Origin: a virus
Virus record (IMG/VR): IMGVR_UViG_3300035698_013504
Location: 1-64,000 of that record
Strand: one strand, 5' to 3'
Length of the DNA: 64,000 bases
Shown here: positions 1-64,000 of the stretch, one piece after another
Position numbering within the stretch: position 1 is the first letter of the stretch
Layout of the letters: the number at the start of each line of letters is the position of its first letter
Notes under the pieces: generated by a model
Databases searched by the model: none
Seen by the model: only the letters and a program-made list of their open reading frames with translations
What the model was told of the DNA's origin: nothing
Translations under genes and position numbers: made by a program

Positions 1-1
1 A

Positions 2-295
2 TTCCTCGATCACATTGATTGGGGCTATCTGCACGTGCAGATGGACGAGCTTACGGCCGCGGCGAATATGGCGCCCGACCCTGGAGGGCAGGTTCTCCGC
101 GATCTTGTGTGTCTTCTTCATGGCCTACAGGATCTTGCCATTGATGAGTGGAAAGCCCCGCGTGACGGGATGACGAGTAACTACAAGTCGGACGAGGACG
201 ACAAGGACCTTCTAACGAAGATCGACGACCTGAGTAGGGATTTGGATAAGTCCAGGCGGTTAGTCGATCAACGGTACCCGGAGAGACGACGATGA
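2..295 (+). CDS. hypothetical protein, probably 5'-truncated by the window edge
   Basis: The frame is open from base 2, and the first internal ATG (base 35) has no ribosome binding site, so the gene probably starts outside the window. At least 97 residues are visible. The residues before that ATG (FLDHIDWGYLHVQ) read naturally. The C-terminus is charged and helical, with many Asp, Lys and Arg. The stop overlaps the next start as ATGA, which suggests one operon. No family was recognised. Confidence 0.6.
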   Translation, partial: FLDHIDWGYLHVQMDELTAAANMAPDPGGQVLRDLVCLLHGLQDLAIDEWKAPRDGMTSNYKSDEDDKDLLTKIDDLSRDLDKSRRLVDQRYPERRR

Positions 296-504
296 AGCTA
301 CCTAAGGGCTGTGCGGTACAGAGCCGCGTATTGAAAGAGACGATCGCGGCAACAGCTCCGAGGGAGGACGCCGTAAAGCTGTCTCTTTGGATGGAGTCTC
401 AAGGGTTCTTTAATGCCCAGCAATTCGACATACCCATGCGCCCCGGCCGAGTAAGACTGTGGGCCGAGCGCCACATTACAAAGGGAGACTGGCATGCTTC
501 ATGA
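292..504 (+). CDS. small hypothetical protein (70 aa)
   Basis: The start is fixed by an ATGA overlap with the upstream stop and by a GGAGA just before it. The protein is compact and basic (KLPKGCAVQSRVLKETI) with a C-terminal segment RVRLWAERHITKGDWHAS. The last codons overlap the next gene by 11 bases. No motif allows a functional call. The position inside a tightly packed plus-strand operon supports it being real. Confidence 0.6.
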   Translation: MKLPKGCAVQSRVLKETIAATAPREDAVKLSLWMESQGFFNAQQFDIPMRPGRVRLWAERHITKGDWHAS

Positions 505-1090
505 GATCTACCCCGCCGTATTGGTTATCATCGCGCTTGTTACGGCCCTTGCCGTGATCCGGAGCGCCCGTGAGCGCAACAAGGCCGCCTACAACATGAA
601 CCTGTTGGTCCTCGAGGGTCTGGTGCGTATCACGGCCGGGCAGACGTCGGCCTGCGGAGCCTCCAAGGACATCCTGCAGCGCGTCGGCTGGTTACGAGAA
701 ACCACCGGGTCCGTTGATGAGGGTGTCGCCGACACTTTGGAATGCGTGCGACTACTTCGTTTAGCAGGCTTGGAGAAGCAGATAAGCGCGCTGCTCATCA
801 AGAACCTTATTGGTCATACGGACTGGAAGCTCTTCAGAGAACAGAAGGCCTTCCTCGTGGAGAACTCGGGTCACGATGAGCGCGCTGACGGCCTGCTTAG
901 CTTTCTCGACAAGCTGCAGGACATATTCGTAAAGGGCTTCGACTTCTCCGAGGAAGAGATCTTTGGTAAGTACGACGAGGCCGAGACAGACGGAGCGCAG
1001 TCGGATTTCGATATATCCGACTTGAACAACGTACCCCCCGACGCCGAGCCGGATGAAGCCTCGGTAGAAGAAGCGTGTGACGAAGACTAG
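494..1090 (+). CDS. membrane-anchored hypothetical protein (198 aa)
   Basis: Residues 5-22 (IYPAVLVIIALVTALAVI) form one hydrophobic segment at the extreme N-terminus, followed by Arg/Lys-rich residues. This is typical of a signal anchor with the rest in the cytoplasm. The remaining ~170 residues look helical and become very acidic at the C-terminus. The start overlaps the preceding gene and lies 9 bases after a GGGAGA sequence. No family was recognised. It may be a membrane-bound early phage protein, but that is inference only. Confidence 0.65.
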   Translation: MLHEIYPAVLVIIALVTALAVIRSARERNKAAYNMNLLVLEGLVRITAGQTSACGASKDILQRVGWLRETTGSVDEGVADTLECVRLLRLAGLEKQISALLIKNLIGHTDWKLFREQKAFLVENSGHDERADGLLSFLDKLQDIFVKGFDFSEEEIFGKYDEAETDGAQSDFDISDLNNVPPDAEPDEASVEEACDED

Positions 1091-1099
1091 GAGATAGCG

Positions 1100-1447
1100 A
1101 TGTTCCCCAGGACCCCTCCGAAGACACCGACGACGTCGTCGGGTCCGAGCGCGGGGATGCTGGCGCCAGTAATCAAAGCGATGGTTGAGGACCTGGCTTT
1201 CAGCATTACTCAGCGTATCGGACGAAGTCTGGACTGGCGCGGCCCGTCCACCGATCCCCGGCTAGTGTCATACATTAGTCGAATAGTAATGCGGGAGCCA
1301 GAGCTCGCCATGGAACATGCGCAGCTCTTGAAGCAAGTTACGCCAGAGGAGCGGGATGAAGATCCCGACCTTGAGCGTATGTCGCAAGAGGTAGACTACA
1401 GGCTGCTGAAGGACCGCAAAGCGCTAGTAGCTCACCTCGCAGTGTGA
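1100..1447 (+). CDS. hypothetical protein (115 aa)
   Basis: It begins 10 bases after the previous stop, with GGAGA just upstream. The N-terminus is rich in Pro, Thr and Ser (RTPPKTPTTSSGPSAG); the rest is helical (MREPELAMEHAQLLKQV). It is the last gene of the first operon, since a strong hairpin follows 16 bases after its stop. No recognisable domain. Confidence 0.6.
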   Translation: MFPRTPPKTPTTSSGPSAGMLAPVIKAMVEDLAFSITQRIGRSLDWRGPSTDPRLVSYISRIVMREPELAMEHAQLLKQVTPEERDEDPDLERMSQEVDYRLLKDRKALVAHLAV

Positions 1448-1463
1448 GAGACGTATCGGCACT

Positions 1464-1514
1464 AGAGAGGGCGACCCTACCCTTTGACAAGGTAGGGAGC
1501 CCTCTCTGTTTATG
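1464..1514 (+). terminator. terminator hairpin closing the first operon
   Basis: AGAGAGGGC (1464-1472) pairs with GCCCTCTCT (1499-1507). Inside it CCCTACC pairs with GGTAGGG, with a short GA/A bulge and a 9-base loop. The tail TGTTTAT is only moderately T-rich. The hairpin lies directly between two genes, and the ribosome binding site of the next gene follows it, so it may also tune read-through. Confidence 0.7.
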
Positions 1515-1523
1515 GAGACTAAG

Positions 1524-2168
1524 ATGCATTCAGTACACAACTTTCTTTTGCACACTGAGATCGAGAGTATACCGCTGGCCGAGATCGGTCAATGGGCCCT
1601 GACGGCCTATAAGGAGGGGTTTGAGCACATCCTGGATGAGAACAACTGGGATAGCCCGCTATACGCTGTCACCAGCAGAGGTGACGTTGTTGAGGTCTTT
1701 GGTCATGACCCGGATGCGAGGCACGCAAGCCGCGAAGCTACGGCTGTCTCAATAGGGTCTCGCTGGGAATGGGCGCGTAAACTTGCCACTGAGTGTGTTG
1801 CCACAGACATGCGCCTCTTCGGCGTGTCTGATGTTTCGATTCGGAGCCCAGTAGACCACAGACCCCCTCACGGGGAGAACGAGCTCCTGAGATACACGGC
1901 AGACGAGCTCATAGGTAAAATCTGCACACATATACCCACCCGGTTGTCGACAGCATATACGGCGGCATGCGGCCGTTCGCCCCAGCCAAGCATTGCGGGG
2001 CACGAGAGGCGGGCGTTGGCCGCGCAGTACGAAGCGTTCATGCGTTGTGACACACCACCTTTCACGCCTACAGGGTACGGAATGACGCCCTATACCTACA
2101 GGGCGCACGATCTCACCTATGAGAGCGAGGGGGGAAACGTAATCCTCTTCGTGGACATCCACACGTAA
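1524..2168 (+). CDS. hypothetical protein (214 aa)
   Basis: The ATG at 1524 is chosen over an in-frame ATG at 1512 because GGAG at 1514-1517 sits at the right distance upstream. The protein is soluble-looking, with aromatic clusters near the N-terminus (ALTAYKEGFEHILDENNW) and no membrane segment. It is a single-gene unit flanked by two hairpin terminators. No family was recognised. Confidence 0.65.
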   Translation: MHSVHNFLLHTEIESIPLAEIGQWALTAYKEGFEHILDENNWDSPLYAVTSRGDVVEVFGHDPDARHASREATAVSIGSRWEWARKLATECVATDMRLFGVSDVSIRSPVDHRPPHGENELLRYTADELIGKICTHIPTRLSTAYTAACGRSPQPSIAGHERRALAAQYEAFMRCDTPPFTPTGYGMTPYTYRAHDLTYESEGGNVILFVDIHT

Positions 2169-2240
2169 ACAACAAGATGCGGGCGCGTACACCGAGTCAG
2201 CTAAAACCCATATCCATTGTGGCTAGACTTCGACTGTGCT

Positions 2241-2286
2241 GGTGACCGACTCAATACAACGAGTCGGTCACCGCCTGCGCTTTTAC
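2241..2286 (+). terminator. rho-independent terminator
   Basis: A perfect 12-bp stem GGTGACCGACTC / GAGTCGGTCACC with the loop AATACAAC is followed by GCCTGCGCTTTTACTT. It separates the first genes from the 13-paralogue array. Confidence 0.85.
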
Positions 2287-2301
2287 TTAGCCCTTGTCTG
2301 T

Positions 2302-2323
2302 GACGCGTTACTATAGATTGGAG
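2302..2323 (+). promoter_or_regulatory. conserved phage promoter-like motif before the 13-gene array
   Basis: ACGCGTTACTATAGATTGG plus AG is identical to a site at 18391-18412, and a close variant lies at 27069-27089. All three stand between a gene end and a new transcription unit. The core CTATAG followed by purines resembles the start region of single-subunit phage RNA polymerase promoters. It could equally be an extended -10 box read by the multisubunit polymerase encoded in this window. Which polymerase uses it is unknown. Confidence 0.55.
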
Positions 2324-2386
2324 TCGAGTTTCATCCCATTCGTGGGGTGGCTGCGGCTCCTTCTCTTATATCTACGGAGGACAACT

Positions 2387-2881
2387 GTGTTGCAATGGAA
2401 GGTCAAGCCACATCCGTGGTTCCGGGCACTCGTGAGATGGTCGCTGTACAACATGATCCTTGAGTGTGATGCTCCGGACTACTTCAATAACCCGAGTCTC
2501 CGCGGGGAGCTGAACGTAGCCGATACGACACGAGGAAACATCAGGGACTTGTGTGTCCAGCTACTAGAGGGGTCGCAGTCGACTACCTGCTACCAGCCCT
2601 CCTTCAGGGCGTTCGCCGTCTTGAATCGCGTGATTTACTTTGCGCTGTCTAATGCGCACGACGTTTCGGATGACACAGACGTCATCGAAGAGTTCTACTT
2701 CCCCGTGTGGCTCGACCCCAGTGAGGTCATAACGCTCGGAAGTCAGGACTACGCGCTTGTTGTCGTTGATCCGCCGCCGGACAACCCAAGGGATGCAACA
2801 AGAGAACCGGAAGAATGTCTTTACCTCGAGCGCGGCGAAGGCGTCGCGGTTTACCCCAACCGCGCAGGGAGGCTCCTCTAA
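2387..2881 (+). CDS. tandem paralogue family, copy 1 of 13 (164 aa)
   Basis: First of 13 head-to-tail paralogues. The shared plan is: M-L-x-W at positions 1-4, P-H-x-W-F at 8-12, W18, L20-Y21, C27 and P30; then a helix with R-x-M-C-x-x-L-L, a S-K turn, a P-T-x-(Y/L)-Q segment, a V-x-x-R-V-x-x-W helix, an aromatic R-Y-F-P-like motif, and a C-terminal E-x-C-L-(F/Y/H). The start is GTG at 2387, aligned with the MLxW start of its sisters and preceded by GGAGG. The family is not recognised. It is small, soluble and Cys/Trp-conserved, so a structural core is likely. Its C-terminus (PPPDNPRDATREPEECLYL) is closest to copy 6. Confidence 0.75.
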   Translation: MLQWKVKPHPWFRALVRWSLYNMILECDAPDYFNNPSLRGELNVADTTRGNIRDLCVQLLEGSQSTTCYQPSFRAFAVLNRVIYFALSNAHDVSDDTDVIEEFYFPVWLDPSEVITLGSQDYALVVVDPPPDNPRDATREPEECLYLERGEGVAVYPNRAGRLL

Positions 2882-3354
2882 TGCTGAATTGGAAAAAGAT
2901 GCCACACCAGTGGTTTCGAAAGCTCGTCCAATGGTCCCTCTATAGGGCGATACTGGAGTGTGACCTTCCCATGTGTTTCGCAGGCCGTAGTTTACGGCGT
3001 ACCCTCGTCCTGGATCATATGACGAACGATAACTTCAGGCAGATGTGTGAGACCATCTTGTTGGCGTCGAAGAGTGCGCAATGTCACAGGCTCACAGGGT
3101 ACCAGGCTGAAGTTCTGTATCGTGTGCTGGGTTGGGTATTTAATGGCCGCCTCGACGTTGTTAACGTCGCGATAGCCAGCGTCGAAGCAGCCTATTTTCC
3201 GGAGACGGGGGCTGCGGCTGCGGCCTGTACATTTACGGCTCCACTCCCGTCTGATTTCCGGTTAGAGCTCTTTGACGGGCGGCTCCCGCCTAACGGGATT
3301 GACGCCGACCCGGAGATGCGGCTCCTTCTACACAACGACGTTGGGATCAACTAG
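2881..3354 (+). CDS. tandem paralogue family, copy 2 of 13 (157 aa)
   Basis: It starts at an ATG sharing its A with the stop of copy 1 (TAATG), so translation is probably coupled. It keeps MLNW, PHQWF, W18 and C27, but the C-terminal third is divergent, Ala-rich, and lacks the usual C-L-F ending (it ends MRLLLHNDVGIN). A 31-base spacer separates it from copy 3. Function unknown. Confidence 0.72.
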   Translation: MLNWKKMPHQWFRKLVQWSLYRAILECDLPMCFAGRSLRRTLVLDHMTNDNFRQMCETILLASKSAQCHRLTGYQAEVLYRVLGWVFNGRLDVVNVAIASVEAAYFPETGAAAAACTFTAPLPSDFRLELFDGRLPPNGIDADPEMRLLLHNDVGIN

Positions 3355-3385
3355 GACAACCGCCCCTACTAGAGAGACTACGCTC

Positions 3386-4018
3386 ATGCTTAGATGGAAA
3401 GTCGCACCACACCCGTGGTTCCAGTTACTTGTACAGTGGGCGCTTTACACAGCTATCGTAAAGTGCGATACCCCGCCCTCCCTCCGCCAGCGGCCTGTGC
3501 ACGATCAGCTGGGCCTGCCGCATATGACTGATGGCGACATTCGGCTGATGTGTTCCAACATGCTGGTGGCGTCTAAGAGTGGAGAGAACTACCTACCCAA
3601 AGAGTATGGGTTTCGGGTTATACGCTCCGTGCTGTACTGGGCGCTCACCAGCTTACCCGGTATCTCGTCGCAGGCGACAAATAACATCGTCCAGCGATAC
3701 TGTTATGACGTCGTTGAGGAGGATATCAGGGATAGACCCCCTGATCAGGTGGAATACGTCGCCCACTCGACAGGTTTCAGGCAGGCCGACAACACCACGG
3801 ACCCAGAAGAAGACGAGCTGTACTGTCTGTTTGGTATCGCGAGTGGCGCGGTTGACGCTGACCCGCGCAGCAGTTTCGACGAGGCCGTTGCCGCCCACTA
3901 CGGTAGCAACCTCGCTGTTCCGGGCACCACTTTCGAACGGATCACTTCCAACTCCTACGAGATCAACGTCAGCCCCACCGGCCGCGCCCGCAGTTCCTCG
4001 GTTAGCACCAGCTTCTAG
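3386..4018 (+). CDS. tandem paralogue family, copy 3 of 13, C-terminally extended (210 aa)
   Basis: It has the normal family core (MLRWKVAPHPWF, LLVQWALYTAIVKCDTP), then runs about 50 residues beyond the C-L-F box into a Ser/Thr/Arg-rich tail ending SSSVSTSF. It is the longest copy. The leader and first codons (from CTAGAGAGACTACGCTC through the first six codons) are repeated exactly at copy 4, indicating a recent duplication or conversion tract. The extension may be a remnant of a further gene copy that fused in frame. Confidence 0.72.
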   Translation: MLRWKVAPHPWFQLLVQWALYTAIVKCDTPPSLRQRPVHDQLGLPHMTDGDIRLMCSNMLVASKSGENYLPKEYGFRVIRSVLYWALTSLPGISSQATNNIVQRYCYDVVEEDIRDRPPDQVEYVAHSTGFRQADNTTDPEEDELYCLFGIASGAVDADPRSSFDEAVAAHYGSNLAVPGTTFERITSNSYEINVSPTGRARSSSVSTSF

Positions 4019-4031
4019 AGAGACTACGCTC

Positions 4032-4514
4032 ATGCTTAGATGGAAAGTCAAACCCAACCCGTGGTTCCAGGAGCTCATGCAGTGGGCGTTGTACCAAACA
4101 ATCCTGGATTGCCGCAGGCCCCGCTATCTCTGCTCCGCGCAGATACACCGGGACTTAACCCTGTCACACATGGACGATGGTGAAGTAGACATCATGTGTA
4201 CTGCGCTACTACGCGCGTCGAAAGCCGGGGCATGCTTTCGGCCGACGACGTACCAGTTCCTCGTTTTGAGCCGCGTACTCGATAGGGCGATCAACTGGTC
4301 GAATGGTATCGTTGGATCCGCGACGGATTCCATCATCGATCGATACTTCCCGGATAGCCTACCCATGACGGATGCAGGTAGACGTCCAGTAGTGGGGGAC
4401 TTTAGCCTGATGCTTGGCGACGAGCCGCCGCTCAATGTTTCGCTTCCCGACGAGGAGCGCCGGACCTGCCTATTCGTTGACCCGAATAACGACGAGGACG
4501 ACATCCCCTATTAA
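4032..4514 (+). CDS. tandem paralogue family, copy 4 of 13 (160 aa)
   Basis: The start ATG at 4032 follows the same leader as copy 3. The core is MLRWKVKPNPWF, with Asn in place of the usual His at position 9, then LMQWALYQTILDC. It ends RRTCLFVDPNNDEDDIPY, an acidic tail seen in several copies. Thirteen bases separate it from copy 3 and ten from copy 5, so the genes form one transcript. Confidence 0.73.
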   Translation: MLRWKVKPNPWFQELMQWALYQTILDCRRPRYLCSAQIHRDLTLSHMDDGEVDIMCTALLRASKAGACFRPTTYQFLVLSRVLDRAINWSNGIVGSATDSIIDRYFPDSLPMTDAGRRPVVGDFSLMLGDEPPLNVSLPDEERRTCLFVDPNNDEDDIPY

Positions 4515-4524
4515 GGAGCCGCAC

Positions 4525-5010
4525 ATGTTGTGTTGGAACTCAAAGCCTCACCGATGGTTCCAGGACCTTGTGGAGTGGTCACTGTATAAGTTCATCTTGG
4601 AGTGCCGAATCCCGTATTGTCTCGGTGACCCGCCTATGGTCGTTGATCTGGGCCTGGTACACATGACTGACGCCGAGCTGGTGACGATGTGCACCGCGTT
4701 GCTGCAGGCGTCAAAGCGTGAGAGGTACTATCAGCCCACCCGGTACCAGTTCATGGTCTTGGACATTATGCTTAGCAAGATACTCGGCACCAGGAGAAAC
4801 GTCGCCAGGGCCGCACATGGCAACATCCTCTTAAGATACTTCCCGCCCCGTCCTGATGGCGATTTCCGCGCCACGACGCCTCGTCTGAGTGACTACGTGT
4901 TAGACCCTGTCCCCGATCCCCCGCTTAACTACGCGACTCCAAGCGCTGAAGAGGTAGCCTGCCTCCGCACTAACCATCTCGGTGAGGTCGTAGAGCCTCC
5001 CGCATTCTGA
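4525..5010 (+). CDS. tandem paralogue family, copy 5 of 13 (161 aa)
   Basis: Preceded by TTAAGGAG with good spacing. The core is MLCWNSKPHRWF then LVEWSLYKFILEC. It has the standard middle (TMCTALLQASK, PTRYQFMVL) and the RYFPPRPDG element. The C-terminal box is degraded to VACLRTNHLGEVVEPPAF. Function unknown. Confidence 0.73.
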   Translation: MLCWNSKPHRWFQDLVEWSLYKFILECRIPYCLGDPPMVVDLGLVHMTDAELVTMCTALLQASKRERYYQPTRYQFMVLDIMLSKILGTRRNVARAAHGNILLRYFPPRPDGDFRATTPRLSDYVLDPVPDPPLNYATPSAEEVACLRTNHLGEVVEPPAF

Positions 5011-5022
5011 GGAAGAACACCC

Positions 5023-5505
5023 ATGTTGAAATGGACAGTACGGCCCCACCGCTGGTTTCAGGAGTTAGTACAGTGGTCGCTCTATCGCGTGATCATTGAG
5101 TGTGACAAGCCGCCTTACTGTAACAGTCCGAACGTACCGCGGGCGGTAGAGATGTCGAGCCTGTCTGTCGAAGACATACGCCGCATGTGTACGGGGCTTC
5201 TGGAAAAGTCAAAGAGTCCGGTCACTTACCTTCCTACCCTGCAGGCGTTTGGGGTCCTGGATCGCGTGATCTACTGGGTGCTGGAAGAAATGTGTTGTGT
5301 TGATGGTGACGCTATGGATACCATTAACAATCACTATTTTCCTCCGGAGTTTGAGTCTGGCGCGCTCGTTAATATCACAGTGGACGACTACGTGTTCACG
5401 CCAGCCGAGGTGCCAGCGGACAACCCCGTGAGCCCGGAGGATGACCTAGAGGCTTGTCTCCATCTTGACGAAGGGGAAGCCGCCGAGTTTTACCCGACAC
5501 CCTAA
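5023..5505 (+). CDS. tandem paralogue family, copy 6 of 13 (160 aa)
   Basis: MLKWTVRPHRWF then LVQWSLYRVIIECDKP. It shares with copy 1 the segment QAFxVLxRVIYxxL and the ending EACLHLDEGEAAEFYPT, so these two form a subgroup although they are five genes apart. Such interleaving fits repeated unequal crossover or conversion rather than one simple expansion. The ribosome binding region is GGAAGAACACCC. Confidence 0.74.
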   Translation: MLKWTVRPHRWFQELVQWSLYRVIIECDKPPYCNSPNVPRAVEMSSLSVEDIRRMCTGLLEKSKSPVTYLPTLQAFGVLDRVIYWVLEEMCCVDGDAMDTINNHYFPPEFESGALVNITVDDYVFTPAEVPADNPVSPEDDLEACLHLDEGEAAEFYPTP

Positions 5506-5517
5506 GGAAGGATACCC

Positions 5518-5991
5518 ATGCTACGATGGAATGTTCAAACCCGCCCTTGGTTCGCACAATTTGTTCAGTGGGCACTCTACCGCGCTATTGTGCAGTGCGA
5601 CACTCCAGATTTCTTGGAGGTCGATCCTCTGAGCGAAACCTTTGGCCTGAGCCATATGGATGATGACGACTTGCGACGTATGTGTACTGCGTTGCTGCGG
5701 GCGTCAAAGCTTAACAACTACTGTCAGCCCACGGGGTACCAGTTCGCGGTCATGTTCCAAGTGCTCGACTGGGCGCTGCAGGATGCGGATGTCATTGACG
5801 ACACTTCGATGCGCGCCATTGCCGACCGCTACTTCCCGGCGCCGAACCCTACAATGCTGTACTTAAACTCACGGACCGAGGCTTCAGACTACGAGTTGGT
5901 ACCGGTTAACGCGCCCCCGTTTAACCCCATGGACCGTACGCGTGACATAGAGAGTTGCCTCTTCACCGAACAGCGCGACAACTCCGAGTAA
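5518..5991 (+). CDS. tandem paralogue family, copy 7 of 13 (157 aa)
   Basis: MLRWNVQTRPWF replaces the usual Pro-His at positions 8-9. The rest follows the family closely (VQWALYRAIVQCDTP, LRRMCTALLRASK, PTGYQFAVM, ADRYFPAP, ESCLFTEQ). It belongs to the subgroup with copies 8 and 9 (RxMC, PTGYQF or PSGYHF). Confidence 0.74.
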   Translation: MLRWNVQTRPWFAQFVQWALYRAIVQCDTPDFLEVDPLSETFGLSHMDDDDLRRMCTALLRASKLNNYCQPTGYQFAVMFQVLDWALQDADVIDDTSMRAIADRYFPAPNPTMLYLNSRTEASDYELVPVNAPPFNPMDRTRDIESCLFTEQRDNSE

Positions 5992-6003
5992 GGAAGAACA
6001 CCC

Positions 6004-6522
6004 ATGCTTAAATGGAGGCGACAACCTCACCCATGGTTTCAAGCGCTCATTCAGTGGGCGCTTTACAGGGCGATCATAAGATGTGATGAGCCCAGCTACT
6101 TCAACGGCACCCCGCTGAGCACGACCCTGGACTTGCATCATCTCAATGACCTGATCTTGCGGGGCATGTGTGCGCAGCTGTTGCTCGCGTCTAAGGGCGA
6201 TCTGTGTTACAGGCCTTCAGGGTATCATTTCTCGGTACTGTACCGTGTGATCTCGTGGGCGCTTAGGGGTATGCCGGGTGTTTTGACGACGGCTACGTCT
6301 AACATTTTCGCCCGATACTTTCCGGCTATCAACATCATATCCATCGTGGCCAGGCCGACGCGGCCCACGGACTACGACTTGCTGCCAACAGCTCTCCCTG
6401 CGCCTCACCACCTGATACCTGAGGTTGATAGAGATACGTGTCTCTTCGGCCTAAGGGAGCAGGACGACGAGGACGACGAAGAGCAGGTCGACGACATGGG
6501 CTACGCCTGGCCACGAAGGTGA
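6004..6522 (+). CDS. tandem paralogue family, copy 8 of 13, acidic tail (172 aa)
   Basis: MLKWRRQPHPWF then LIQWALYRAIIRCDEP, with LRGMCAQLLLASK and ARYFP. After RDTCLF it adds a strongly acidic stretch (EQDDEDDEEQVDDMG) and a basic end WPRR. The tail differs from all sisters and could modify a surface interaction; this is speculation. Confidence 0.74.
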   Translation: MLKWRRQPHPWFQALIQWALYRAIIRCDEPSYFNGTPLSTTLDLHHLNDLILRGMCAQLLLASKGDLCYRPSGYHFSVLYRVISWALRGMPGVLTTATSNIFARYFPAINIISIVARPTRPTDYDLLPTALPAPHHLIPEVDRDTCLFGLREQDDEDDEEQVDDMGYAWPRR

Positions 6523-6552
6523 GAACAATATCGAGTTCTAGAAAGGACACGC

Positions 6553-7035
6553 ATGCTAAACTGGAGAGTAAGACCACACCCGTGGTTTCAGGAGCTCGTT
6601 CAGTGGGCGCTTTACAAGGCGATCATACGGTGTGACAGGCCCGACTACTTTGACGGCCTGCCCCTGACCGCACGCATGGCTCTGCCGCATATGGTCGACG
6701 CCGACCTACGTCGTATGTGTACAGTGCTGCTACGTGGGTCAAAACGTGACGTATGTCTGCAACCCACAGGCTACCAGTTTGTGGTTCTGCGCCGTGTGAT
6801 TTCCTGGGTGCTCAACGATACCAGCGCTGTTGCTGCTGCCTCCGGCAACATTAACATCCGGTATTGCCCGCCAAGTGACGTCCTGCCTCTGGTGCTTAGT
6901 AGGCCGCAGGATGGAGATTACGAGTTGACGCTCGCGCTTCCACCGGCCCTTAACAGCTCGGACCCTGCGACTGATATGGAGCTCTGCCTCTTTACGGAGC
7001 CCCTTACCGACCACAACAACCACGACCCCTCATAG
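6553..7035 (+). CDS. tandem paralogue family, copy 9 of 13 (160 aa)
   Basis: MLNWRVRPHPWF then LVQWALYKAIIRCDRPDYF, the closest to an apparent family consensus. The middle is LRRMCTVLLRGSK and PTGYQFVVLRRVISWVL; the RYFP element has become RYCPP. It ends MELCLFTEPLTDHNNHDPS. Preceded by AGAAAGGACACGC. Confidence 0.74.
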   Translation: MLNWRVRPHPWFQELVQWALYKAIIRCDRPDYFDGLPLTARMALPHMVDADLRRMCTVLLRGSKRDVCLQPTGYQFVVLRRVISWVLNDTSAVAAASGNINIRYCPPSDVLPLVLSRPQDGDYELTLALPPALNSSDPATDMELCLFTEPLTDHNNHDPS

Positions 7036-7046
7036 AAAGGCTTATC

Positions 7047-7535
7047 ATGCTCAGATGGAGATTCATGCCTTACCCATGGTTCACCAGGGTCGTACACTGG
7101 GCGCTTTACCGCGCGATCCTGGAATGCACTGTGCCCTCCGAGTTTGCCGCTGAGACCCTCTCTCATGCACTGGGCCTCCCCCGTATGTGCGATGACAACA
7201 TCGCGCGGATGTGTACGGCGATCCTGATTGCGTCGAAGGATGAAACGCGGTGGTTTCAGCCCACCCCGTACCAGTTCGCCGTCATGGATCACATCTTCTT
7301 TTGGGTGTTTGAGGATTACGGCGAGGTGGTCGAAGAGGCATCAGACAACATCGTTAGGCACTACATTGCGCCTACACGTGAGTTGTCGTGCTACACAACC
7401 CGGGACCCGTCTCCGGGCGACTACATGCTAGAGGCTACAGGAGCGCCCCCGCGTAACCCCCGACTTTCCTCGGTGGATCCGCAGATCTGTCTCTTCCTTG
7501 AGTCCAATGAGGGTGAGAACAACGACTACGACTAG
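7047..7535 (+). CDS. tandem paralogue family, copy 10 of 13 (162 aa)
   Basis: MLRWRFMPYPWF then VVHWALYRAILECTVP. It keeps IARMCTAILIASKDE and PTPYQFAVM, but the RYFP box is changed to RHYIAP. It ends PQICLFLESNEGENNDYD. Eleven bases separate it from copy 11, with the ribosome site AGAAAGGACACTC. Confidence 0.73.
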   Translation: MLRWRFMPYPWFTRVVHWALYRAILECTVPSEFAAETLSHALGLPRMCDDNIARMCTAILIASKDETRWFQPTPYQFAVMDHIFFWVFEDYGEVVEEASDNIVRHYIAPTRELSCYTTRDPSPGDYMLEATGAPPRNPRLSSVDPQICLFLESNEGENNDYD

Positions 7536-7546
7536 AAAGGACACTC

Positions 7547-8056
7547 ATGCTTAGATGGAAGGTTACGGCCAACGAGTGGTTCACTGAGCTCGTAGAGTGG
7601 CTGCTCGGGTCCGCCGCTATGCGTTGTAATGCCCCGTGGTGTGTATCGCAAACGTCGTTCGTCGATCGCCTTGACCCGATAGCCATCGAAAGCGGTGACT
7701 TACGGGACATATGTCAACTGCTGTTGCGATCATCTACTGACAGCGCCCAGTATTGGGGGGTCACTGCGTATCAGCGGCTCATTGTCTACAGGCTGCTACA
7801 GTGGGGGCTTCATCATCATACCCATGCGGTGTACGACATCGCGCGGATATACTTCTTTGACACTACCTTCACCTTCCTCGCGGGGCAGGGCCCGTCGGAT
7901 GGGGATTTCCGTATGGTGTTGTCAGATGATCCGCCTAGAAACCTCATAAACGGGCATGATGAGGCGCGTCTATGCCTCATCGACGAATTCAACACTACAA
8001 GGCCTGATGGGAGCTTTCTCCCGCACTTCCAGGTCGGAACGGAACAGGAAGGCTAA
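7547..8056 (+). CDS. tandem paralogue family, copy 11 of 13, divergent (169 aa)
   Basis: MLRWKVTANEWF lacks the P-H pair; LVEWLLGSAAMRCNAPWC follows. Together with copy 12 it forms a divergent pair (EWLL in place of WALY, F-V-D-x-L, LRDxCxxLLR). The C-terminal box is ARLCLIDEFN. Divergence at the array's distal end suggests these are older copies. Confidence 0.7.
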   Translation: MLRWKVTANEWFTELVEWLLGSAAMRCNAPWCVSQTSFVDRLDPIAIESGDLRDICQLLLRSSTDSAQYWGVTAYQRLIVYRLLQWGLHHHTHAVYDIARIYFFDTTFTFLAGQGPSDGDFRMVLSDDPPRNLINGHDEARLCLIDEFNTTRPDGSFLPHFQVGTEQEG

Positions 8057-8059
8057 GTC

Positions 8060-8536
8060 ATGCTGAAGTGGGCTGTTGTACCGCACCAGTGGTTCGAGGA
8101 GCTCGTAGAATGGCTACTTGAGATAGCAATCGTAAGCTGTAAGCCGCCGCGGTGTCTCCGAGAGGGGACGTTCGTCGATATGCTCGGGCCGCTTAACGTA
8201 TCAGAAGAGGACTTACGTGACCGATGTCGACAACTGTTGCGCCTGTCCCGCTACCCCGGGGAATGGTATAGGATTCCGCCGGATCAGCTGTTGGTCGTCT
8301 ACCACTTGCTGCAATGGGGGTTTGAGCATCTCCCTCATGCCGCTAACAACATTGTTCAGGTGTATTTCCCCCGCGGCTTTCTAGAGGCCCCGCCGAGTTC
8401 TACCCTAGGCCCGGTTCCAAGTCTGACTTTCCGGGCCGGTCCGCCGCCCAGGAACCATACCCATCCCGGCGACGAGATGGAGAGATGTCTCAGGGGCGGC
8501 CGGGATGCGATGCGGCCCAGTATGGACCCGTCGTAA
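8060..8536 (+). CDS. tandem paralogue family, copy 12 of 13, divergent (158 aa)
   Basis: MLKWAVVPHQWF then LVEWLLEIAIVSCKPPRC. It starts four bases after copy 11, with GGAAGG inside the end of the upstream gene. It shares with copy 11 the LRDxCxQLLR and LLQWGxxH segments. It ends ERCLRGGRDAMRPSMDPS, an altered C-L-F box. Confidence 0.7.
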   Translation: MLKWAVVPHQWFEELVEWLLEIAIVSCKPPRCLREGTFVDMLGPLNVSEEDLRDRCRQLLRLSRYPGEWYRIPPDQLLVVYHLLQWGFEHLPHAANNIVQVYFPRGFLEAPPSSTLGPVPSLTFRAGPPPRNHTHPGDEMERCLRGGRDAMRPSMDPS

Positions 8537-8563
8537 TCGATACCAAACAGAGAGGGTACCACT

Positions 8564-9064
8564 ATGCTGATGTGGACACACAAGCCTCATCCGTGGTTCC
8601 AGGAGTTCGTACGGTGGTCGCTTGCGCGGGCCATCACTGAGATTGACGCTCCGGCGTATCTTAGTAGGCCGCCGTTCTCCGACTCCATAGGCATCCGCGA
8701 AACGGACGACGACGTACTTGTCGCTATATTCGGGGAGATGTTGAGTTGCTCGTTGATGGACCACACGTACCGGCTCACCGCGTACCAGTTCTCGCTTATG
8801 TACCGGGTGTTGCGGTGGTCTCTACGGACCTGCGGCCGTATGAACACTTCGGCGCTGCTTCAAATGCGGGGAATGTATATGCCGGGAACGGACTACTTGG
8901 CACTCTGCGCTGCTGCACGGCCGGAGCACGCAGAGATCAGAATGGCGTGGGATCCCCCCTGCCACAACCCGAGGAGTTCGACCGACGAGATGGCCGCGGT
9001 TATGCGTGGCTACAGGTCCTCCCTGGACATACCGACGTACATACACCGAGAGGAGGCGCACTAG
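8564..9064 (+). CDS. tandem paralogue family, copy 13 of 13 (166 aa)
   Basis: MLMWTHKPHPWF then FVRWSLARAITEIDAP. Conserved Cys27 is replaced by Ile, and the R-x-M-C helix reads LVAIFGEMLSCS. The YQFSLMYRVLRW segment is kept. The C-terminal Cys-Leu box is lost (MAAVMRGYRSS). Missing conserved residues suggest functional drift, although the frame is intact. Confidence 0.7.
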   Translation: MLMWTHKPHPWFQEFVRWSLARAITEIDAPAYLSRPPFSDSIGIRETDDDVLVAIFGEMLSCSLMDHTYRLTAYQFSLMYRVLRWSLRTCGRMNTSALLQMRGMYMPGTDYLALCAAARPEHAEIRMAWDPPCHNPRSSTDEMAAVMRGYRSSLDIPTYIHREEAH

Positions 9065-9065
9065 G

Positions 9066-9377
9066 ATGCACAAGCTGTCACTCACGCTAGAACTACCGTC
9101 GGCGATAGGTAGGACCGAGACGGCGGCGTTACAGGCCATAGTGGCGAACTGCGCCTCGTTACAGCGGTATGAGCTCGTCGTTGCCGAGGGCGAGGATGCC
9201 CCAGGGTTTGAGCTGGTTGAGAAGGCGTGGGTCTCTGGAGAGAACCCGTCTGTTGCACTTCCCTTTGGTCTTCCCGGCAGAATACCTGTTGTAGTGGACG
9301 AACACCTCGAAGCGATACTCTCGCATAACGCCGAGGTCCAAGAGGCGTCACCTGCGCGCAGGACGAAGGAGGAGTAG
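9066..9377 (+). CDS. hypothetical protein (103 aa)
   Basis: It starts one base after the stop of the last array member, with the ribosome site inside the upstream gene (GAGGAGG). It opens with KLSLTLELPSAIGRTETAALQ. A segment of the protein at 10748 (RLALNIEFPLILTEGEA) has a similar alternating pattern, so the two may share a fold. Function unknown. Confidence 0.6.
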   Translation: MHKLSLTLELPSAIGRTETAALQAIVANCASLQRYELVVAEGEDAPGFELVEKAWVSGENPSVALPFGLPGRIPVVVDEHLEAILSHNAEVQEASPARRTKEE

Positions 9378-9400
9378 GTTAACCATTGGAGGGGCGAACT

Positions 9401-9823
9401 ATGCCCACGAACGTACGCTCGTATGTCGGCTGGGGTTTCAAGACCCAGATGCAGTATCTACGAGTACTTGAGACGGTTAAGGGCTGCGCACACACGGTGA
9501 AGGCTGCGCATGTGTTCTGCCCGGCCTGTGGCGTTAAGGCGGCGCGTGCCGTGATGGCGCCCCTCTCCGGCCTGAACTGGGCCGCTGAAACATTTGCAGG
9601 TAAGTTCCAGCTCTACAAGGGTCCAGACAGGGGCCTGCTGACTAACGTGTTCATTGGTGACTTCTGTGGTTTGGCTGCCAGCGCCTACGCTCCAAATGAG
9701 TGTGTGAAGAGACCTGTCGTAGAGGAGGACCCAGCCCTGCGCGACGCCATCCCGCGCGACGTAGCCAAGAACGGCAAGTTCGGCATTTGGCACTTCATCA
9801 CAAACCATGAGCCGCTGTGTTAG
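9401..9823 (+). CDS. zinc-knuckle paralogue 1 of 3 (140 aa)
   Basis: The start ATG at 9401 has GGAGGGG nine bases upstream. Residues ~27-45 hold a Cys/His cluster (GCAHTVKAAHVFCPACGVK) typical of a small zinc ribbon. The N-terminus RSYVGWGFKTQMQYLRVL and the end FGIWHFITNH recur in the next two genes. Tandem duplication of one ancestral gene is evident. No enzymatic motif is seen; nucleic-acid or protein binding is possible. Confidence 0.68.
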   Translation: MPTNVRSYVGWGFKTQMQYLRVLETVKGCAHTVKAAHVFCPACGVKAARAVMAPLSGLNWAAETFAGKFQLYKGPDRGLLTNVFIGDFCGLAASAYAPNECVKRPVVEEDPALRDAIPRDVAKNGKFGIWHFITNHEPLC

Positions 9824-9846
9824 CGGTAGAGAGGAGTACCTGACCA

Positions 9847-10251
9847 ATGGCCACCGTACGATCACTTGCTGGTTGGGGCGTGAAGGTACAGCTGCAAGAC
9901 TTGTTTGTTGTACATACCCGCCCCTCTTGTCTTCATGATGAGGCTGAGGGTAAGAACTTCTGCCCAGAGTGTGGCATGAAGGTACGTAAGATGGGCAAAC
10001 ACACTATCCCGGGCCTTAATTTGGACAACGGGGAGTTCGTAAATGGCCTTACGGTTGTAGACCTCTCTGATGGCCACGACACCGGAGACGTGTTCATTGG
10101 CCACTTTCACGCAATATCGTCTGATGGGGGCCGCGTTAAGGCGGTTCTGAACCCGAGCGTCGAAGAGTTGGAGAAAGAGGAGGCCTTTGATGCTCTCCCG
10201 AGCAGCGTGGAAACCTTCAACACCTTTGGCTTCTGGCACATCATCTACTAG
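9847..10251 (+). CDS. zinc-knuckle paralogue 2 of 3 (134 aa)
   Basis: RSLAGWGVKVQLQDLFVV opens the protein, followed by SCLHDEAEGKNFCPECGMK with a C-x-H-x(8)-C-x2-C arrangement. The centre has VDLSDGHDTGDVFIGHF, matched by DPTPGDEEGDVYIGYF in paralogue 3. It ends FGFWHIIY. The conserved G-D-V-(F/Y)-I-G block and the closing F-W-H mark the family better than the zinc site alone. Confidence 0.68.
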   Translation: MATVRSLAGWGVKVQLQDLFVVHTRPSCLHDEAEGKNFCPECGMKVRKMGKHTIPGLNLDNGEFVNGLTVVDLSDGHDTGDVFIGHFHAISSDGGRVKAVLNPSVEELEKEEAFDALPSSVETFNTFGFWHIIY

Positions 10252-10311
10252 GAGGCTAGGCATCCCGCCGGTTTCTTAGCTACACCACAAATAGAGAGGA
10301 ACACCAAACCA

Positions 10312-10743
10312 ATGGCCACCGCGCATTCGCTTGTTGGTTGTGGCATAAGAGTGTCGAGGAAACGGCTGTACGTGATGCAGACCGTTCCCTGCTGTCCCCA
10401 CGAGGAGGCGGAAGGCGAGAACTTCTGTCCGAAATGCGGCCTGAAGACCGGGGTGGAAGTGTTAATGCCCCGCTCCGGCTTTGACATGGACGAGGGGTAT
10501 TACCTGGATGATCTACGGATCATCGACCCCACCCCTGGCGATGAAGAGGGTGACGTATACATTGGCTACTTTGACGAACTGTCGTCTGACGGGGGCCGTG
10601 TCGAGCCTTCCGAGATGAACGGCGAAAACGAGGTAACCGAAACTTACCTTCGGGAAGGTGCCCACGATTGTAGCGGGTTACCCGATGAGGTGACTCGTCA
10701 CGCCGCGTTCGCTTTTTGGCACATCTTCTACTGGGAGGCATAA
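10312..10743 (+). CDS. zinc-knuckle paralogue 3 of 3 (143 aa)
   Basis: HSLVGCGIRVSRKRLYVM, then CCPHEEAEGENFCPKCGLK, G-D-V-Y-I-G-Y-F and FAFWHIFYWEA. AGAGAGGAACACC precedes the start. A 60-base spacer before it holds no clear signal. It is the closest relative of paralogue 2. Function unknown. Confidence 0.68.
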   Translation: MATAHSLVGCGIRVSRKRLYVMQTVPCCPHEEAEGENFCPKCGLKTGVEVLMPRSGFDMDEGYYLDDLRIIDPTPGDEEGDVYIGYFDELSSDGGRVEPSEMNGENEVTETYLREGAHDCSGLPDEVTRHAAFAFWHIFYWEA

Positions 10744-10747
10744 CGTT

Positions 10748-11227
10748 ATGACCGTTCTTGGAGTGCCGCACGAAGACCTGTCGCCCGGCGTTGGTGTTTG
10801 CGCAGGCGCGCCGCCCAACTACGTTAGGCTCGCGTTGAACATTGAGTTCCCGCTCATCCTAACAGAGGGCGAGGCGGGAGTCGTACAAACTCATTTGCGT
10901 AGCGAGTCGAGGATCGGCTCCGTCGTCTTGATGAAAGACGGTACGCATGAATTACACGCTGGGGTATGGGGGCTCAACTCCGAGGGTGACTACAGGGGTA
11001 AGGTCCCCTACAGCAACGACAGAGGTACTGGGGCGGTGCAATTCCACTACGAGCCGAATATCGAGCGCGTTTCGTTCTTTGTAATCGTCCCGGCGTCATT
11101 GTTACAGACAATCGGCAACGCGTGTACCCTTACGGAGCAGGGGGCGCCACAATGCCGCCCTGTCGACGACGAGGTAAACCACGACCCGGAGGAGGACCAG
11201 GATGTCGAAGAAATACCATCAACGTGA
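10748..11227 (+). CDS. hypothetical protein (159 aa)
   Basis: It begins four bases after the preceding stop; GGGAGG upstream lies within the end of that gene. It is a beta-rich-looking soluble protein (VRLALNIEFPLILTEGEAG, VSFFVIVPASLL) with an acidic tail (DPEEDQDVEEIPST). The tail is translated through the ribosome site of the next gene. No family recognised. Confidence 0.62.
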   Translation: MTVLGVPHEDLSPGVGVCAGAPPNYVRLALNIEFPLILTEGEAGVVQTHLRSESRIGSVVLMKDGTHELHAGVWGLNSEGDYRGKVPYSNDRGTGAVQFHYEPNIERVSFFVIVPASLLQTIGNACTLTEQGAPQCRPVDDEVNHDPEEDQDVEEIPST

Positions 11228-11594
11228 GCTGACGATGACGTTTCGTGTTCAAGTCAGCGGCCACACGTTGCCGCCGGAGGACCTACCCGCGGCCGTGGAA
11301 GCCTATCTCGCCTATTGGGCCGATGGCCGTAACCACCTGCACCGAGAGCTCATCGACGAGGGCGCTAGCAACGCAACGCTTTACGCAACCCGTATAGCCT
11401 TCGAGAAGGCGCTCTTCAAGAAGTACGGTAACGAGATGGTGCAGACATCGCCCAACAGCTCAACAAGCCGGGCGTATCTTGAAGCCAGCAGGGCCGTTGA
11501 GGAGATGCAGCCGTATGTGCAGGTCTTGGAAGACATAACCGTTGCGTGGTCTAGCCCGAAAGGAGACGAAGAAGATGGGAAAGGAGCCGATTGA
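11202..11594 (+). CDS. hypothetical protein (130 aa)
   Basis: The ATG at 11202 is supported by a long GGAGGAGGA eight bases upstream, although it overlaps the previous gene by 26 bases; an in-frame ATG at 11235 is an alternative. The sequence is mainly helical (LPAAVEAYLAYWADGRNHLHRELI reads as one amphipathic run). It overlaps the next gene by 20 bases. Function unknown. Confidence 0.6.
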   Translation: MSKKYHQRELTMTFRVQVSGHTLPPEDLPAAVEAYLAYWADGRNHLHRELIDEGASNATLYATRIAFEKALFKKYGNEMVQTSPNSSTSRAYLEASRAVEEMQPYVQVLEDITVAWSSPKGDEEDGKGAD

Positions 11595-12042
11595 GCACCT
11601 GACGTACGACAACAGCATGGGCTTGGCTAACCACCTAAGGTTCAAGCCCTTTATGCGTGGGAAGACGATTGAGGACGTGAGGGCGCTTGGCGACAACGAT
11701 ATCCTGCTTTACTTCACGGATGGGACGAAGATGTCGTTTCGTGGGACCGTGATTGAGCACCCGCGCGGCAATACGGTCGGCGAGCTCGGCGTAAGAGGAT
11801 TCATATCGATCATCACCACGCCCAAGTCCAGGATGAACAAGCCGCTGTACGAGAAGGTGGAGCCCCCGCACGATTCGCCGCTGGATCTAACGGACGACGA
11901 GTTGTCCGCGTTGATTAGGGCGTGTAAAGACTCTGACCGGGTTAACCCGGCCCCAAGACCGCTGTGGGACGCACGCGGGAAGGAAGCACAACGCAAGCTG
12001 ATTGCGGAGGAGAAACGCAGGTCGAGTACGCGTAGCGAGTAA
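11575..12042 (+). CDS. hypothetical protein (155 aa)
   Basis: The start ATG at 11575 follows AAAGGAGACG within the preceding gene. The N-terminal half looks like a small beta domain (LRFKPFMRGKTIEDV, ILLYFTDGTKMSFRGTVIEH); the C-terminal half is charged and ends in a basic helix (AQRKLIAEEKRRSSTR). It is the last gene before the Tas-like gene, 50 bases away. No family recognised. Confidence 0.62.
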   Translation: MGKEPIEHLTYDNSMGLANHLRFKPFMRGKTIEDVRALGDNDILLYFTDGTKMSFRGTVIEHPRGNTVGELGVRGFISIITTPKSRMNKPLYEKVEPPHDSPLDLTDDELSALIRACKDSDRVNPAPRPLWDARGKEAQRKLIAEEKRRSSTRSE

Positions 12043-12092
12043 GACGTATATCCAGAACTAGAGACCCGGATGTACCAATAGGAAAACCAAAG

Positions 12093-13106
12093 ATGACCGA
12101 CGAAATCAGAAGTGGCGCGTGGATGTTCGACGAAGAGGACCTGGAGGGCGCCGAGCTCCAGAGCTTTCTCACATGGTCCCGTAAGATGGCGCTGGAAGCC
12201 GCGGGCCTGTCCGACCGAGAGGCCGGGTTCATTGTGTACGGTTACTACATGACCCAGGACACCCGCAAGCGGGCCGACAACCAGATTCTCGCCCTCAAGA
12301 AGGCGGGCGATCCTCACGGACTCGTCTTGTGGGTCGCGCAGAACTCGAGACGTCTCGAGAACAACATCAAGGCCATGCTCGACAAGTACAGCGCGGCCCA
12401 GCCCCTTGGCGAGTGGGCGCGAGGCCTCATTGGTATGGGCCCTGTCCTCACGTCGGGACTCCTCGCCCACATCGACGTGACGGAGGCCAAGACTGCTGGC
12501 GCCGTTTGGCGTTTCGCTGGGCTTGATCCCTCGCAGGAGTGGGTGAGCGCGGTGAAGGCTGCGGCGTTTGTGGCCGAACATGGCGTTTCGCCCGATACAG
12601 CGGCGCTGGCCGCGGATAAGTTTGGGCTGAACACCAACACGATCCTGAAGTTTGCGCTGCACGATGCCGCTGGCAACCTGCGCAAGCTGACCGCCAAGAA
12701 CCTGGCCTCGTCGATCTCCAGGCGTCCGTACAACGCGCAGCTTAAGACGCTGTGTTGGAAGCTTGGCGAGTCCTTCGTCAAGGTGAGCCGCAAGGGTAGC
12801 CTGTACGGCGAGTTGTACGCCAATCGCAAGGCACTCGAGATTGAGCGCAATGACGCCGGAGAGTTCAAGGCTCAGGCCCACGGGATAGCGAAGAAGGTGC
12901 CCAACCACAAGCAGATCGCCTCGTACAAGGTCGGTCGCTTGCCGGACGGCCATCTGCACAGCCGAGCCAAGCGGCACGCGGTCAAGATCTTCTTGGCCCA
13001 CTTCCTCGAGAAGGGCCGTATCCTGAAGGACTTGCCGGTTGTGAAGCCCTACGCGATTACCATCTTGGGCCACGCCCATGAGATCACGTTGGCAGACGCG
13101 ACCTAA
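12093..13106 (+). CDS. Tas-like RNA-guide-binding protein with Nop/IS110-type domain (putative TIGR-Tas effector, nuclease-less)
   Basis: This 337-residue protein has the helix-hairpin-helix block that IS110-family transposases and Nop-domain proteins share: GLIGMGPVLTSGLLAHI from about residue 111, then WRFAGLDPSQEW (~138-149). It ends with a basic helical region (HLHSRAKRHAVKIFLAHFLE, ~286-306). No DEDD/RuvC motif, HNH motif or N-terminal nuclease domain is visible. A long 18-nt-step array begins 77 bases downstream. Known biology: Tas proteins have a Nop domain, bind ~36-nt dual-spacer RNAs from an adjacent TIGR array, and may lack a nuclease. Inference: this is a nuclease-less Tas that would bind DNA under RNA guidance. 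The main alternative is a plain IS110-like protein, but catalytic residues and transposon ends are not seen. The N-terminal ~50 residues are acidic and helical. Confidence 0.8.
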   Translation: MTDEIRSGAWMFDEEDLEGAELQSFLTWSRKMALEAAGLSDREAGFIVYGYYMTQDTRKRADNQILALKKAGDPHGLVLWVAQNSRRLENNIKAMLDKYSAAQPLGEWARGLIGMGPVLTSGLLAHIDVTEAKTAGAVWRFAGLDPSQEWVSAVKAAAFVAEHGVSPDTAALAADKFGLNTNTILKFALHDAAGNLRKLTAKNLASSISRRPYNAQLKTLCWKLGESFVKVSRKGSLYGELYANRKALEIERNDAGEFKAQAHGIAKKVPNHKQIASYKVGRLPDGHLHSRAKRHAVKIFLAHFLEKGRILKDLPVVKPYAITILGHAHEITLADAT

Positions 13107-13111
13107 TCGTG

Positions 13112-13181
13112 TCCTCCCCGCATCGCGCCTCCTCCTACGTAGCTAAGTTTATGCGACGTAGGTGCGCGCGTGCGGGGAGGT
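13112..13181 (+). promoter_or_regulatory. long hairpin between the tas-like gene and the array
   Basis: CCTCCCCGCA, then CGCGC, then CCTACGT (about 13113-13140) face ACGTAGG, GCGCGCG and TGCGGGGAGG (13155-13180). The result is an imperfect stem of more than 20 bp with a loop around 13141-13153 and a 5-base bulge. No T-run follows, so an ordinary intrinsic terminator is unlikely. It may be a leader structure, a processing signal for the array RNA, or a read-through control element. Confidence 0.6.
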
Positions 13182-13182
13182 A

Positions 13183-14530
13183 GATGTAATCAAGAGACCC
13201 GACTAGTATCAGAGAAAAAGAGTGAACCATCTTTCCTGATCGCACCAAGCGCGGCGAGTGAACCAGAAGCCGAGAGAGGACCAGTGGAACCGAATGAACC
13301 ATCTTTCCCGATCGCACCAAGCGCGGCGAGTGAACCAGAAGCCGAGAGAGTACCAACGCCGAAGAGTGAATCACAGTTGAGGAGAGTACCATATCTTGAT
13401 AGTGAGACAAGGCCTGATAGCGTACCAAACGTGGTAATCGAGCCATATCATCAGATAGTACCAAGTCCGCGGATCGAATCAACTCGAAAGACCCGCACCA
13501 AACTACTAGATTGAGACTACAGGCACCGACGGTATCATGACAGGCGATCGAGCCATGGGCCGAGACTGTAACAACTCACCCGAACGAGCCATAAGACCCA
13601 AGAGTACCACACGCCGGAAGCGAGACAGCACTCTCGAACGCACCATAGAGGTAGATCGAGCCACTAACAAGGAACGTAACACACCACATGTGCGAACCAG
13701 ATGAGGGACGTGTACCACATGAGCAGAGTGAAGCATAACGCGTGACCGTAACAACGTAGTAGATTGAGTCATGAGCCATGACCGTAACAAATCAGCAGAA
13801 CGAGCCGCAGGACGAGAGAGCACCAGCGATCTAGAACGAGACATCAACTCCGACAGCATCACAGATGGAGATCGAATCAAAGCGAATGACGGCGCCATAT
13901 ACCCTGAGTGAGTCAAGGAACGCTAGAGTACCATTACGCTTGAACGAACCATGAAGCGGGACAGTATCAGGCGATTTAAGTGAGACATCCCCTCCGACCG
14001 CATCATAAGCGAGGATCGAACCATACCCCCCGATTGTAACACCCCTTAAGAGTGAGACAAGTCCATGGACGTGTCCCAAATTGGATAATCGAACCACATT
14101 CACCGACCGTAACACCCCTGGCGAGTGAGCCATTCGCATACAGACTGTACCAGGTCTCTACAGCGAGACATCCATTGAGTGTGTACCAATATTCAGGATC
14201 GAATCAAACTGAAGACCCGCCCCAACCCCAATGAGTGAGCCAAGACCAGCGATAGTAACATGCCGATTGTGCGAGCCATGCCCCCTGATAGTACCAAATC
14301 CGCGGAACGAACCACCCCGTTGGAAAGTAACAGAAACAAGAAGTGAGTCATACAGAGCGAACGTAACAGTCGTGCAGAACGAACCATGAGAGACAAGAGT
14401 ACCAAGATCAAGAAGTGAACCATAACGTGGGAGAGTACCAAGCCCTTCGAGTGAACCACAACATACGACAGCATCATTCTTTAGGAGTGAGTCAAGTTGA
14501 GGGAGCGCACCATGAAAACAGATCGACTCA
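13183..14530 (+). repeat. TIGR-type array: 37 units of 36 nt, two alternating 10-nt motifs and 8-nt spacers
   Basis: Motif B (GANNGYAHCA, e.g. GATAGTACCA) and motif A (GANYGARNCA, e.g. GAGTGAACCA) alternate strictly, each followed by 8 variable bases. I place 37 B and 37 A motifs from 13202 to 14530, plus a degenerate A at 13183-13192. Register slips are few: one extra base near 13490, 13519 and 14078, and a 10-nt spacer at 14133-14142. No single frame stays open through it, so it is not a protein repeat. The 36-nt period with two spacers per unit matches the known length and dual-spacer design of tigRNAs. Same-strand transcription with the tas-like gene is assumed. Spacer targets are unknown. 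A CRISPR array is excluded by the 10-nt repeats. Confidence 0.85.
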
Positions 14531-14676
14531 CGTTTTATAGCGGGCCATGCCTGTCTACACATTTTCACAAGGCTACCGCGTATATGCGCGGTACGTCGAC
14601 CGCGCTTCTACACCGCGACACCCAGCCGCGGAAGCGCCTGGTATCTCTAGACGCTGGGCAAACGAAAGGTTGTCAT
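14531..14676. other. gap after the array
   Basis: No convincing gene. A possible further degenerate B half-unit (TAGCGGGCCA) lies at 14538-14547. ACCGCG-TATATG-CGCGGT around 14576-14593 can fold into a short hairpin that might end or process the array transcript. Nothing else is seen. Confidence 0.4.
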
Positions 14677-14928
14677 ATGTCCGAAAGAACGTTGGATACG
14701 CCGGAACCGCAGGCGAAGGTGTGTGAGCTCGTAAAGACGAAGGATGGCTTCGGCGGGTTCAAGAATCCCCGGCAGGTCAAGTGTCAGAACGTCGCCGCGT
14801 TCAACGCGACGGAGATCAACCCTGACCCGGTCGACGGCACCTACGGGTCCATGATGCTCTGCGGCAACTGCAGGGATAACATGGAACGCATCATGGGCGA
14901 AGGTTTCGCCGCGTTCTCACCCATCTGA
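14677..14928 (+). CDS. small cysteine-containing hypothetical protein (83 aa)
   Basis: The ATG at 14677 follows GAAAGG. Four cysteines are visible (VCELV, VKCQN, LCGNCRDN), the last as C-x2-C, consistent with a small zinc-binding protein. It opens MSERTLDTPEPQ. The gene lies alone between the array and a terminator. There is no evidence that it belongs to the TIGR-Tas locus beyond position. Confidence 0.6.
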   Translation: MSERTLDTPEPQAKVCELVKTKDGFGGFKNPRQVKCQNVAAFNATEINPDPVDGTYGSMMLCGNCRDNMERIMGEGFAAFSPI

Positions 14929-14937
14929 AAGGGACAC

Positions 14938-14966
14938 CCCGGAGTCCTTAAGGTCCGGGATTTTCT
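14938..14966 (+). terminator. rho-independent terminator
   Basis: CCCGGA and TCCGGG flank GT-CCTTAAGG, forming a nested stem, followed by ATTTTCTGTTT. It ends the short unit that carries the 83-residue protein. Confidence 0.75.
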
Positions 14967-14987
14967 GTTTACGTAGAGGAGGTCATT

Positions 14988-16244
14988 GTGCCCAAGATTG
15001 GTAGCATGGGCGTATCGAAGCACACGCAAGCGAAGCAGGAGACGCTTGGTAGCATCCTGCGCGCTTTCCTTTGTCGTATGGCTGGGGCATTCACGTACGT
15101 TGACCTTAACGGTGGCAACGGTGGCGTTGGTAAGGTTGACGGGAGCCCGCTGGTGTTTCTCGCCGCCGCCAAAGAGGCGCTTCGCCCCGAGCACGTGTGT
15201 CGTGCGTTCTTCATCGAGAAGAACATCAAGTCGCTTAGGCAGCTGACAGATCGAATCATTGGTATCCCGAGCCAGGCGTCGGTAACGCCGCTATTGGGTG
15301 ACCACAACGACATGTTGCCGAAGCTCAAGAAGGTCTTGGCGTCCGAGCCAGGGCTTATCTACTCGGACGAGTGTGGTACTCACGTACCGACAGACCTGCT
15401 GAACAAGCACGGCGAGTTGGGTACTAACGATGTCTTGATCCGCCTGCATCTGAACGCGTTCAGGCGGTCTCACAAGACTCTCTCGCTTGGTGACATGCAG
15501 ATCAAGCATTGGCTTGTCACGGAGCCCGAGGGAGGTCACGAGTGGATGTTCGCCTACGGAAGCAACCAATCCCGTTATCAGCTCTTCGGGGATCTCATGG
15601 TGCTCGGTTTCCACCCGTCGGATTCAGAAGCTGGTAAGGACATCATGCAGAGGCTGCCCGTTGTGGACGCGCCAAAGGTGATCAAGGTGTCTGTGGACAG
15701 CCCGCCCGATCTCAGTAGTACCTTCAAACAGAAGGGCCGGTATCTTACCAAGGATGAGCGCGCGTACATCCGGTCTTACTACGTGAGGCACCCAGGTGTC
15801 CAGCGTAGCCATATGGCTAAGCACTTCGGGTTGGCGCCGTGCACGATCAGACGTATCCTGGTTGGGCTTCCGAAGCTTCGGAAGCCGGTCAAAGCCACCA
15901 GCGGCTCAACGCCGGTGTCCTTGACGGAGCGGGGTACGGTTCGCGTGCATGCCCCTCGCATCACGGCATCCGGAGTCTTTGACGTCGAAAGGCTGGCGGC
16001 CGACGGGCTGCGCTCGAAGGATATCGTCGATAGGATCGGCGTGTCTCTTGCGACTGTGACCAGGATTCGCAGCGGTAAGCATAGGCTGCAGGTCTTGTGG
16101 GCGGCGCACGTGGTAGACGCTTCTCTGTCGGCTGAAGCGAAGATGGCTGCTCAAGCCCTGCTTCCTCCGAATCTTCTCCCGGACTCTGAGTCCGGTGTCG
16201 CGTCGATCGACTGGTCCCAGACTCATGACCCGGCGACCACCTAA
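14988..16244 (+). CDS. TcmP-like protein with two C-terminal helix-turn-helix segments (418 aa)
   Basis: GTG start, with GAGGAGG eight bases upstream. Residues ~9-90 follow the three-Cys-motif-partner (TcmP) pattern: HTQAKQETL, then AFTYVDLNGGNGGVG where the family has a D-G-F-A-G-P-G-like loop, DGSPLVFLAA and FFIEKNIKSL. Here the loop is L-N-G-G-N-G. The C-terminal half adds two DNA-binding-type segments: HMAKHFGLAPCTIRRIL (~270) and DIVDRIGVSLATVTRI (~345). TcmP proteins have a methyltransferase-like fold and unclear function. The added HTHs suggest DNA binding. Modification enzyme, regulator or defence-related protein are all open. It converges with and overlaps the next gene by four bases. 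Confidence 0.6.
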   Translation: MPKIGSMGVSKHTQAKQETLGSILRAFLCRMAGAFTYVDLNGGNGGVGKVDGSPLVFLAAAKEALRPEHVCRAFFIEKNIKSLRQLTDRIIGIPSQASVTPLLGDHNDMLPKLKKVLASEPGLIYSDECGTHVPTDLLNKHGELGTNDVLIRLHLNAFRRSHKTLSLGDMQIKHWLVTEPEGGHEWMFAYGSNQSRYQLFGDLMVLGFHPSDSEAGKDIMQRLPVVDAPKVIKVSVDSPPDLSSTFKQKGRYLTKDERAYIRSYYVRHPGVQRSHMAKHFGLAPCTIRRILVGLPKLRKPVKATSGSTPVSLTERGTVRVHAPRITASGVFDVERLAADGLRSKDIVDRIGVSLATVTRIRSGKHRLQVLWAAHVVDASLSAEAKMAAQALLPPNLLPDSESGVASIDWSQTHDPATT

Positions 16245-17674
16245 ACATCCCAGTCTACTGGGCCAACACGGAACAGGTGCGTGAAGGGGATCTTTGTGAT
16301 CCCCTCCACGTCCTGACCGGATACGAGTAGGACGCGGCGGCGTAGCTTGTCCGCCTCTTCATGTACGTTTTTTAGCCCTGCCCGCAGGTCAGACATCTCT
16401 TCGGAGGTGAAGGCGGGGCTAATTTCACTTTCTGGGTCATAACTACGCGCCATGGTCCCAGTATCGAACCCTGCGAGGTAAATAGGGTCACAACCCATGT
16501 GAAATGCGAGTGGAATGGCCGCAGACATCGCGGTGCCCTTCCCTAAGGGCTGTAACTCGCCCGCTGGGAGCCCGTAGAAGCCCTCGGACTGTAATCGGGT
16601 ACGAGGAGCCACTATTCGTGTCTCAAGCTGCTGTAGGTCCTTATACACCGCTTGGTGAGCAGATCCCGACACACACCCATAAGTAGGCCCGAAATCCCAT
16701 GAAGCCGCGTCGATATACCCATCATCTACGGATATGGTGATTTCTTTGGCCAAAGCGCCCAACATCAGCCTATTTGTCGACAATCCGGAGCGAATAAGGA
16801 AGCATCGCTGCCCCCGGTGGATATTTTCTATCCGATCTAGCGTTGGAAGGGGCGGTGTATCCAGTTTGAGCGCATTTAGGTCGGCAAAAGGCAGTACAGT
16901 GAGGTTTTTCGCCTTTGTCGCGTTAAACAGCTGGAACCCGCATTGCTTGGCGTAGGCGTTTAAGAGGACAAACGCGCAGGTGGAGGTGTCAATCGCTTCC
17001 TCGCCGTGTGTTCGTGCCCCTTCTTTGAGCGGCGCCACAGACTGCTCCGTGTTATGATCTTGGCCTACGATGTAGATAGGGTTACAGCCGAGGTACATGG
17101 CCAACTGTATCGCCGTGTCAGACACCACGTAGCCACCTGACCCAGCCAGATGTATCCGCTCGTCCAAAAAGTGGTTAATGTGCCCGCCTTGCAAGGATCT
17201 TACAGCTGAGGCCGGGTACTGCACCGTTAGAACGAGGTTATCTGGCAGTTCTTCCTTAAACCTCTTGGACACGTAGCTAGATACTACGAGTTGCGTGCTT
17301 GGGAAGCCCCGGGCGATGTCGAGCAGCTTTGGACACCACTGTCTGTTTGCATCGGTGATTACGTTGAAGGTAGGAGTCCAGCCGTATGTCTCATTCAGGT
17401 ACTTAGGCACCCCGTTGACGCCGATGGTGATCTCATTACGGAGCCAGTTCACGTCCTGCTCTTTAAGTGAGGGCCCTGACGCGATGATGAAGCAACGTTG
17501 ACCGTCGTGACGCGCTTTGATACCCCGGCTACGCTTCGATGTCATACCGAGAGCTTCAAGGCTCACGTCGACATCATACTCTTTACGTTTACGTTCCCGG
17601 AACCCTTTTAGGCGTAGTTCGAAGTTATTCCGCATACGATCGGTTTTGCGTTCAGACTCTTCTACATAATGCAC
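16241..17674 (-). CDS. double MptE/DUF115-like domain protein, minus strand (477 aa)
   Basis: The only clear minus-strand gene in the window. Start GTG at 17674; an ATG 13 codons inside is possible. Two similar Rossmann-like halves each begin QRCF-I-I/L-I-x-SG: QRCFIIASGPSL (~residue 59) and QRCFLIRSGLSTNRL (~300), each with a later block L-x-C-N/D-PIY-(I/L)-x-G-x-D. The S-G-P-S-L motif is typical of the MptE-like/DUF115 family, linked in bacteria to pterin pyrophosphokinase activity or to surface-glycan and flagellin modification. In a phage a sugar-related role is plausible but unproven. The second half has lost the exact GPS motif. Opposite orientation suggests a separately regulated cargo gene. 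Confidence 0.6.
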   Translation of the reverse strand: MHYVEESERKTDRMRNNFELRLKGFRERKRKEYDVDVSLEALGMTSKRSRGIKARHDGQRCFIIASGPSLKEQDVNWLRNEITIGVNGVPKYLNETYGWTPTFNVITDANRQWCPKLLDIARGFPSTQLVVSSYVSKRFKEELPDNLVLTVQYPASAVRSLQGGHINHFLDERIHLAGSGGYVVSDTAIQLAMYLGCNPIYIVGQDHNTEQSVAPLKEGARTHGEEAIDTSTCAFVLLNAYAKQCGFQLFNATKAKNLTVLPFADLNALKLDTPPLPTLDRIENIHRGQRCFLIRSGLSTNRLMLGALAKEITISVDDGYIDAASWDFGPTYGCVSGSAHQAVYKDLQQLETRIVAPRTRLQSEGFYGLPAGELQPLGKGTAMSAAIPLAFHMGCDPIYLAGFDTGTMARSYDPESEISPAFTSEEMSDLRAGLKNVHEEADKLRRRVLLVSGQDVEGITKIPFTHLFRVGPVDWDV

Positions 17675-17796
17675 TGAGGAATCCCCGCAGATGTGTTATG
17701 TGTTAGGTGGGCGCCGCCCGCCTCAATATCCAAGTTTAGCATAAAAAAAGGAATGGCGGGCACTCCGCTCCGCCAAACTACTAGAGGAGGCACAAC

Positions 17797-18030
17797 GTGC
17801 AGAGCAAGCGAAAGAGAAAGAGTAGTGGCTGTCACAAGCGCCACAAGCAGCGTAAGAGGTCGCATGATGCCTTGCCGCCGACGCATCCCAAGGACGTGTC
17901 TTTCGGCGAGGGCCTCCTCGTTGTGGCAATCGTAACCGTCCTGATTGCGGCGTTGGCCGTCTCCTACCATTACGCCGGTAAGGGGTTCGACTCGAAGACG
18001 GCCGACAGCGCGTCTGCGACGGAACGCTAG
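17797..18030 (+). CDS. small basic membrane protein (77 aa)
   Basis: GTG start after AGAGGAGGC. The first 35 residues are extremely basic with Cys/His (SKRKRKSSGCHKRHKQRKRS). A hydrophobic segment (GLLVVAIVTVLIAALAVSYH, ~residues 40-59) follows, then a short polar tail. It is predicted to be a single-pass inner-membrane protein with a positively charged cytoplasmic N-terminus. The 122-base region before it is shared with the divergent minus-strand gene and should hold both promoters; I see no clear boxes. Confidence 0.6.
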   Translation: MQSKRKRKSSGCHKRHKQRKRSHDALPPTHPKDVSFGEGLLVVAIVTVLIAALAVSYHYAGKGFDSKTADSASATER

Positions 18031-18047
18031 TAGCGCACTACTTCAAC

Positions 18048-18389
18048 ATGAAAGCCAGGCGCATAATGAGTTGGCATCCAGGCGATATCTTTGAGCAGGA
18101 CGATGAGGTAACACCTGAACTCATCGCAACATTTGTGGCGGGGCTCTTGTCGAACCGCGAGTTCAATAAGAGCGAGGGCTACGAAGGTTTCATCGGTTGC
18201 TACGGTACGTTTTGTTTCACCGACATGGTCATTGACAATATCGGGACGTTTCTCGATCGCTACTACCCGGAGTACAACTGGACGGAGGACGAACTGGAGA
18301 AGTGGATCAGCCGGGCGCCTACGGAGAACTGCAAAGATCTTGTTCGGGGCGTCGTTAAGGCGATCAAGGACGGTGAAGCTGAAGGTTAG
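18048..18389 (+). CDS. hypothetical acidic protein (113 aa)
   Basis: ATG at 18048, with an alternative at 18066 (MSWHPGDIFEQDDE) that may be the true start; neither has a strong ribosome site. Soluble, acidic and aromatic (IGTFLDRYYPEYNWTEDELE). Family not recognised. Its stop is immediately followed by the conserved promoter-like motif that opens the next unit. Confidence 0.55.
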   Translation: MKARRIMSWHPGDIFEQDDEVTPELIATFVAGLLSNREFNKSEGYEGFIGCYGTFCFTDMVIDNIGTFLDRYYPEYNWTEDELEKWISRAPTENCKDLVRGVVKAIKDGEAEG

Positions 18390-18390
18390 G

Positions 18391-18412
18391 AACGCGTTAC
18401 TATAGATTGGAG
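18391..18412 (+). promoter_or_regulatory. conserved phage promoter-like motif
   Basis: AACGCGTTACTATAGATTGG plus AG. Twenty-one bases match the site at 2302-2323 exactly. Here the terminal GGAG also serves as the ribosome site of the next gene, six bases before a GTG, so the mRNA leader would be only about 10-15 nt. Confidence 0.55.
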
Positions 18413-18418
18413 AAACTC

Positions 18419-18631
18419 GTGCAATTAACAGCGCAAGCGAAGTCGACGATCGACAGTACCCTACGCGAGTTTTTTACCCATCACCGCGATCAGGGCTTCA
18501 GGCTCCGAGAGATCGCGGCTGGCGTTGGACTCGACGCTACGAGGATCTACGGGGGCCTGCGTAGGCTACAGTCGCGCGGGCTCCTCCGCTACGACTACTC
18601 CGGTGGCTGGTGGGCCGAAGACGAGTGCTAG
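18419..18631 (+). CDS. small winged-helix DNA-binding protein (70 aa)
   Basis: The GTG at 18419 is chosen because GGAG lies six bases upstream; a TTG at 18407 lies inside the promoter motif. The sequence FRLREIAAGVGLDATRIYGG is a typical helix-turn-helix, followed by LRRLQSRGLLRYDYSGGWWA, a recognition-helix end and beta wing as in MarR/ArsR-like winged helices. Probably a phage transcription regulator of the unit it opens; inference only. Confidence 0.68.
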   Translation: MQLTAQAKSTIDSTLREFFTHHRDQGFRLREIAAGVGLDATRIYGGLRRLQSRGLLRYDYSGGWWAEDEC

Positions 18632-18694
18632 GACCAAGGTACTTTAATGGGAGGCTGGTATATGTGGTGATGGCTCAGAGAGCTTACCGGAGAG

Positions 18695-18919
18695 ATGACG
18701 TTACTTGACTGGCTCATACTAGTCAGTTATGCCCTCATGTTCGTTTTCGTCATACTCAGTTTCCCGTCATGCAACAAGATATGGAATGACGCGGTAACCC
18801 CGGAGACACACCAACAAGGAGATCAGACACATGGGATTCAAATCGTTCCCAGCGCAACTCGCCGCGTGGATAGTCTTCGCGTTGGTGATCATTGGTATCG
18901 CAATCGCCGGTGGCTATAA
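18695..18919 (+). CDS. possible small membrane protein (74 aa)
   Basis: The N-terminus LLDWLILVSYALMFVFVILSF is one hydrophobic segment ending in FPSCNK. The last ~30 codons overlap the next gene in another frame and look arbitrary (ATRRVDSLRVGDHWYRNRRWL). Either the gene really ends in this overlap or it is a decaying relative of the membrane paralogues that follow. AGAGATG precedes the start. Confidence 0.42.
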   Translation: MTLLDWLILVSYALMFVFVILSFPSCNKIWNDAVTPETHQQGDQTHGIQIVPSATRRVDSLRVGDHWYRNRRWL

Positions 18920-19073
18920 GTTTGACGAGTGGGTTACGGCGGGGAACACCAAGACCTACAGAGCCCTCTTCGGAGGGTGGGTAAAGCAAACAAAAAATCC
19001 GGACAAGCTCACGTTTGATGAGTGGCACGCCCTCTGGAACGCGGGCGAGCTCAAGAGTTATGAGGAGGACTAG
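18831..19073 (+). CDS. small membrane paralogue 1 of 4 (80 aa)
   Basis: ATG with AAGGAG upstream. MGFKSFPAQLAAWIVFALVI starts a single transmembrane segment. The C-terminus carries the family signature GWVKQTKNPDKLTFDEWHAL. Four consecutive genes share this layout: N-terminal anchor, short linker, then a W-x-K-x-T-x-N-P-x-x-L-T-F-x-E-W tail, probably cytoplasmic. Function unknown. Confidence 0.68.
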   Translation: MGFKSFPAQLAAWIVFALVIIGIAIAGGYKFDEWVTAGNTKTYRALFGGWVKQTKNPDKLTFDEWHALWNAGELKSYEED

Positions 19074-19077
19074 TCAC

Positions 19078-19338
19078 ATGGGATTCATAGAAGGCCTTAA
19101 GAAGGTAACCTTCACTACCGCGTTGTCGGCGGTGGCCGTGATTGTTGTCACTATCGCTATCGCGTATGCTCCCGGTTGCCTCATCGCTAATAGGAGGGCT
19201 AACCTCCAGCGGGTACACAACGCCTACACAGGGTGGTCGAAGATAACCGGCAACCCGGACAAGCTCACGTTTGAGGAGTGGTGCGTCTTGCGCAGCTCGC
19301 GTGGACTTCCGTGGCCGCCGAGCAAGGAGAATCGCTAA
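19078..19338 (+). CDS. small membrane paralogue 2 of 4 (86 aa)
   Basis: Starts four bases after copy 1 with GAGGAGGAC upstream. It begins MGFIEGLKKVTFTTALSAVA, has a transmembrane segment with APGCL at its end, and a tail GWSKITGNPDKLTFEEWCVL. The stop overlaps the start of copy 3 (TAATG). Confidence 0.68.
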   Translation: MGFIEGLKKVTFTTALSAVAVIVVTIAIAYAPGCLIANRRANLQRVHNAYTGWSKITGNPDKLTFEEWCVLRSSRGLPWPPSKENR

Positions 19339-19634
19339 TGGGTTTTCGAACTAGTCTCGTGTGTCGTATTCTTCGCTCGTGTAAGCGGGAAGCCGGGGTG
19401 GTTATACCTGTAGCGTTTTTCCTCTGTATTGTCTTTGGCCTCTTCTTCGGTCTCAACTCGTGTCTGTCTAATCTGACGGTCACTGCGGGCCAACTACGAG
19501 CCCACTGGGATAACATTGACGCCGAGACTTTCCAGGCGCGGACGAAGCAGACGGGCAACCCTAGTGAACTAACGTTCAGGGAGTGGAAACTACTCAAGGA
19601 GGCCGAGCTGCTACCGGCTAAGGAAGGAGACTGA
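19338..19634 (+). CDS. small membrane paralogue 3 of 4 (98 aa)
   Basis: TAATG coupling with copy 2. MGFRTSLVCRILRSCKREAG is basic and cysteine-bearing before the segment VVIPVAFFLCIVFGLFFGL. The tail RTKQTGNPSELTFREWKLL retains the signature with Ser-Glu in place of Asp/Lys. It ends EAELLPAKEGD. Cysteines beside the membrane might be lipid-modified or disulfide-linked; not demonstrable here. Confidence 0.66.
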   Translation: MGFRTSLVCRILRSCKREAGVVIPVAFFLCIVFGLFFGLNSCLSNLTVTAGQLRAHWDNIDAETFQARTKQTGNPSELTFREWKLLKEAELLPAKEGD

Positions 19635-19637
19635 AGC

Positions 19638-19913
19638 ATGGACGGCTTTGATTCCCAGACGCAGTCGTTGAAGCGTGCGCTCATCATTGTGGCGTGCATG
19701 TTTATCATCGTGGCCATTTTCGTTTTGGCGTGCCACGCTCACGCGATGGGGCGCGACGCTGCGCGACGTTCGAGCGCGGTCCACGCCCCGATGGCACAGG
19801 GTATTGACATGGACGCTTTTCATGGGTGGTTGAAGCTAACCGGTAACCCGAAGGAGCTCACATTCGAGGAGTGGTTCGCGTTAAAACACGTGGACCTGCT
19901 CCACAGCAAGTAA
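19638..19913 (+). CDS. small membrane paralogue 4 of 4 (91 aa)
   Basis: AAGGAGACTGAAGC precedes the ATG. The membrane segment is RALIIVACMFIIVAIFVLAC; the tail is GWLKLTGNPKELTFEEWFAL. It lacks the MGF start of the other three. Last gene of the quartet; the next gene follows after 29 bases. Confidence 0.66.
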   Translation: MDGFDSQTQSLKRALIIVACMFIIVAIFVLACHAHAMGRDAARRSSAVHAPMAQGIDMDAFHGWLKLTGNPKELTFEEWFALKHVDLLHSK

Positions 19914-19942
19914 TCCTTTACCCCAGATATGGAGTACGAAGC

Positions 19943-20605
19943 ATGATTAGACCTGACAGATTGTCGGGCAGTATCCTCGTGGTGTTTTCGTTACTCGCGA
20001 CTGGGGCCATCGGATGGGACGACCCCTGGCTTTTCCTCATGCTGCTTGTTGTGGCTTTCAGCGGGGGTCTCGTCGCACACCTCATCAGGAACAACATTCC
20101 CCCGAGATACTTCGAGGTCGACCCGCACGTTGAGTTCTTCATTAGTTCCGCCGATGATCCTGGTGAGCGGATTATCGTAAAGCCTGTGGAGGACAAGAAG
20201 GGGCGTAGGAGCTATATGGTCAAGCGTTCGTGGTGGGAACATGCCTCGAGCGACTTGCAGCCCGGTATTACCGAGGCTGTGGCCAACCACATGAACGACG
20301 AGGACTACATCAACAAGATCGCGCATTTGATTAAGCCCATACCGCGTGAGGTCCTCGACGAGTTCATGTACTCCGAGTTTCGGCGATGTCCAGAGGTCAA
20401 CCGCGCCACGGGCGATGCCCTTCAGCAACTCGCGGCCATCTTTGCCTTCATCGGCCCTGAGGCCGCGTACAAGAAGTTTTACGACCTCGCGGAAGCTCAT
20501 AACAAAAGCGTAGAGGCTGCGAAGTTGCAAGAGGAGGTGGAGCAAGACGCTACCACGCCCGCCCGGGACTCGGAAACCCATGCCGGAGATGCTGGACGAG
20601 AGTAG
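19943..20605 (+). CDS. membrane protein with cytoplasmic helical domain (220 aa)
   Basis: The ATG at 19943 follows GGAGTACGAAGC and is preferred to a GTG at 19871 that would overlap the previous gene. Two hydrophobic segments (SILVVFSLLATGAIG and LFLMLLVVAFSGGLVAHLI, residues ~10-45) form a hairpin anchor. The ~170-residue remainder is soluble: beta-like (YFEVDPHVEFFISS), then helical, ending in an acidic tail. No family recognised. Confidence 0.62.
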   Translation: MIRPDRLSGSILVVFSLLATGAIGWDDPWLFLMLLVVAFSGGLVAHLIRNNIPPRYFEVDPHVEFFISSADDPGERIIVKPVEDKKGRRSYMVKRSWWEHASSDLQPGITEAVANHMNDEDYINKIAHLIKPIPREVLDEFMYSEFRRCPEVNRATGDALQQLAAIFAFIGPEAAYKKFYDLAEAHNKSVEAAKLQEEVEQDATTPARDSETHAGDAGRE

Positions 20606-20758
20606 CAAGACTGTTGAATTATCCGTGACGACTTCGGGGTCGCCGCGGCAGCTATAGATAGGAAGGTCAATAAGTTTGGCCGCAGTACAATCGAGCTACT
20701 CACCTCGCCCATTCGGCGATGTTGAGCTTAGCCCCTAACAAAGAGAGGAAGCATTCGT

Positions 20759-21427
20759 ATGAAGTTTGAACTTGAACCGATGGATTGCTTGGCCGACATG
20801 CAGTGGATGGTCGGCGCGGAGCACAGATTCCTCAACGGGTTCGGCGAGCTGATCGTTGGCACCACGGAGTGCGAAGATCTCGTCGACTTCCGGGATAGCA
20901 TGCCCTCGTTGGCGCTCGTGCACTGTGACGACGACGACAACGAGATGTTGTTGGTCACGATCGAAGAGAGCGATTACGCGCTCTCCGGCGACAGCAACCG
21001 TAAGCAGCGTCTGGACACGTTCCTGTCCGGGATTCACTGGACCCGAAGCAGCGCCGAGTCGCTGTTCCTCGCGTCGGTGTTCGAAGTCGCCTTCGAGGCG
21101 GGAGCTCTGGCGCGCGGCGTCAACCAGCCCGCCGAGGCCACGCAGGCGCATCAGCCGTGTCAGCACCGCCCCTCGTGCCAGCATGGCGCGGAACAGGCGG
21201 GTCGCAACGTCCTGGTCGTGTCCGAAGCCGATCTCCGCGCGGTACAGCCGATGTGTCAGCAGCACGTCGAGCAGCCCGAGGAGCCGGTTGAGGAGCCGAC
21301 GGATCGCAATTACCTGCTCGTTAGCGCCCCCACGCCCGAAGAGGCGCCGCAGCCCCCGGCTGGCGACGTCGTTATCCTGAGGTCGGTCGATCCGGCGCCC
21401 AGCGATAACATCGGACACGGCGGGTAG
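20759..21427 (+). CDS. hypothetical acidic protein (222 aa)
   Basis: AGAGAGGAAGC upstream. Residues 1-120 look globular (FELEPMDCLADMQWMVGAEH). The middle has a His/Gln/Cys stretch (AHQPCQHRPSCQHGAEQAG) that may bind metal; the last 70 residues are Glu/Pro-rich and probably disordered. The 150 bases before it hold no gene. No family recognised. Confidence 0.6.
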   Translation: MKFELEPMDCLADMQWMVGAEHRFLNGFGELIVGTTECEDLVDFRDSMPSLALVHCDDDDNEMLLVTIEESDYALSGDSNRKQRLDTFLSGIHWTRSSAESLFLASVFEVAFEAGALARGVNQPAEATQAHQPCQHRPSCQHGAEQAGRNVLVVSEADLRAVQPMCQQHVEQPEEPVEEPTDRNYLLVSAPTPEEAPQPPAGDVVILRSVDPAPSDNIGHGG

Positions 21428-21460
21428 TACCAACAACCGGCTATAACGGAGGGACGTAGT

Positions 21461-21706
21461 ATGCCAGCACCAGTAACCACACACGTATGCCTTTCGTGCG
21501 GCGACCGTTTTGGCTCCTACGTCTGCCTCCGTTGTACGCCGGAGGCAGACGAGAACACAACAGACCCCGGTGAGATTGTTAAGGACCGCTGTGGCATATG
21601 CCACAGGGAGTTAGCGCATGACATTATCCCCATCATGAACGTCCACTTCCTAGGTAACCCGAAAGGTTACCACGGGGAGGACAAGATATACTTTCCCCGA
21701 CGTTAA
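21461..21706 (+). CDS. small zinc-ribbon protein (81 aa)
   Basis: GGAGGGACGTAGT precedes the ATG. Three pairs of cysteines are spaced as C-x2-C: CLSCGDRFGSYVCLRC and later CGICHRE. A double zinc finger or treble-clef arrangement is likely. Role unknown; nucleic-acid binding is the usual guess. Confidence 0.65.
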   Translation: MPAPVTTHVCLSCGDRFGSYVCLRCTPEADENTTDPGEIVKDRCGICHRELAHDIIPIMNVHFLGNPKGYHGEDKIYFPRR

Positions 21707-21715
21707 GGAGACACC

Positions 21716-21940
21716 GTGGATATCACCGGGATACACTCGATCACGCCCGTCGATGACCTGAAGGTAGAAGCAATGAGCCTTGCCCCGAGCGATGAAGGCT
21801 CCTGCCGCATAACCCTCAGCGTCCGCGACACGTTTAACGGAGAGGCTGGAACACTCTCTTACCACTTACCGCTTCACTGCATAAACCTTAACCCGACGGC
21901 CGCGCTGGCAATCATCGCGAAGGCGTCGGAGGAGACATAA
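21716..21940 (+). CDS. hypothetical protein (74 aa)
   Basis: GTG start seven bases after TAAGGAGAC. It opens MDITGIHSITPVDDLKVEAM. Mostly alternating polar and hydrophobic residues suggest a small beta fold. It is separated by one base from the next gene. No family recognised. Confidence 0.57.
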   Translation: MDITGIHSITPVDDLKVEAMSLAPSDEGSCRITLSVRDTFNGEAGTLSYHLPLHCINLNPTAALAIIAKASEET

Positions 21941-21941
21941 C

Positions 21942-22238
21942 ATGCAAACACCTTGCGTAGCATTCGTAGACCGAACGGACAATTACGATTACATCGCTGG
22001 CAGGAGGCAGGATCCATCAGGACCGTGCCAGCATTCTGCTCGAATTGTACTCAACGGCAAAAAGTTGTGTGCGGCACATGCCGGTAAAGCCCTGGAGCTG
22101 TTGGCTCGTAGGACCGGGGGCCCAATCAGCGTTCACGCCGAACTCGGGGACCTACGTCCCACAAGAGCAACACCTCTGAGGACCGAGGTGTCGCTTATAG
22201 GGAGCAGAAATAGCCATGATCGACCACTTCGCCGGTAA
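21942..22238 (+). CDS. small Cys/His protein (98 aa)
   Basis: The ribosome site GGAGGAG lies inside the preceding gene. Visible are C5, then GPCQHSARIVLNGKKLCAAHAG, a C-x-H ... C-x2-H pattern compatible with one zinc ion. It overlaps the next gene by 23 bases; its last residues (GSRNSHDRPLRR) are written over that gene's start. Function unknown. Confidence 0.58.
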   Translation: MQTPCVAFVDRTDNYDYIAGRRQDPSGPCQHSARIVLNGKKLCAAHAGKALELLARRTGGPISVHAELGDLRPTRATPLRTEVSLIGSRNSHDRPLRR

Positions 22239-22971
22239 GTACCAGTTCCTGTCGAACTTCTACCCCTGTACGGTCTTGATCGATGGCGATATCGCCAAGT
22301 CGGTTGAGCATGGGTATCAGGCGTGGAAGGCGAAGGATCCGGAGGTTCGTAGCAGCATCTTAATGGCCCCGACCCCTGGCGCCGCGAAGAGACTTGGCTC
22401 CAAGGCGGAACTCAGAGACAACTACTCCGACAACGCCCGCATTTGCGTGATGGAGCAGTTGCTTTACCAGAAGTTCAACCGTGAGCCGTTCCGCACCCAG
22501 CTCATCGATACCGGCGCCGAAGAGATTGTTGAAGGTAACAACTGGGGCGACGACTTCTGGGGCGTCTGTGACGCGGCCAAAGGTAAGAACCTCCTCGGCA
22601 AGATGCTTATGGCGATTCGGACCGCGGCCCTGGCCGAGGGACCGTACGACGGGTACACGCTGCTGTGGACCCACGACAAGATGGACCCGGTCAAGGTGTA
22701 CCTCAAGGTTCCTAACCAGTCCAGGGTTATGCTGTGCGAGTTGGATCCCACCGAGTACAAGACGGGTCTCCTGTGTATCGAGATGGACTTGATGCAGGAC
22801 GCACAGCGGGAGGCGAAGTACAAGGTGGACCTTCTTACCGGGTACTTGAACACCGCGAGTTGTGGTGTGACGGGGTGCCCCGGCCCGGATGGCGAATACA
22901 GCAGCTTGGCGATATGCCCGTCCTGTAAAGTCATCTCCGACGTCCGTCATGTTATGTTACGGAAAGCCTAG
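22216..22971 (+). CDS. NADAR (YbiA-like) domain protein with C-terminal zinc ribbon (251 aa)
   Basis: Residues 1-~140 carry the NADAR signatures: YQFLSNFYPC, SVEHGYQAWKAK, EEIVEGNNWGDDFWGVC and GKNLLGKMLM. Known members hydrolyse N-glycosidic bonds, acting in riboflavin-intermediate clean-up (YbiA) or removing ADP-ribose from modified bases or proteins. Residues ~150-251 are extra and include CGVTGCPG and CPSC, a possible zinc ribbon not usual in YbiA. In a phage a counter-defence role, reversing ADP-ribosylation, or handling of modified nucleotides is plausible. The start overlaps the upstream gene; AGGGAGCAG lies upstream. Confidence 0.85.
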   Translation: MIDHFAGKYQFLSNFYPCTVLIDGDIAKSVEHGYQAWKAKDPEVRSSILMAPTPGAAKRLGSKAELRDNYSDNARICVMEQLLYQKFNREPFRTQLIDTGAEEIVEGNNWGDDFWGVCDAAKGKNLLGKMLMAIRTAALAEGPYDGYTLLWTHDKMDPVKVYLKVPNQSRVMLCELDPTEYKTGLLCIEMDLMQDAQREAKYKVDLLTGYLNTASCGVTGCPGPDGEYSSLAICPSCKVISDVRHVMLRKA

Positions 22972-22975
22972 GATC

Positions 22976-23272
22976 ATGACAACGGACGAAACCAGGCTAC
23001 GGTATCGGATGCCAAGAGATATGCGTAGGCTTCCGTCAGAGGCGACGCGGCTGTCACAAGCCGATAAGGAAGATATATCGGCGATGTACGTCGAACCGGC
23101 CGATGAATACCAAAAGCGGATCGGGGACGCAATCCCCGCCCTCGCCGAAGGTAACGACCGGTGGCGCATTGAAGCCGAGCGTCAGCTTGAAGTAGATACC
23201 CGCCACATCCAGATGGTCCGGGAGAAGATCGAAGCTGCTAGACTCCGAAAAGCGTATCGGCGGCGATTTTAA
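22976..23272 (+). CDS. hypothetical basic helical protein (98 aa)
   Basis: The start ATG is four bases after the NADAR stop; CGGAAAG upstream is a weak ribosome site. Long charged helices (EIEAARLRKAYRRRF-like C-terminus) suggest a coiled coil or nucleic-acid contact. No family recognised. Confidence 0.58.
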   Translation: MTTDETRLRYRMPRDMRRLPSEATRLSQADKEDISAMYVEPADEYQKRIGDAIPALAEGNDRWRIEAERQLEVDTRHIQMVREKIEAARLRKAYRRRF

Positions 23273-23292
23273 CAGCCCAAAGGAGACTGCGT

Positions 23293-23778
23293 ATGTTCGA
23301 CCCCGACAGAATCATGTCCAACCCGTCTGACTATCGCGCAAAGATTACACTTCTCGAGATGACGCTGAACTATCTGATGGATCACGCAGACGATCTTCAC
23401 ATCGGCGCCCGCTACGACGACGACACGGAGGATCTTCTCTACGGTCTGCTCGACAAGATCGGTCACCTCAAGACCGGAGATGGAGAGACGGAGGACGGCT
23501 GGCCTTGCATTCATTGTGGTACCAACACGGTGGAGACTCTAAATGACGCCGTGGTCTGCGCCCACTGTCGGCGTCTCGGCCACGTCGAATTGGCCGCCCA
23601 GTCCGCTATGGGTACGTTGCTGCCGATGGACACAGAAAACCGGAAGCGGATGCTTCGGGGTCTTCATGACACGAACTTGCCGGTGTACACCCGCGTGCTC
23701 GAGAAACTTGAGGATCTCCACGCCGCAGCGACCGACATCCTACCAACAGAGGAGAGGCCCGATGGGGCTAAGCCCTAG
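23293..23778 (+). CDS. zinc-ribbon hypothetical protein (161 aa)
   Basis: AAAGGAGACTGCGT precedes the ATG. Residues ~71-95 contain CIHCGTNTV and VVCAHCRRLGH, two C-x2-C knuckles forming one zinc ribbon. Helices lie on either side (ITLLEMTLNYLMDHADDLH). The stop overlaps the next start by 17 bases. Function unknown. Confidence 0.65.
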   Translation: MFDPDRIMSNPSDYRAKITLLEMTLNYLMDHADDLHIGARYDDDTEDLLYGLLDKIGHLKTGDGETEDGWPCIHCGTNTVETLNDAVVCAHCRRLGHVELAAQSAMGTLLPMDTENRKRMLRGLHDTNLPVYTRVLEKLEDLHAAATDILPTEERPDGAKP

Positions 23779-24025
23779 GATCGTAAACTCTGCCGTAAAG
23801 CGTGGAGACGAGATATATACCGCCATCAGACACTCGAAGGCGATCCATATGGCCGCTATGGGCGGCTGGTCGCCCCCCATCACATCCAGCGAACAAGGGT
23901 TCGTTACGGATACAGGGGTTTTTGTTGACAGGCAGGAGGCATTCCGTATCGCGGTTGAGTGCGGGCAATTCACGCCTAAGCCTCACAGTTCGCGGAATAC
24001 GCTCTTCTCAGAAGATCTCTGGTAG
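23762..24025 (+). CDS. small hypothetical protein (87 aa)
   Basis: The ATG at 23762 lies inside the end of the previous gene, six bases after AGAGGAG, so translation is coupled. Sequence AVKRGDEIYTAIRHSKAIHM, then SEQGFVTDTGVFVDRQEAFR and IAVECGQ, reads as a real small domain of a type common in phage genomes. No biochemical function is known to me. Confidence 0.65.
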   Translation: MGLSPRIVNSAVKRGDEIYTAIRHSKAIHMAAMGGWSPPITSSEQGFVTDTGVFVDRQEAFRIAVECGQFTPKPHSSRNTLFSEDLW

Positions 24026-24038
24026 AAAGGACGCCGAT

Positions 24039-24878
24039 ATGGCGCGAACTATGTTGGAACGGCTCGTGGGATCGTCTGCTGCGACCCCAGCCCCTGAGCA
24101 TCCGCCGTTTTGGGTTGTCTATGACCCGGAGGAAGATAAGTACTGGATAGCCGAGGACGGGTGGACAGTGGACCTCGAGGATGCCCGGCCTTTTTCGGCG
24201 ATCGACGCGGCCGCCATACAGGTGATCCCGGGCGGTGATGGCAACGTTCTCCGTGAGATTTACCCGGCCAGATTCTCAATCTTCACCCCGACCTCGGCTC
24301 AGTTTTATGAGGTTGGTACCGGGTGGGGTTACTTTGAGCATGCGACAATGCTCTCACACCGCGAGACGATCGGATTCCACAAGCCCCGAGCGCCCGGGCT
24401 TAGGTCCACAAACGGGGTCGTATTCGTTAGAGAAGCACCGTGGGACTTCGAGTGGGACCCCGCAGTCATGTCACAGGTGGTCCTTGCGGAGCTAATGGAA
24501 GACAGCCCGCTCGTGACTATGCGGGATGTGGTCTACGCCTTCGAAACCGGCTCGGCTCTTGAAGGTGAATACATGGAGTTTTTGAGGAAGGTCGACGCCT
24601 GTCTGTCCTACCTACCCCGAGCGCCAGGCCTCTTCTCGTTTATGAGCGTTACGAGGATTGCCTTCGCCGGTGTAACCAGGTTTTCTAACACGAGCCCCCG
24701 TACATCGCGGAGGCTAAGTGCTTCTGCCGAGCGTGTGTTGGACCGCATTGCAGCAGCCCCTATGAGGCAGTACATCCGAGGAAGGATACGCAATGGAGAA
24801 CTCGTCATCCGAATCACCTACAGAACCGGAAGCTTCCGCAGAGGAACCGAAGAGTGTCGTATCCGATACACGGTTTAA
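24039..24878 (+). CDS. duplicated hypothetical protein, copy 1 (279 aa)
   Basis: The start ATG follows AGAAAGGACGCCGAT. Paralogue of the gene at 25055: both have a (P)FWVV-type opening (WVVYDPEEDKYWIAEDGW), a block WDFEWDPxx, and an end MxQYIRGRxxxxxxIRITYR. The WDFEWDP block and R-I-T-Y-R end are near-identical. The last 86 bases overlap a second gene in another frame, and that overlap is conserved in the other copy. Function unknown; no membrane segment. Confidence 0.68.
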   Translation: MARTMLERLVGSSAATPAPEHPPFWVVYDPEEDKYWIAEDGWTVDLEDARPFSAIDAAAIQVIPGGDGNVLREIYPARFSIFTPTSAQFYEVGTGWGYFEHATMLSHRETIGFHKPRAPGLRSTNGVVFVREAPWDFEWDPAVMSQVVLAELMEDSPLVTMRDVVYAFETGSALEGEYMEFLRKVDACLSYLPRAPGLFSFMSVTRIAFAGVTRFSNTSPRTSRRLSASAERVLDRIAAAPMRQYIRGRIRNGELVIRITYRTGSFRRGTEECRIRYTV

Positions 24879-25041
24879 GAGTCTCATCACGATGTGGGTC
24901 CGGCTGTTTCTATGCTGGTGTTTTGCCGTTTTAATCAAAAAGCTGACTCTCGGCGCGGGCTTCTCGGAGGACGTCTCCACCGTTTCGATGTTGGCGGCAT
25001 TATGCGCCGGTTGTTGGTTCTTCGTACGAAGAAGGGAATAG
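24793..25041 (+). CDS. small membrane protein overlapping copy 1 (82 aa)
   Basis: ATG after CGAGGAAGGATACGCA, a ribosome site that also encodes the R-G-R of the overlapping gene. The Ser/Glu-rich N-terminus (ENSSSESPTEPEASAEEP) is followed by two hydrophobic segments (MWVRLFLCWCFAVLI and VSMLAALCAGCWFFV). The analogous gene at 25767 starts at the same place in its partner, which supports translation. Confidence 0.6.
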   Translation: MENSSSESPTEPEASAEEPKSVVSDTRFKSLITMWVRLFLCWCFAVLIKKLTLGAGFSEDVSTVSMLAALCAGCWFFVRRRE

Positions 25042-25054
25042 AAAGGATGTTACG

Positions 25055-25852
25055 TTGATCGAGTTCAGACCTACCGGGCCGGGCGCTTTTATCGACTGGC
25101 CGCGTGCCGCCGAAGACCCGTACTGGATTGTCGTCAACCCGATAGACTCCGCGGGCTGGGACGGTGAAAACCCAATTCACCCGACCTGGGTTTCCTATGA
25201 CCGGGCAAAGCGGTTTACCATCCTTGAGGCGGCCTACATGCGCTCGGCGATGGTTACTGGCGGCATCGTGCGTGAAGTGACACCAAATCGGTATACAATC
25301 ATCCGACCCCGTTACGATGGGTTTTGGAAGATTGGCGCCGGGTGGGAACATTTCCGGGAGTGTACCAAGTTTTTACCGGAGGATAAGATCGGATTCCACC
25401 TGCCCGTACAGGGGTCACGGTGGTGCCCGATAGACCCGTGGGACTTCGAGTGGGACCCGGACCTTACTTTGGGCGATCTCGCGGCAGATTTGATGGAACA
25501 AGACGGAGCTACTCTTGAAGGGGCACGGGCTGCCGTAAACACCGAAGAGAATCTGGAGTTAGGGTTTTCCGGGTTCCTTGCTTATGCAAACGCGTATCTC
25601 CGCCAATTAAACGCGCATACGTTGCGTATCTCAGCGACCCCCATCGTCGAGACATTAACGTATGGGGATGCCCGTGAATATGTTACAGACGCGCGCGGCG
25701 TTGGGAACGTGCTGAATCGCGCGGTTGTTTCGCCCATGTGGCAGTACATCAGAGGAAGGTTTCAAGATGAAATCATCTACATCAGAATCACGTACCGAGT
25801 TGGACGAGATATCGGCGGCACGGAAGACATCTACATTCGGGCGATTGCTTAG
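25055..25852 (+). CDS. duplicated hypothetical protein, copy 2 (265 aa)
   Basis: TTG start with AAAGG eight bases upstream; no ATG lies nearby. Compared with copy 1 it matches at IDWPRAAEDPYWIVV, RFTILEAAYMRSA, VREVTPNRYTIIRP, WDFEWDPDLTLGDL and MWQYIRGRFQDEIIYIRITY. It lies 13 bases after the small membrane gene, so the two-gene cassette was duplicated as a block. Confidence 0.68.
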   Translation: MIEFRPTGPGAFIDWPRAAEDPYWIVVNPIDSAGWDGENPIHPTWVSYDRAKRFTILEAAYMRSAMVTGGIVREVTPNRYTIIRPRYDGFWKIGAGWEHFRECTKFLPEDKIGFHLPVQGSRWCPIDPWDFEWDPDLTLGDLAADLMEQDGATLEGARAAVNTEENLELGFSGFLAYANAYLRQLNAHTLRISATPIVETLTYGDAREYVTDARGVGNVLNRAVVSPMWQYIRGRFQDEIIYIRITYRVGRDIGGTEDIYIRAIA

Positions 25853-25994
25853 CTGGCTTGTTGGTGTTGTTCGGCGGTGGCGTCAGCGTCGTGAAGATGC
25901 CAGCCTAGCTCGCGCCGTGGCCGCGTTCAAGAAGGAGAGGCTCGCTATGTTCATCTTCTGCGAGCGCATATCCGAGTTCGATAGAACGAGATAG
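25767..25994 (+). CDS. small basic protein overlapping copy 2 (75 aa)
   Basis: ATG after AGAGGAAGGTTTCAAG, in the same relative position as the 24793 gene. The N-terminus KSSTSESRTELDEISAARKT is Ser/Glu-rich like its partner. One hydrophobic stretch (FGRLLSWLVGVV) is followed by a strongly basic run (RRWRQRREDASLARA). It overlaps the end of copy 2 by 86 bases in a different frame. Confidence 0.57.
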   Translation: MKSSTSESRTELDEISAARKTSTFGRLLSWLVGVVRRWRQRREDASLARAVAAFKKERLAMFIFCERISEFDRTR

Positions 25995-26018
25995 CTGGCA
26001 GAGATAGCCGACTTCCGC

Positions 26019-26228
26019 GTGAGTTCCTTGACGTTCTACACCAACCTTGTCGAGGCGGCCCGGTGCGGGGTGCGTAGCGCGAGCTTAACAGACGAGATCG
26101 CCGACGTCCTAATCCGCGCGGATAACGTCTACAGGTGTCACGACCCGCTTGAAGGTAACTACGCCAACGACACGCACGGGTGGATTGGTACCAGACCGCC
26201 CAGGAAGCGATTCGGCTCGTACAAGTAA
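26019..26228 (+). CDS. possible small hypothetical protein (69 aa)
   Basis: GTG start with no good ribosome site, so the start is uncertain. The segment LTDEIADVLIRADNVYRCHD followed by GNYANDTHGWIGTRPP looks protein-like. It ends 16 bases before a strong terminator, in line with being the last gene of the unit. Confidence 0.48.
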   Translation: MSSLTFYTNLVEAARCGVRSASLTDEIADVLIRADNVYRCHDPLEGNYANDTHGWIGTRPPRKRFGSYK

Positions 26229-26244
26229 TCCGCAACGAAACGAA

Positions 26245-26280
26245 AGAGGGGGAGGGCTTACGCCTTCCCCTCTTTTTTTA
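26245..26280 (+). terminator. strong rho-independent terminator
   Basis: GAGGGGGAGGGC - TTAC - GCCTTCCCCTC followed by seven T residues. It ends the accessory unit upstream and is one of the clearest intrinsic terminators in the window. Confidence 0.9.
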
Positions 26281-26328
26281 GGTATCCACAGGTGCTTAAT
26301 AAACGCGCGTTCTTGGTTAGTATTATTT

Positions 26329-26372
26329 GAGAGACAGGTACATATGCCATTCGTGCATATGCCAGATCTCTC
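26329..26372 (+). promoter_or_regulatory. long dyad in the leader of the 26399 gene
   Basis: GAGAGA...CATATGC - CATTCGT - GCATATG...TCTCTC forms a nested inverted repeat between the terminator and the next start. It could be an operator for a dimeric regulator or an mRNA leader hairpin. An A/T-rich stretch (TAGTATTATTTGA, 26319-26330) just upstream resembles GTTATCATTACTTGA at 30230-30244 and may be the promoter. Confidence 0.5.
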
Positions 26373-26398
26373 ATGTCATTCCTATCAGGGGAATAACC

Positions 26399-26728
26399 GT
26401 GGCGAATCTGACCAAGGCCGTTGATGTCCGGACTGTGTGTGAGCCCTCCGACGAAGATCAGTCGGAGCGTAAGTTGTCGATGCGCTTGATCGAGCGCACG
26501 CGTGACGGCCGCCGCGTAGTGCGGTATCTCGACGGTTCCGAGAGGTATCTCGGCGCAGTGATCTGTACCGACTGTGGTGAGACCTTCAAGGTCACCACCG
26601 AGCGTGAGATGTTGTTCACGCGGTGCAGCGCGTGCCAGCGGGCACACAAGAAGTTCTTCGGGGGCAGCAAAGGCATCCCCAGCAGGGGCCGTTCCTATAT
26701 CAGGGTGCGATCGCGATCGCGCCGGTAG
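26399..26728 (+). CDS. zinc-ribbon protein with basic tail (109 aa)
   Basis: GTG start nine bases after CAGGGG. The C-terminal half has CTDCGETFKV and RCSACQRAHKKFF, a four-cysteine zinc ribbon, then a very basic end (YIRVRSRSRR). The N-terminal half is charged (RLIERTRDGRRVVRYLDG). A small nucleic-acid-binding protein is likely. A degraded copy of its zinc-ribbon coding region lies just downstream. Confidence 0.66.
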   Translation: MANLTKAVDVRTVCEPSDEDQSERKLSMRLIERTRDGRRVVRYLDGSERYLGAVICTDCGETFKVTTEREMLFTRCSACQRAHKKFFGGSKGIPSRGRSYIRVRSRSRR

Positions 26729-27011
26729 GGACACGTAGGAGAGGCATCTGACGGCCTTGCCAACTGTGGTGAGACCTTTAAGGTCACCGCGGCCAGTCAG
26801 ATGTTGTGAGCGCGTAGCGGCGATGTAACGCACGCGTACACGGGCAGACAGGCATCCAGAGGCAACCCTCGCCGGAGGCACCCCTAGGGTCAGGCGACGT
26901 AGGCTGGGTGAAGCGGGAAAGCAAAACGCATAGGAAGACCAAGAGAACACGAGCCTGGCGCGCACACTCTGCGCCAGCGCTCTTGGTCCTGCGTTTGAAC
27001 CTTTCTCCACG
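26729..27011. other. intergenic stretch with gene remnant
   Basis: No intact gene is supported. It holds the decayed zinc-ribbon duplicate at 26763-26816 and otherwise looks like non-coding or eroded sequence. A short plus-strand frame at 26908 is Arg/Ser-rich and runs through the following terminator, so it is not accepted as a gene. Confidence 0.5.
26763..26816 (+). pseudogene. degraded duplicate of part of the preceding zinc-ribbon gene
   Basis: CTGTGGTGAGACCTTTAAGG and the following bases repeat, with changes, the stretch at ~26571-26624 of the upstream gene. In the copy the frame reads CGETFKVTAASQML and then hits a TGA. No start codon precedes it. Confidence 0.6.
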
Positions 27012-27055
27012 GAGCCTCGGCCTACGGGCCGGGGCTCGCCCTCTCCTCTTCTTTA
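27012..27055 (+). terminator. rho-independent terminator
   Basis: GAGCCTCGGCC - TACG - GGCCGGGGCTC, an 11-bp stem with one G-T pair and a tetraloop, followed by a C/T-rich tail ending TCTTCTTTAG. Confidence 0.8.
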
Positions 27056-27068
27056 GCTACGGCCCTAG

Positions 27069-27089
27069 ATCGGTTACTATAGTCTGGAG
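27069..27089 (+). promoter_or_regulatory. conserved phage promoter-like motif (variant)
   Basis: ATCGGTTACTATAGTCTGGAG differs from the sites at 2302 and 18391 only in the flanks and at two positions after CTATAG. It stands between a terminator and the next gene, as expected for a promoter. Confidence 0.5.
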
Positions 27090-27115
27090 TCCACCTGTTA
27101 GCTAAGGAGCACTCT

Positions 27116-27388
27116 GTGAGTAAGTCACCAGACGATGTAGATCAGGCCGTTGTCGGGATTATTCGGGCTTGTGCCCTTTCACTATCTGACGACTTCGGCT
27201 TAGAGCCTACGTCGCGTAAAGCGATGGACGTCGGAGTTCATCGTGTTTTGCTTCGCCAAGTGTGGTCCCTACTTACTCCTAGCCTGCGCGCGCAGGCGGT
27301 AGAGCTCACGACGACGGAAATGCTGGACACGCTGCGTGGCCAGTGGGGAAAGAACAAGGAGAAGGATAAGGATGGCAACCGTAAGTAG
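27116..27388 (+). CDS. hypothetical protein (90 aa)
   Basis: GTG start after TAAGGAGCACTCT. Helical (DDVDQAVVGIIRACALSLSD; EMLDTLRGQWGKNKEKDK). It overlaps the next gene by 17 bases. No family recognised. First gene of the 27-29 kb unit. Confidence 0.6.
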   Translation: MSKSPDDVDQAVVGIIRACALSLSDDFGLEPTSRKAMDVGVHRVLLRQVWSLLTPSLRAQAVELTTTEMLDTLRGQWGKNKEKDKDGNRK

Positions 27389-28265
27389 CGTGACAGTCGG
27401 CTGTATCTGCCGCAACTGCGCTGAGGAGGTGCGGCCGGTGATGATCATACGCGATCAGCGTATATCGTTGGAGACACCCGCGTCGTGCCACAAGTGTGGT
27501 GTAAACCTCGTAGAAGCTGCGTCGTTGGTGTTTGACGGGCTTGATGGAATGCCTGACCTGTTCAGCGTCCCCGAACCCGAGGCCACGCCTGCGGCCGCCG
27601 ATGGTTCGAGCGCGGCCCAGGGCAGTCCCACGTCCGGAGAAGGCGCTCCGCACGCACTCGTTGGTAATCGACTGGTCATCAGTGATGTCCAGCCCGAGCT
27701 ACCGTCGGCGGCGGACGCAAGACCCGCCCCGAGACCCCTCCGGAGGTCCAGCTCGGATGACACCCGGGCGCCAGCGGCACCGACGCGGACAGACCGTCCC
27801 GAAGGCCCCCCGCCGGGTGATGATATCTTGGATGGTCTTCTGCGCTCAAGCTCGGACATGGCCCGCGAGGCTGTCGCACCCCCGGCACGTCCCACGGCGG
27901 TGCCTACCCAGGCGCCCTCAACGGACCAGATGGTTCCGGTCGCCGGTAGCGAGACCGTTAACCAGTTGTTGGAAGGCGGCCCGAGGTTCGAGCATGACTG
28001 TGATGGATGTGCGCACCGCGGTACTGTCGGTACGACAACGGGTCGTGTCTTTGATCTGTACACCTGTACCAATGGTGGCAGCATGACGATCTTGGCCAGA
28101 TTCGGCAGTGGCAGCAGTGAGTACGTGTCGGGTCTGTACGCGGACAACCTCGTACTGATCCACGTGGTCTTGTTGGCCGTACAGCAGGGTGACGACAACC
28201 CGCTTCTCCGTGAGCGTTACGACAACCTGCTGGCTACGGGCCACCGGCCGCTGGAGGCCAGCTAG
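27372..28265 (+). CDS. two-domain protein with N-terminal zinc ribbon and long linker (297 aa)
   Basis: The ATG at 27372 lies inside the previous gene after GGAGAAGGATAAGG. Residues ~9-45 hold CICRNC and CHKCG, a four-cysteine ribbon. Residues ~65-190 are Pro/Ala/Ser/Arg-rich and probably disordered. The C-terminal domain (~200-290) has CDGCAHRGTVG, DLYTC, ARFGSGSSEYVSG and a helix VLIHVVLLAVQQ. Function unknown. Confidence 0.65.
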   Translation: MATVSSVTVGCICRNCAEEVRPVMIIRDQRISLETPASCHKCGVNLVEAASLVFDGLDGMPDLFSVPEPEATPAAADGSSAAQGSPTSGEGAPHALVGNRLVISDVQPELPSAADARPAPRPLRRSSSDDTRAPAAPTRTDRPEGPPPGDDILDGLLRSSSDMAREAVAPPARPTAVPTQAPSTDQMVPVAGSETVNQLLEGGPRFEHDCDGCAHRGTVGTTTGRVFDLYTCTNGGSMTILARFGSGSSEYVSGLYADNLVLIHVVLLAVQQGDDNPLLRERYDNLLATGHRPLEAS

Positions 28266-28301
28266 GCGGACACATACCTCGAGCCCAATGTAAGGGATTC
28301 G

Positions 28302-28844
28302 TTGGATCACGTGCTTCTCGCTATGGAGGCGCATAAGGGTCAATACCGGAAGAACGGTGTTGACCCTTACGTCACTCACCCTATCCGCGTGGCTAGGCAG
28401 GTTACCTATTCTGCCTGTGGCGTGAGCGGAGTGACTGTCCCTCAAATGTGGGTTAGTGCCGCACTACTTCACGATGTTCATGAAGATACGTCTATGGACC
28501 TCCACGCGATCGGTGTACACAGCTCTGTCGTTAACATTGTTAACGCGCTCACCCATGTGGGTCGGTCCAGCCACGCTAAGATGGATGCCGTCGAGAAGAT
28601 TTGCGGTCACCCAGGAGCCATAATGGTTAAGATGGCGGATCGTCTTGACAACACGGGTTACGAGTTGGACGACGAGCACTCGAGGGAATACCGCCTACGT
28701 CACACCGTTCGGCAATCAACTCGGTTGTTGCTTGCGTACGCGGCTGATGCGGAGTTTCGTGGTGTCAAATGGTTCAAAGACTCAATCGTTTACGCAAGAC
28801 TAACCTACATGCTTGAACAGGCCGACAGAGAGGCGAAGGGATGA
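28302..28844 (+). CDS. HD-domain hydrolase, SpoT/MESH1-like (180 aa)
   Basis: TTG start after AAGGGATTCG. Motifs in order: the opening MEAHKGQYRKNGVDPYVTHPIRVA, quoted as AHKGQYRKNG + YVTHPIRVA (H and the substrate-site region), the metal-binding HD in ALLHDVHEDT, and VKMADRLDNT with the distal Asp. These match Mn-dependent (p)ppGpp hydrolases and MESH1. A small stand-alone form in a phage could lower alarmone levels in the host or hydrolyse another nucleotide. The synthetase domain is absent. The stop overlaps the next gene by four bases. Confidence 0.78.
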   Translation: MDHVLLAMEAHKGQYRKNGVDPYVTHPIRVARQVTYSACGVSGVTVPQMWVSAALLHDVHEDTSMDLHAIGVHSSVVNIVNALTHVGRSSHAKMDAVEKICGHPGAIMVKMADRLDNTGYELDDEHSREYRLRHTVRQSTRLLLAYAADAEFRGVKWFKDSIVYARLTYMLEQADREAKG

Positions 28845-29284
28845 ATTACCGCTCGCAAGTGCAGGACGACGACGAAGAACCCGCCGACGAGTATCCGTTG
28901 CCACAGGAGGGTGTCGACTACGAGAATGTAGGCGATCCCCCTCCCATCGATCCTAACGAGGATCTCGGCACGACCACGATGCCCTTTGGCAAACACAAAG
29001 GCAAGACGTTTGATGAGCTTGCCCAAGAGATCCCGAGCTACCTCGAGTGGGCTCGGGACAAGATGACGAATGAGATTGGTGATCTTATCCGTCGTTACAT
29101 TGAGAAGAACCCGGATGTCATACCCGTTGTTGGCGACTACTGTCTTCCGTTCGGGAAACACAGCGGTCGAACCCTCTACGAGTTAGAGGCTGACGACGAA
29201 GCGAGCTACATCACGTGGCTTGCCGAGAATACCACGGGCATGTCAAGGGACAAAGCCCGCGAGTTTCTTGGGTACGATGACTAA
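28841..29284 (+). CDS. protein with two ExoX-C/DUF3820-like repeats (147 aa)
   Basis: ATGA overlap with the HD gene. Two copies of the short motif are seen: MPFGKHKGKTFDEL...YLEWA (~residues 46-70) and LPFGKHSGRTLYEL...YITWLAEN (~107-130). This F-G-K-H-x-G-x-T module occurs at the C-terminus of exonuclease X and in small stand-alone phage proteins, where it probably binds DNA or a protein partner. The N-terminal 40 residues are acidic. No nuclease domain is attached. Confidence 0.68.
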   Translation: MNYRSQVQDDDEEPADEYPLPQEGVDYENVGDPPPIDPNEDLGTTTMPFGKHKGKTFDELAQEIPSYLEWARDKMTNEIGDLIRRYIEKNPDVIPVVGDYCLPFGKHSGRTLYELEADDEASYITWLAENTTGMSRDKAREFLGYDD

Positions 29285-29292
29285 CGTTTGTA

Positions 29293-29305
29293 ACGCGTTG
29301 CTATT
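29293..29305 (+). promoter_or_regulatory. ACGCGTTGCTATT motif after the gene
   Basis: Shares ACGCGTT(A/G)CTAT with the promoter-like sites at 2302, 18391 and 33614. Here it is followed at once by a terminator hairpin, so if it is a promoter it may be inactive or attenuated. Confidence 0.35.
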
Positions 29306-29308
29306 CCG

Positions 29309-29334
29309 GCCGAACATTGTGTTCGGCTTTTTTC
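29309..29334 (+). terminator. rho-independent terminator
   Basis: GCCGAACA - TTG - TGTTCGGC followed by TTTTTTCG. A perfect 8-bp stem with a T-run. Confidence 0.9.
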
Positions 29335-29359
29335 GTCTGTACTTACGGAGGGCGTATCA

Positions 29360-30046
29360 ATGAGGAAGCGTGAGATTTTTCTGTTGCTGGGCGTAACCGT
29401 ACTGGCGTCGATTTTGTCGTCGCTGGTGGCGACTGTCCTCTGTCTGAGGCCGCCGCAGTACGTGATGTCCCCCGACATCCGCAAGTTGTCCATCGAGACC
29501 GTGATGGTCCAGGAGTCTTCGGCCGCCGTTCTGTTTGAGCGGAAGCGGAGAGAAGGCTGGGCCCACTTCGATCGCGACTACGAAGAGACGCTGAGGCCAC
29601 TCTTTGACGCCATCTGTGTCATTGAATCCAATAACGATAACAACGCCGTTGGCAAGAACTCCGAACTCGGCGCCGCTCAGATCACCGAGATCTGTCTGGA
29701 GGACTGTAACCGGATCGTGGGTGAAACGCGGTGGACGCTGGAAGACCGGCGATCGCGAGAGAGATCCTTTGAGATGTTTTGCCTCTATTCTCGATCCTAC
29801 GCCAAGCGGCTGCGAGGTTACGCCAACATCACTGTTTACGAGGCGGTTGCCCGCATCTGGAATGGCGGCCCGACCGGCCATACGAAGAAGGTCACGGTGC
29901 CCTACTGGCACAAGGTTCGTAAGGTTCTTGCAACGGGAGGACACGATGCACAAGATAAGCGTGGTTCAGGGGCCACGGCTAGTCGAGGCATTAAACTCGC
30001 CTCCGATGGGTCCCGGCTTTCCCGCCGACCTCGTGATCAAGGCTGA
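29360..30046 (+). CDS. membrane-anchored lytic transglycosylase-like protein (228 aa)
   Basis: ATG after ACGGAGGGCGTATCA. Residues 6-28 (IFLLLGVTVLASILSSLVAT) are a signal anchor. The central AICVIESNNDNNAVGKNSEL - GAAQIT block matches the catalytic-Glu region of lysozyme/SLT-type enzymes (E in IES, then G-x-x-Q-I). Later AVARIWNGGPTGHTKK fits the substrate-side W-N-G-G element. The last ~34 codons overlap the next gene and look unconserved. Role: peptidoglycan cleavage in lysis or entry. Confidence 0.68.
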   Translation: MRKREIFLLLGVTVLASILSSLVATVLCLRPPQYVMSPDIRKLSIETVMVQESSAAVLFERKRREGWAHFDRDYEETLRPLFDAICVIESNNDNNAVGKNSELGAAQITEICLEDCNRIVGETRWTLEDRRSRERSFEMFCLYSRSYAKRLRGYANITVYEAVARIWNGGPTGHTKKVTVPYWHKVRKVLATGGHDAQDKRGSGATASRGIKLASDGSRLSRRPRDQG

Positions 30047-30161
30047 CCGCATGGAGACGTGGGGTACAAGCCTCAATGATGCTGGCCCCGACTTCTGCGA
30101 GTTCCGGCTGTTTAACGCTAAGGGTGTGACGATCGGTACCCGGCGCGTCGACGGTTTCTGA
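29946..30161 (+). CDS. small hypothetical protein (71 aa)
   Basis: ATG five bases after GGGAGGACAC, a very good ribosome site, although it lies 101 bases inside the upstream gene. Sequence HKISVVQGPRLVEALNS, then FCEFRLFNAKGVTIGTRRVDG looks like a small beta protein. It ends just before a perfect terminator. Confidence 0.6.
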   Translation: MHKISVVQGPRLVEALNSPPMGPGFPADLVIKADRMETWGTSLNDAGPDFCEFRLFNAKGVTIGTRRVDGF

Positions 30162-30168
30162 CTGGAAC

Positions 30169-30200
30169 GGGGGCCCGAGAGGGCCCCCTTTCCCCTCTTT
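30169..30200 (+). terminator. rho-independent terminator
   Basis: GGGGGCCC - GAGA - GGGCCCCC followed by TTTCCCCTCTTTT. Perfect 8-bp GC stem. Confidence 0.9.
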
Positions 30201-30312
30201 TAGATGTCCTTAATTACGGGCATATAGCGGTTATCATTACTTGAACCATGTGCGCTATTTGTCCTTTCAGGGCATAGTGTCGCCGCGTTCATACCCTATA
30301 GAGGACATCCTG

Positions 30313-30453
30313 ATGGACAATAAACGACCTGTAATGCCCGACCCGAATTCGGTGTTCTCAAAAGTCGGATTCATTACTGTGAGTACCGGCGCGGCGCTCA
30401 TACTTATTCGTATACTGTGGGTGGCGTACATGACTGCCCCGACCAACTTTTAG
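30313..30453 (+). CDS. very small membrane protein (46 aa)
   Basis: The ATG at 30313 follows GAGGACATCCTG; a start at 30241 lies too close to the presumed promoter. One transmembrane segment (VGFITVSTGAALILIRILWV) near the C-terminus; the N-terminus is short and basic (DNKRPVMPDPN). Possibly a phage membrane accessory such as a lysis-related peptide, but no evidence beyond size and topology. Confidence 0.55.
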   Translation: MDNKRPVMPDPNSVFSKVGFITVSTGAALILIRILWVAYMTAPTNF

Positions 30454-30463
30454 GAGTCGTCCG

Positions 30464-31120
30464 ATGCGTTTCAAGGGCAAAAGCATGGTAAAGGTCACAA
30501 TCTTCTGGGTGGGATTCGTGACGTCAATGATCATGATGTTCGTTCTGGGCCTCCTGGCCACGGTCATTGGTGTAGGCGTAACGTGGACAACCGTGTGTAT
30601 CCTCGCGGCGGCTCAGGTGGCGGTTGTGGCTTTCGGCTTGCATTCGCGAGTTGGCGACTACGCCGTTGAAGTGGGCCGTAGACGGCTGGTGCGTCTCAGG
30701 GACAAGCTGGTTGGGATGGACCTGCCGGAAACCGAAGTGCGGGAAGAGATGGCTCAAGAGCCGTCTGCCCCGATTTCGGGTCCGTGCATGAAACCCGACC
30801 CCAAGGGGTACGAGGACATGCGCCGCGAGATTGAGCTGTCCACGCATATTATCGCCGATATACGTAAGGAGGAGTCATCCTCAAAGGACGACGAGGACCT
30901 GGATGCGGCGGGCGACGACTTGTTCGGCCCCCGCACCGAAGAGCCTGACCCCGTCGTGGAAGCGGCGGCACAGGCACAAGAGGCCTTGAATGACGAGGTT
31001 GGCCTCACCACAATCGGTGGCGTTGTCCGACAGACGGACACCGAACCGACTGACATGCCTGAATTAGGCCCGTCACAGGAGCAGGCGGATGAGGAGAAGC
31101 TGTACCCAGACCAAGAATAG
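30464..31120 (+). CDS. membrane protein with acidic C-terminal domain (218 aa)
   Basis: AGGAGTCGTCCG precedes the ATG. Two transmembrane segments lie at residues ~8-30 (VTIFWVGFVTSMIMMFVLGL) and ~38-55 (TVCILAAAQVAVVAFGL). The remaining 150 residues are charged, becoming Asp/Glu-rich and probably disordered. Layout resembles the 19943 protein (membrane hairpin plus soluble tail) without clear sequence identity. Confidence 0.62.
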   Translation: MRFKGKSMVKVTIFWVGFVTSMIMMFVLGLLATVIGVGVTWTTVCILAAAQVAVVAFGLHSRVGDYAVEVGRRRLVRLRDKLVGMDLPETEVREEMAQEPSAPISGPCMKPDPKGYEDMRREIELSTHIIADIRKEESSSKDDEDLDAAGDDLFGPRTEEPDPVVEAAAQAQEALNDEVGLTTIGGVVRQTDTEPTDMPELGPSQEQADEEKLYPDQE

Positions 31121-31187
31121 TACCTACGTAAGCGGGCAAGCCTTGTGGCCCCGCATTTAGTTTGGCTTTTTAAGGGAGGGTGTCGTT

Positions 31188-31571
31188 ATGTTCAGAGTCA
31201 ACTACTTGTACGTGGGGCCCGACGAGTTTGACCGCGAGGAGAATATCGCGCCGGGCGCTGACGTCGAAAACGTCATCGAGGAACTCCTCAGAGTTCTCAT
31301 CCTCCGTGAAGAGGATGACGCAGATAACCAGGTCACGGGCGTGCTCGTGGCCATTTCGGAAGCCGAGGCGTCCCGACGTCGGGAGCCTGTCACCGTCAGG
31401 GAAGAGGGCGGCGCGCTGTTTGTTCTGGAGGGGCGCCGCGGGTGGGGCTTCCCCGGGTTCCGCTGGGAAAACTCTAGCTTTGGGGATAACCCCCTGAGGT
31501 CAACAATGGCCCTGGAGCTTCTTCTGGCCGCCCAGCCGAAGAAGACGGCGCCGCTGATGTCGATGGCGTAG
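31188..31571 (+). CDS. hypothetical protein (127 aa)
   Basis: AAGGGAGGGTGTCGTT precedes the ATG. An alpha/beta-looking small protein (FRVNYLYVGPDEFDREEN; VIEELLRVLILREEDD) whose C-terminus drifts into Gly/Trp-rich sequence (GRRGWGFPGFRWENSS). No family recognised. Confidence 0.6.
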   Translation: MFRVNYLYVGPDEFDREENIAPGADVENVIEELLRVLILREEDDADNQVTGVLVAISEAEASRRREPVTVREEGGALFVLEGRRGWGFPGFRWENSSFGDNPLRSTMALELLLAAQPKKTAPLMSMA

Positions 31572-31605
31572 AGATCATTAGGTCCCCAATGGGAAGGAGT
31601 GCGCG

Positions 31606-32040
31606 ATGGCCTTGGCTATGCAGCTCGTGCAGGTTCTTCAGCTGAAGCAGGAGCAAGAGCTGAAGATGACGTTGACGGACGAGATGATGGCGGCGGATAG
31701 CATCATCCCGGATACGCTGCGGTGGTTGAACGAGTCCGCTGACCATCAGTGGGCTATTCACCGCATCGCCGCCGACCGGCAGATTAACCGGTACAAGTGT
31801 ACCGCCGACCTATTGGTGGGTGAGTTGTGTGGCATTCAGTTTCGCCACGCGTGTCGTGACTGGTACGCCGATAAGGGTCCTCGCCTCAAGGAGGCGATCA
31901 CGGACCGGACGCAGCTGTACATGGACAAATTCATCCTGTACTGCTGTAAGAGGGCGTACGAGTTACACGTCGAAGATCGTAAGATAGTGTGGTTCACGTT
32001 CCGCAAGAAGTGCTACGCCGCGTTTGAAGCCGCGGCATGA
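31606..32040 (+). CDS. hypothetical helical protein (144 aa)
   Basis: AAGGAGTGCGCG precedes the ATG. Begins with a Gln/Glu/Leu-rich helix (MQLVQVLQLKQEQELKMTLT). Later cysteines at YKCTAD, ELCGIQFRHACRDWYAD and LYCCKRAYE-like positions could bind metal or be structural. It ends at a terminator that closes the accessory region. No family recognised. Confidence 0.6.
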   Translation: MALAMQLVQVLQLKQEQELKMTLTDEMMAADSIIPDTLRWLNESADHQWAIHRIAADRQINRYKCTADLLVGELCGIQFRHACRDWYADKGPRLKEAITDRTQLYMDKFILYCCKRAYELHVEDRKIVWFTFRKKCYAAFEAAA

Positions 32041-32043
32041 CAT

Positions 32044-32077
32044 GGGGCCCTTCGGGGCCCCTTCCCTCTCTTTTTTA
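32044..32077 (+). terminator. rho-independent terminator
   Basis: GGGGCCC - TTC - GGGGCCCC followed by TTCCCTCTCTTTTTT. Confidence 0.88.
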
Positions 32078-32087
32078 GCTATCCGCA

Positions 32088-32116
32088 TTGACCTGCGACA
32101 AAGGCTCAGGTAAACT
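32088..32116 (+). promoter_or_regulatory. sigma70-like promoter for the ligase gene
   Basis: TTGACC, 17 bases, TAAACT, followed by GGAGG. It lies right after a terminator and 39 bases before the ligase start. The TTTAGCTA just upstream recurs after the terminators at 27050 and 33652. Confidence 0.7.
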
Positions 32117-32154
32117 GGAGGCTAAGTGAAACGCTACCTATACTGAGCGAGATC

Positions 32155-33612
32155 ATGGCCAAGGACGCTGCCCCAGGACTCCCAGACTTCACGCGTTACG
32201 GGAGTACACGCACCCTTCCACTCAACAAGCTCATACCCTATGTTGTGCAGGAGCACAACGCAAAGAGAGCGGGGAAACACAATGATATTCGGTTTGGGCC
32301 GGACCAGCTCTTTAGCTGGGCAACGAAGAAGCCCCTTCCGGAAGCGGGGGAGCGAATCGCCGTTTATCAGCAGCCCCTCCACCGCGGCTCCTACGCCGAG
32401 TTCGAAGGCACAATCCTTAACGGATACGGAAAAGGAACCGTCAAGCGAAAAGACAAAGGATTCGTCCTCGTCACCAAAGTGGATAATGACAAAGTCTCCT
32501 TCGTAGTAGCCCACAAGAAGTTCCCGGAGAGGTACACCCTCGTTCGTGATAAGAAGGCGCCGAAGACCTGGTACTTGATCAATACGACCCCGATGGACGT
32601 GGGGCGTATGCTGTCAGGCAAAAAGGTTGACCCGGGCGGTAACGCATCTGACGCCCTAGGTATCAACAAGCTCAAGTACACCAAGGTTCCTGAGGAGCAG
32701 GTCGAGAAGCTCTTCAGCAGCGATTACCTCAACAGCGAGAAGATTGACGGCGCCGCGGCACTGTACCACGTCCTCTCTGATCGTATCGAGGCGCTCTCCT
32801 ACCGTGTAAGCAAGACGGGCCGACCTCTCATCCATACATATAAGGTCGGAGGTCTCACAGGCGTCAATATCCCCAAGGAGTTCGTTGGCTCGGTTCTACG
32901 AGGTGAGGTGTGGGGCGAGCGTAAGGGCGAAGCCATACCCCCACAAGAGCTTGGCGGCCTACTCAACTCGTCGCTGGCCAAGAGTATTCAAGATCAGAAG
33001 AAGACTGGCGTCACCATGCGTAACGCCCTCTTCGACATCTATCGGCTCGGTAAGACACCTATCGATCCAAATCTCCCCTACGCGGAGAGAATGGCTAAGA
33101 TCCAAGAAGTTCTCGACCATATGCCACAGAACAAGTTCCACCTCCCGCGCATGGCCGGGACGGAGGAGGAGTCTCGTAAGCTGTGGGAGGACATCAAGGG
33201 CGGCAAGAACCCCAGAACGACCGAGGGCATGGTTTCATGGCCTAAGGCTGGTGGCAAGCCCGTCAAGGTCAAGTTGCTGAATGAGCAGGACGTATGGGTG
33301 AAAGAAGTGTTCCCAGGCAAAGGTCGCCTTGAGGGCCACTCGGCTGGCGGCTTCAGCTATTCCCGATCGCCCGAAGGTCCGGCTGTTGGCGAGGTGGGGA
33401 GTGGCTTCACTGATGATACCCGTAAGCAGATGTGGGACCAACGTAAAGATTGGATCGGCAGGTTGGCGAGAACTCAGAGTCAAGGCGCCTTCCCAAGCGG
33501 CGCATTACGCTCGCCGGTCTTCCACGGTCTTCACGAAGATTATCCAGCTAAGTCAGCTGCGTGGCATGCCGGGCTTCGTGACGGCGTGGAGCAGGCGTCT
33601 GTCTCACGTTAG
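32155..33612 (+). CDS. ATP-dependent DNA ligase fused to an N-terminal 3'-phosphoesterase-like domain (485 aa)
   Basis: Residues ~30-140 match the LigD-type phosphoesterase pattern: EHNAKRAGKHNDIRFG, LFSWATKKPLPE and a G-S-Y-A-E-F-E-G-T-I beta segment. The nucleotidyltransferase follows: SEKIDGAAAL holds motif I with adenylated Lys196; VLRGEVWGE is motif III, EGMVSWP motif IV and KPVKVKLL motif V. Role: sealing DNA nicks, possibly after removing 3'-blocking groups, as in repair or genome circularisation. The order (phosphoesterase before ligase) differs from common LigD. It opens the right-hand half of the window from its own promoter, whose spacing makes ATG 32155 a good start. Confidence 0.82.
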   Translation: MAKDAAPGLPDFTRYGSTRTLPLNKLIPYVVQEHNAKRAGKHNDIRFGPDQLFSWATKKPLPEAGERIAVYQQPLHRGSYAEFEGTILNGYGKGTVKRKDKGFVLVTKVDNDKVSFVVAHKKFPERYTLVRDKKAPKTWYLINTTPMDVGRMLSGKKVDPGGNASDALGINKLKYTKVPEEQVEKLFSSDYLNSEKIDGAAALYHVLSDRIEALSYRVSKTGRPLIHTYKVGGLTGVNIPKEFVGSVLRGEVWGERKGEAIPPQELGGLLNSSLAKSIQDQKKTGVTMRNALFDIYRLGKTPIDPNLPYAERMAKIQEVLDHMPQNKFHLPRMAGTEEESRKLWEDIKGGKNPRTTEGMVSWPKAGGKPVKVKLLNEQDVWVKEVFPGKGRLEGHSAGGFSYSRSPEGPAVGEVGSGFTDDTRKQMWDQRKDWIGRLARTQSQGAFPSGALRSPVFHGLHEDYPAKSAAWHAGLRDGVEQASVSR

Positions 33613-33613
33613 C

Positions 33614-33627
33614 AACGCGTTGCTATA
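33614..33627 (+). promoter_or_regulatory. AACGCGTTGCTATA promoter-like motif
   Basis: Directly after the ligase stop; shares ACGCGTT(A/G)CTATA with the sites at 2302 and 18391. It lies 46 bases before a sigma70-like promoter, so this gap may hold two promoters for different polymerases. Confidence 0.45.
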
Positions 33628-33659
33628 ACCCACCTACATCTACCACTTCTTTTTAGCTA

Positions 33660-33688
33660 TTGCGTCGACACCCAATACGAGATAGACT
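33660..33688 (+). promoter_or_regulatory. sigma70-like promoter
   Basis: TTGCGT, 17 bases, TAGACT, followed by AAAGGAAG. It precedes the 752-residue gene by 48 bases and repeats the TTTTTAGCTA context of the ligase promoter. Confidence 0.6.
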
Positions 33689-33735
33689 AAAGGAAGCTCG
33701 AGATTGTAATACGGTCCGATATCTGAGGTTAGACA

Positions 33736-35994
33736 ATGGCCAGATACCCTCAGACGCTTTCCGCCGCTGATCGTAAGCGGGTGGTGGAGCTTCTGCACGG
33801 AACAAAACCAGACCAAGGCGTCAACCCGCACGCCGGGGCTGGTCGCATTGTGGAAGGTGCGCGCAATCCCCAACGCGTGCACTTCTGCAAAAATAATCTC
33901 CCAAGAGGCATGGAGAAGGATGGCTTTGTCCTTACGGCTCCCATTGCGTTGGCAATCATGTCGGCGCTAGGTAGTGGTTCCGGCGTTTACGGACTCTCTC
34001 AGGCAGGGCGGGTTGTTGATGCGAAAGATAAGTACCGGAGTACGATGCTACGTGACCAGGCGTTGTTTAGGAATCTCAACAAGACATTTCGTCGTATGAC
34101 AAACACGGAGGTAGTACCTGGGCGCAGGGCTGGTGAGGCGTCGTTGAAGGGTAAGGTAGTCCCCGAAGTGATTGATGTTGGTACCCAGCTTTTCGATCTT
34201 TGGGGGGACCGAGATAACCAGTCGGCGTACGATACAGTCATGAAGACCAAGAGTTTGGCCAAGTACTCCGTCGGCAAGATGCATGAAACCATGATAGCTC
34301 GAGGGTGGAAGCCGGAGGAAGTTGGCGCCACCCTCATTAAGATGCGCGAACTCAAGTTGCTTGAGGGTGAAAAGGTATACTACAAGGGTAAGCCGGTAGA
34401 CCTGGCGTATACCCCGCAGTCTATCGATTTTGTGACAGAGGGCGGCCCGGCTGTTGCAGCCGCGGTGTTCAAGCTTCGGGAAGCCGGTAAAACTTCAGAG
34501 GAACTTAGAACTTACCACGCGAGAGCTCAGAAGTGGAGAAAGGTTAATGACCCTGCGTTTTACGCCGAGACATCACAGTTTGGCGTTGAGGAGGAGGCCG
34601 CAGCAAACAAGTTGGAGTTTGCGAAGACACTTCTCAATAGCGGGTATAACGAGCGAGATGCGGTAAGAGCCGCTAACGAAGTTGCCGCCGCTGACAACGG
34701 AGACTACCCCCTCTCCCCCAGGGTTGCGAAACACTACATTGACAACGGGTCTAATCGTATTATGCAACCGGACGGGTGGATGTCGTTACCGACTGTTGGT
34801 AAAGATATGTCGCGGTATTATAATAACGTAGGTGACGCCAGGGGCGGGAGTTCGGTCGAAGCCCTCCGCGGAATGAGGAACGAACTGGGTATAGACGTTG
34901 CGGCCCCACATGTTGGCGGCGCTATCGTAGATACCGCCCGGATAGCGAAGAACGTACCCAAGGGCTTGCGAGCCGCGTACGGCGTAGCCAAAGGTAGTGA
35001 CACAGCGAAGCTGGTAGGACGTCTTGTTTCGAACACGCGGAGTATGGGATCTTTCCCGGGGCTACGATCGCTCGGCGGTAAAGCGCTTGGTGGCGCCGGA
35101 AAAGCCGCGGCAACGTTAGCGTTGTGGCACGCAGGTATAAATTCAGCAAAAGCTGTTGGCGGCGCATTGTATGACGGCGCAGTACATGGCCAGGGACCGT
35201 TTGACACCCCGGAGTTTGAGGGGTTTCAGAATATGCTGGATGAAAGAGCCACGCTTGATAAGGCGAAAGGGAAGAACAAGTTCTTGAGTTGGGTGCAGGA
35301 AGGACTTACGGGAGCTCTTAAATTCGACCCAGGGTACAACTTGAACATGGTCGGGTCCGGCCAGTTGAACCGGTACACCTCTCAGGACCTTGAAGCAGAC
35401 ATCGCGGCTGCAGACAAGGCGCACGCCACCGGTATGCCGATGTCGTGGGCCGAGAAACTCTTGTCCGGTAGAAGCTACGTCAACGCTACCCGGCGCGGGC
35501 AACATTATAAGGACGGCAGTGAGCTGTTGCGTAGACTTATGGTTAGACCCCTTCGTGCCAGAAAGGACTTCACGACGAACACGGGGTCCACAGCTCCAAG
35601 CGGCAGTACCTACTTGCGTGACATTCATCGCAATGAGTTTGCATCTATGGGCCACGCGATGGACTACTGGTCTAAGAATTACCCGGAGATGATGGACATT
35701 TCTCAGGGCGGAAGATGGATGCGGCGTGTTGGACCTGTGCCGGAGTCCACCCCGAGCTATTTCTCTGCTGGTGACATGATTTACGTTCCAGAGAGCCAGC
35801 AAGCAACGACGACACACCAGCCGATCGTTGAGCGCAGTAAGGCGGTTGATCTTGTGCAGCAGGGGTTAAATAGTTACAGGCTTATGGACCCTTCGGTACA
35901 CAGACGTGATATCTTGAAACCTAATCCCACAATTTCACCTACAATGAGAGGTCTCATTGGTCGTGACCCGGTGGCACCCACGTATAAGGAGTAA
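33736..35994 (+). CDS. large hypothetical protein, probably virion- or membrane-associated (752 aa)
   Basis: Begins ARYPQTLSAADRKRVVELLH. Two Gly/Ala-rich hydrophobic stretches (LTAPIALAIMSALGSGSGVY ~residue 60; LGGKALGGAGKAAATLALWH ~residue 455) could insert in membranes; the rest is helical and basic. The C-terminal third is rich in Tyr, Arg and Met. No enzymatic motif. Such proteins with glycine-rich helices recur down to 59 kb, so this may be an internal virion or ejection protein. That is inference from context. Confidence 0.62.
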   Translation: MARYPQTLSAADRKRVVELLHGTKPDQGVNPHAGAGRIVEGARNPQRVHFCKNNLPRGMEKDGFVLTAPIALAIMSALGSGSGVYGLSQAGRVVDAKDKYRSTMLRDQALFRNLNKTFRRMTNTEVVPGRRAGEASLKGKVVPEVIDVGTQLFDLWGDRDNQSAYDTVMKTKSLAKYSVGKMHETMIARGWKPEEVGATLIKMRELKLLEGEKVYYKGKPVDLAYTPQSIDFVTEGGPAVAAAVFKLREAGKTSEELRTYHARAQKWRKVNDPAFYAETSQFGVEEEAAANKLEFAKTLLNSGYNERDAVRAANEVAAADNGDYPLSPRVAKHYIDNGSNRIMQPDGWMSLPTVGKDMSRYYNNVGDARGGSSVEALRGMRNELGIDVAAPHVGGAIVDTARIAKNVPKGLRAAYGVAKGSDTAKLVGRLVSNTRSMGSFPGLRSLGGKALGGAGKAAATLALWHAGINSAKAVGGALYDGAVHGQGPFDTPEFEGFQNMLDERATLDKAKGKNKFLSWVQEGLTGALKFDPGYNLNMVGSGQLNRYTSQDLEADIAAADKAHATGMPMSWAEKLLSGRSYVNATRRGQHYKDGSELLRRLMVRPLRARKDFTTNTGSTAPSGSTYLRDIHRNEFASMGHAMDYWSKNYPEMMDISQGGRWMRRVGPVPESTPSYFSAGDMIYVPESQQATTTHQPIVERSKAVDLVQQGLNSYRLMDPSVHRRDILKPNPTISPTMRGLIGRDPVAPTYKE

Positions 35995-35998
35995 CGAG

Positions 35999-37189
35999 AT
36001 GACTGAGGAAACGCCCGTACCCGACGAGAAGCCTGTAGAGGATGTATTCGCGGCGGATATCGTTGATATCCCGGATATTCCTTTGCCGGATATTAGCGCA
36101 CAGGAAGTCCCCATCTCCGATAACTTCGACGCGGCTTTTCGCGTTGCAATCATCGGTGTAGGCCAGGGCGGTTCTCGTATCGCCGAGACGTTCTACAAGA
36201 TGGGTTACCGCAAGGTCTGCGTGGTTAACACAGCGTTGCAGGACCTGGGCGGCATTGACATCCCCGACACCAACAAACTGGCGATTGGTACGCACGGGGC
36301 GGGTAAGGACCCGTCGAAAGCGCGCGCGATCTTCCAGACCAAGGAGAGCGATGTCTACGACCTTATGCGGCGTAGCTTTGGCTCTGAGTTTGACTGGATC
36401 CTCGTCTGCGCCGGTTCTGGAGGCGGCACAGGTGGTGGCATCTTGCTAGACACCGTCAGGCTGTCTCACGAGCTCATGCGTACGCTTAAGCTAGAACCTG
36501 AAGGCACATGCCGGGTTGGCGCTGTTGTGGCCCTCCCAAAGAACAGCGAAGGCGTTAAGCCCTCAGCGAACAGCTTCCGTTTGATGAAGGAAGTCTTCCC
36601 GCTAGCTCTTGGGTCGAAGAAGCAGAAGCGATCGATCAGCCCGTTGATCATCATAGACAACGAGCAAATTCGACGCCTTTACCCCCGCGTGCCCGTTACG
36701 CAGCACTGGGAAATCGCGAACCGGAGCATCTGCTCGCTCTTCCATCTGTTCAACAGCATCTCTATTAAGCCGTCGAAGTTCACCTCGTTTGACCAGGCGG
36801 ACTTGGAGACAATCCTTACAAGTGGTATCCTTACGTTTGGCGCCACCCCGGTTGCGAAGTGGGATGGCCTCACGGATATCGCATTCGCGCTGCGTGACAA
36901 TCTCAGCAAGAACATCCTTGCCGCGACGTCTACGGCGGGTACGGTTGCTGGCGGTATCGTCATCGCAGGACAACAGATTCTTGAGCAGCTGCCTTCAGCC
37001 AACATTGAACACGGCTTTGAGCAGCTGACCCGTATGATGAAAGACGGCAGTATGCTCCATCAGGGCATCTACCCGGGTAGTAAGCCTACGCTGGTTGTTT
37101 ACACGGTGCTAGGCGGCTTGGACATTCCTGATGAGCGTATGTTGGAGCTGGAGACCGTCGGTCAGTTGCGTGATTGGGACGGAGCCTAA
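35999..37189 (+). CDS. FtsZ/tubulin-like GTPase of phage type (396 aa)
   Basis: The ATG at 35999 follows AAGGAGTAACG; a GTG upstream at 35957 would overlap the previous gene. Motifs in order: glycine loop VAIIGVGQGGSRIAETF, VCVVNTALQDL, the tubulin signature GSGGGTGGGILLDTV that contacts GTP phosphates, and a T7-like loop FTSFDQADLETILTSG with acidic residues for hydrolysis. The first ~45 residues are an acidic extension. Phage relatives (TubZ/PhuZ groups) form filaments that position phage DNA. Sequence style here is closer to FtsZ. Likely role: filament for positioning replicating genomes or capsids, or interference with host division. Confidence 0.85.
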   Translation: MTEETPVPDEKPVEDVFAADIVDIPDIPLPDISAQEVPISDNFDAAFRVAIIGVGQGGSRIAETFYKMGYRKVCVVNTALQDLGGIDIPDTNKLAIGTHGAGKDPSKARAIFQTKESDVYDLMRRSFGSEFDWILVCAGSGGGTGGGILLDTVRLSHELMRTLKLEPEGTCRVGAVVALPKNSEGVKPSANSFRLMKEVFPLALGSKKQKRSISPLIIIDNEQIRRLYPRVPVTQHWEIANRSICSLFHLFNSISIKPSKFTSFDQADLETILTSGILTFGATPVAKWDGLTDIAFALRDNLSKNILAATSTAGTVAGGIVIAGQQILEQLPSANIEHGFEQLTRMMKDGSMLHQGIYPGSKPTLVVYTVLGGLDIPDERMLELETVGQLRDWDGA

Positions 37190-38190
37190 TGTCTAACGAA
37201 CTTCTCACAGGTTCAGATATCAAGTATGATCTGAGAGCGCTAGTAGGGGAGTCTTCCCTGAAGCCACAGATACAGCGTGCGATCGATGCTGAACGTGTAA
37301 AATCGGAGAAGTTCACCCGAGGTTCAGCTATTCAAGACGATTTGAGGTCGCAGGTATTCGCATCTCCCTTGAAGCCAAAGATCCAAAATGCGATTGATAC
37401 CGAGCACGCTCAAACGTTAGAGGAGTTGAACACACGCGAGCCTGTAGAGGGTACGACACTAGGTGAAATTCGCAAAGGGTATCGTCGGTGGATGGCCTCG
37501 TCGCCTATGCACGCAGGTTTGGCGCACGGCGTTCCACTTGCCCTTCTTGGTTACTTTGGTCTCCCCGCGCTCTTGAAGAGAATCTTCGGAAAGGGTAACA
37601 TCCATACGGGCAGGTCTCGTATTGTTGGCGGTGTCCTCGGCGGTCTTGCAGGAGCTATTCCGGGTTCGCTTATGTACAACGATCGGCAGACAGACCCTGA
37701 ACGTGATTGGTCGCCGTCAGAGGCGTTGCTAGAGCCCAGTGCGGACCTGATATCGAAGGAAGGTTCGATCGGTAGCATCTTTGGGATGGAGAGTAGCGCG
37801 ACCCGCGGTGTTATCGGATATACAGCTCCACCGGCGCATACGCTGCGCGGCCCGGTTACGCAAGACTTTATGGATCGTCCTTCGGTCGGTATAAGTACAG
37901 CCTTGGCCACGATTGAAATGGACAAGAACCTTTCTCCTGGACAACAGCTACAGGCAAAGGCTACAGTACAACTAGCAGCACAACAGGCTAACCAGACTCG
38001 GAAGGGCGGCCTGATCTCGACGAACAACCTGATTAACAGCGTCATTGGCGGCGGTGTTGGTTATGTAGCAGGCAGGGCCGGAGGCGCCGTACTAGGAACC
38101 TTCTTCGGTCTTTCGCCTAGGATACAAAGACGGCTGGCTCAGGCTGGCATGGTAGCTGGGATAGCACGAGCGACAGGGATATGGCAATGA
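37189..38190 (+). CDS. membrane-associated hypothetical protein (333 aa)
   Basis: TAATG coupling to the FtsZ-like gene. N-terminal ~80 residues contain a repeated unit: SDIKYDLRALVGESSLKPQI and SAIQDDLRSQVFASPLKPKI, each followed by (Q/N)-R/N-A-I-D-x-E. Two hydrophobic regions follow (LAHGVPLALLGYFGLPALL; VIGGGVGYVAGRAGGAVLG), glycine-zipper-like. Function unknown; co-expression with the FtsZ-like protein makes a filament adaptor or membrane anchor a hypothesis. Confidence 0.62.
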   Translation: MSNELLTGSDIKYDLRALVGESSLKPQIQRAIDAERVKSEKFTRGSAIQDDLRSQVFASPLKPKIQNAIDTEHAQTLEELNTREPVEGTTLGEIRKGYRRWMASSPMHAGLAHGVPLALLGYFGLPALLKRIFGKGNIHTGRSRIVGGVLGGLAGAIPGSLMYNDRQTDPERDWSPSEALLEPSADLISKEGSIGSIFGMESSATRGVIGYTAPPAHTLRGPVTQDFMDRPSVGISTALATIEMDKNLSPGQQLQAKATVQLAAQQANQTRKGGLISTNNLINSVIGGGVGYVAGRAGGAVLGTFFGLSPRIQRRLAQAGMVAGIARATGIWQ

Positions 38191-38567
38191 CACTACGACA
38201 AGCATTCAAAGCAGGCTTCCTCTTGAAATTCGCCGAACTTGGAGTTACCCCCGACGAGGTAACAACGATGATTAAGGCTGGCGATGGTGCTGATCCTATT
38301 CTGGAGGCCCTCAGGGGTGCGTGGTCTGGCACAAAGTCAGCTGTCGGCGGCGCCACGGATTTGGGCATGCTCGCGTTGCTTGGCCTACCGCCTCTCGTTG
38401 GTGTAACCGGCGGCATGCTTGCGAGTAAGTTCACAGGTCCAGACGATGCTGACATCGAGTTGGCGAAGAAGAAGCTGAAGCTCATGCGGTATCAGCAGAT
38501 GATAAACGAAGTCAATCAGCGGCGCCTGATGAGTCAGAAGGACAGAAGCGGCGACAATATGTTCTAG
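38187..38567 (+). CDS. hypothetical protein with AFxAGF motif (126 aa)
   Basis: ATGA overlap at 38187 (an ATG at 38181 is also possible). Opens TLRQAFKAGFLLKFAELGVT - PDEV, similar to AAFQAGFILG ... FGPEDLGITPEN in the 49122 protein. A hydrophobic segment LGMLALLGLPPLVGVTGGML lies at ~65-84, and the C-terminus is charged and helical. Possibly one of the family of small virion or membrane proteins around the polymerase genes. Confidence 0.6.
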   Translation: MTLRQAFKAGFLLKFAELGVTPDEVTTMIKAGDGADPILEALRGAWSGTKSAVGGATDLGMLALLGLPPLVGVTGGMLASKFTGPDDADIELAKKKLKLMRYQQMINEVNQRRLMSQKDRSGDNMF

Positions 38568-38587
38568 ACCTTTTGGAGTGATTACCG

Positions 38588-38986
38588 ATGGCGGTTAAAC
38601 ACGAATGTACCGAAGAGACGGAAGAAACTAGGCACGAGACAGCGGACGGGATGAAAATACCGCCGATACCTCTTGACCCGGAGGAAGTGTTGGTTGCTGC
38701 GGGTAAGATACATTTTCCTGGACTGAATGGACACCCATATCTGGGCACAGCTATCCCAGATATCAAGGAAGATGACCCGCGGTCAGCCAAGCCGCAGCTC
38801 GCACCGCTCACGTACGCACGCGTATTCAACATGGGTAAGCCTGAGCATCTGGCCGCCTACGAGAAGATCAGCCAGAGGGCCGCACAGCGGAGATCACAGA
38901 TTTCGTTTGAGGAGCGCGAGTTTTCATCTGTACATGATACTTGGCTCATCCTCATACGCTGGACAGACTACTACTACATGTCTTAG
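38588..38986 (+). CDS. hypothetical protein (132 aa)
   Basis: TTTTGGAGTGATTACCG precedes the ATG. Soluble, with Pro-rich MKIPPIPLDPEEVLVAAGKI, then GHPYLGTAIPDIKEDDPRSA. No recognised family. The context is a co-oriented block between the FtsZ-like and polymerase genes. Confidence 0.6.
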   Translation: MAVKHECTEETEETRHETADGMKIPPIPLDPEEVLVAAGKIHFPGLNGHPYLGTAIPDIKEDDPRSAKPQLAPLTYARVFNMGKPEHLAAYEKISQRAAQRRSQISFEEREFSSVHDTWLILIRWTDYYYMS

Positions 38987-39001
38987 AGATGCGAGAGAAC
39001 A

Positions 39002-40105
39002 ATGACAGAGACCTGGAACGATGAAGACCGAAAAGCGATAATCGACCACCTACGCGAGCGTGTTGGTCCTGACGTATCCAATAACGGGCCGGACGCGCAA
39101 ACGGAGATGATTGATAGTTTGCTCAACAGCCCGGCGGGCCAGGCGCGCCTTACGCGGTATATGAAGGGGTACAACGATCGACAGACGGCCGGGTATGACC
39201 AGGACCGTGATGACCACTTCGCCACACAGAATCGCGACTCTTTGGCACAAGGCAACCTGTGGTTGCGTAACGGAGCTATTGGCGCCGCCTTGGCCGGTAG
39301 TGGGTTTGCGCTCTACAAGCTGTTGATGAAGAAGCGTCCCGAAGACATCGTTGAGGAGGAAGGCATGGGCGCGATGCCCGGCACTTCTTTCGTGAACATG
39401 CCGTGGGCGAAGGCGGCCTCAGCAGAGAAGACCGCAGGTCTCCTGGAGGTACTGCAGCGGTGGGCCCTACCTGTAGGGGCCGGGGTCTACTTCAAGAAAG
39501 ACATAGGAAATGCCGTCAACCGCGGCGTTGGGCACATAAAGACGATGGATAAGCCCAAGCATCCCATGCATCACTCGATGATGTGGCCCGCGCTAGGTCT
39601 TGGTGTTCCGGCCATTGCCGGTCTTGCGTATATGCTGACTAACAAAGGCATCACGATGTCGAGGCATAGTTCAACCGATGAGCAGCTCGCGGCGGTGAAG
39701 GAGCAGTTGCGGCAAACACTCACTGGCGAGTATAACGCGGGTGAAGAGAAGGAGAGCGCCCAGATGCTCGATAAACTCGCAGCGTCATGGGAGCGCGGTG
39801 AACTCTTTGAGAAGCAAGCCGACCCAGAAGCGGCTGACGTTAACCCGCAAGACGTCGAGGATGAGATGCGCAATAGAGCCGTGCCCCCGACCGACAGTCC
39901 CCTACAGGGCTTGTGGGGTTCGGGTAAAGGCGCTGCGGCTTTGTTGGCTGCTGGGCTGCTCCTGACGTCCTTCTCTGCCTCCAAGTCGTTCTTCGACAAG
40001 TCCGATCCGAATCGAGCGAAGACGAAGGCGCTGAGAGACGCGCTACGTCAACGCATGAGACTCTCGCAGCCGAACCTTCAGCTCATGTCGCCCGAAGCCG
40101 TGTAA
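39002..40105 (+). CDS. membrane-associated protein with EKTA/EKQA motifs (367 aa)
   Basis: GAGAGAACA precedes the ATG. Hydrophobic stretches are LRNGAIGAALAGSGFALYKLL (~80-100), the segment around MMWPALGLGVPAIAGLAYML (~197-216) and AALLAAGLLLTSFSASKSFF (~320-340). Motifs AEKTAGL (~139) and FEKQADP (~270) belong to a motif series found in many genes of this half. The C-terminus is basic. Possibly a virion membrane-active protein; no function known. Confidence 0.62.
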   Translation: MTETWNDEDRKAIIDHLRERVGPDVSNNGPDAQTEMIDSLLNSPAGQARLTRYMKGYNDRQTAGYDQDRDDHFATQNRDSLAQGNLWLRNGAIGAALAGSGFALYKLLMKKRPEDIVEEEGMGAMPGTSFVNMPWAKAASAEKTAGLLEVLQRWALPVGAGVYFKKDIGNAVNRGVGHIKTMDKPKHPMHHSMMWPALGLGVPAIAGLAYMLTNKGITMSRHSSTDEQLAAVKEQLRQTLTGEYNAGEEKESAQMLDKLAASWERGELFEKQADPEAADVNPQDVEDEMRNRAVPPTDSPLQGLWGSGKGAAALLAAGLLLTSFSASKSFFDKSDPNRAKTKALRDALRQRMRLSQPNLQLMSPEAV

Positions 40106-40127
40106 TAGACAATGGAGCCATACCTAG

Positions 40128-43100
40128 ATGCCCAAGATTCTCGGAGAGGACATCTTTTCGTTCGATGATATCCCGGCCGCACGTAAAGATATCTTCGCTC
40201 GTACCCTCTCGGCTTTTCAGGGAAAATACCCCATTGAGAACTCGAGGTACAAACTTCGGCTGCAGAACCTGCGGTACGACAAGCCCAAAGACTTTTCACT
40301 AAGCGATCAGAAGAAGGCGCTACTCCAGCACGGTTCACTCTCTCACAGACTTAAGGGTACGTGGACGCTGGAGGACAAAGCTGGTCAGGTGGTTGACGCG
40401 GCAGAGCGTGTTGTCGCACACGTGCCCTATATGACAAACCGGGGTACGTTTATCAACCAAGGTCGTGAATATACGATTACCAACCAGATGCGTCTTCGCC
40501 CTGGGGTGTACGCTCGTGAGAAAGAGAACGGAGCCCTTGAGGCTCACTTCAACGTCAAACCTGGATCAGGTTCCTCTTTCAGAGTTTACATGGAGCCTGA
40601 GACCGGTATCTTTCGTCTCAACATTCATCAGGCGACTCCGAAACTGTTTCCAGTCCTTCGGGCGATGGGTATTGACCGACGAGAACTCATCAAGTGGTGG
40701 GGAGAAGATATCGTCAGAGTCAACGAAGAAGCCGACGACCCTAGGGCCGTCAAGCGACTCCACGAGATCCTGACCCGCAAGCGCGCGAAGAAGGGCGTCG
40801 GCGACAACGAGGACGTAGCTAAGACTTTGCGCGAAGCTCTTGAAGCCATGGAGCTCGACGAAGAGACAACGACATCTACGCTCGGCGCCGCGTACAAGAA
40901 TGCGTCTGCTCCGGCCATCCTCCGCGCGACACAGAAGCTGCTTAACATCAGACACGGTAAGGAAGAGGCCGATGACCGAGACTCACTTCGATACCAAACC
41001 TTCCACACACCTGCAGACTTCTTTGCAGAGCGGGTTACCCTTGATGCCGGTCAGAAGTCCCGAAGACTTCTCTGGCGTTCAACCCTTCGGAGCGGGGTGC
41101 AGCACATCACGGGCGGGGCGCTTACCCCCCAGATGGAGAGCGTCCTTCTTCATTCAGGGCTAGGCCAGCCACTTGAGGAGATCAACCCCCTCGACATCCA
41201 CGATCAGCGCCACCGAGTTGTACGTTTAGGTGAGGGCGGTATCTCTTCAATCGATAGAATCCCCGAAGAGAGTCGTAATGTGCAACCGTCCTACTTCGGC
41301 CTCATTGACCCCATCCGTACCCCGGAGTCCATCAAGGTTGGTGTCGACAACCGCATTGCTCATCACACCTATTACGGCAAGGACGGTAAGTTCTACAGCC
41401 AGCTGCAGAACCCTAAGACCGGGGAGACAGAGTACGTTGACGCGGCAGAGATGTCGAAGTCTACGATCGCCTTCCCTGAGGAGATGGGGAAGAAGGGCAG
41501 CAAGGTCCGCGCCATGGTCGGCGGTTCCAGTGTTGAGTTCGTGGACAAGAAGGCTGTCGACTACATTCTTCCCACAAGCACACAGATGTTCAACTTCCAC
41601 TCCAACCTTGTCCCGTTTATCAGCGGTATCAAGGGTGGCCGCCTTCTCATGGGTTCCAAGTTCTTCAACCAAGCTCTTGCCCTTCGTGAGGGCGAGGCTC
41701 CGCTCGTTCAGGCCCTTGATCCTCACGAGACCGGTATCCGAGGCAAGGATACTAGCTTTGAGGATCTGGCGGGTACCAGCTTAGGCGCTGTGCATGCTAA
41801 GGATTCGGGGCAGGTCTTACGAGTTACGAAGGACGCTGTCTCAGTCAAACATGCAGACGGAAAGGTGAAGACGTATGACCTGTACAATAACTTCCCCTTC
41901 AACCGCAAAACCTTTATCCATAACACAGCGGTTGTGCAGCCGGGCGACGTCGTCAAACCAGGGCAGATACTTGCGCGGAGCAACTACACCGATAAGGGTG
42001 GCTCGCTCTCTATGGGGGTCAACCTCCGAACCGCTTATATGCCTTACAAAGGACTGAACTTCGAGGATGCGATTGTCATCTCCGAGGGCGCCGCGAAGAG
42101 GATGGCCAGTGAGCATATGTACAGCCGGGACATTGACGAGTCTGAGGGTGCAAAGGTAAGCCGTCGCAACTTCATCTCAATGTTCCCTACGAAGTACGAG
42201 AAGCCCCAGCTCGACACGATTGATGAAAACGGCGTGATCAAGCCCGGCACGACCGTGAAGAAGGGCGACCCGTTGATTCTCGGCGTAATGAAGCGCCCGG
42301 CTTCTAAGCTGTACCGCGGCGGTCGAGTCTCTATGTTCAAGGACATCTCAGTCGTATGGGACCACGAGGCTGACGGTGTAATCACCGACGTCGAGAAGAA
42401 AAAGGGCGGTTGGAACGTCATCGTCAAGTCTTACGAGCAGATGCAGGAGGGTGACAAGCTCTCTGGCCGCTACGGTGACAAGGGCGTGGTAGCCCGTATC
42501 GTCCCTGACGCACAGATGCCACACGGTAAGGACGGCGTCCCCTACGAGGTCTTACTTAACCCCCTCGGTATCGTCAGTCGTACTAACCCGAGCCAGATCT
42601 ACGAAGCGCTCCTCGGTAAGATTGCCCGCAAGCGCGGCGTACCCTATAAGGTGCCTGCGTTCATGGATAAGTCTCTTATCGACTACACTCGTAGAGAGAT
42701 GGCGCGACACAATGTCACCGACACCGAAGATCTCATTGATCCCATGACCGGTAAGAAGATTCCCGACGTATTGACTGGTGAGCGTTTCATCCTCAAGCTC
42801 CAGCACACAGCCGAAAGTAAGGGTAGTGGACGTTCACAGGCATCGTACACAACGGAAGGTCTTCCTGCGGGCGGTGGCGACGAAGGTGCGAAGAAGATTG
42901 GCCAGATGGCTTTGACCGCGCTTCTCTCTCACGGAGCCAGCGAGGTGATCCGTGATGCCGCCGTTGTACGCGGTCAGCGTAACGACGACTACTGGCGAGC
43001 TTTCCGCCTTGGGTACTCACCGCCCACACCCAAGGAGACCCTCGTCTACAAGAAGTTCCTTGACAGCCTCAAGGCAGCCGGTATTAACGTGTCGAAGAAG

Positions 43101-44507
43101 GGCAACGATGTTCACGTCTTTGCGCTCACCAACAATGACGTGAAGACTATGTCACACGGAGAGATCAAGTCCTCCGACACACTGGACCCGAAGAGTGGTC
43201 GCCCCATCCCGGGCGGCTTGTTTGACATGAAGACGACAGGTGGTGTTGGCGGCAACAACTGGGCGCACATCAAGCTGCCCGAGCCTATTTTGAATCCTGT
43301 CATGGAGAAGCCCGCGCAGGTTCTCCTCGGCATCACCGGCCCTAAGTTCATGAGTGTTGTGTCCGGTAAGACACCGCTGCACGGTAAGTATGGTGGGCAT
43401 GCGCTGGTAGAGGCCTTAAAGCGTATCAACGTCGACCAGGAGATCGAGCGCACACGACAGGAGGTGCGTACAGCCACGCAGACTAAGCGCGACCGGGCAG
43501 TCAAGAAGCTTGGCTACCTGAATGCGATGAAGAAGCATGGCGTGAGCCCGCAGGACTTCATGTTGAGCTCGGTCCCGGTACTTCCCCCGTCTTTCCGTCC
43601 GATCGTGATGCAGGACAAGATGAAGCTGGTTGCGCACCCCAACCTTCTGTATAAGGATCTGTTGGACGCGAAGCAGGACTTCACCGAGCTCTACCCCGAT
43701 GTAGGTGACGAGGGCGTTGGTGATGAGCGTCTACGCATCTACAACTCATTCAAGGCTGTTGCCGGGCTTGGCTCACCTGTATCCAGGAAGCTACAGGAGA
43801 AAAGTGTCCAAGGTCTCCTCGGTCACATCTTTGGCGGAAGCCCTAAGATGGGCGCCTTCCAGCGTAGAGTCCTCGGCATTCCTACTGACGTAGTAGGTCG
43901 AGCCGCGATTACACCGAACCCCTCGCTGAACATGGACCAGGTTGGTCTACCCGAGGAGAAGGCGTGGACGATCTACCGCCCCTTCATCATTCGTAAGCTG
44001 GTACGTAGAGGTATGCCCGCGGTCGCAGCAGCCAAGCTTGTTGCGAGCAAAGGTAAAGCCGCACACGCCGCGATGTTGGAAGTTGCGAGTGAGCGCCCCG
44101 TATTGATCAACCGCGCCCCCACGCTCCATAAGTTCGGTTTGATGGCCGCATGGCCTGTTATCGTTAAGGGTCACACGTTGCAGATTCCGCCGGTTATCGT
44201 CAGCGGGTTTAACGCCGACTTCGACGGCGATGCGATGAATTACCACGTCCCGGTAACGGATGAGGCGGTCAGGGAAGCAAAGGAGAAAATGCTCCCCAGT
44301 AGCAACCTTCTTTCGGTGTCAGACTTCAAAACTCACTACCACCCTAAGAATGAGTTCTTGCTTGGACTCTACCTTGCGAGTAAGATGAAGAAGAAGAAAC
44401 AACAGGCCAAGACGTTCAATACGAAGGAAGACGCGCTTAAGGCGTATGCGCGTGGCGAACTTACCGTAGATGACCCGGTCATCATTATGCAGGATGAAAA
44501 GTTATGA
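40128..44507 (+). CDS. phage RNA polymerase, beta subunit fused to N-terminal part of beta' (1459 aa)
   Basis: Residues 1 to ~990 correspond to beta: RTPESIKVGVDNR-type fork region, GLNFEDAIVISE (~643), GDKLSGRYGDKGVVARIVP (~774) with the active-site lysines, NPLGIVSRTNPSQI, and the GAKKIGQMALTALL end (~917). Residues ~1000-1459 correspond to beta' up to the catalytic centre: GEIKSSDTLD, WAHIKLPEPI, RPVLINRAPTLHKFGLMA and NADFDGDAM with Mg-binding D1364, D1366 and D1368. The beta' zinc-finger cysteines near its N-terminus are absent. The beta' remainder is at 47270. A fusion at this joint is known to be tolerated, but natural cases are uncommon. Role: transcription of phage genes, early if packaged in the virion, late if not. 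Confidence 0.93.
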   Translation: MPKILGEDIFSFDDIPAARKDIFARTLSAFQGKYPIENSRYKLRLQNLRYDKPKDFSLSDQKKALLQHGSLSHRLKGTWTLEDKAGQVVDAAERVVAHVPYMTNRGTFINQGREYTITNQMRLRPGVYAREKENGALEAHFNVKPGSGSSFRVYMEPETGIFRLNIHQATPKLFPVLRAMGIDRRELIKWWGEDIVRVNEEADDPRAVKRLHEILTRKRAKKGVGDNEDVAKTLREALEAMELDEETTTSTLGAAYKNASAPAILRATQKLLNIRHGKEEADDRDSLRYQTFHTPADFFAERVTLDAGQKSRRLLWRSTLRSGVQHITGGALTPQMESVLLHSGLGQPLEEINPLDIHDQRHRVVRLGEGGISSIDRIPEESRNVQPSYFGLIDPIRTPESIKVGVDNRIAHHTYYGKDGKFYSQLQNPKTGETEYVDAAEMSKSTIAFPEEMGKKGSKVRAMVGGSSVEFVDKKAVDYILPTSTQMFNFHSNLVPFISGIKGGRLLMGSKFFNQALALREGEAPLVQALDPHETGIRGKDTSFEDLAGTSLGAVHAKDSGQVLRVTKDAVSVKHADGKVKTYDLYNNFPFNRKTFIHNTAVVQPGDVVKPGQILARSNYTDKGGSLSMGVNLRTAYMPYKGLNFEDAIVISEGAAKRMASEHMYSRDIDESEGAKVSRRNFISMFPTKYEKPQLDTIDENGVIKPGTTVKKGDPLILGVMKRPASKLYRGGRVSMFKDISVVWDHEADGVITDVEKKKGGWNVIVKSYEQMQEGDKLSGRYGDKGVVARIVPDAQMPHGKDGVPYEVLLNPLGIVSRTNPSQIYEALLGKIARKRGVPYKVPAFMDKSLIDYTRREMARHNVTDTEDLIDPMTGKKIPDVLTGERFILKLQHTAESKGSGRSQASYTTEGLPAGGGDEGAKKIGQMALTALLSHGASEVIRDAAVVRGQRNDDYWRAFRLGYSPPTPKETLVYKKFLDSLKAAGINVSKKGNDVHVFALTNNDVKTMSHGEIKSSDTLDPKSGRPIPGGLFDMKTTGGVGGNNWAHIKLPEPILNPVMEKPAQVLLGITGPKFMSVVSGKTPLHGKYGGHALVEALKRINVDQEIERTRQEVRTATQTKRDRAVKKLGYLNAMKKHGVSPQDFMLSSVPVLPPSFRPIVMQDKMKLVAHPNLLYKDLLDAKQDFTELYPDVGDEGVGDERLRIYNSFKAVAGLGSPVSRKLQEKSVQGLLGHIFGGSPKMGAFQRRVLGIPTDVVGRAAITPNPSLNMDQVGLPEEKAWTIYRPFIIRKLVRRGMPAVAAAKLVASKGKAAHAAMLEVASERPVLINRAPTLHKFGLMAAWPVIVKGHTLQIPPVIVSGFNADFDGDAMNYHVPVTDEAVREAKEKMLPSSNLLSVSDFKTHYHPKNEFLLGLYLASKMKKKKQQAKTFNTKEDALKAYARGELTVDDPVIIMQDEKL

Positions 44508-44767
44508 TGTTACTCGACGACATGTTTCTTCCAGAGCCGATGATTAAGGCCTCGCGCGCGTTCGATCAACTGCGCGTAGACCTGGCGTTCTCTTCCGCTA
44601 TTGAGAAGATATCCCGTAAGAAGTCGACGATCAGTGAAGCCGCCGAGAGGGTCGGTACAAAGGATAAGCCCGGCTTTAAGCTTTTGATGGATATGCGGAA
44701 AGACGACGAGAAACGTAAGAAGAAAAAGAAGAAGAAAAACAGACGCTCTCGACGTTCCAGGAGATAG
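44504..44767 (+). CDS. small protein with very basic tail (87 aa)
   Basis: ATGA overlap with the polymerase stop. Residues 1-60 are helical (PMIKASRAFDQLRVDLAFSS); the tail KRKKKKKKKNRRSRRSRR would bind nucleic acid strongly. Its position between polymerase subunits suggests a DNA- or RNA-binding accessory; not demonstrated. Confidence 0.62.
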   Translation: MMLLDDMFLPEPMIKASRAFDQLRVDLAFSSAIEKISRKKSTISEAAERVGTKDKPGFKLLMDMRKDDEKRKKKKKKKNRRSRRSRR

Positions 44768-44769
44768 AT

Positions 44770-44979
44770 GTGCCCATCCCAAGCAACAGTCTGCTAACCT
44801 TCAAAATACGGAAGCCATTGACTCCAGAACGACTTCCTAAGAAAATAGGTATTGAAGATCAACGTGTATGGCAGCAGTTGTACGACGGCCTTGCTGCCTC
44901 AAAGCAACGTGTAGTATCGGCGCACACAACTGCTCGCCAGAAGGTCAAAGATCTTTTCAAACGTGCGAGTGCAATCTGA
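44770..44979 (+). CDS. small hypothetical basic protein (69 aa)
   Basis: GTG start two bases after the preceding stop, with CCAGGAGATAGAT upstream. Basic and helical (LTFKIRKPLTPERLPKKIGI; ARQKVKDLFKRASAI). No family recognised. It lies between the two polymerase genes with three others. Confidence 0.58.
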   Translation: MPIPSNSLLTFKIRKPLTPERLPKKIGIEDQRVWQQLYDGLAASKQRVVSAHTTARQKVKDLFKRASAI

Positions 44980-44998
44980 GCACAAGGAGGTTACACGT

Positions 44999-45673
44999 AT
45001 GTCGGGTATGAACGATAAGCTGTTAGATCAGCTGGAAGAGCGGTTTGAGAAGCAGAGCTTTGTCCCCATGGGCGCAGAAGGCGCCGCCGCTCCCCCGCCT
45101 ATGGATCCCGCTGGAGGCGCCGCGATGGCGTTGCCGCCCGGTATGCCTCCGATGGACCCGCAGATGATGGGCGGCGCGCCTCCCGGCATGCCTCCGATGC
45201 CCGGCGGTGACCCTGCCGCGATGGGTATGGACCCCGCCGCAATGGGCGGAGCCCCGGCTGAAGGCGGTGAGCAGGTTTCCGTTAGCATGGACGACCTTCG
45301 TCGCATGGTTCAAGAGATGGGTGGAGCAACCGCTGGTAGCGATCCTGCGGCCCCGGCCCCCGCTGGCGCCGACGTAAAGGGGCGTAAGGTTCAGCCCGAA
45401 GAACTCTCAAATAAGCTGGATGCGCTTAGCACTCGCTTCGACCAGTTGATTGGTGCGCTTACAGGTGGTGAGATGGGCGTACAACCCGCGCCGCCCCCCG
45501 ACGCTCTTGCTGGCGCTGACGGCAGTATGGCTGCACCTCCGGAAGAAACTGCGCCCGCACCCCCGCTGGACGAGATGATGGGCGCCCCGAAGGCCGCCAA
45601 CTTGAATGACGCCGTCAGTCGGTCTGTCGCCGGAATCGCCGCTCGTTTGCGCGCAAAGCTGCAACAGGAGTAG
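44999..45673 (+). CDS. proline/glycine/methionine-rich protein with FEKQ motif (224 aa)
   Basis: The ATG at 44999 follows ACAAGGAGGTTACACGT, a strong ribosome site. The N-terminus DKLLDQLEERFEKQSFVPMG contains the EKQ motif. Residues 30-100 are low-complexity Pro/Gly/Met repeats (GMPPMDPQMMGGAPPGMPPM), then a helix near residue 150 (ELSNKLDALSTRFDQLIGAL) and another at the C-terminus. Similar composition to the scaffold-like protein at 60685. Probably a structural or assembly protein. Confidence 0.6.
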   Translation: MSGMNDKLLDQLEERFEKQSFVPMGAEGAAAPPPMDPAGGAAMALPPGMPPMDPQMMGGAPPGMPPMPGGDPAAMGMDPAAMGGAPAEGGEQVSVSMDDLRRMVQEMGGATAGSDPAAPAPAGADVKGRKVQPEELSNKLDALSTRFDQLIGALTGGEMGVQPAPPPDALAGADGSMAAPPEETAPAPPLDEMMGAPKAANLNDAVSRSVAGIAARLRAKLQQE

Positions 45674-45675
45674 GC

Positions 45676-45924
45676 ATGAGGGTACGTGTACAGTCTGGAA
45701 GCATTTTAACATCAGCCCCGGTAGAATTACCGGATGTTGGCTCAGCTGTTGTCTATGACGATTACGGTCAGCCAATCGTTGTTGTTCAGAAGCAAGAAGA
45801 TGGGCAGATATTAATGGTGCGTGCTGGTGAGCCTAAGTTTCACGAGCTGCTCCGTATCCTAGGTATTGGGTTGAACGCTACGGTAACGGTTGGTTCCGTC
45901 CGTGACGGGAGGATTGAATCATGA
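45676..45924 (+). CDS. small hypothetical protein (82 aa)
   Basis: GGAGTAGGC precedes the ATG. Beta-rich pattern (RVRVQSGSILTSAPVELP; GSAVVYDDYGQPIVVVQKQE). No family recognised. ATGA overlap with the next gene. Confidence 0.6.
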   Translation: MRVRVQSGSILTSAPVELPDVGSAVVYDDYGQPIVVVQKQEDGQILMVRAGEPKFHELLRILGIGLNATVTVGSVRDGRIES

Positions 45925-47252
45925 CACGCGCACTTGTTGAGCGTCAAATCTACGCCTTTCTCGACGGTATCGACGAGTTTGGAAAACAAGCCTCGATGTC
46001 TGTTGGGCAGACCGAGAACCTGAAAGACGCCGCGCTGCTTCGTATATGGGATGAGATTGGGCGCCCCCCGATTGAGAAGGTTGCAGAGAATCCGCTCGGT
46101 GGCACCATGGATCCTGAAAACCTGGTCAAGCCGGTCCCGATGCCAGAGCCGGACCCCAAGGCACTCGGCGCCTCGCCGGGCCCCGCGGTCAAAATGCCTG
46201 AGCCAGATCCTAAGGCACTCGGCGCCTCGCCGGGACCCGCGGTCAAAATGCCTTCACCGTTTGGCCCTACCCAGTCTGGCGGCAACCTTTCCCCAGGAAA
46301 CAAAGTAGCGCCAGGTAAAACACCTGCGGCAAAACAGACCGCGGTAACCGACCCCAAGAAAACACAGAAGACCCCTGTAAATCGCGCGGGTCTTGTGCAA
46401 CAGTTTATCAACTATGCGATTAAGAACCCCGGACAGCTGGCCATGATTCTTTCGATGTTTACGGCTGGCGGTATCGGCGGAGGTATGATGGGCGGTTGGA
46501 AGGGCGGAATCGCGGGCGCTCTTGCTGGTGGTCTTACGGGTTATGGCCTTAGCACCATCCCCGAACTGCGGCAGTACGCCAAGGGTAAGACACAAAAATT
46601 GTTTGGAATCCGCTCCGGGGATGAGATTGCCAGCGGAGTGGCCAGACATCAGACGTTCAACCCGGTGCATGACGATTCAGACCTGGGAACACTGGGGCCG
46701 GATATCAGGGAATGGATTGAAAACAAGTTTCCTGAAGGTGAAATTATGCGTCATAAGGGCGCGCTCGCGGAGTCTATGGCGGAGTTTGAAGCGGCGAACC
46801 CGGGGCAAATCCCCTTCAAGGACGTAAACATCGAGATGTACAACAGCCTGCGTGAGCAGGTTGGCATGAAAACGCCGTGGACTCCAGCCCAGGGCCTTTC
46901 AGAGTATCTCGCGAACCCGCCACTGCCTGGTGCTGAGGCCACTGCCCAAGCCCCGGCGGCTCCGTTTGTGGTTACGGAAGAGCTAAATACGCAGCTGAAG
47001 AGCATTATAGACAAGATGAATAAGCCCAGGTTGGGGATGGTTCCGCCTGACGCGCTGGTTGGAATTATGATGCCCGGCGAACTTAAAGCACTTCACCCGC
47101 ACGAGCTGGCTACGCTTAAGCAAGCAGCCGCTGCCTTCAGGGCGCATACGGCCCAGCATCCTGAAAACGTACCAATGCCAGGTGTTAAGCCCGAGTTGTG
47201 GCCCGGCGCTGTTCGGCTCTTCAAAATAGGCATTGAGCAAGGTCTCTTTTAG
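45921..47252 (+). CDS. proline-rich protein with glycine-zipper segment and EKVA motif (443 aa)
   Basis: ATGA overlap at the start. N-terminus: GIDEFGKQASMS (~18) and IEKVAENPLGG (~51). Residues ~75-112 hold two perfect 18-residue repeats beginning EPDPKALGASPGPAVKMP. The central MFTAGGIGGGMMGGWKGGIA plus GALAGGLTGYGL is a glycine-zipper hydrophobic region. The C-terminal 200 residues are helical. Candidate internal virion or membrane protein located between polymerase subunits. Confidence 0.62.
   Translation: MTRALVERQIYAFLDGIDEFGKQASMSVGQTENLKDAALLRIWDEIGRPPIEKVAENPLGGTMDPENLVKPVPMPEPDPKALGASPGPAVKMPEPDPKALGASPGPAVKMPSPFGPTQSGGNLSPGNKVAPGKTPAAKQTAVTDPKKTQKTPVNRAGLVQQFINYAIKNPGQLAMILSMFTAGGIGGGMMGGWKGGIAGALAGGLTGYGLSTIPELRQYAKGKTQKLFGIRSGDEIASGVARHQTFNPVHDDSDLGTLGPDIREWIENKFPEGEIMRHKGALAESMAEFEAANPGQIPFKDVNIEMYNSLREQVGMKTPWTPAQGLSEYLANPPLPGAEATAQAPAAPFVVTEELNTQLKSIIDKMNKPRLGMVPPDALVGIMMPGELKALHPHELATLKQAAAAFRAHTAQHPENVPMPGVKPELWPGAVRLFKIGIEQGLF
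46146..46253 (+). repeat. two tandem 54-nt direct repeats inside a gene
   Basis: Period exactly 54 bases (18 codons), copies differing at a few positions, mostly silent (GAGCCGGACCCC versus GAGCCAGATCCT). The amino-acid repeat is preserved, which hints at selection on the protein or a recent duplication. Confidence 0.85.
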
Positions 47253-47269
47253 TAGCGCGTTACAGAACT

Positions 47270-49120
47270 ATGATCAGAACGACACTTGGACAAGTACTTG
47301 TGAACGAGGCGCTCCCGGAAGACCTCCGGGACTATGACCGTGTGTTCACAAAGAAATCAGTGCCCGACCTGTTCATGTCTCTAGCGCAGAATCACCCGGA
47401 GAAGTATCGCGATGTCATTCAGAAACTGATGATGATTGGCCAGGAGGTGTCGACCGGCTACGGCCGTAACGCCAGCCTCTCACTCAAGGATGTAGCCCCA
47501 CCTGAGGAGCGTAAAGACATCCTGGAGAAGCTAGAAGGTGAGATCGCCGCCCTTAACGAGAACCCGACGCTACCTACAGCATCGAGGAACAAGAGTATTA
47601 TCCTCAAGGTGTTGAAAGCCCAACAGCTATTGAAGACCATTAACATGGAAACAGGAGAGCGCGACGGTAACACCTTTGCTCTTCAAATCCTTTCCGGCGC
47701 CCGCGGTAACCCCAACCAGTTCGCATCTCTACGAGTTGGTGATGGACTCGTTACCGATCACCGCGATGACCCTATCCCCATCCCTATCCTTCATAGTTAC
47801 GCTGAGGGCCTGGACCCTGTCGAGTACTGGGCTGGTTCCTACGGTGCGCGTAAGGGTACGATGGCTGGTAACCTCGGTACACCTAAGTCTGGTTTCTTCG
47901 GCAAACAGATCGCGTTGTCAGCCCACCGCATGATTGTCACTGAGAAGGACTGCGGCACAGAGAATGGTATCCCTGTTGACGCAGACGACTCCGACAACGA
48001 AGGCGCCCTGCTCGCCAGAGGATACGGCAAGTACAACGCAAATACGATCATCACACCTCGCATGACTCAGGAGCTTGAGAAGGAGAAGTCGATCCTCGTA
48101 CGATCTCCTATCACCTGCGATGCGGCTAACGGTGTGTGTCAAAAGTGTGTTGGGGTACGTGAACGCGGCACGCTTCCCCCTCTTGGTGATAACGTAGGGG
48201 TGACAGCCGCGACCGCGATCTCTGAACCTATGACGCAGGCGCCCCTCTCCGCCAAGCATACAGGCGGTGTCGCAGAAGAGAAGGACAAGAAGGTGCAGGG
48301 GTTCGACGCAATCAACAGGCTCGTCCAGATCCCTAAGACCTTCCCGGAAGCCGCGACAGTCTCACGAGTTGACGGCGTCGTTACGAATATCATTGAAGCG
48401 CCCCAGGGTGGCCACTTCGTCGAGGTAGGCGGAGAACGCCACTACGTACCCGAAGAGCGCGAGATCACCATTAAAGAGGGCGAGACCCTCGAGGCGGGTG
48501 ACGCGCTGTGTGATGGTATCCACAACCCGGCGGACGTGGCGCAGTACAAAGGTATTGGACAGGCGCGTAAGACATTCGTTGAGCAGTTCCGCCAAGTCGC
48601 AGACAATACGAACATTCGCGTCAACCGCCGGAACCTTGAGCTTCTGTCGCGCGGTATTGTAAACCACGTGCGAGTCAACGAGCTTGACGGTGTCGATGAT
48701 GCGCTGCCGGGGGATGTCCGAGAATTTGACTCCGTGACGAGAGGGTATCAGCCTCGTTACGGCTTCAAGACGTTGACTCCCCAGCGTGCGGTTGGTAGTT
48801 ACCTCGAGAAGCCAATCAACCAGTACTCGATTGGCACAAAGGTTACGCCCCGCATGGTAAAAGAGATGCAGGGCATGGGCATCAAGAAACTTACATCACA
48901 CGTTGACCCGCCTCCCTTTAACCCAGAGATGCGGCGTATCATGGAGACGCTCTCCTACGCCGACGATTGGATGGTAAGGTTAGGCGGTTGGTACTTAAAG
49001 AAGGGGTTGGGCGAAGCCGCGCATTTCGGCTCAACATCTAAGCAGCACGGATCTTCATATATCCCCGCTCTCGCGCAGGGAACCCAGTTCGGGCGGGTGC
49101 CCGAAGGAAAAGGATACTAA
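47270..49120 (+). CDS. phage RNA polymerase, C-terminal part of beta' (616 aa)
   Basis: Opens IRTTLGQVLVNEALPEDLRD, equal to the beta' region just after the catalytic loop (T-x-G-R/Q-x-L-x-N-E). The second zinc site is kept: ITCDAANGVCQKCVG (~283-297). The trigger-loop/bridge region GVTAATAISEPMTQAPLSAK followed by HTGGVAEE (~309-337) matches the canonical G-E-P-x-T-Q ... H-x-G-G block, here S-E-P-M-T-Q. The C-terminal end YLKKGLGEAAHFGSTSKQH is unlike bacterial beta'. Works with the 40128 product; five small genes separate them. The start is 18 bases after the previous stop, near a TAGCGCGTTAC motif. Confidence 0.9.
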   Translation: MIRTTLGQVLVNEALPEDLRDYDRVFTKKSVPDLFMSLAQNHPEKYRDVIQKLMMIGQEVSTGYGRNASLSLKDVAPPEERKDILEKLEGEIAALNENPTLPTASRNKSIILKVLKAQQLLKTINMETGERDGNTFALQILSGARGNPNQFASLRVGDGLVTDHRDDPIPIPILHSYAEGLDPVEYWAGSYGARKGTMAGNLGTPKSGFFGKQIALSAHRMIVTEKDCGTENGIPVDADDSDNEGALLARGYGKYNANTIITPRMTQELEKEKSILVRSPITCDAANGVCQKCVGVRERGTLPPLGDNVGVTAATAISEPMTQAPLSAKHTGGVAEEKDKKVQGFDAINRLVQIPKTFPEAATVSRVDGVVTNIIEAPQGGHFVEVGGERHYVPEEREITIKEGETLEAGDALCDGIHNPADVAQYKGIGQARKTFVEQFRQVADNTNIRVNRRNLELLSRGIVNHVRVNELDGVDDALPGDVREFDSVTRGYQPRYGFKTLTPQRAVGSYLEKPINQYSIGTKVTPRMVKEMQGMGIKKLTSHVDPPPFNPEMRRIMETLSYADDWMVRLGGWYLKKGLGEAAHFGSTSKQHGSSYIPALAQGTQFGRVPEGKGY

Positions 49121-49121
49121 G

Positions 49122-49592
49122 ATGGATATGGAAAAGCAGAGTGCCGCGTTTCAGGCTGGTTTCATCCTCGGCTCCGAAAGTATGGACAAGACGGCGTTTG
49201 GCCCCGAAGATCTTGGTATTACCCCTGAGAATCAGGCGCCCATCTATGGTGGGCTTGGTGGAGCCGCGATTGGTGGGATGTTGCCCCTCCTCATGGGCGG
49301 TAAGAAGAAACGCTCACCGTGGGCGAGCATTCTTGCAGCTCTTGGTGGCGGAGCCCTAGGCGCCGGTGGCGGTATGCTGTACAACCATTACAACCAGAAG
49401 CCCGCGCCCGTAGAGCAGGCTCACGCCAGTACAGACGATGCAAGTCTGAGCGGCGACGCTATGGGCGGACCTGCAGGAGCAGAAGGCCCACAGGACAAGG
49501 CCACCCCGTACGTTGGCGCTGAAACAAACCTTCCGGGAGGAAAACCGGACAAGGACACTGCGGCTAAGCCGGATAAGGAAGATGCCGCGTAG
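49122..49592 (+). CDS. membrane-associated protein with EKQS and DKTA motifs (156 aa)
   Basis: ATG one base after the polymerase stop, with GAAGGAAAAGG upstream. N-terminus MDMEKQSAAFQAGFILGSES then MDKTAFGPEDLGITPEN. Two glycine-rich hydrophobic segments: GGLGGAAIGGMLPLLMGG and WASILAALGGGALGAGGGML. The tail is acidic, low-complexity and Lys/Asp-rich. Resembles the N-terminus of the 38187 protein. Function unknown. Confidence 0.6.
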   Translation: MDMEKQSAAFQAGFILGSESMDKTAFGPEDLGITPENQAPIYGGLGGAAIGGMLPLLMGGKKKRSPWASILAALGGGALGAGGGMLYNHYNQKPAPVEQAHASTDDASLSGDAMGGPAGAEGPQDKATPYVGAETNLPGGKPDKDTAAKPDKEDAA

Positions 49593-49669
49593 TAACTATC
49601 AAGCCCATTTCGCCGTAGAGTACAACCTATATAGGCCGCCTAAATGTTTGGTAGCAAGCTAGTTGCTTG

Positions 49670-49698
49670 TTGAGCACGAAACAAATCCGTGCTAAACT
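49670..49698 (+). promoter_or_regulatory. sigma70-like promoter for the 49.7-59 kb unit
   Basis: TTGAGC, 17 bases, TAAACT; 39 bases before the next start. Same -10 as the ligase promoter. It lies in a 145-base gap after the beta'-C unit, which otherwise shows only CAAGCTAGTTGCTTG, an imperfect dyad near 49654. Confidence 0.65.
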
Positions 49699-49737
49699 GA
49701 AACAGTAATGGCGGTGTAACGGAGGATCGTGAGAGCT

Positions 49738-51936
49738 ATGCCTGGATCCCAACTCGAATCCGCGTTTGCTAACCTTGCGCACGCTCGTCTCAAAGACCGT
49801 GCTCCCGGGCTGTTGGACTTCCTCATTGGATTCCAGCTGCTCGATAAGAATGAGGAAGAGACTCGGGCTGTTGGCGTATTTGGATTCAAAATAAAAGCAG
49901 AATGGTATTACAACCCCGTCTTTTATCTGAACGGCCGCCTCAAAGGCGAGGAGCTCTTGTACATTAAGAGCCAGGATGCCTTTGTGCCGCTGCAGGAGAA
50001 CTGGGTCAACTACTTGACCAGTCGTAGGCCCCGAGTCCTCGGCGAGTTCGAGGAAAAGCCTACGAGTCAGCTTGGGTTCCTAGAGCCTGACCTGTCGATC
50101 TTCCGCAATGCCGACTTCCTGGGCAAGAACAGCTCGTTCCCCCTTGACCAGGATGGTCTGCGCTCTCTATACACTGCGAGCCCCTTCGCCGACAAGTTCG
50201 AGGGTCTTGCTGACAAGTTTCACCTGCCCACCTTCTTGAAGGAAGCAGGCCCCCGCGCTCTCGAGTGTCTTGTTCAGACCATGGTATCCCACGACAAGTT
50301 CGCGGAAGTGGTCTTGAACTTCTACGACTTCGCCGAACTGGCTGAAGCTCGCTTCAACGCGGTGATGGGCAAGCAGGCCGCAGCTAAGCCCGAGGCTGGC
50401 AAACTCGTCATCGTCTCTCGTCGTGACTGGGAAGACCTCCCCGACAACCTCTCGTGTGATGCGCGCGATAAGCTGAGGAATCAGCTCGTTAAGCGTACGA
50501 TCGCAATCGAGGACAACCGCGACGAAGAGGACACGACGGCCGTCTACAACACCGAGACTCTTGGTAAGAGCCTGATGAGCCCCGATGAGAGCGGCCTCTT
50601 TAGTATGCTCATGCGTAACGGGGACATGAAGGAAGTCATGATCTTCAAGTCGCCCTGTAGCCTAGGGTACGACGAAGGGGAAGACGGGTCTAACCGTGTT
50701 GTGGTTGTCGACAAAGCCGAGAAGAACTACGGCAATTGCTGGGCCGACGCGATCTTCGTCACCCCCTCAAAGCCTGACGCTGTTGATGGCTGGAAAGCCT
50801 TCTTTGATAAGTTGCCAGAAGCCACGACCATCGAGGTCGACGGGATCTATATCCTCGTCAACGAGAAGATGCAGTCTTCGACGCCGTTCCAGGTCGAGAA
50901 AACGATTACGAATCCGGACGGTAAAGTCACGGCCAAAATCCACACCCGTGACTACATGAGTTACCGCGACCGTTCAGACCGTCTCAACCCGCCCCCGCGT
51001 AGACGCCACGGTGGTTGTATGCCGTCTTGCGATAGTGGCTCTGCGGATGAAATCGTCCTTACAAAGAAACCAGGAGCTCGCATCACGCGGCTGAGTCGCG
51101 CAGCGTACGTTCCCCTTGGGTACAAGGTGATCAAGTTGTCCGACGAGTTCGGACCCAACAAGATCATTGATCCGGGCACCCTCTCGGATCTGGAACACCA
51201 GATCTTCAAGGTTGGCAGCCTCCGCCACCTTAAGGTCTACACCGCCGACGGTCATGAGTACTTCATCAACACTGACGACAAGGACTTTATGGAGCCTCTG
51301 TCGAAAGATGCCGCACTGCGTTCCCTCGTAGCGCAGCATGGCATTCAGGCTGATGTGGCTTATGACATGATCGGTAGGGCGAAGCGCGACAAGGCTGCGC
51401 GATACTTCGTTAAGTATGCGCGGGCCTATCCTACCTTCAGCTTCCCGGGCGATAACGTTCCTAGCGGGTTTGATGCGAAGAACGGTGTCAATGAGATTGA
51501 GCCTTGGGACAACGAGTACGATGTAGACATGCCGGGCGATGCCCCGCCGAACGAACCCGATATGCCGGATGACGTACGTCGGCTGGCCGAAGATGCCGGT
51601 AATACCGGTCAGAAGGAAGTATTGGACACCTCAGTGCTTGCAGGGCTCGTAAAGACCGTGAATTCTGATGATGTCACCGACAAATATCTAGGGGATATCC
51701 TCCTGGGCCTCGACCGAGTGGGCCGTATCCTCTTCATGTTCTACTGGCACAACGATAAGTTCAGGGAACGCTACGGTCAGCAGGACATGCCTGAGCTGGA
51801 AGACAGTCTACGTAACGTATTCCAGCAGATGGGTGACCTAGCACTCTTCCTCAAGCAGAAGACTGTGGAGCCGGAACCCGGCGATGAGGAAGCTGAACTT
51901 GACCTTGACAGTGTAGCCTCAGGAGGGATGCAGTAA
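49738..51936 (+). CDS. large conserved-looking hypothetical protein (732 aa)
   Basis: The ATG at 49738 is chosen over GTG 49729, which sits only three bases from GGAGG. It opens PGSQLESAFANLAHARLKDR, then GFQLLDKNEEETRAVGVFGF and FYLNGRLKGEELLYIKSQDA, an alpha/beta N-terminal domain. The internal FNAVMGKQAAAKPEAG (~residue 218) carries the K-Q-A-A motif. A Cys/Pro stretch PPPRRRHGGCMPSCDSG lies mid-protein; the end is acidic. I have the impression that proteins of this type recur in uncultured phages, but the function is unknown. Virion association is inferred from context. Confidence 0.65.
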   Translation: MPGSQLESAFANLAHARLKDRAPGLLDFLIGFQLLDKNEEETRAVGVFGFKIKAEWYYNPVFYLNGRLKGEELLYIKSQDAFVPLQENWVNYLTSRRPRVLGEFEEKPTSQLGFLEPDLSIFRNADFLGKNSSFPLDQDGLRSLYTASPFADKFEGLADKFHLPTFLKEAGPRALECLVQTMVSHDKFAEVVLNFYDFAELAEARFNAVMGKQAAAKPEAGKLVIVSRRDWEDLPDNLSCDARDKLRNQLVKRTIAIEDNRDEEDTTAVYNTETLGKSLMSPDESGLFSMLMRNGDMKEVMIFKSPCSLGYDEGEDGSNRVVVVDKAEKNYGNCWADAIFVTPSKPDAVDGWKAFFDKLPEATTIEVDGIYILVNEKMQSSTPFQVEKTITNPDGKVTAKIHTRDYMSYRDRSDRLNPPPRRRHGGCMPSCDSGSADEIVLTKKPGARITRLSRAAYVPLGYKVIKLSDEFGPNKIIDPGTLSDLEHQIFKVGSLRHLKVYTADGHEYFINTDDKDFMEPLSKDAALRSLVAQHGIQADVAYDMIGRAKRDKAARYFVKYARAYPTFSFPGDNVPSGFDAKNGVNEIEPWDNEYDVDMPGDAPPNEPDMPDDVRRLAEDAGNTGQKEVLDTSVLAGLVKTVNSDDVTDKYLGDILLGLDRVGRILFMFYWHNDKFRERYGQQDMPELEDSLRNVFQQMGDLALFLKQKTVEPEPGDEEAELDLDSVASGGMQ

Positions 51937-52610
51937 TGTCTAACCCTTACGAATCAGCGAGTCTTGCCCAGACCGCCCAGAGAACCTTTGAGAACCAGCC
52001 TGAGCTACTCATGCGCTGGATGATGAAGAATGGCGGTGCTATGCCCCAGACTGACAAAGAGTGGGAATCCGCCTGGACCTCGTCCATGGCTCCCGCCCAG
52101 TACGGCGGTATGGGTAAGCAGGCGTCTGCGGCGGACTACACTGTTGTAGATCATATCTACGGATTGGTTCTTGCCGCCCGCGGGTTTACGAAGATCGCCA
52201 ACATGGAGAAACAGGCCGCGCCCCAGTCTCCGATGTCTATGTCTGTTGGTAACCCCATCAAGGGTTCGGGGGCCGCAGGGCCTGGTCGTGCCACGCCAGG
52301 TACAACGTCTCCGGCGCCTACTTCGCCAAACGCGCCGGTTAAGACACCGCCCCAGCCAGCTCAACCTGGGCAGCCGATGGGTTTGACGGGTGCGCTTCTG
52401 GGCGCCAACAACGCGCTCAGTACGCCGACACCTGACGCGCGGGCTAGGCTAAAAGCCCTTATCCAGCAGATGCAGGGACAGAACTCGTTGCCCGGTATCT
52501 TGGACAAGGCGCCCCCCCAAGCGCCCCAGCAGTACGTAAAGGGCGACATGATGCTGAACAGTATGAAGGACGCCGTAGGTAAGTCCCAGCTGTTTAGTGG
52601 CGCAAGATAA
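51936..52610 (+). CDS. proline-rich protein with EKQAA motif (224 aa)
   Basis: TAATG coupling. N-terminal helical region QTAQRTFENQPELLMRWMMK, then GKQASAADYTVVDHIYGLVL - AARGFTKIANMEKQAAPQSP (~57-96). The module YTVxxHxxGLVLAxRGFxK also opens the next gene. Residues ~100-155 are Pro/Gly/Ala-rich. The C-terminus is helical. Likely part of a set of assembly or internal virion proteins. Confidence 0.6.
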   Translation: MSNPYESASLAQTAQRTFENQPELLMRWMMKNGGAMPQTDKEWESAWTSSMAPAQYGGMGKQASAADYTVVDHIYGLVLAARGFTKIANMEKQAAPQSPMSMSVGNPIKGSGAAGPGRATPGTTSPAPTSPNAPVKTPPQPAQPGQPMGLTGALLGANNALSTPTPDARARLKALIQQMQGQNSLPGILDKAPPQAPQQYVKGDMMLNSMKDAVGKSQLFSGAR

Positions 52611-52619
52611 GGGACGGTC

Positions 52620-53909
52620 ATGAAGAGCGAGTATACCGTTACAAATCATCTGCGTGGTTTGGTTCTCGCAACACGCGGGTTCGTCAAGGCCAGTATGTCT
52701 GATGACGTAGTTTCTCCCAATATGGTGATGAATGGACTACGCGCTGCCGTAAGCAACGCGCCGAGACCTAGACACCTGTCACAGATTATGATGAATCAAA
52801 CCATTGAAGATCCGATGGTTAGATCTAATGACGTCAAGAACAGCCTACGGGACGCTGCGGCGGAAATCGCTTCAGGCCCCGGCGGTTCTGATAGCTTCAA
52901 AAGTCTAATGCGGGATATCAGTCAGAAGCCGGTTAACCGCGCCAGCCTACTGCAGGGATTGTTGGACGCGGTAACACACGGCAAGGACTCTCGTCTTGCC
53001 CAGGCCCTAGTGGGCGCCCCCCTGCCGGAGCCAAACGTTCGTGGCAACGCGTTGATGAAGGCCATGCGCGCGTCGGCTACTAATGCAGGGTTACTTGAGT
53101 CCCCCGATGACGATATGGGCAAGCGGTCATCTGCCAGAACTCTAGGTATCGTAAACGGCGCTCTTGACGCTGCACGTAGGCTTAGTAAGACCACTGCGAT
53201 ACAGAAGCTGGCGGGTTTACCCTCGGGCGGCAACACAATGGCAATGCCAGGCGCCCAGCAACATCAGTCGCCGGTTAAACCGCCACAGCCCCTGTCTACG
53301 CGGCCCGCGTCACAGCCCTTGTCTGCGCAGCCCGCACCGTCGATTCAGACTGGTACGCCTAGCGCCCCCGCAGTTGGTGCGCGCACACCGGTACAGCCCG
53401 CGCCCGCACAACCCGCGCCGATTCAACCTGCTGCAACGAAAGCTCCGGCGGCTGCCCCCGGTCCTCAGCCGGAGACCTCACTTCAGAGGATGTCTCGGGT
53501 ATTATGGTTTGGTGGCGGACCGAGCGTACGCAAGAATGACATTCGTTCCAATATGCGTAAACATCTCAACACCTCCAGCGGAGGTTACCACCCGCTACTT
53601 AAGCACATGACACGCCAGAGCGCTGGCCTTTCTGGCCGCGGCGACCCGAACCACGGGCTTACCGAGCGCGGTATAAGGAATAGGGAAGCCTCTAAACAGA
53701 GGCAAGCTCAGATGCAGGCGGAAACTGAGCGGATAAAAGTCGAGATGCATGAAGAGAGAATGAAGGAACTCGAGCGGATGAAAGCTGGGCTGGGGATAGC
53801 AACGCCCAAGCCCGCTGCGGACACAGATGTCGATATTGAGGCAATTTTCAAGGGCAGGCCAGACCTCCTTAAATCATATTTGGAGCTCCGCGAGAAGCGC
53901 CCAGCCTAG
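52620..53909 (+). CDS. proline-rich modular protein (429 aa)
   Basis: GGGACGGTC upstream is a weak ribosome site. N-terminus SEYTVTNHLRGLVLATRGFV duplicates a module of the upstream gene. At ~170-200 DMGKRSSARTLGIVNGALDA then AIQKLAGL resembles the N-terminus of the next gene. Residues ~205-285 are low-complexity Pro/Gln/Ala. The C-terminus is a long charged helix rich in Met, Glu, Lys and Arg. Modular build suggests recombination among neighbours. Confidence 0.6.
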   Translation: MKSEYTVTNHLRGLVLATRGFVKASMSDDVVSPNMVMNGLRAAVSNAPRPRHLSQIMMNQTIEDPMVRSNDVKNSLRDAAAEIASGPGGSDSFKSLMRDISQKPVNRASLLQGLLDAVTHGKDSRLAQALVGAPLPEPNVRGNALMKAMRASATNAGLLESPDDDMGKRSSARTLGIVNGALDAARRLSKTTAIQKLAGLPSGGNTMAMPGAQQHQSPVKPPQPLSTRPASQPLSAQPAPSIQTGTPSAPAVGARTPVQPAPAQPAPIQPAATKAPAAAPGPQPETSLQRMSRVLWFGGGPSVRKNDIRSNMRKHLNTSSGGYHPLLKHMTRQSAGLSGRGDPNHGLTERGIRNREASKQRQAQMQAETERIKVEMHEERMKELERMKAGLGIATPKPAADTDVDIEAIFKGRPDLLKSYLELREKRPA

Positions 53910-53959
53910 TTGGGCGGCTATCTAGAAGGCGCTATAACGTAAACGCATTAGAGAGTAAC

Positions 53960-54262
53960 ATGAGAAAAACTGCAGCTAAGACACTCGGAATAATCAACGG
54001 CACCATTGACGCTGCCGGTATCACCAAAGAAGCCCTTTTCGACTGGTTTCGTGGTAGCAAGAAGGCAACACCTAAGCCAAAGCAACCGGACGTGGTGGGC
54101 AAGGCGAAGACGCCGAAGGTACCGTCGCCCACGCCGCCCATGCAAGCCAAGAGGCCGACACCTAGAGTGCCGGTCAAGAAAAAGAAGTCCAGCTCGTATA
54201 TGGATTATCGTCGCCAGTTGACGTCAACTGGTAAGAAGTATGACGTATTTGGCAATAAGTAG
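53960..54262 (+). CDS. small basic modular protein (100 aa)
   Basis: AGAGAGTAAC before the ATG. N-terminus RKTAAKTLGIINGTIDAAGI parallels the internal module of the upstream gene. The rest is Lys/Pro-rich (KKATPKPKQPDVVGKAKTPK) and probably disordered, ending YDVFGNK. Nucleic-acid contact is plausible; function unknown. Confidence 0.55.
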   Translation: MRKTAAKTLGIINGTIDAAGITKEALFDWFRGSKKATPKPKQPDVVGKAKTPKVPSPTPPMQAKRPTPRVPVKKKKSSSYMDYRRQLTSTGKKYDVFGNK

Positions 54263-54287
54263 CATACACCCTTATGGAGACTGACTC

Positions 54288-54500
54288 ATGGCGACTGTAC
54301 AGACCACCATCACCAACGCATCTGGTGCAACTCGTAAGTTCACGTGGTTCCCGCCCCATGGTGTGGAGCTTGCTGCTGCTGGAACGAAGACGATCCTCGG
54401 CATCCTCGAGGACAAGCTTGCCCACGAACGCGATCGTGCGGCGTTCCTTGCTGATGTTGCGGCCGGTAACATTACCGTCGCTCACACAGGCTTGAGCTAA
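54288..54500 (+). CDS. small hypothetical protein (70 aa)
   Basis: ATGGAGACTGACTC upstream gives GGAG with good spacing. Sequence ATVQTTITNASGATRKFTWF then GVELAAAGTKTILGILEDKL is a beta-strand-rich small fold typical of phage structural accessory proteins. No specific family recognised. Confidence 0.6.
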   Translation: MATVQTTITNASGATRKFTWFPPHGVELAAAGTKTILGILEDKLAHERDRAAFLADVAAGNITVAHTGLS

Positions 54501-54504
54501 GCAC

Positions 54505-55326
54505 ATGATTGATCTGTCACGAGCACCCGACCATAGGTGGGCGCGTATCGACCAGCTGACTGAGGAAGGTAAAGAGCCCAGTCGCGTATTCGATAACAAG
54601 CACATCAGGCGGGGGAGAAACTTCCTCAGACGGTATAACAAGCATAACTCACAAGGTCATGCCCGTTTGGAAGCTGAATACCCCGACCTTTGGTCAGCCT
54701 TTAACCTTTGGACCGAGACGCTCGGCCCCAAGTGGTTGATTGAGGCTGCGATTCTCGCCGGTCGTTCATCCGAAGAGATTGCAAGCTACCTTTCGTGCTC
54801 TGAAGATCAGATTCGTACGTATGAACGGTACTTCTACGATGTACGTGGAGGTATTAAGTCGAAGGGATGGGTTGTGACGCGGATCTTGATGCCTGCGGTC
54901 GCTCGTAGGCTCGTTTCGCGTGATTACGACTTCCTATGGAAGGTCCTTGCCTACTTCGGCGGGTGGGACGTCCTTGACGCCTTCATTGAGTTCAAGAAGC
55001 TTCCGTCAGAGGTAGAGATCTACCTGGAAGAGGCAACTCGCTCCAAGTTGATCAAAGATGGGTTCGTCGCCGCACACGTACGCGAAGTAAACCAGTACAC
55101 GTCGACCGAGGTCATCGCACAGTGTATTGACCTGAAGCGGCTTGAACTGGAGCAAGGCCACGAGGGAGTTCAGAACAAACTCACGCAGGGTCTTGAGGCT
55201 GTATTTGGTACAATGATGACAGCAATGATACCAAGTAACGCGAAGCTTGACGCTAACGAGCCGCGAGCCATGGATCTGATCACGTCAACAACTGTGCCGG
55301 TCCCGATGCCCGCAGACAAGAAATAA
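54505..55326 (+). CDS. helix-turn-helix protein (273 aa)
   Basis: It starts four bases after the previous stop, with a weak ribosome site. Residues ~78-113 contain ILAGRSSEEIASYLSCSEDQ then IRTYERYFYDV, an HTH of the kind seen in sigma region 4 or terminase small subunits. A helical body follows (VVTRILMPAVARRLVSRDYD). Candidates are a transcription factor or a packaging recognition protein. Its place upstream of the head block slightly favours packaging or late control; I cannot decide. Confidence 0.58.
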   Translation: MIDLSRAPDHRWARIDQLTEEGKEPSRVFDNKHIRRGRNFLRRYNKHNSQGHARLEAEYPDLWSAFNLWTETLGPKWLIEAAILAGRSSEEIASYLSCSEDQIRTYERYFYDVRGGIKSKGWVVTRILMPAVARRLVSRDYDFLWKVLAYFGGWDVLDAFIEFKKLPSEVEIYLEEATRSKLIKDGFVAAHVREVNQYTSTEVIAQCIDLKRLELEQGHEGVQNKLTQGLEAVFGTMMTAMIPSNAKLDANEPRAMDLITSTTVPVPMPADKK

Positions 55327-55339
55327 AGAGGTGACGGAG

Positions 55340-56653
55340 ATGGAAAAGCTCGGAAAAGACAAAGAGCAGAAAGTCCTCGACGCACTCGAGTCGGCTATCA
55401 AGCTCGCCAATTCCGGTGATACCCCTTCTGACGCGATCTACAAGGTTGCGAGCCAGGAGAAGCTTGGGCAGGAGTTTGTACGCCGTATGGTTGAGGCGTT
55501 CAATGTGTCCAAGACTCTACACCATCTCCAGAACTCTGATGAGACGGAGAAGGGCGCCAGCTTCGAGTTGGCCGACGCCGAGGACGTCATTGGCCGTATG
55601 TGGCCCGACGAGGTAAAGGTAGAGGCCCCGATGAAGAAGGCCGCGTCTGATAACGGTTTGGGCGCCACATTCCTCGACGACGATCTCATGAAGCTCGGCA
55701 CGACCCGCGCAACTGCTGCGTTCGAGAAGATCGAGTTGAAGGAATACCCGCAGGACCCCGAGATCGTTTCCCGCAAGTGGTTTGATCGTCTTGGCCATTT
55801 TAAGAAGGCTGTGGCGATGGCCCACTCCGATTACGGTATCAGGTGTATCCGCTTCGTGGACGCTATCGGTAAGGTGGCCACCCACTTCCGTAACGTATCG
55901 CACGAGGACCCGCACGAGTTTGCCGAGAAGGTGTTGTGGCAGCACGGCGCCGTTGGTAAGAAGGTGCTTGACTTCGTGAAGAGTGCGAGTATGTTTCCGG
56001 ATATCGACGTTGAGATCCCGGACCGCCCGCGCGTCTGTCCGAACCGTGAACCCTACACTACCGTTGCCCACGCTATCGACGCTGTACACGCAATGACCAA
56101 GTACGCCGAAAAGCAGGTTCAGGCCGAGAACGACTTGGCGGAATGGGAATCCACCCGCCCTTTTGACGGTACGGCCGGTGATAAGGAGGCTGCGTTCTCC
56201 ATGCCGGAGGCTATTAGCCACCTCCACACGGCCACATCGTTGGCGCAAAGCGGCGGTGTTCTCCCCAATTCCGGTGCGGGCAAATCCAACTACGACGCAA
56301 ACCGGCAACAGATCCTGGACGAACTCTTTGACCCTAGTGATGCGCTGGAGCTCAGGAAGGCTCGCACACAGGTACTCATGAATGATATGCTTACGAATGA
56401 CCCTATCATTTCTGGGTATGACCAGGACAGAGTTGTTTCGGCATACAACCAGCTCGTGCAGCTTGCACCGCAGGCCGCGCAGCAGCCCATTATCTTGAGA
56501 AGCCTTCTACGGAAGCTGCTCACGACTGAGGGCGGGCTGGAAGACTTTGACATTAAGTCCATGACTGATGTGGAGAAAGATCTTCGATCAAGAGAGGTAC
56601 TTCCCACGTCATTAACATCAGTACCTCAAGCGGGAGACAAGTCTAATGGCTGA
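55340..56653 (+). CDS. helical virion-like protein (437 aa)
   Basis: The ATG at 55340 is placed by GAGGTGACGGAG. Helical throughout (KEQKVLDALESAIKLANSGD; VRRMVEAFNVSKTLHHLQNS). Motifs MKKAASDNG, YAEKQVQAE and DKEAAFSM are of the lysine-alanine type seen in neighbours. No catalytic signature. Ends overlapping the next gene by eight bases. Confidence 0.6.
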   Translation: MEKLGKDKEQKVLDALESAIKLANSGDTPSDAIYKVASQEKLGQEFVRRMVEAFNVSKTLHHLQNSDETEKGASFELADAEDVIGRMWPDEVKVEAPMKKAASDNGLGATFLDDDLMKLGTTRATAAFEKIELKEYPQDPEIVSRKWFDRLGHFKKAVAMAHSDYGIRCIRFVDAIGKVATHFRNVSHEDPHEFAEKVLWQHGAVGKKVLDFVKSASMFPDIDVEIPDRPRVCPNREPYTTVAHAIDAVHAMTKYAEKQVQAENDLAEWESTRPFDGTAGDKEAAFSMPEAISHLHTATSLAQSGGVLPNSGAGKSNYDANRQQILDELFDPSDALELRKARTQVLMNDMLTNDPIISGYDQDRVVSAYNQLVQLAPQAAQQPIILRSLLRKLLTTEGGLEDFDIKSMTDVEKDLRSREVLPTSLTSVPQAGDKSNG

Positions 56654-57836
56654 CGCAACGTTTGAGAAGATTGCGCAGATACTGGCCGAGATTACCATCG
56701 AGAACAGACCTGCTGGGCTGGAGAAGGTTGCCGCCAAGCCGGTTGATGGCGCCGACAAGAAGCCGGTCAATCTTAAGTCCCTTATTAGGGCTTTGAAGGA
56801 ACGCAAGCGGCGTAAGGCACCAGCGGATACACCTGATGATGCGCAGACTGCTGTGCAAGCCGCGTTGGACAAGCTTAACGCCACCGTCAAGAAGCCCTCA
56901 AAGAGTATAGTCTCTCGCATTGCAGGCGGCGCTACCGATGTCGGCAAGTATATGCGCGACGATATACTCAACAATCCTAAGACGTACGGCACTATCGGAG
57001 GTGGTTTAGCCGTCGCTGATTGGATGACACCTAAAACCATAGCGAACGCCGGCGGGGTTATCTCCGCTAATGCCGGTGTACCCAAGGGTGCCCCTTTGAG
57101 CTCTATTCTCGGGGACCCCGACACTCTGAAAAGGGTTGGCGAGACACTTCCGAGATATAAGACTCGGCTGGATGCCGCCGCCAAGTCCGTCAGGGACGCT
57201 AAGAGATATCGTACACGTACGAGTCGGCCCCCAAGTCGAAGCGGCGGGGGCAAGTTCATGAACCTGACTGAGAAGGCCGTTAACTCAAGTCGACAGAACG
57301 CCCAGGCAGTGGAGGAAGTGCGGGATATCCTTAACACGGCCAACGCGACCATGGAGAAACCTAAGGGTTTGCTTGGTAAGGCGATTAACCCCGGGCATCA
57401 GGCCGTACCTATGAACAACCTTAGACGATCCGCCGATAACATTGTGCGGCCCAAGCCCTTTCGCAAGGCTTTGGAGTATGCAAAGCACAAGCTGAAGCTT
57501 ATGAACCCATTCTCACCAACACGTACGGCTGTTGCAGGTATAAACGATGCCAGTCAGTCTCTTGCCAGCGGCGCGTTCAAAAGTACCGCCGACGACGTCG
57601 GTAGGGGTGCGAGCAATGTATTTGGTAAGGGAGCACCGTGGCGTAAAGCGCTAAAGGGAGGTTTTGTAAGAAGGACCGTACAGGGCGGTATAAAAGCCGG
57701 GATAGGAGTTGGCGGTATAGCTCTAGGTCATTATGGTCTCGATAAGATGTTTGGCGACGGTAAGGTCAACTTCCCTAAACAGCCCGACCCGAGTACTATG
57801 GTTGAGCTCGGCAAGACCATTAACCCGAAGAAGTAG
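56646..57836 (+). CDS. paired virion-like protein, copy 1 (396 aa)
   Basis: N-terminus ADATFEKIAQILAEITIENR then GLEKVAAKPVDG. Shares with the next gene the block NNPKTYGTIGGGLAVADWMT, a ASGAFK/R region, and the end FGDGKVNFPKQPDPSTMVEL plus GKTINPKK. Strongly basic, with a short glycine-rich hydrophobic segment (GGIKAGIGVGGIALGHYGLD) near the C-terminus. Tandem duplication is clear. Possible internal head or ejection protein. Confidence 0.65.
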   Translation: MADATFEKIAQILAEITIENRPAGLEKVAAKPVDGADKKPVNLKSLIRALKERKRRKAPADTPDDAQTAVQAALDKLNATVKKPSKSIVSRIAGGATDVGKYMRDDILNNPKTYGTIGGGLAVADWMTPKTIANAGGVISANAGVPKGAPLSSILGDPDTLKRVGETLPRYKTRLDAAAKSVRDAKRYRTRTSRPPSRSGGGKFMNLTEKAVNSSRQNAQAVEEVRDILNTANATMEKPKGLLGKAINPGHQAVPMNNLRRSADNIVRPKPFRKALEYAKHKLKLMNPFSPTRTAVAGINDASQSLASGAFKSTADDVGRGASNVFGKGAPWRKALKGGFVRRTVQGGIKAGIGVGGIALGHYGLDKMFGDGKVNFPKQPDPSTMVELGKTINPKK

Positions 57837-57847
57837 GTATCACGGCT

Positions 57848-59119
57848 ATGCAAAAAACGGCACACGCAATTAGCCAGGGCGCCCTAGAGAAGGTCGCGGG
57901 CCGACTTGAGGCCCTTAAAGCCTCGGTGCTTGCTCGTAACCAGCGTAAGGCGCCAGCGGTGTCCCCTAAGGTGGAAGCCGCGATGGCTAAGGTTGATGCG
58001 GCCACTAATAAGAAACAGGGTATTGTTGGTGAAGCCGCGACGTTTATGGGTAACGAGCTTCTTAACAATCCTAAGACGTACGGCGCTATAGGTGGCGGTA
58101 TCGCTGCCGCTGATTGGATGACACCTAAGCTCAAGGCTGGAGCTGGTGCGCGCAGGGCTGTTATTGCAGGTATGCCAACCAGGTCATCTTTACGCGACAT
58201 GCTGAACCCTAAGAACATGGAGCGGATCATAAAAGCGTTCCCGCAGTACGGGCCACGGTTAAGGCACACCGCCTCTAAACTCAACAAGGCCATTACGGCC
58301 GGTGGGGTTCCTAGACAGAGTAACGGCGCCATAAAAAGCTTCATCGACATTTCAGCAGACGATCTCGATAGAGTGATTAATCTGATGCCGGACAATACCC
58401 ATAAAGCAGTGCTTGAAGCTTACGCCAACGGGACGCTAAATAGGGCAAATATGCCGAGTAACCTTCGCGCAACGCTTAGACAGGCCCAGCAGAACGCCAC
58501 AAAAATAGCGATTAGCCAACAGTTCACGCCGACTCATGGCATAGCCTCTACGATGGATCACCTGTCGGACGTGCAGCTTAAGCGCATGGTCAATAATACG
58601 GGCACGGGTAGTCTAGCGTTTACGGATGAAGTTGCAGACGCACTCAACGTGTCCTCCAAAGCCCTTGAGAAGCCGCAGGGTGCACTCAGTAAGATGTTCA
58701 ACCCGGGCCGCAGGCCCATACCTGGCAATAGCCTCGGCCAAGTTGCAGATGATGTAAAACCCAAGAAGCTCCTCAATCGGCCTTTGGCATACCTCAAGGA
58801 CAAATTTAATGTCTTCCGTAAAGGACGCCCGGCCGCCGGAGCTATAAACTTTGCGGATGATTTTGCCAGCGGCGCATTTCGTGGTGCTGGAGATGATGTG
58901 ACCAAAGCTTTCAAGAAGGTACCGTGGAAGCGCGCGCTTAGCAGCACCGGTTGGAGAGCCGCAGGCACAGGCTTGAAAGCTGTTGCTGGTACAGGCGCTC
59001 TACTCGCCGGTCAGTATGGCGTTGACAGGATGTTTGGCGACGGTAAGGCCAACGTTCCTAAACCGGCCGCCCCAAGTACTATGGCGGAGCTCGGCAAAAC
59101 CATTAATCCTAAAAGGTAG
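57848..59119 (+). CDS. paired virion-like protein, copy 2 (423 aa)
   Basis: N-terminus QKTAHAISQGALEKVAGRLE; then NNPKTYGAIGGGIAAADWMT and the end FGDGKANVPKPAAPSTMAEL plus GKTINPKR, matching copy 1. The middle (about residues 150-260) is unrelated and longer. The C-terminal hydrophobic element is GLKAVAGTGALLAGQYGVDR. Twelve bases follow before the protease-like gene. Confidence 0.65.
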   Translation: MQKTAHAISQGALEKVAGRLEALKASVLARNQRKAPAVSPKVEAAMAKVDAATNKKQGIVGEAATFMGNELLNNPKTYGAIGGGIAAADWMTPKLKAGAGARRAVIAGMPTRSSLRDMLNPKNMERIIKAFPQYGPRLRHTASKLNKAITAGGVPRQSNGAIKSFIDISADDLDRVINLMPDNTHKAVLEAYANGTLNRANMPSNLRATLRQAQQNATKIAISQQFTPTHGIASTMDHLSDVQLKRMVNNTGTGSLAFTDEVADALNVSSKALEKPQGALSKMFNPGRRPIPGNSLGQVADDVKPKKLLNRPLAYLKDKFNVFRKGRPAAGAINFADDFASGAFRGAGDDVTKAFKKVPWKRALSSTGWRAAGTGLKAVAGTGALLAGQYGVDRMFGDGKANVPKPAAPSTMAELGKTINPKR

Positions 59120-59131
59120 GCGTCTACAGCC

Positions 59132-60631
59132 ATGCTAAAATCGATACACTCAACCAGCTACGACTACGGCGAGCCCATGATGAGACTCGTGGACGTTCAT
59201 AGTCGCGGTGTCGACAGTGCCTGGATGGAGAAGCGGTCAGCGGTACTCACCGAAGCGATCGCGAACATCAGGCCAGAGCGTGGGCGGTCGTTCATTCACC
59301 TCATCGCCATGGGCTCGTGCGATACCTACGGCGGCAATCGCAACGGTGACTGGTTCACAAAGACAGCTGAAGAGTTCGAGGTCCCCTACCCGGAGGAGAA
59401 CCCTGAGAAGGGCGCTGGTAAACTCATCAAGGTAAGCTGTGGCCTCATCGAGCGTCATGACACCTTCGTGAAGTACGGGCACGTCTTTAGTCATCACAAG
59501 AATAAGGATCCCGGGATTGCCAGCGGGTCTATCCACACTTCGGCGTGGAACCCGGACATGGACCGCGTCGAGTTGATCATCAACGTCGACAACGGTAAGT
59601 GGGAGAATGACCTCACCAAGCTCGCGAGCGGTGACGACATCCCCGTGTCGATGGCGTGTAAGGTCCCGTGGGATATCTGTACCGCCTGCGGTCATTACGC
59701 CCGGACACGTAAGGACTACTGTTCGCACGCTAGAGACATGATGACACAGATTACGAAGTCGGGTCACCTCGTTGGCGTACTTAACGAGCGGCCCACCTTC
59801 TTCGACATCTCCAAGGTACTCCGCCCCGCCGACCGTATCGCCTGGAGTTTGCAGAAGGTCGCATCTGCCGCTAACACAATCGTGACACCGGACAACGTTA
59901 TCGTCTCTTCGTCAGCGTTGGCGGATGAGATGGGACTCGTAGCGCCCTTGGCGGTAGCTATGGACGTACCCCTTATCTTGATGAAGCGCGCGGCCCAGTT
60001 GCGTAAGCTCTCCGAGATGGAGAAAGAGGTTGAAGGTGAGATGCAGGGCCACAGCAAGAAGCGTGGCGTCATCCGCCTAACGATCGCAGTACCGCAAGAC
60101 GATCAGATTGACGAGAAGGACACGAAGACACTCAGGTCAGACGACCTGAACAATGTTCTCGGCCAGATGTCGGGTAAAGGCATCAGTCTTGGGCTGAAGG
60201 ACTTCTTACGCCTCGTAATGGGCGATATCGATGACTTGGACAGCGTCATCCCGACCGCGAGTTCTATGTTGCCATCAGTCTTCCGAGACCTAGTGGAAGA
60301 CGGCGACACGGAAGAAGTATCCGGTGACGCGACGTACAAGCCGACGAAGGGTAAGGTCTCCAAGGACACGGAGGCCGTCACCGACAAGCTCACTGAGAAG
60401 TGTTCAATTCACAGTGGTCCTGTCACGCGGCGAATCATGATCGTGAAGATCGGCCCGCGTCGGTCAGCGACGTCGGAGGATGATCAGGTGGAGAAGGCTT
60501 CGGCCGAAATCCAAGCAAAAGCGAGGGTGCTGGCACGTGAATACGCCAAGTACAAAATAGCCTTTGCGTCTGACCATTCTGCTGACGAGACTATAAACAC
60601 CTTGACCGTGTTACAAAACTTCGTACAATAA
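59132..60631 (+). CDS. putative prohead protease / virion protein (499 aa)
   Basis: Residues 60-190 carry a GNRNGDWFTK entry, LIERHDTFVKYGHVFSHHKN with candidate catalytic H117, a KDPGIASGSI loop, WNPDMDRVELIINVD, and IPVSMACKVPWDIC with candidate nucleophile S173. This order resembles assemblin-fold prohead proteases. A Cys/His cluster (CTACGHYARTRKDYCSHA) follows and may bind zinc. The C-terminal ~250 residues are extra (EKEVEGEMQGHSKKRG...). Directly upstream of scaffold-like and capsid-like genes. Could instead be a portal-neighbour structural protein; the catalytic assignment is by pattern only. Confidence 0.62.
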   Translation: MLKSIHSTSYDYGEPMMRLVDVHSRGVDSAWMEKRSAVLTEAIANIRPERGRSFIHLIAMGSCDTYGGNRNGDWFTKTAEEFEVPYPEENPEKGAGKLIKVSCGLIERHDTFVKYGHVFSHHKNKDPGIASGSIHTSAWNPDMDRVELIINVDNGKWENDLTKLASGDDIPVSMACKVPWDICTACGHYARTRKDYCSHARDMMTQITKSGHLVGVLNERPTFFDISKVLRPADRIAWSLQKVASAANTIVTPDNVIVSSSALADEMGLVAPLAVAMDVPLILMKRAAQLRKLSEMEKEVEGEMQGHSKKRGVIRLTIAVPQDDQIDEKDTKTLRSDDLNNVLGQMSGKGISLGLKDFLRLVMGDIDDLDSVIPTASSMLPSVFRDLVEDGDTEEVSGDATYKPTKGKVSKDTEAVTDKLTEKCSIHSGPVTRRIMIVKIGPRRSATSEDDQVEKASAEIQAKARVLAREYAKYKIAFASDHSADETINTLTVLQNFVQ

Positions 60632-60684
60632 AGGTAATGGCAAACACGGTCTTACGACGTATTACTCAGTAAAGGAGAAGTGTG

Positions 60685-61971
60685 ATGGCCAAAGACCCGA
60701 ACCTGCTCAGTCACATGCAGGGCTTCCTTGATGAAGTCCGCATGGAAAAGCAGGCGGCTGCGGGTGGACAGTCTGACCCCGGTACGTCCCACCCCGTTGG
60801 GAATGCTGACGACCAGACCCAAGCAGCGTCTGAAGGTGCCCGTTCGGCTGAAAACACCAGTGACGTTAAAGCTGGCGTAGGTGCGCCGTCTGTTGACTCC
60901 AGTGGAGAAGCAGGCTCAGCACCCGAGAACAGCACGAAGGGCCAAGGCACCGAGATCCAGGGAGCTGACGAAACGAAGGGTAACGTGCCGACGCCTGGCA
61001 CCGCCCCCGACAAGCCCACTGAGTCGACTTCGCATCAGTCGAACCAGACCTGGCAAGAGAAGTACTCGGCGCTTACCACGACCGGAAACCAGCTTATCGA
61101 ATTGCTTAGCAAGATCGATGGTGGTGTCCCGGAAGAGAAGCAGGCCGCAGAGGGCGAGCAGGCCCCTGTAGTCGCGCCTGTTGTTGCACCCGCCGTATCT
61201 GAAAAGACCGCCGCAGAGCAGAAAGCCGTCGAGGAAGCTGGCCAAGCCGGTTACCTCGCAGGTCAGGCGCTCGCCGGTGATCTCGGTATCGATAAGACGG
61301 CTGCCGAAGAGAACGCCGCTATCGTTAGTAGCATGATGAAGTCGGCCGATGAAGACGCGCAGACTTTCGTTGATTACGTCACGGGTTTCGCCGAGGGCGA
61401 GCAGCGAATGGGTAAGCAGTCTATGGTCCCCGCTGGTGCCCTCGAAGAGGAAACCGGTGAGGAAGCTCCGGCCGAAGCCCCCGCGCCTGAAGAGGAAGCC
61501 GCACTTGCCGCCCTTGCTGGCGGTGGTGGCGGTGGCGAAATGCCCCCGATGGGCGGCGAAATGCCCCCTATGGGCGGCGAAGCCCCTCCTGAGGCGGGTC
61601 TCGGAGAAGAGTCCGGCGCCGAAGAGGCCATTGTTCAGCTCATACAGGCCCTCGAGGAAGCTGGTATCTCCCCTGAAGAACTCATGGCCGCGCTCCAACA
61701 GGGTGGCGGTGGTGATATGATGGGTGGTGGTGAAGAGATGGCGATGGGCGGCGGCGGAATGCCCCCCATGCCCCCCGAAGCCCCCGCAGAAGCTCCTCCC
61801 GGTATCCCTGGGGAGGAAGCCAAGCTCGCTTCGCTTCGAATGACGGCTAAGGCTGAAGGCATGCTCGCAGGCATGATCCTCAGTCAGCCCCAGGAGAAGC
61901 AGGCCGCAGCGATGGTTACGATTCAGGGTCGCGTCCGAGACTTGCTCGCTGCTAAAGCGCAGAGAGCGTAG
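60685..61971 (+). CDS. scaffold-like low-complexity protein with many EKQAA/EKTAA motifs (428 aa)
   Basis: The ATG at 60685 lies seven bases after AAAGGAG. Very rich in Glu, Ala, Pro, Gly and Met. MEKQAAAGG (~17), EEKQAAEGE, SEKTAAEQK, IDKTAAEEN and QEKQAAAMV recur along it; MPPMGGEMPPMGGEAPPEAG is a short repeat. Between protease-like and capsid-like genes, acidic and likely helical or disordered, it fits an internal scaffold cleaved during head maturation. Confidence 0.65.
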   Translation: MAKDPNLLSHMQGFLDEVRMEKQAAAGGQSDPGTSHPVGNADDQTQAASEGARSAENTSDVKAGVGAPSVDSSGEAGSAPENSTKGQGTEIQGADETKGNVPTPGTAPDKPTESTSHQSNQTWQEKYSALTTTGNQLIELLSKIDGGVPEEKQAAEGEQAPVVAPVVAPAVSEKTAAEQKAVEEAGQAGYLAGQALAGDLGIDKTAAEENAAIVSSMMKSADEDAQTFVDYVTGFAEGEQRMGKQSMVPAGALEEETGEEAPAEAPAPEEEAALAALAGGGGGGEMPPMGGEMPPMGGEAPPEAGLGEESGAEEAIVQLIQALEEAGISPEELMAALQQGGGGDMMGGGEEMAMGGGGMPPMPPEAPAEAPPGIPGEEAKLASLRMTAKAEGMLAGMILSQPQEKQAAAMVTIQGRVRDLLAAKAQRA

Positions 61972-61982
61972 GAGGAACCCAA

Positions 61983-62375
61983 ATGTCGGAAATGATTCAA
62001 GTACCTAAGGGTCTCCTCCCGCTGGTGGTGTCCTTTGTCAAGCAGTCCAGTGCCCTGCTTAGGGAAGCTGGAGAGACGATGGAAGCCGGTCAGGAGAAGA
62101 CTGCCGCCGTACAAGAGGCTCTTACACAGAAGGCTGCTGCCGCTGTGAAAGAGTGTATTGAAAGCGGGTTGATGTCAGACGCAGCTAAGGAAAGCGCCAT
62201 CGGCACGTTGTCGACGGATCATGCTACCGCGCTGGCGTCGTTGGAAAAGGTTGCTCGAGATATCCGCCCCTTCTCTACAGGTGGACCTTCGCCTCGCTCG
62301 GGTGACGATGGCGGTACCGACGGTAAGTCGGCTGCCGATTCACAATTCGAACAAAAACTTGGCTTCACCGGTTAA
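61983..62375 (+). CDS. small helical head-region protein (130 aa)
   Basis: TAGGAGGAACCCAA upstream. Helical: SEMIQVPKGLLPLVVSFVKQ, then GQEKTAAVQEALTQKAAAAV and ALASLEKVARDIRP. It repeats the EKTA and EKVA motifs. The C-terminus is Gly/Ser/Asp-rich. Possibly a scaffold partner or minor head protein. Confidence 0.6.
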   Translation: MSEMIQVPKGLLPLVVSFVKQSSALLREAGETMEAGQEKTAAVQEALTQKAAAAVKECIESGLMSDAAKESAIGTLSTDHATALASLEKVARDIRPFSTGGPSPRSGDDGGTDGKSAADSQFEQKLGFTG

Positions 62376-62402
62376 CGTTAACCGTTGAGTCATTCCCTCA
62401 AC
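62369..62402 (+). promoter_or_regulatory. palindrome and hairpin before the decoration-like gene
   Basis: The perfect palindrome CGGTTAACGTTAACCG (62369-62384) overlaps the stop codon and is followed by GTTGAG - TCATTCC - CTCAAC. The strong ribosome site AAGGAGGAATTAAGG follows. May set the expression ratio between scaffold and head proteins. Confidence 0.45.
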
Positions 62403-62418
62403 AAGGAGGAATTAAGGT

Positions 62419-62946
62419 ATGCCTGGCGACATGACCCCCGGACAAATGTACGATCACGAGCTTAACCCCACGAAGGGGTGGCCGTCTCCGTACGCTATCG
62501 ATTACGCCGCAGCGGTCTCGGCCTCCGAGACCAATACGATTCAAGCTGGTATGGGCTGCTACCTGGACGCCAATGGCGAATTCAGGCTTGGTAGCTCCGC
62601 CGGTGCTGTCACGATCCTCATGCTTCAGAACGTGAATGACTTCGATGCGAACTCCGACGTCGGCAACATCTCCGGCGGCGTAATGAGCGGCTTGCCCTGT
62701 GTGGCCAGCTACGAAGTCTGGACGACCGAGTTCGTCGCTGGTAACTACGCCCCCAACGATTACCTCAAGATCGAAACCGCCGCTGGTAACATCGGCAAGG
62801 TCACTGAAGGCAACGCCTACATCGACCAGATCTGTGGTATCGTCTCGTTGGGTACGTTCAGCAACGAGCACCAGGTCAGCGTCCTGCAGTTCTGGACCTA
62901 TCACCTGCCGCCCATGAGTACGTCGAGCTCGTCTAGCTCCGCGTAG
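62419..62946 (+). CDS. capsid decoration-like protein (175 aa)
   Basis: AAGGAGGAATTAAGGT upstream suggests high expression. Gly/Ala/Asn-rich and beta-like (GMGCYLDANGEFRLGSSAGA; ASYEVWTTEFVAGNYAPNDY), ending in a Ser run (STSSSSSSA). Composition and position just before the capsid-like gene fit a head decoration or fibre protein; homology not verified. Confidence 0.6.
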   Translation: MPGDMTPGQMYDHELNPTKGWPSPYAIDYAAAVSASETNTIQAGMGCYLDANGEFRLGSSAGAVTILMLQNVNDFDANSDVGNISGGVMSGLPCVASYEVWTTEFVAGNYAPNDYLKIETAAGNIGKVTEGNAYIDQICGIVSLGTFSNEHQVSVLQFWTYHLPPMSTSSSSSSA

Positions 62947-62961
62947 CCGTTTCACAATCAG

Positions 62962-63003
62962 CCCGGAGACCGCTAGTCCCAGATAAGTGGAGCGGTCTCC
63001 GGG
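62962..63003 (+). terminator. perfect 13-bp hairpin between decoration and capsid genes
   Basis: CCCGGAGACCGCT - 16-base loop - AGCGGTCTCCGGG. No T-run follows, so it may be a partial terminator, an mRNA-stabilising hairpin or a processing site that raises capsid mRNA levels. Confidence 0.6.
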
Positions 63004-63059
63004 AGTCACACGACAATAGTGACACGTTACTAACGTCGTAAACAGAAGGAGTAAAAGAG

Positions 63060-63985
63060 ATGCCCGACCCGACCGCCAAAATGGTCAACGAGGCACTTCT
63101 GGACCGCCTCGCAGACGACGGCATGAAGAAGGAAGCGCAAGACGCCGTCACGGACTACGTTCGCATGAGAGTTCGTGAAGACGGCTTCCTCCGCCGTATT
63201 ATGAATCCCGTCCAGATCAGCAACGATCAGCTCGACCGTCAGGTCGACACCGACAAGCCGGTGAAGATCGTCGACATGGAGCCGGACAGCCCGGCCGCCC
63301 AGAGTGTTCCGTTCGCGACTCTGCCCTCCAACCGCTACATCCGCGGTCGGAGATGTCGAGTTATGTTCGACCGGATCGAAACTCCCCGCTTCACTAAGGA
63401 TGTTACCGAGCTCCGTACGTACGACATGGACATCCGTCAGGTCCTGTCGGACAACGCGATCAAGGACGTCCTGGCCGAAGAGGATGGCAAGTTGTTGCGG
63501 CCATCACGCAGATTCTCGGTTCGCAGGGAGCCACGGTCACCGAGACCGGCAGTATTCAGTGGCAGGCCATCAGTGGCGGTATCACCCGCGACACCATCGC
63601 CGACGCCATGAAGATTCTCCCCTCCACCCCGAGTCACCTTAACTGCGCGACCGTCCTGGTGAACAACATCACCATCTGGGACATCGTGAAGTGGGAACGG
63701 CCCGAAGTTGGTGGCGATCTCGCACAGGAAATCCTGATCAACGGTTTCGCCGAGCGTACCCTCATGGGTTGCCGGTGGATCATCACGATCAAGACTTCGC
63801 TCGTCCCGACGAACACTATCTTCCAGTTTGCCGAACCGAAGTTTATCGGCAAATTTTTCGTTTTGGAAGATACGACGATGTACATCGACAGAAAAGCTTT
63901 CATGCTCGAGTTCTTCGCCTATGAAGAGATCGGTTGCACGATCGCCAATGTCGCTTCCGTAGCTCGCGCCGACTTCACGGCGTAA
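63060..63985 (+). CDS. major capsid-like protein, interrupted by an apparent one-base deletion near 63486-63495
   Basis: AGAAGGAGTAAAAGAG precedes the ATG. Frame one gives a long N-terminal arm (MVNEALLDRLADDGMKKEAQ) and VRMRVREDGFLRRIMNPVQI, then stays plausible to VLAEEDGK. After this it becomes Arg/Ser/Pro junk and stops at 63611. A second frame, open from the same point, continues with VVAAITQILGSQ, a T-G-S-I-Q-W segment, NCATVLVNNITIWDIVKWER and ends EEIGCTIANVASVARADFTA. Inserting one G after GGCAA joins them into about 308 residues, a compact HK97-type capsid size. Either an assembly error, a mutation, or a -1 programmed shift (no classic slippery site is seen). Confidence 0.65.
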
Positions 63986-64000
63986 GCGGCGAACACGCCA

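What the first reader, a model, noticed from the sequence alone, without database searches (positions are those of the whole stretch)
12093..14530. A TIGR-Tas-type locus: Nop/IS110-like protein plus a 37-unit dual-spacer array
Seen: a nuclease-less protein with the G-x-G-P...LLAxI...AGLDP block, followed on the same strand by a 36-nt-period array of two alternating 10-nt motifs and 8-nt variable segments. Known: TIGR-Tas systems pair Nop-domain Tas proteins with arrays processed to 36-nt dual-spacer RNAs, found in phages and parasitic bacteria. Inference: this phage carries a binding-only Tas with 37 guides. With no nuclease, it may silence genes (host, rival phage or its own) rather than cut.
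Basis: partly seen in the sequence, partly recalled or inferred. Interest (0 to 1): 0.96.

Follow-up and report, generated by a model that had tools for sequence, protein, structure and literature searches.

The report
Phage RNA-guided DNA-binder with 37 guides
A large uncultured phage carries a TIGR-Tas locus, a recently described kind of RNA-guided system: a DNA-binding protein without a cutting part plus a bank of 37 two-part RNA guides, and the sequence itself shows where each guide begins and ends.

Summary
A 337-aa protein (12093-13106) is followed by 37 units of mostly 36 nt (13183-14530): edge repeat, 8-nt spacer, loop repeat, 8-nt spacer. The protein's closest solved relatives are TasR and TasH, ahead of IS110 transposases; no nuclease domain. 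Of 100 loci with this gene (window and near-copies included), 90 have their strongest periodicity at 34-38 nt. This is TIGR-TasA, a kind published in 2025, in a 200.9-kb phage record.

Not found in the paper's main text: (1) edge repeats vary within this array but are compensated: base 7 of each edge is Watson-Crick with base 4 of the NEXT edge in 37 of 37 units (18.5 expected; maximum 29 in 20,000 permutations), marking each unit's ends without RNA data; (2) about 55 extra residues, predicted helical, in the Nop domain, in 20 of 100 sequences; (3) in 41 of 90 distinct tas genes the stop codon runs in register into a box-C half-edge; here a strong hairpin stands between gene and array.

No target above chance in the phage's own record, related loci, or (five guides of a relative) a Halomonas genome. 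RNA-guided DNA binding is inferred from published relatives.

The parts
12093..13106 (+). tasA-like gene, 337 aa, Nop-fold protein without nuclease domain
12543..12722 (+). codons 151-210: region with about 55 extra residues compared with most relatives; predicted four helices (153-163, 167-177, 181-189, 201-208), block pLDDT 94-98
13113..13180 (+). strong RNA hairpin between tasA stop codon and the array
   Evidence: -45.7 kcal/mol for 13107-13185, z -6.05, 0 of 200 shuffles as stable
13183..14530 (+). TIGR dual-repeat array, 37 units (38 edge and 37 loop repeats)
13188..13192 (+). 3' half of the first, 5'-degenerate edge repeat (bases 6-10): start of the first predicted tigRNA
   Evidence: unit 1 also has the 7-4 pair
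13220..13363 (+). diverged 72-nt duplication: units 2-3 and units 4-5
14521..14530 (+). last edge repeat; its 3' half departs from consensus
14574..14593 (+). short inverted repeat after the array, no T run; weak
   Evidence: z -2.18 for 14515-14600; no terminator-like site between the array end and 15191 on +

Best explanation
This is a TIGR-TasA locus. SHOWN here: a Nop-fold protein closest to TasR and TasH and lacking a nuclease domain, beside 37 dual-spacer units whose ends are marked by compensated pairing between consecutive edge repeats. INFERRED from published TasR, TasH and TasA work: the array is transcribed on the + strand and cut inside each edge repeat, between bases 4 and 7, into tigRNAs of about 36 nt by a host RNase with TasA's help; a TasA dimer holds one tigRNA closed by the 7-4 and 8-3 edge pairs; spacer A pairs with one strand and spacer B with the other strand of adjacent target halves. 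INFERRED with less support: without a nuclease the complex acts as a roadblock that silences transcription or replication of competing or host DNA.
For: Profile and fold. Arrays beside the gene in relatives. Edge 7-4 pair 37 of 37 Watson-Crick (GC 19, AT 18) against 17 of 36 within one edge and 17 of 36 two units on; permutation mean 18.5, maximum 29 of 20,000. Edge 8-3 pair 25 of 37 plus 5 G-U against permutation mean 14.1; 2 of 20,000 permutations reach 25. In 75 other arrays, at junctions where neighbouring edges differ, next-edge pairing 137 of 209 (same-edge 27) for 7-4 and 141 of 215 (same-edge 54) for 8-3. The paper's TasR structure has the same two edge pairs, between different edge repeats (PMC12045711 sections 8 and 49). 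Own targets not seen, which fits action on other DNA.
Against: No RNA or binding data. No target found anywhere, so even the class of target is unknown. Among the 75 other arrays 7 favour same-edge pairing and 10 tie, 33 favour next-edge, 25 are uninformative. 7 of 37 units here lack a standard 8-3 pair. No terminator-like site directly after the array. The edge repeats do not show the literal UG box D of the paper.
Confidence: 0.72

Rival explanations
1. TIGR-TasA regulates the phage's own genome (expression timing, copy number) with guides aimed at its own sequence.
For: A nuclease-less effector could bind its own genome without harm; the paper lists gene regulation as one possibility (section 10).
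Against: In the predicted geometry the 200.9-kb record, outside the array, has 1, 9 and 178 matches at 1, 2 and 3 mismatches; three permuted controls have 1/13/163, 0/14/178 and 1/11/176; no exact match. Short or seed-only pairing is not excluded.
Confidence: 0.12
2. A box C/D snoRNP-like RNA-guided system acting on RNA.
For: Shared Nop fold (Nop5 1nt2 Z 7.3; Prp31 3siv Z 8.5) and box C-like repeat ends.
Against: Far closer to the DNA-targeting TasR and TasH (Z 18-19). The paper reports no TasR activity on RNA substrates (section 7). No fibrillarin-like match among the nearby proteins scanned.
Confidence: 0.05
3. The array is a decaying or non-functional repeat and the gene an IS110-type transposase relative.
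For: Pfam Transposase_20 (0.0023, below its cut-off) and PHROG 4285 named transposase (5e-32); degenerate repeats.
Against: 37 of 37 compensated 7-4 pairs need selection on each unit; no DEDD part; profile and fold prefer TasR and TasH.
Confidence: 0.03

Closest known systems
TIGR-TasA with dual-repeat array (Faure et al. 2025, PMC12045711)
   Same: Solo Nop-fold protein, alternating edge and loop repeats of 10 nt, short paired spacers, 5'-truncated first and 3'-truncated last edge, edge pairs between consecutive edges.
   Different: 37 units (paper: most often 5 to 15); edge repeats vary within the array but are compensated, whereas the paper calls repeats conserved within a locus; about 55 extra residues in the Nop domain; hairpin between gene and array; no terminator-like site found directly after it.
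TIGR-TasR / TasH (solved structures 9mty, 21kl and relatives)
   Same: Nop domain and coiled coil (Z 18.4 and 19.4); 8-nt spacers as the paper gives for the SpTasH array.
   Different: No RuvC or HNH domain.
IS110-family transposases with bridge RNA (IS621 8wt6, ISCro4 9t56)
   Same: Nop-like RNA-binding part (Z 14.2).
   Different: No DEDD domain; a long guide array in place of one bridge RNA (nature of IS110 guides taken from the paper).
Box C/D snoRNP proteins (Nop5, Prp31)
   Same: Nop fold (Z 7.3; 8.5).
   Different: No N-terminal domain; array format; DNA target expected.

Membership tests
TIGR-TasA (dual-repeat) | Nop-domain protein of the Tas group | tested here: met
   TasR 1.2e-21, TasH 1.8e-15; Z 18-19
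TIGR-TasA (dual-repeat) | No nuclease domain | tested here: met
   only Transposase_20 in Pfam; about 38 residues before the Nop part
TIGR-TasA (dual-repeat) | Adjacent array of two alternating 8-12-nt repeats with two short spacers | tested here: met
   10-nt repeats; spacers 8 nt x69, 9 x4, 10 x1
TIGR-TasA (dual-repeat) | 5'-truncated first and 3'-truncated last edge repeat | tested here: met
   by degeneracy of the outer halves
TIGR-TasA (dual-repeat) | Rho-independent terminator after the array (paper: typical) | tested here: inconclusive
   no terminator-like site on + between 14530 and 15191 (simple scan); weak hairpin at 14574-14593
TIGR-TasA (dual-repeat) | Repeats conserved within a locus, box C CCA and box D UG (paper: may diverge) | tested here: inconclusive
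   C9 A10 strong, base 8 mixed, no UG start; repeats degenerate but compensated
TIGR-TasA (dual-repeat) | Processing to 36-nt tigRNAs bound by Tas | not testable with these tools
   covariation supports the unit; no RNA data
TIGR-TasA (dual-repeat) | tigRNA-guided DNA binding with each spacer on one strand | not testable with these tools
   no target found
IS110 transposase | N-terminal DEDD domain | tested here: not met
   model aligns to IS621 from residue 125 on, with about 38 residues in front
IS110 transposase | Transposon ends around the gene | not tested
   no empty site or end comparison was made
Box C/D snoRNP | Fibrillarin and L7Ae partners | tested here: inconclusive
   only nearby and selected proteins were scanned; no such match among them

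The most novel reading that the evidence does not exclude
A TasA variant in which the extra, possibly helix-turn-helix, domain adds a second surface for DNA or a partner, making an RNA-guided regulator; each of the 37 guides carries its own edge pair (G-C or A-U), which could tune how well that guide is matured or loaded. In about half of the wider family, maturing the first tigRNA would cut the tas message at its own stop codon, a built-in feedback that this phage has uncoupled with a hairpin.
Probability: 0.15. Interest if true: 0.78.

Novelty: new variant of a known kind. Interest (0 to 1): 0.55.

Why it matters
The 2025 paper leaves open the targets, the role of nuclease-less TasA, the maturation of tigRNAs and the growth of arrays (section 10). 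An array whose repeats drift yet stay compensated defines the guide unit from sequence alone, and 37 guides in one phage are a large set for target hunting once the host is known. The extra domain and the stop-codon overlap in relatives are directly testable.

Tried and rejected
Targets. Own record: 38 spacer pairs (the last reaching past the array end) in four geometries, no excess over permuted pairs. Window and relatives: 1,320 guides (1,150 distinct) against 925,280 held bases, four geometries together: 1 exact match versus 6, 9 and 11 in three permutations; one-mismatch 165 versus 158, 168 and 175 (the arrays of near-copy loci not in my table were left unmasked). Halomonas host of L103: 5 of its 7 guides searched. 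Four exactly with gap 0-2: no match. One with gap 0 and up to two mismatches: no exact match, 21 inexact ones in that genome against 8 for the reversed control (9 against 8 and 3 against 4 in the other two genomes of that call), not followed further. The geometry was deduced from the paper's 8-nt 3' overhangs.

Codon-like tracking. In L030/L032 some spacer differences lay 3 nt apart, as if guides followed coding targets. Over 43 distinct spacer pairs with 2-3 differences, distance 3 occurred in 19 of 85 position pairs against 15.2 expected: not supported.

Spacer hypervariability. Spacers diverge more than repeats (L030/L032 0.122 against 0.029) but near the fourfold-site rate of tas: L030/L032 0.122 against 0.076, L170/L172 0.121 against 0.134, L145/L147 0.107 against 0.198, L075/L147 0.173 against 0.083. 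L153/L155 (0.269 against 0.023) and L149/L155 (0.000 against 0.117) suggest recombination between gene and array. Positive selection is not shown.

Extra domain as helix-turn-helix: best Pfam hit of that kind Xre-like-HTH, 0.0013, in 2 of 15 members, not in the window's own; the profile against solved chains gave weak hits, the best 0.0015, several of them designed proteins. Left unassigned; it could not be folded alone (both prediction jobs used). With its columns masked, a tree of 96 of the 100 sequences needs 10 changes for its presence and places the window next to L081, which lacks it: loss, transfer and repeated gain are not separated.

Other. Rfam: no match in 11000-16500. Phage records: none by protein or with the first 24 kb. 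No ParB-like Pfam match among the neighbours scanned.

Full report
WHAT IS THERE. The window is bases 1-64000 of a virus record of 200,903 bases. No tRNA gene was found in the record; the first 24 kb have no megablast match among 50,697 phage records and the Tas protein has no tblastn match there. Of the proteins scanned, some match RNA polymerase beta, DNA ligase and DNA polymerase families. It is a large phage of unknown host. At 12093-13106 lies a 337-aa gene, then a 79-nt gap counted from the last sense codon, then 37 array units to 14530.

PROTEIN. A 15-sequence profile finds, among solved chains, TasR (9mty, 1.2e-21) and TasH (21kl, 1.8e-15) before IS621 (1.1e-4) and ISCro4 (0.0012). The AlphaFold2 model from 41 aligned relatives has mean pLDDT 89.5 and pTM 0.84 and aligns to TasH at Z 19.4 (217 residues, 3.2 A), TasR at 18.4 (193 residues, 2.4 A), IS621 and ISCro4 at 14.2, Nop5 at 7.3. 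About 38 residues precede the aligned part, so there is no room for a nuclease or DEDD domain. By the paper's naming it is a TasA.

EXTRA DOMAIN. Between W150 and R211 the window protein has a stretch absent in the first 14 relatives. In the compared region it has 75 residues where most relatives have 20; 20 of 100 sequences (window and near-copies included) have 68 to 85 (one further row, L112, is partial). The stretches align with each other at 19-39% identity to the window's. It is predicted as four helices at block pLDDT 94-98. No family could be assigned and its history is unresolved.

ARRAY AND UNIT ENDS. Edge repeats read GANYGARNCA; bases 3, 4, 7 and 8 vary from edge to edge, so the array tests its own processing. 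Base 7 of edge n and base 4 of edge n+1 are Watson-Crick in 37 of 37 units (GC 19, AT 18). Within one edge the figure is 17 of 36, with the edge two units on 17 of 36; permutations give a mean of 18.5 and a maximum of 29 in 20,000. Bases 8 and 3 pair in 25 of 37, plus 5 G-U; the permutation mean is 14.1, maximum 26, and 2 of 20,000 reach 25. So the second pair is strong but imperfect. In 75 other arrays (near-copies dropped, 1,179 units), at junctions where neighbouring edges differ, next-edge pairing holds in 137 of 209 (same-edge 27) for 7-4 and 141 of 215 (same-edge 54) for 8-3. By array 33 favour next, 7 favour same, 10 tie and 25 have no such junction. Some arrays were probably parsed with edge and loop exchanged (for example L077, L084, L085), which lowers these counts. 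The unit thus runs from the 3' half of one edge to the 5' half of the next, as in the paper's TasR structure. The paper reports covariation of the edge pair across TasR arrays and states that the pairs lie between different edge repeats, but also that repeats are conserved within a locus; here they drift and are compensated unit by unit.

FAMILY CONTEXT. Scans kept 14 viral loci, 80 of 286, 10 from genomes, 8 and 80 of 108. Of 100 loci analysed, window and near-copies included, 90 have their strongest 30-44-nt periodicity at 34-38 nt with score 0.45 or more (36 nt 82, 34 nt 4, 38 nt 3, 35 nt 1); the ten others are L006, L039, L041, L042, L044, L049, L081, L095, L107 and L112, of which L006, L049 and L081 have 36 as second best. 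84 arrays were parsed: 61 downstream of the gene, 19 upstream, 4 other. The other 83 parsed arrays have a median of 15 units and at most 34, so 37 is the longest here.

STOP CODON. In 41 of 90 distinct tas genes the stop codon is followed in register by a box-C half-edge (TAA/TGA-RNCA 16, TAA/TGA-NCA 14, TAG-NCA 11); by a hand estimate chance would give about 7. Some of the 41 have their parsed array elsewhere, so this counts sequence context, not verified first units. If cuts fall at the covarying boundary, maturing the first tigRNA would trim the tas stop codon. The window differs: its stop is TAA at 13104-13106, followed by a hairpin at 13113-13180 (-45.7 kcal/mol, z -6.05). Five of the 61 downstream arrays, window included, start more than 60 nt after the gene.

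EVOLUTION OF GUIDES. Loci with identical Tas share all or nearly all guides (L026/L027 24 of 24, L074/L080 19 of 20). Pairs at 92-99.7% protein identity share few: L025/L026 (99.7%) 5 of 24-25, in the same order and in the 3' half; L091/L097 1; L092/L098, L087/L094 and L046/L049 none; L030/L031/L032 8 to 12 of 22-26. In L030/L032 homologous spacers differ by substitutions in place, and L031 has inserted blocks. Divergence is near the fourfold-site rate, so drift plus unit turnover suffices. Whether turnover is faster at one end was not tested formally.

TARGETS AND FUNCTION. The predicted target is spacer A, a gap of 0-2, then the reverse complement of spacer B. No excess was found in the own record, in 925 kb of related loci, or for five guides of a relative in a Halomonas genome (with one mild inexact excess told under Tried and rejected). 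The roadblock role is inference: no nuclease, the paper's two-strand targeting and DNA bend, and no own targets favour action on other DNA.

LITERATURE. PMC12045711: abstract, sections 4-10, 24, 44 and 49 and term passages. Other papers: search listings only. In the main text 'stop codon', 'helix-turn-helix', 'HTH' and 'jumbo' have no occurrence; large Nop insertions are mentioned for a clade of inactive TasR in CPR bacteria with stem arrays. Supplements were not available, so this clade may be listed there.

VERDICT. A genuine TIGR-TasA locus of a published kind, with within-array compensation, an uncharacterised extra domain and a hairpin between gene and array: a new variant of a known kind.

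Noticed in passing
window 6004-9064: Six tandem paralogous genes of about 160-170 aa (25-48% identity to each other by blastp), function unknown.
   Followed up: partly
window 9386-10743: Three tandem paralogous genes (26-41% identity), function unknown.
   Followed up: partly
window 18831-19913: Four small paralogous genes sharing a motif like GNPxxLTFxEW.
   Followed up: partly
window 16241-17674 (-): Protein matching Pfam MptE-like (4e-19) and a PHROG named alpha-2,3-sialyltransferase (1e-9).
   Followed up: no
window 22216-22971: NADAR-domain protein (Pfam 2e-20).
   Followed up: no
window 47270-49120: RNA-polymerase-beta-like protein (PHROG 3015, 4.9e-23).
   Followed up: no
L012:7409-7844, L014:6986-7318, L070:948-1175, L072:3822-4049: Related arrays with 34-nt or 38-nt units, so unit length varies in the family.
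   Followed up: partly
L108:5774-5786 and similar places in relatives: tas stop codon merged with the first half-edge of the array (for example TAG followed by CCA), seen as sequence context in 41 of 90 distinct tas genes.
   Followed up: partly
L017:19350-19540: Pro/Thr/Glu-type coding repeat, by eye, that mimics a 30-42-nt periodicity.
   Followed up: no

Follow-up and report, generated by a model that had tools for sequence, protein, structure and literature searches.

A phage-encoded RNA polymerase with a natural beta-beta' fusion and a separate trigger-loop half of beta'

The vRNAP and nvRNAP enzymes of phiKZ, AR9 and SPN3US are encoded by phages, lack alpha and omega, and have a beta' that is cut past the catalytic barrel; in these phiKZ-type systems beta is cut as well and is not fused to beta', two enzymes are encoded, and a sigma homolog is absent (PMC7598289). 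The phiKZ-type cut follows the double-psi beta-barrel of beta' and coincides with the site that separates cyanobacterial RpoC1 from RpoC2 (PMC7598289). In cyanobacteria and plastids, where beta' is likewise cut past the barrel, beta is a separate subunit and RpoC2 (1,318-1,350 residues in PDB chains) is about twice as long as the corresponding chain described here. Joined subunits are found in Helicobacter, Wolinella and Wolbachia, whose cellular rpoB-rpoC enzymes link the beta C-terminus to the beta' N-terminus and hold the entire beta' in the same chain. Among phages, crAss-like and YonO/P23-45 polymerases also carry both barrels in one polypeptide, but their kinship with cellular beta/beta' is remote (PMC7481178, PMC7824862). 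The multi-subunit RNAP-encoding Caudovirales (mReC) of Weinheimer and Aylward 2020 and the phages Rhizobium RHph_TM30, Vibrio Va2, Cobetia Carin-5 and Yersinia YerA41 have bacterial-type multisubunit enzymes that branch apart from sampled bacteria.

Here, we show that the virus IMGVR_UViG_3300035698_013504 (record size 201 kb) has its own RNA polymerase, in which beta is fused to the N-terminal half of beta' and the remainder of beta' is a separate gene. The features of the locus, which lies in the first 64,000 nucleotides of the record (the whole stretch analysed, hereafter the window), are as follows.

40128..44507, + strand: fused RNA polymerase subunit, 1,459 aa, uninterrupted ORF
43080..43135, + strand: beta/beta' junction, GINVSKKGNDVHVFAL, placed by alignment and model
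43209..43280, + strand: deletion site of the lost beta' N-terminal zinc ribbon (E. coli C70, C72, C85, C88), placed by alignment
44211..44231, + strand: NADFDGD catalytic Mg2+ loop, residues 1362-1368, with D1364, D1366 and D1368
44504..44767, + strand: small ORF, 87 aa, C-terminus rich in Lys/Arg, 0 homologs among related loci
44770..44979, + strand: small ORF, 69 aa, 0 homologs among related loci
44963..45673, + strand: ORF, 236 aa, Met/Pro/Ala-rich, homologs at 14 related loci
45676..45924, + strand: ORF, 82 aa, homologs at 31 related loci (highest conservation among the interleaved five)
45921..47252, + strand: ORF, 443 aa, membrane-like with a Gly-rich hydrophobic stretch, 0 homologs among related loci
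47270..49120, + strand: separate beta' C-terminal subunit (trigger-loop half), 616 aa
49729..51936, + strand: conserved downstream neighbour, 735 aa, homologs at 85 related loci, including Arash gp218

Residues 1 to ~990 of the fused ORF correspond to beta and residues ~993-1459 to the N-terminal half of beta', with the Pfam domains Rpb2_3, Rpb2_6 (residues 571-908, 3.8e-52), Rpb1_1 and Rpb1_2 (residues 1318-1387, 1.1e-25) in a single frame. A preliminary description of this DNA had proposed a natural fusion of beta with the first part of a split beta', in which one 1459-residue chain runs from beta through NADFDGD, the trigger-loop part has its own gene and five genes are interleaved. This layout is borne out by the single frame with its domains and catalytic loop, by the 616-aa beta'C ORF (Rpb1_5, 1.4e-22) that begins 2.76 kb further on, by the five + strand ORFs in that gap (87, 69, 236, 82 and 443 aa), and by the related genomes described below. 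PDB and Pfam matches span the full length of the RNAP chains, which form the only RNAP set found in the 201-kb record. We consider it very probable that the phage encodes a DNA-dependent RNA polymerase of the bacterial, two double-psi-barrel type, whose catalytic core consists of the two chains (1,459-aa beta-beta'N and 616-aa beta'C) and derives from a fused single chain. A beta-beta'N fusion chain accompanied by a separate beta'C chain, as at 40128-49120, is referred to below as the window type.

The end of E. coli beta (GINIELEDE) maps by alignment to ~residue 990-992 of the fusion chain, and E. coli beta' aligns from its ~residue 19-20 onward, which places the junction at residues ~988-994 (nt ~43,090-43,110), where AlphaFold predicts a short hairpin (pLDDT 82-92). 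An assembly or sequencing error, or a frameshift near 43.1 kb, could in principle have fused two ordinary genes, and indel errors are possible in this contig, whose major capsid gene seems to be frameshifted near 63.49 kb. At the junction itself, however, neither frame nor GC3 is broken; the in-frame fusion recurs in the cultured phages Arash and D69, in D181/L123 save for a homing-endonuclease cut in beta, and, with the single-chain group introduced below, in more than 150 further loci from unrelated samples. Because independent genomes carry the same fused frame, the artefact that the preliminary description had named as its possible undoing is excluded, and we assign it next to no probability. 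The zinc ribbon deletion is common to the window chain, Arash and D69, and the single-chain consensus is equally short. A further possibility, that the two window chains are joined through intein trans-splicing, was rejected, as Pfam finds no intein domain in either and the chain ends align to ordinary beta'.

Alignments show that beta E813, D814, K1065 and K1073 of E. coli rpoB and beta' D460, D462, D464, R425, T428 and H936 of rpoC are conserved, the catalytic Lys pair being K777 and K785 in the fusion chain. In beta'C, the trigger loop is TQAPLSAKHTGG, with H330 equivalent to E. coli H936, and a Zn2 site is formed by C228/C283/C290/C293. Modelled by AlphaFold as separate chains, fusion residues 341-1459 (pLDDT 86.3, pTM 0.78) and beta'C (pLDDT 82.9, pTM 0.74) are predicted with confidence to fold as parts of a bacterial-type core; in Foldseek, matches to bacterial RNAP beta reach E ~1e-50 and those to beta' E ~1e-27.

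The two-gene layout is present at 82 loci, counting the window, Arash and D69, and is thus shared by ~80 IMG/VR contigs and by cultured phages of Salmonella (Arash) and Vibrio (D69). Retrieving viral contigs required an alignment as query, the window protein as a single query giving no match, and megablast with the 9-kb region returned no close phage. In Arash (OQ632216; gp206 and gp216) and Vibrio D69/D148/D181, the fused beta-beta'N chain has 1,525-1,527 aa and beta'C 606-609 aa, the two genes lie 0.6-4.8 kb apart, and the junction and zinc-ribbon loss are the same as in the window chain, at ~33% identity over 97%. The records label these chains either hypothetical or simply 'RNA polymerase subunit beta'; in D181, a homing endonuclease gene interrupts the beta part. 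'Phage' records of Staphylococcus, Listeria, Enterococcus and Acinetobacter MD-2021a, which judged by two-gene layout and annotation look like bacterial rpoB-rpoC contamination, were not counted. Some fused ORFs are oversized in a way that could suggest extra fusions, but most of their inserts look like inteins and a few are other domains.

The split of beta' invites comparison with phiKZ-type enzymes. The preliminary description held that these split both subunits differently, which is correct for beta, present in two to three pieces, and incorrect for beta', which is cut at the same site (PMC7598289). Nor is the separation of the metal-binding loop from the trigger loop special: since the phiKZ-type and cyanobacterial splits coincide and the beta' split has arisen several times in phages, as sequence comparison of split and unsplit relatives indicates (YerA41 against Carin-5, Vibrio 150E35-1 against Va2), it is in itself not unusual. 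The window beta'C starts ~11 residues or less from the RpoC2 start in PDB alignments. The true difference from the phiKZ type is the beta-beta' fusion together with an undivided beta. That the window encodes a divergent jumbo-phage vRNAP/nvRNAP would agree with the common split site, the absence of alpha and PHROG matches to phiKZ-type beta/beta' families. We regard this as highly improbable, given a beta that is whole and joined to beta', one enzyme in the record rather than two, the lack of the gp23-like capsid present in the AR9-type phage BpSp, and a sigma-like factor, which phiKZ-type phages do not encode (PMC7598289, PMC7824862). This sigma-70-like ORF (87943-88725; PHROG 351 3e-13, Sigma70_r3 5.2e-9) is homologous to the Arash gp10 sigma and is linked to the polymerase only by co-occurrence; Arash has a further sigma-like protein, gp196. 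For alpha, no RNA_pol_L match was found in the 201-kb record, which is possibly incomplete, compared with 13 positives among 14 control genomes; host alpha could still bind the window enzyme.

A larger related group, with ~100 loci examined and at least 553 relatives, has beta and the complete beta' in one chain of ~2,050-2,200 residues. Whole beta and beta' in a single chain, a property of this sister group and not of the window with its separate beta'C, make it the closer analogue of the Helicobacter, Wolinella and Wolbachia fusions; both it and the window enzymes align with bacterial beta/beta' throughout, unlike crAss-like and YonO/P23-45 polymerases. In a tree rooted on bacteria, the window type forms one clade (support 100/99) and the single-chain type is paraphyletic; placing all single-chain enzymes in one clade is rejected by the AU test (p-AU 1e-23). 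The window-type cut in beta' is clean and falls after the catalytic barrel. Phylogeny and parsimony point to the single chain as ancestral, and the sequences make it most likely that beta and beta' first fused into a ~2,100-residue chain and that the window type stems from a single later split. This polarity leans on two long-branch basal single-chain sequences (L139 and L134) and on parsimony, and the beta' tree inserts the clade of unfused phages between L139 and all others. The trigger loop distinguishes the two forms: the H936 equivalent is invariant (87/87 window-type and 102/102 single-chain loci), whereas position F935 keeps the bacterial Phe in 99 of 102 single-chain loci and is K/R in all 87 window-type loci. 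E. coli R933 and F935 are replaced in the window type, mostly by Ser and Lys (S327 and K329 in the beta'C trigger loop), and without R933 catalysis may therefore differ.

Since fused rpoB-rpoC genes occur naturally in bacteria (PMC9696931, PMC7483510), the phage might have acquired such a gene recently and split it afterwards. This origin is very unlikely in light of the ~26-30% identity of the window chain with bacterial enzymes, the missing beta' zinc ribbon, and the long, fully supported branch that sets the phage clade off from seven bacterial rows, in a tree that holds no epsilonproteobacterial, Wolbachia or archaeal sequence. Position in the same tree, outside the few sampled bacteria, is also what would be expected if these viruses were mReC whose gene fusion went unremarked, a reading that is compatible with a split, once-fused core. 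The IMG/VR source is alike, and fused chains would pass the length and motif filter of Weinheimer and Aylward 2020. On the other hand, the unfused phages have separate beta and beta' genes and the gp23-like capsid family PF07068 (6/6 tested), which is found in 0/31 fused records, the window's included, and is also absent from Arash and D69; the PF03237 terminase occurs in 10/31 fused records and not in the window's. These absences argue only weakly against mReC, because PF07068 MCP was reported in 8/97 mReC contigs and PF03237 in 17/97 (Weinheimer and Aylward 2020). We consider membership in mReC possible, if somewhat doubtful.

In bacteria, alpha dimers nucleate the assembly of beta with beta'. 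In the split, once-fused core that we propose, the fusion would stand in for this step, docking of beta'C would bring the trigger loop and complete the active site, and the phage sigma-like protein would steer the enzyme to phage promoters. The neighbourhood of structural genes is compatible with packaging in the virion: both RNAP genes adjoin conserved structural genes (the 735-aa ORF, whose homolog Arash gp218 is annotated 'structural protein', at 85 loci), and the Arash fusion gene is immediately downstream of the portal. Yet the portal is ~120 kb off in the window's genome, the Arash annotation gives the RNAP chains no structural label, and the presence of a phage sigma points to transcription from ordinary promoters. 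Injection of a packaged polymerase with the DNA for early genes, rather than a late-made enzyme, is a tentative alternative that we rate below even chances.

We favour, with modest confidence, a large and mostly uncultivated lineage with one-chain beta and beta' (~2,100 residues), of which one branch was re-split at the cyanobacterial/phiKZ-type site with coupled trigger-loop changes, so that the subunit boundary moved within the lineage; its alpha-less two-chain form may rank among the simplest sigma-using bacterial-type cores. Our comparisons suggest that the single-chain group, its ancestral place, and the later split with changed trigger-loop residues are new, and the literature searched, which excludes most subscription journals and preprints, yielded no published account of the fusion. 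How a core RNA polymerase is cut and joined bears on its assembly, and also on the idea that phage enzymes are relics of a pre-cellular, multi-piece state. Because the fused single chain appears earlier and the split later, the division of a phage polymerase into pieces is not necessarily a primitive trait, and the pieces are probably not ancestral here. Cultured Arash and D69 make the enzyme open to direct testing, and a two-chain, alpha-less, sigma-associated polymerase would serve well as a minimal model and possibly as a tool for biotechnology.

We show that the polymerase block of the window, the first 64 kb of a 200,903-bp IMG/VR virus record, carries a fused beta-beta'N gene and a separate gene for beta'C, the trigger-loop half of beta'. 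ORF calls and domain matches bear out the coordinates and the layout proposed for this block in the preliminary description, and the 2.76 kb separating the two genes is occupied by five ORFs on the + strand.

Polymerase genes of the window and a conserved ORF between them
40128-44507, + strand: fused beta-beta'N ORF, a single 1,459-residue frame with Rpb2_3 and Rpb2_6 (beta), then Rpb1_1 and Rpb1_2 (beta')
45676-45924, + strand: 82-aa ORF in the gap between beta-beta'N and beta'C, conserved across 31 related loci
47270-49120, + strand: separate beta'C ORF, 616 residues, Rpb1_5 match

The fusion had been taken as natural unless a join artefact lay near 43.1 kb, and natural it is: the reading frame stays open through the junction (near nt 43,090-43,110) and composition does not change there. 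The cultured Salmonella phage Arash has the same fusion, also in frame (gp206, fused chain, 1,525 aa; gp216, beta'C, 606 aa), as do the cultured Vibrio phage D69 (1,527 and 609 aa) and Vibrio phage D181, whose beta part is additionally cut by a homing endonuclease gene. The exact two-gene layout is found in 82 loci, a count that includes the window, Arash, D69 and a few near-duplicates; 12 further loci have the fusion and lack beta'C within the fetched stretch. The distance between the two genes ranges across loci from 0.57 kb up to 5.9 kb, with a median near 1.0 kb.

Alignment of the window chains to E. coli K-12 rpoB/rpoC places the end of beta at residue ~990; beta' then starts at the counterpart of E. 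coli beta' ~19-20, leaving essentially no linker. Because AlphaFold, given an alignment of 57 natural relatives, predicts the junction as a two-strand hairpin (pLDDT 82-92), the fusion may amount to a short turn that connects what, in bacteria, are the ends of separate chains. By the same alignment, the fused chain keeps the catalytic residues of beta (E646, D647, K777, K785) and beta' (D1364, D1366, D1368, R1329, T1332), and beta'C has H330, the histidine of the trigger loop, together with the Zn2 cysteines (C228, C283, C290 and C293); the beta' zinc ribbon at the N terminus has been lost. Foldseek matches the fused chain to bacterial RNAP beta and beta'C to bacterial beta'. The window polymerase is real, functional-looking and widespread.

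In E. coli beta' numbering, the beta' split lies between ~552 and ~572. The phiKZ enzymes had been said to split both subunits differently; this holds for beta only, because phiKZ-type v/nvRNAP, like cyanobacteria, splits beta' at the same site (PMC7598289). A neighbouring clade in the beta' tree (89/86) consists of unfused phage enzymes. Since these include both whole beta' (Rhizobium RHph_TM30, Vibrio Va2, Cobetia Carin-5) and beta' cut after the barrel (Yersinia YerA41, Vibrio 150E35-1, E. coli EP_H11), the cut is recurrent.

In a second, larger group a single ORF, typically of 2,020-2,240 aa, covers beta, beta'N and beta'C; its sequence runs straight across the split site (median 4 unmatched residues). 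First scans gave 22 such loci plus one with a fragment; a scan with the single-chain alignment gave at least 553 relatives, and 79 of the 80 best loci, some on contigs that the first scans had also found, were single-chain. In an LG+C20 tree of 47 rows and 1,353 columns, rooted with seven bacterial rows as outgroup (none of them cyanobacterial or epsilonproteobacterial, and no archaeal row), the window type forms one clade, including a subgroup with a further beta'N cut (bootstrap/SH-aLRT 100/99), and the single-chain type is paraphyletic, with 0% of 200 bootstrap trees uniting it. A single-chain clade was rejected (lnL lower by 95.8, p-AU 1e-23). Fusion followed by one split requires two events; a split beta' as starting point requires a third, exact re-fusion. 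Trigger-loop position 935 is a bacterial-like F in 99 of 102 single-chain enzymes and K or R in all 87 of the window type, where position 933 is mostly Ser, Gly or Asn; H936 is invariant across all groups. The Zn2 cysteines are nearly all kept in single-chain enzymes and lost in more than half of window-type members; these states are inherited rather than independent events. Tree, parsimony and character states agree on an order in which fusion would have come first and one later split would have produced the window type, with the caveat that the two deepest-branching single-chain rows, L139 and L134, sit on long branches.

Several polymerases among the fetched loci (L-numbers) are interrupted or cut further. 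Five phages near the window phage carry a 320-435 aa insertion in beta (L012:10706-11665; L017:10676-11725; L072:10637-11611; L060:8696-10000; L092:1677-2684), at a site equivalent to window residue ~230 and absent from the window chain. It contains a 2H phosphoesterase/2'-5' RNA-ligase-like domain; some of the five also have weak HAD/PNKP-like and SET matches there. For an RNA polymerase to contain a module that processes RNA ends would be unusual. Intein-like insertions (L060, L092, L131, L119, L134, L104, L113, L022, L103 and others), with LAGLIDADG and intein splicing domains where tested, lie at beta ~418, ~606 and ~828; others sit close to the beta' catalytic loop and within or beside the trigger loop. 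L004 (D181) and L123 are broken at the same point in beta (profile position ~517/518), and the homing endonuclease gene at the D181 break is a possible route for splitting polymerase genes. A further, three-gene layout (L102, L111, L129, L132, L133) has the fused chain cut again within beta'N, about 105-115 residues past the junction. Fused polymerases also occur in bacterial assemblies (L137, a Desulfovibrio sp. An276 contig; L138 and L139, Deltaproteobacteria/Desulfobacteraceae MAG contigs), a hint that sulfate reducers host some of these phages.

Only two of the five interleaved genes recur: the 82-aa ORF, a candidate small polymerase-associated or structural protein, and a 236-aa ORF found in 14 related loci; the other three have no detectable homologs there. 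Just downstream of the polymerase genes, a 735-aa ORF has homologs in 85 loci; the one in Arash is annotated as structural. Packaging of the polymerase in the virion is possible. Elsewhere in the window, 35957-37189, 3 kb upstream of the polymerase, encodes a tubulin/FtsZ-like GTPase (Pfam Tubulin, 2.7e-8) with a homolog in L020 only among the fetched loci (6e-128), and the product of 32155-33612, with the 3'-phosphoesterase domain of DNA ligase D (PF13298, 1.9e-9), is an end-processing enzyme that would not be expected in this block. An apparent frameshift near 63,490, either a sequencing error or a programmed shift, interrupts the major capsid protein homolog (Arash gp226) at 63060-63985: its N-terminal part lies in 63060-63608 and the remainder in another frame up to 63985.

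The 200,903-bp record contains one RNAP set and no recognisable alpha subunit, and the beta-beta' fusion may substitute for alpha-nucleated assembly. In contrast to phiKZ types, which lack a sigma homolog (PMC7598289), the record encodes a sigma-70-like ORF (87943-88725 of the record), homologous to the Arash gp10 sigma, that might serve the fused polymerase; Arash has a second annotated sigma.

Natural rpoB-rpoC fusions occur in Helicobacter, Wolinella and Wolbachia (PMC9696931, PMC7483510). A split beta' is already known from cyanobacteria and phages, as are the single-chain two-barrel enzymes of the crAss-like and YonO types. E. coli polymerases engineered to have a beta-beta' fusion or a split beta' likewise function. 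Some contigs of the mReC (multi-subunit RNAP-encoding Caudovirales) may be fused-polymerase phages; the paper describing them does not mention fused or split genes (PMC7481178), and PF07068, their reported capsid family, is missing from all fused records tested, and all unfused phages tested have it. The words "fused" and "split" are absent from a 2026 jumbo-phage review (PMC13282480), and the literature searched yielded no description of a beta-beta'N fusion combined with a separate beta'C, or of a phage lineage whose polymerases are full-length single chains of bacterial type. Fusions and splits are each known singly; this combination and this lineage appear to be new.
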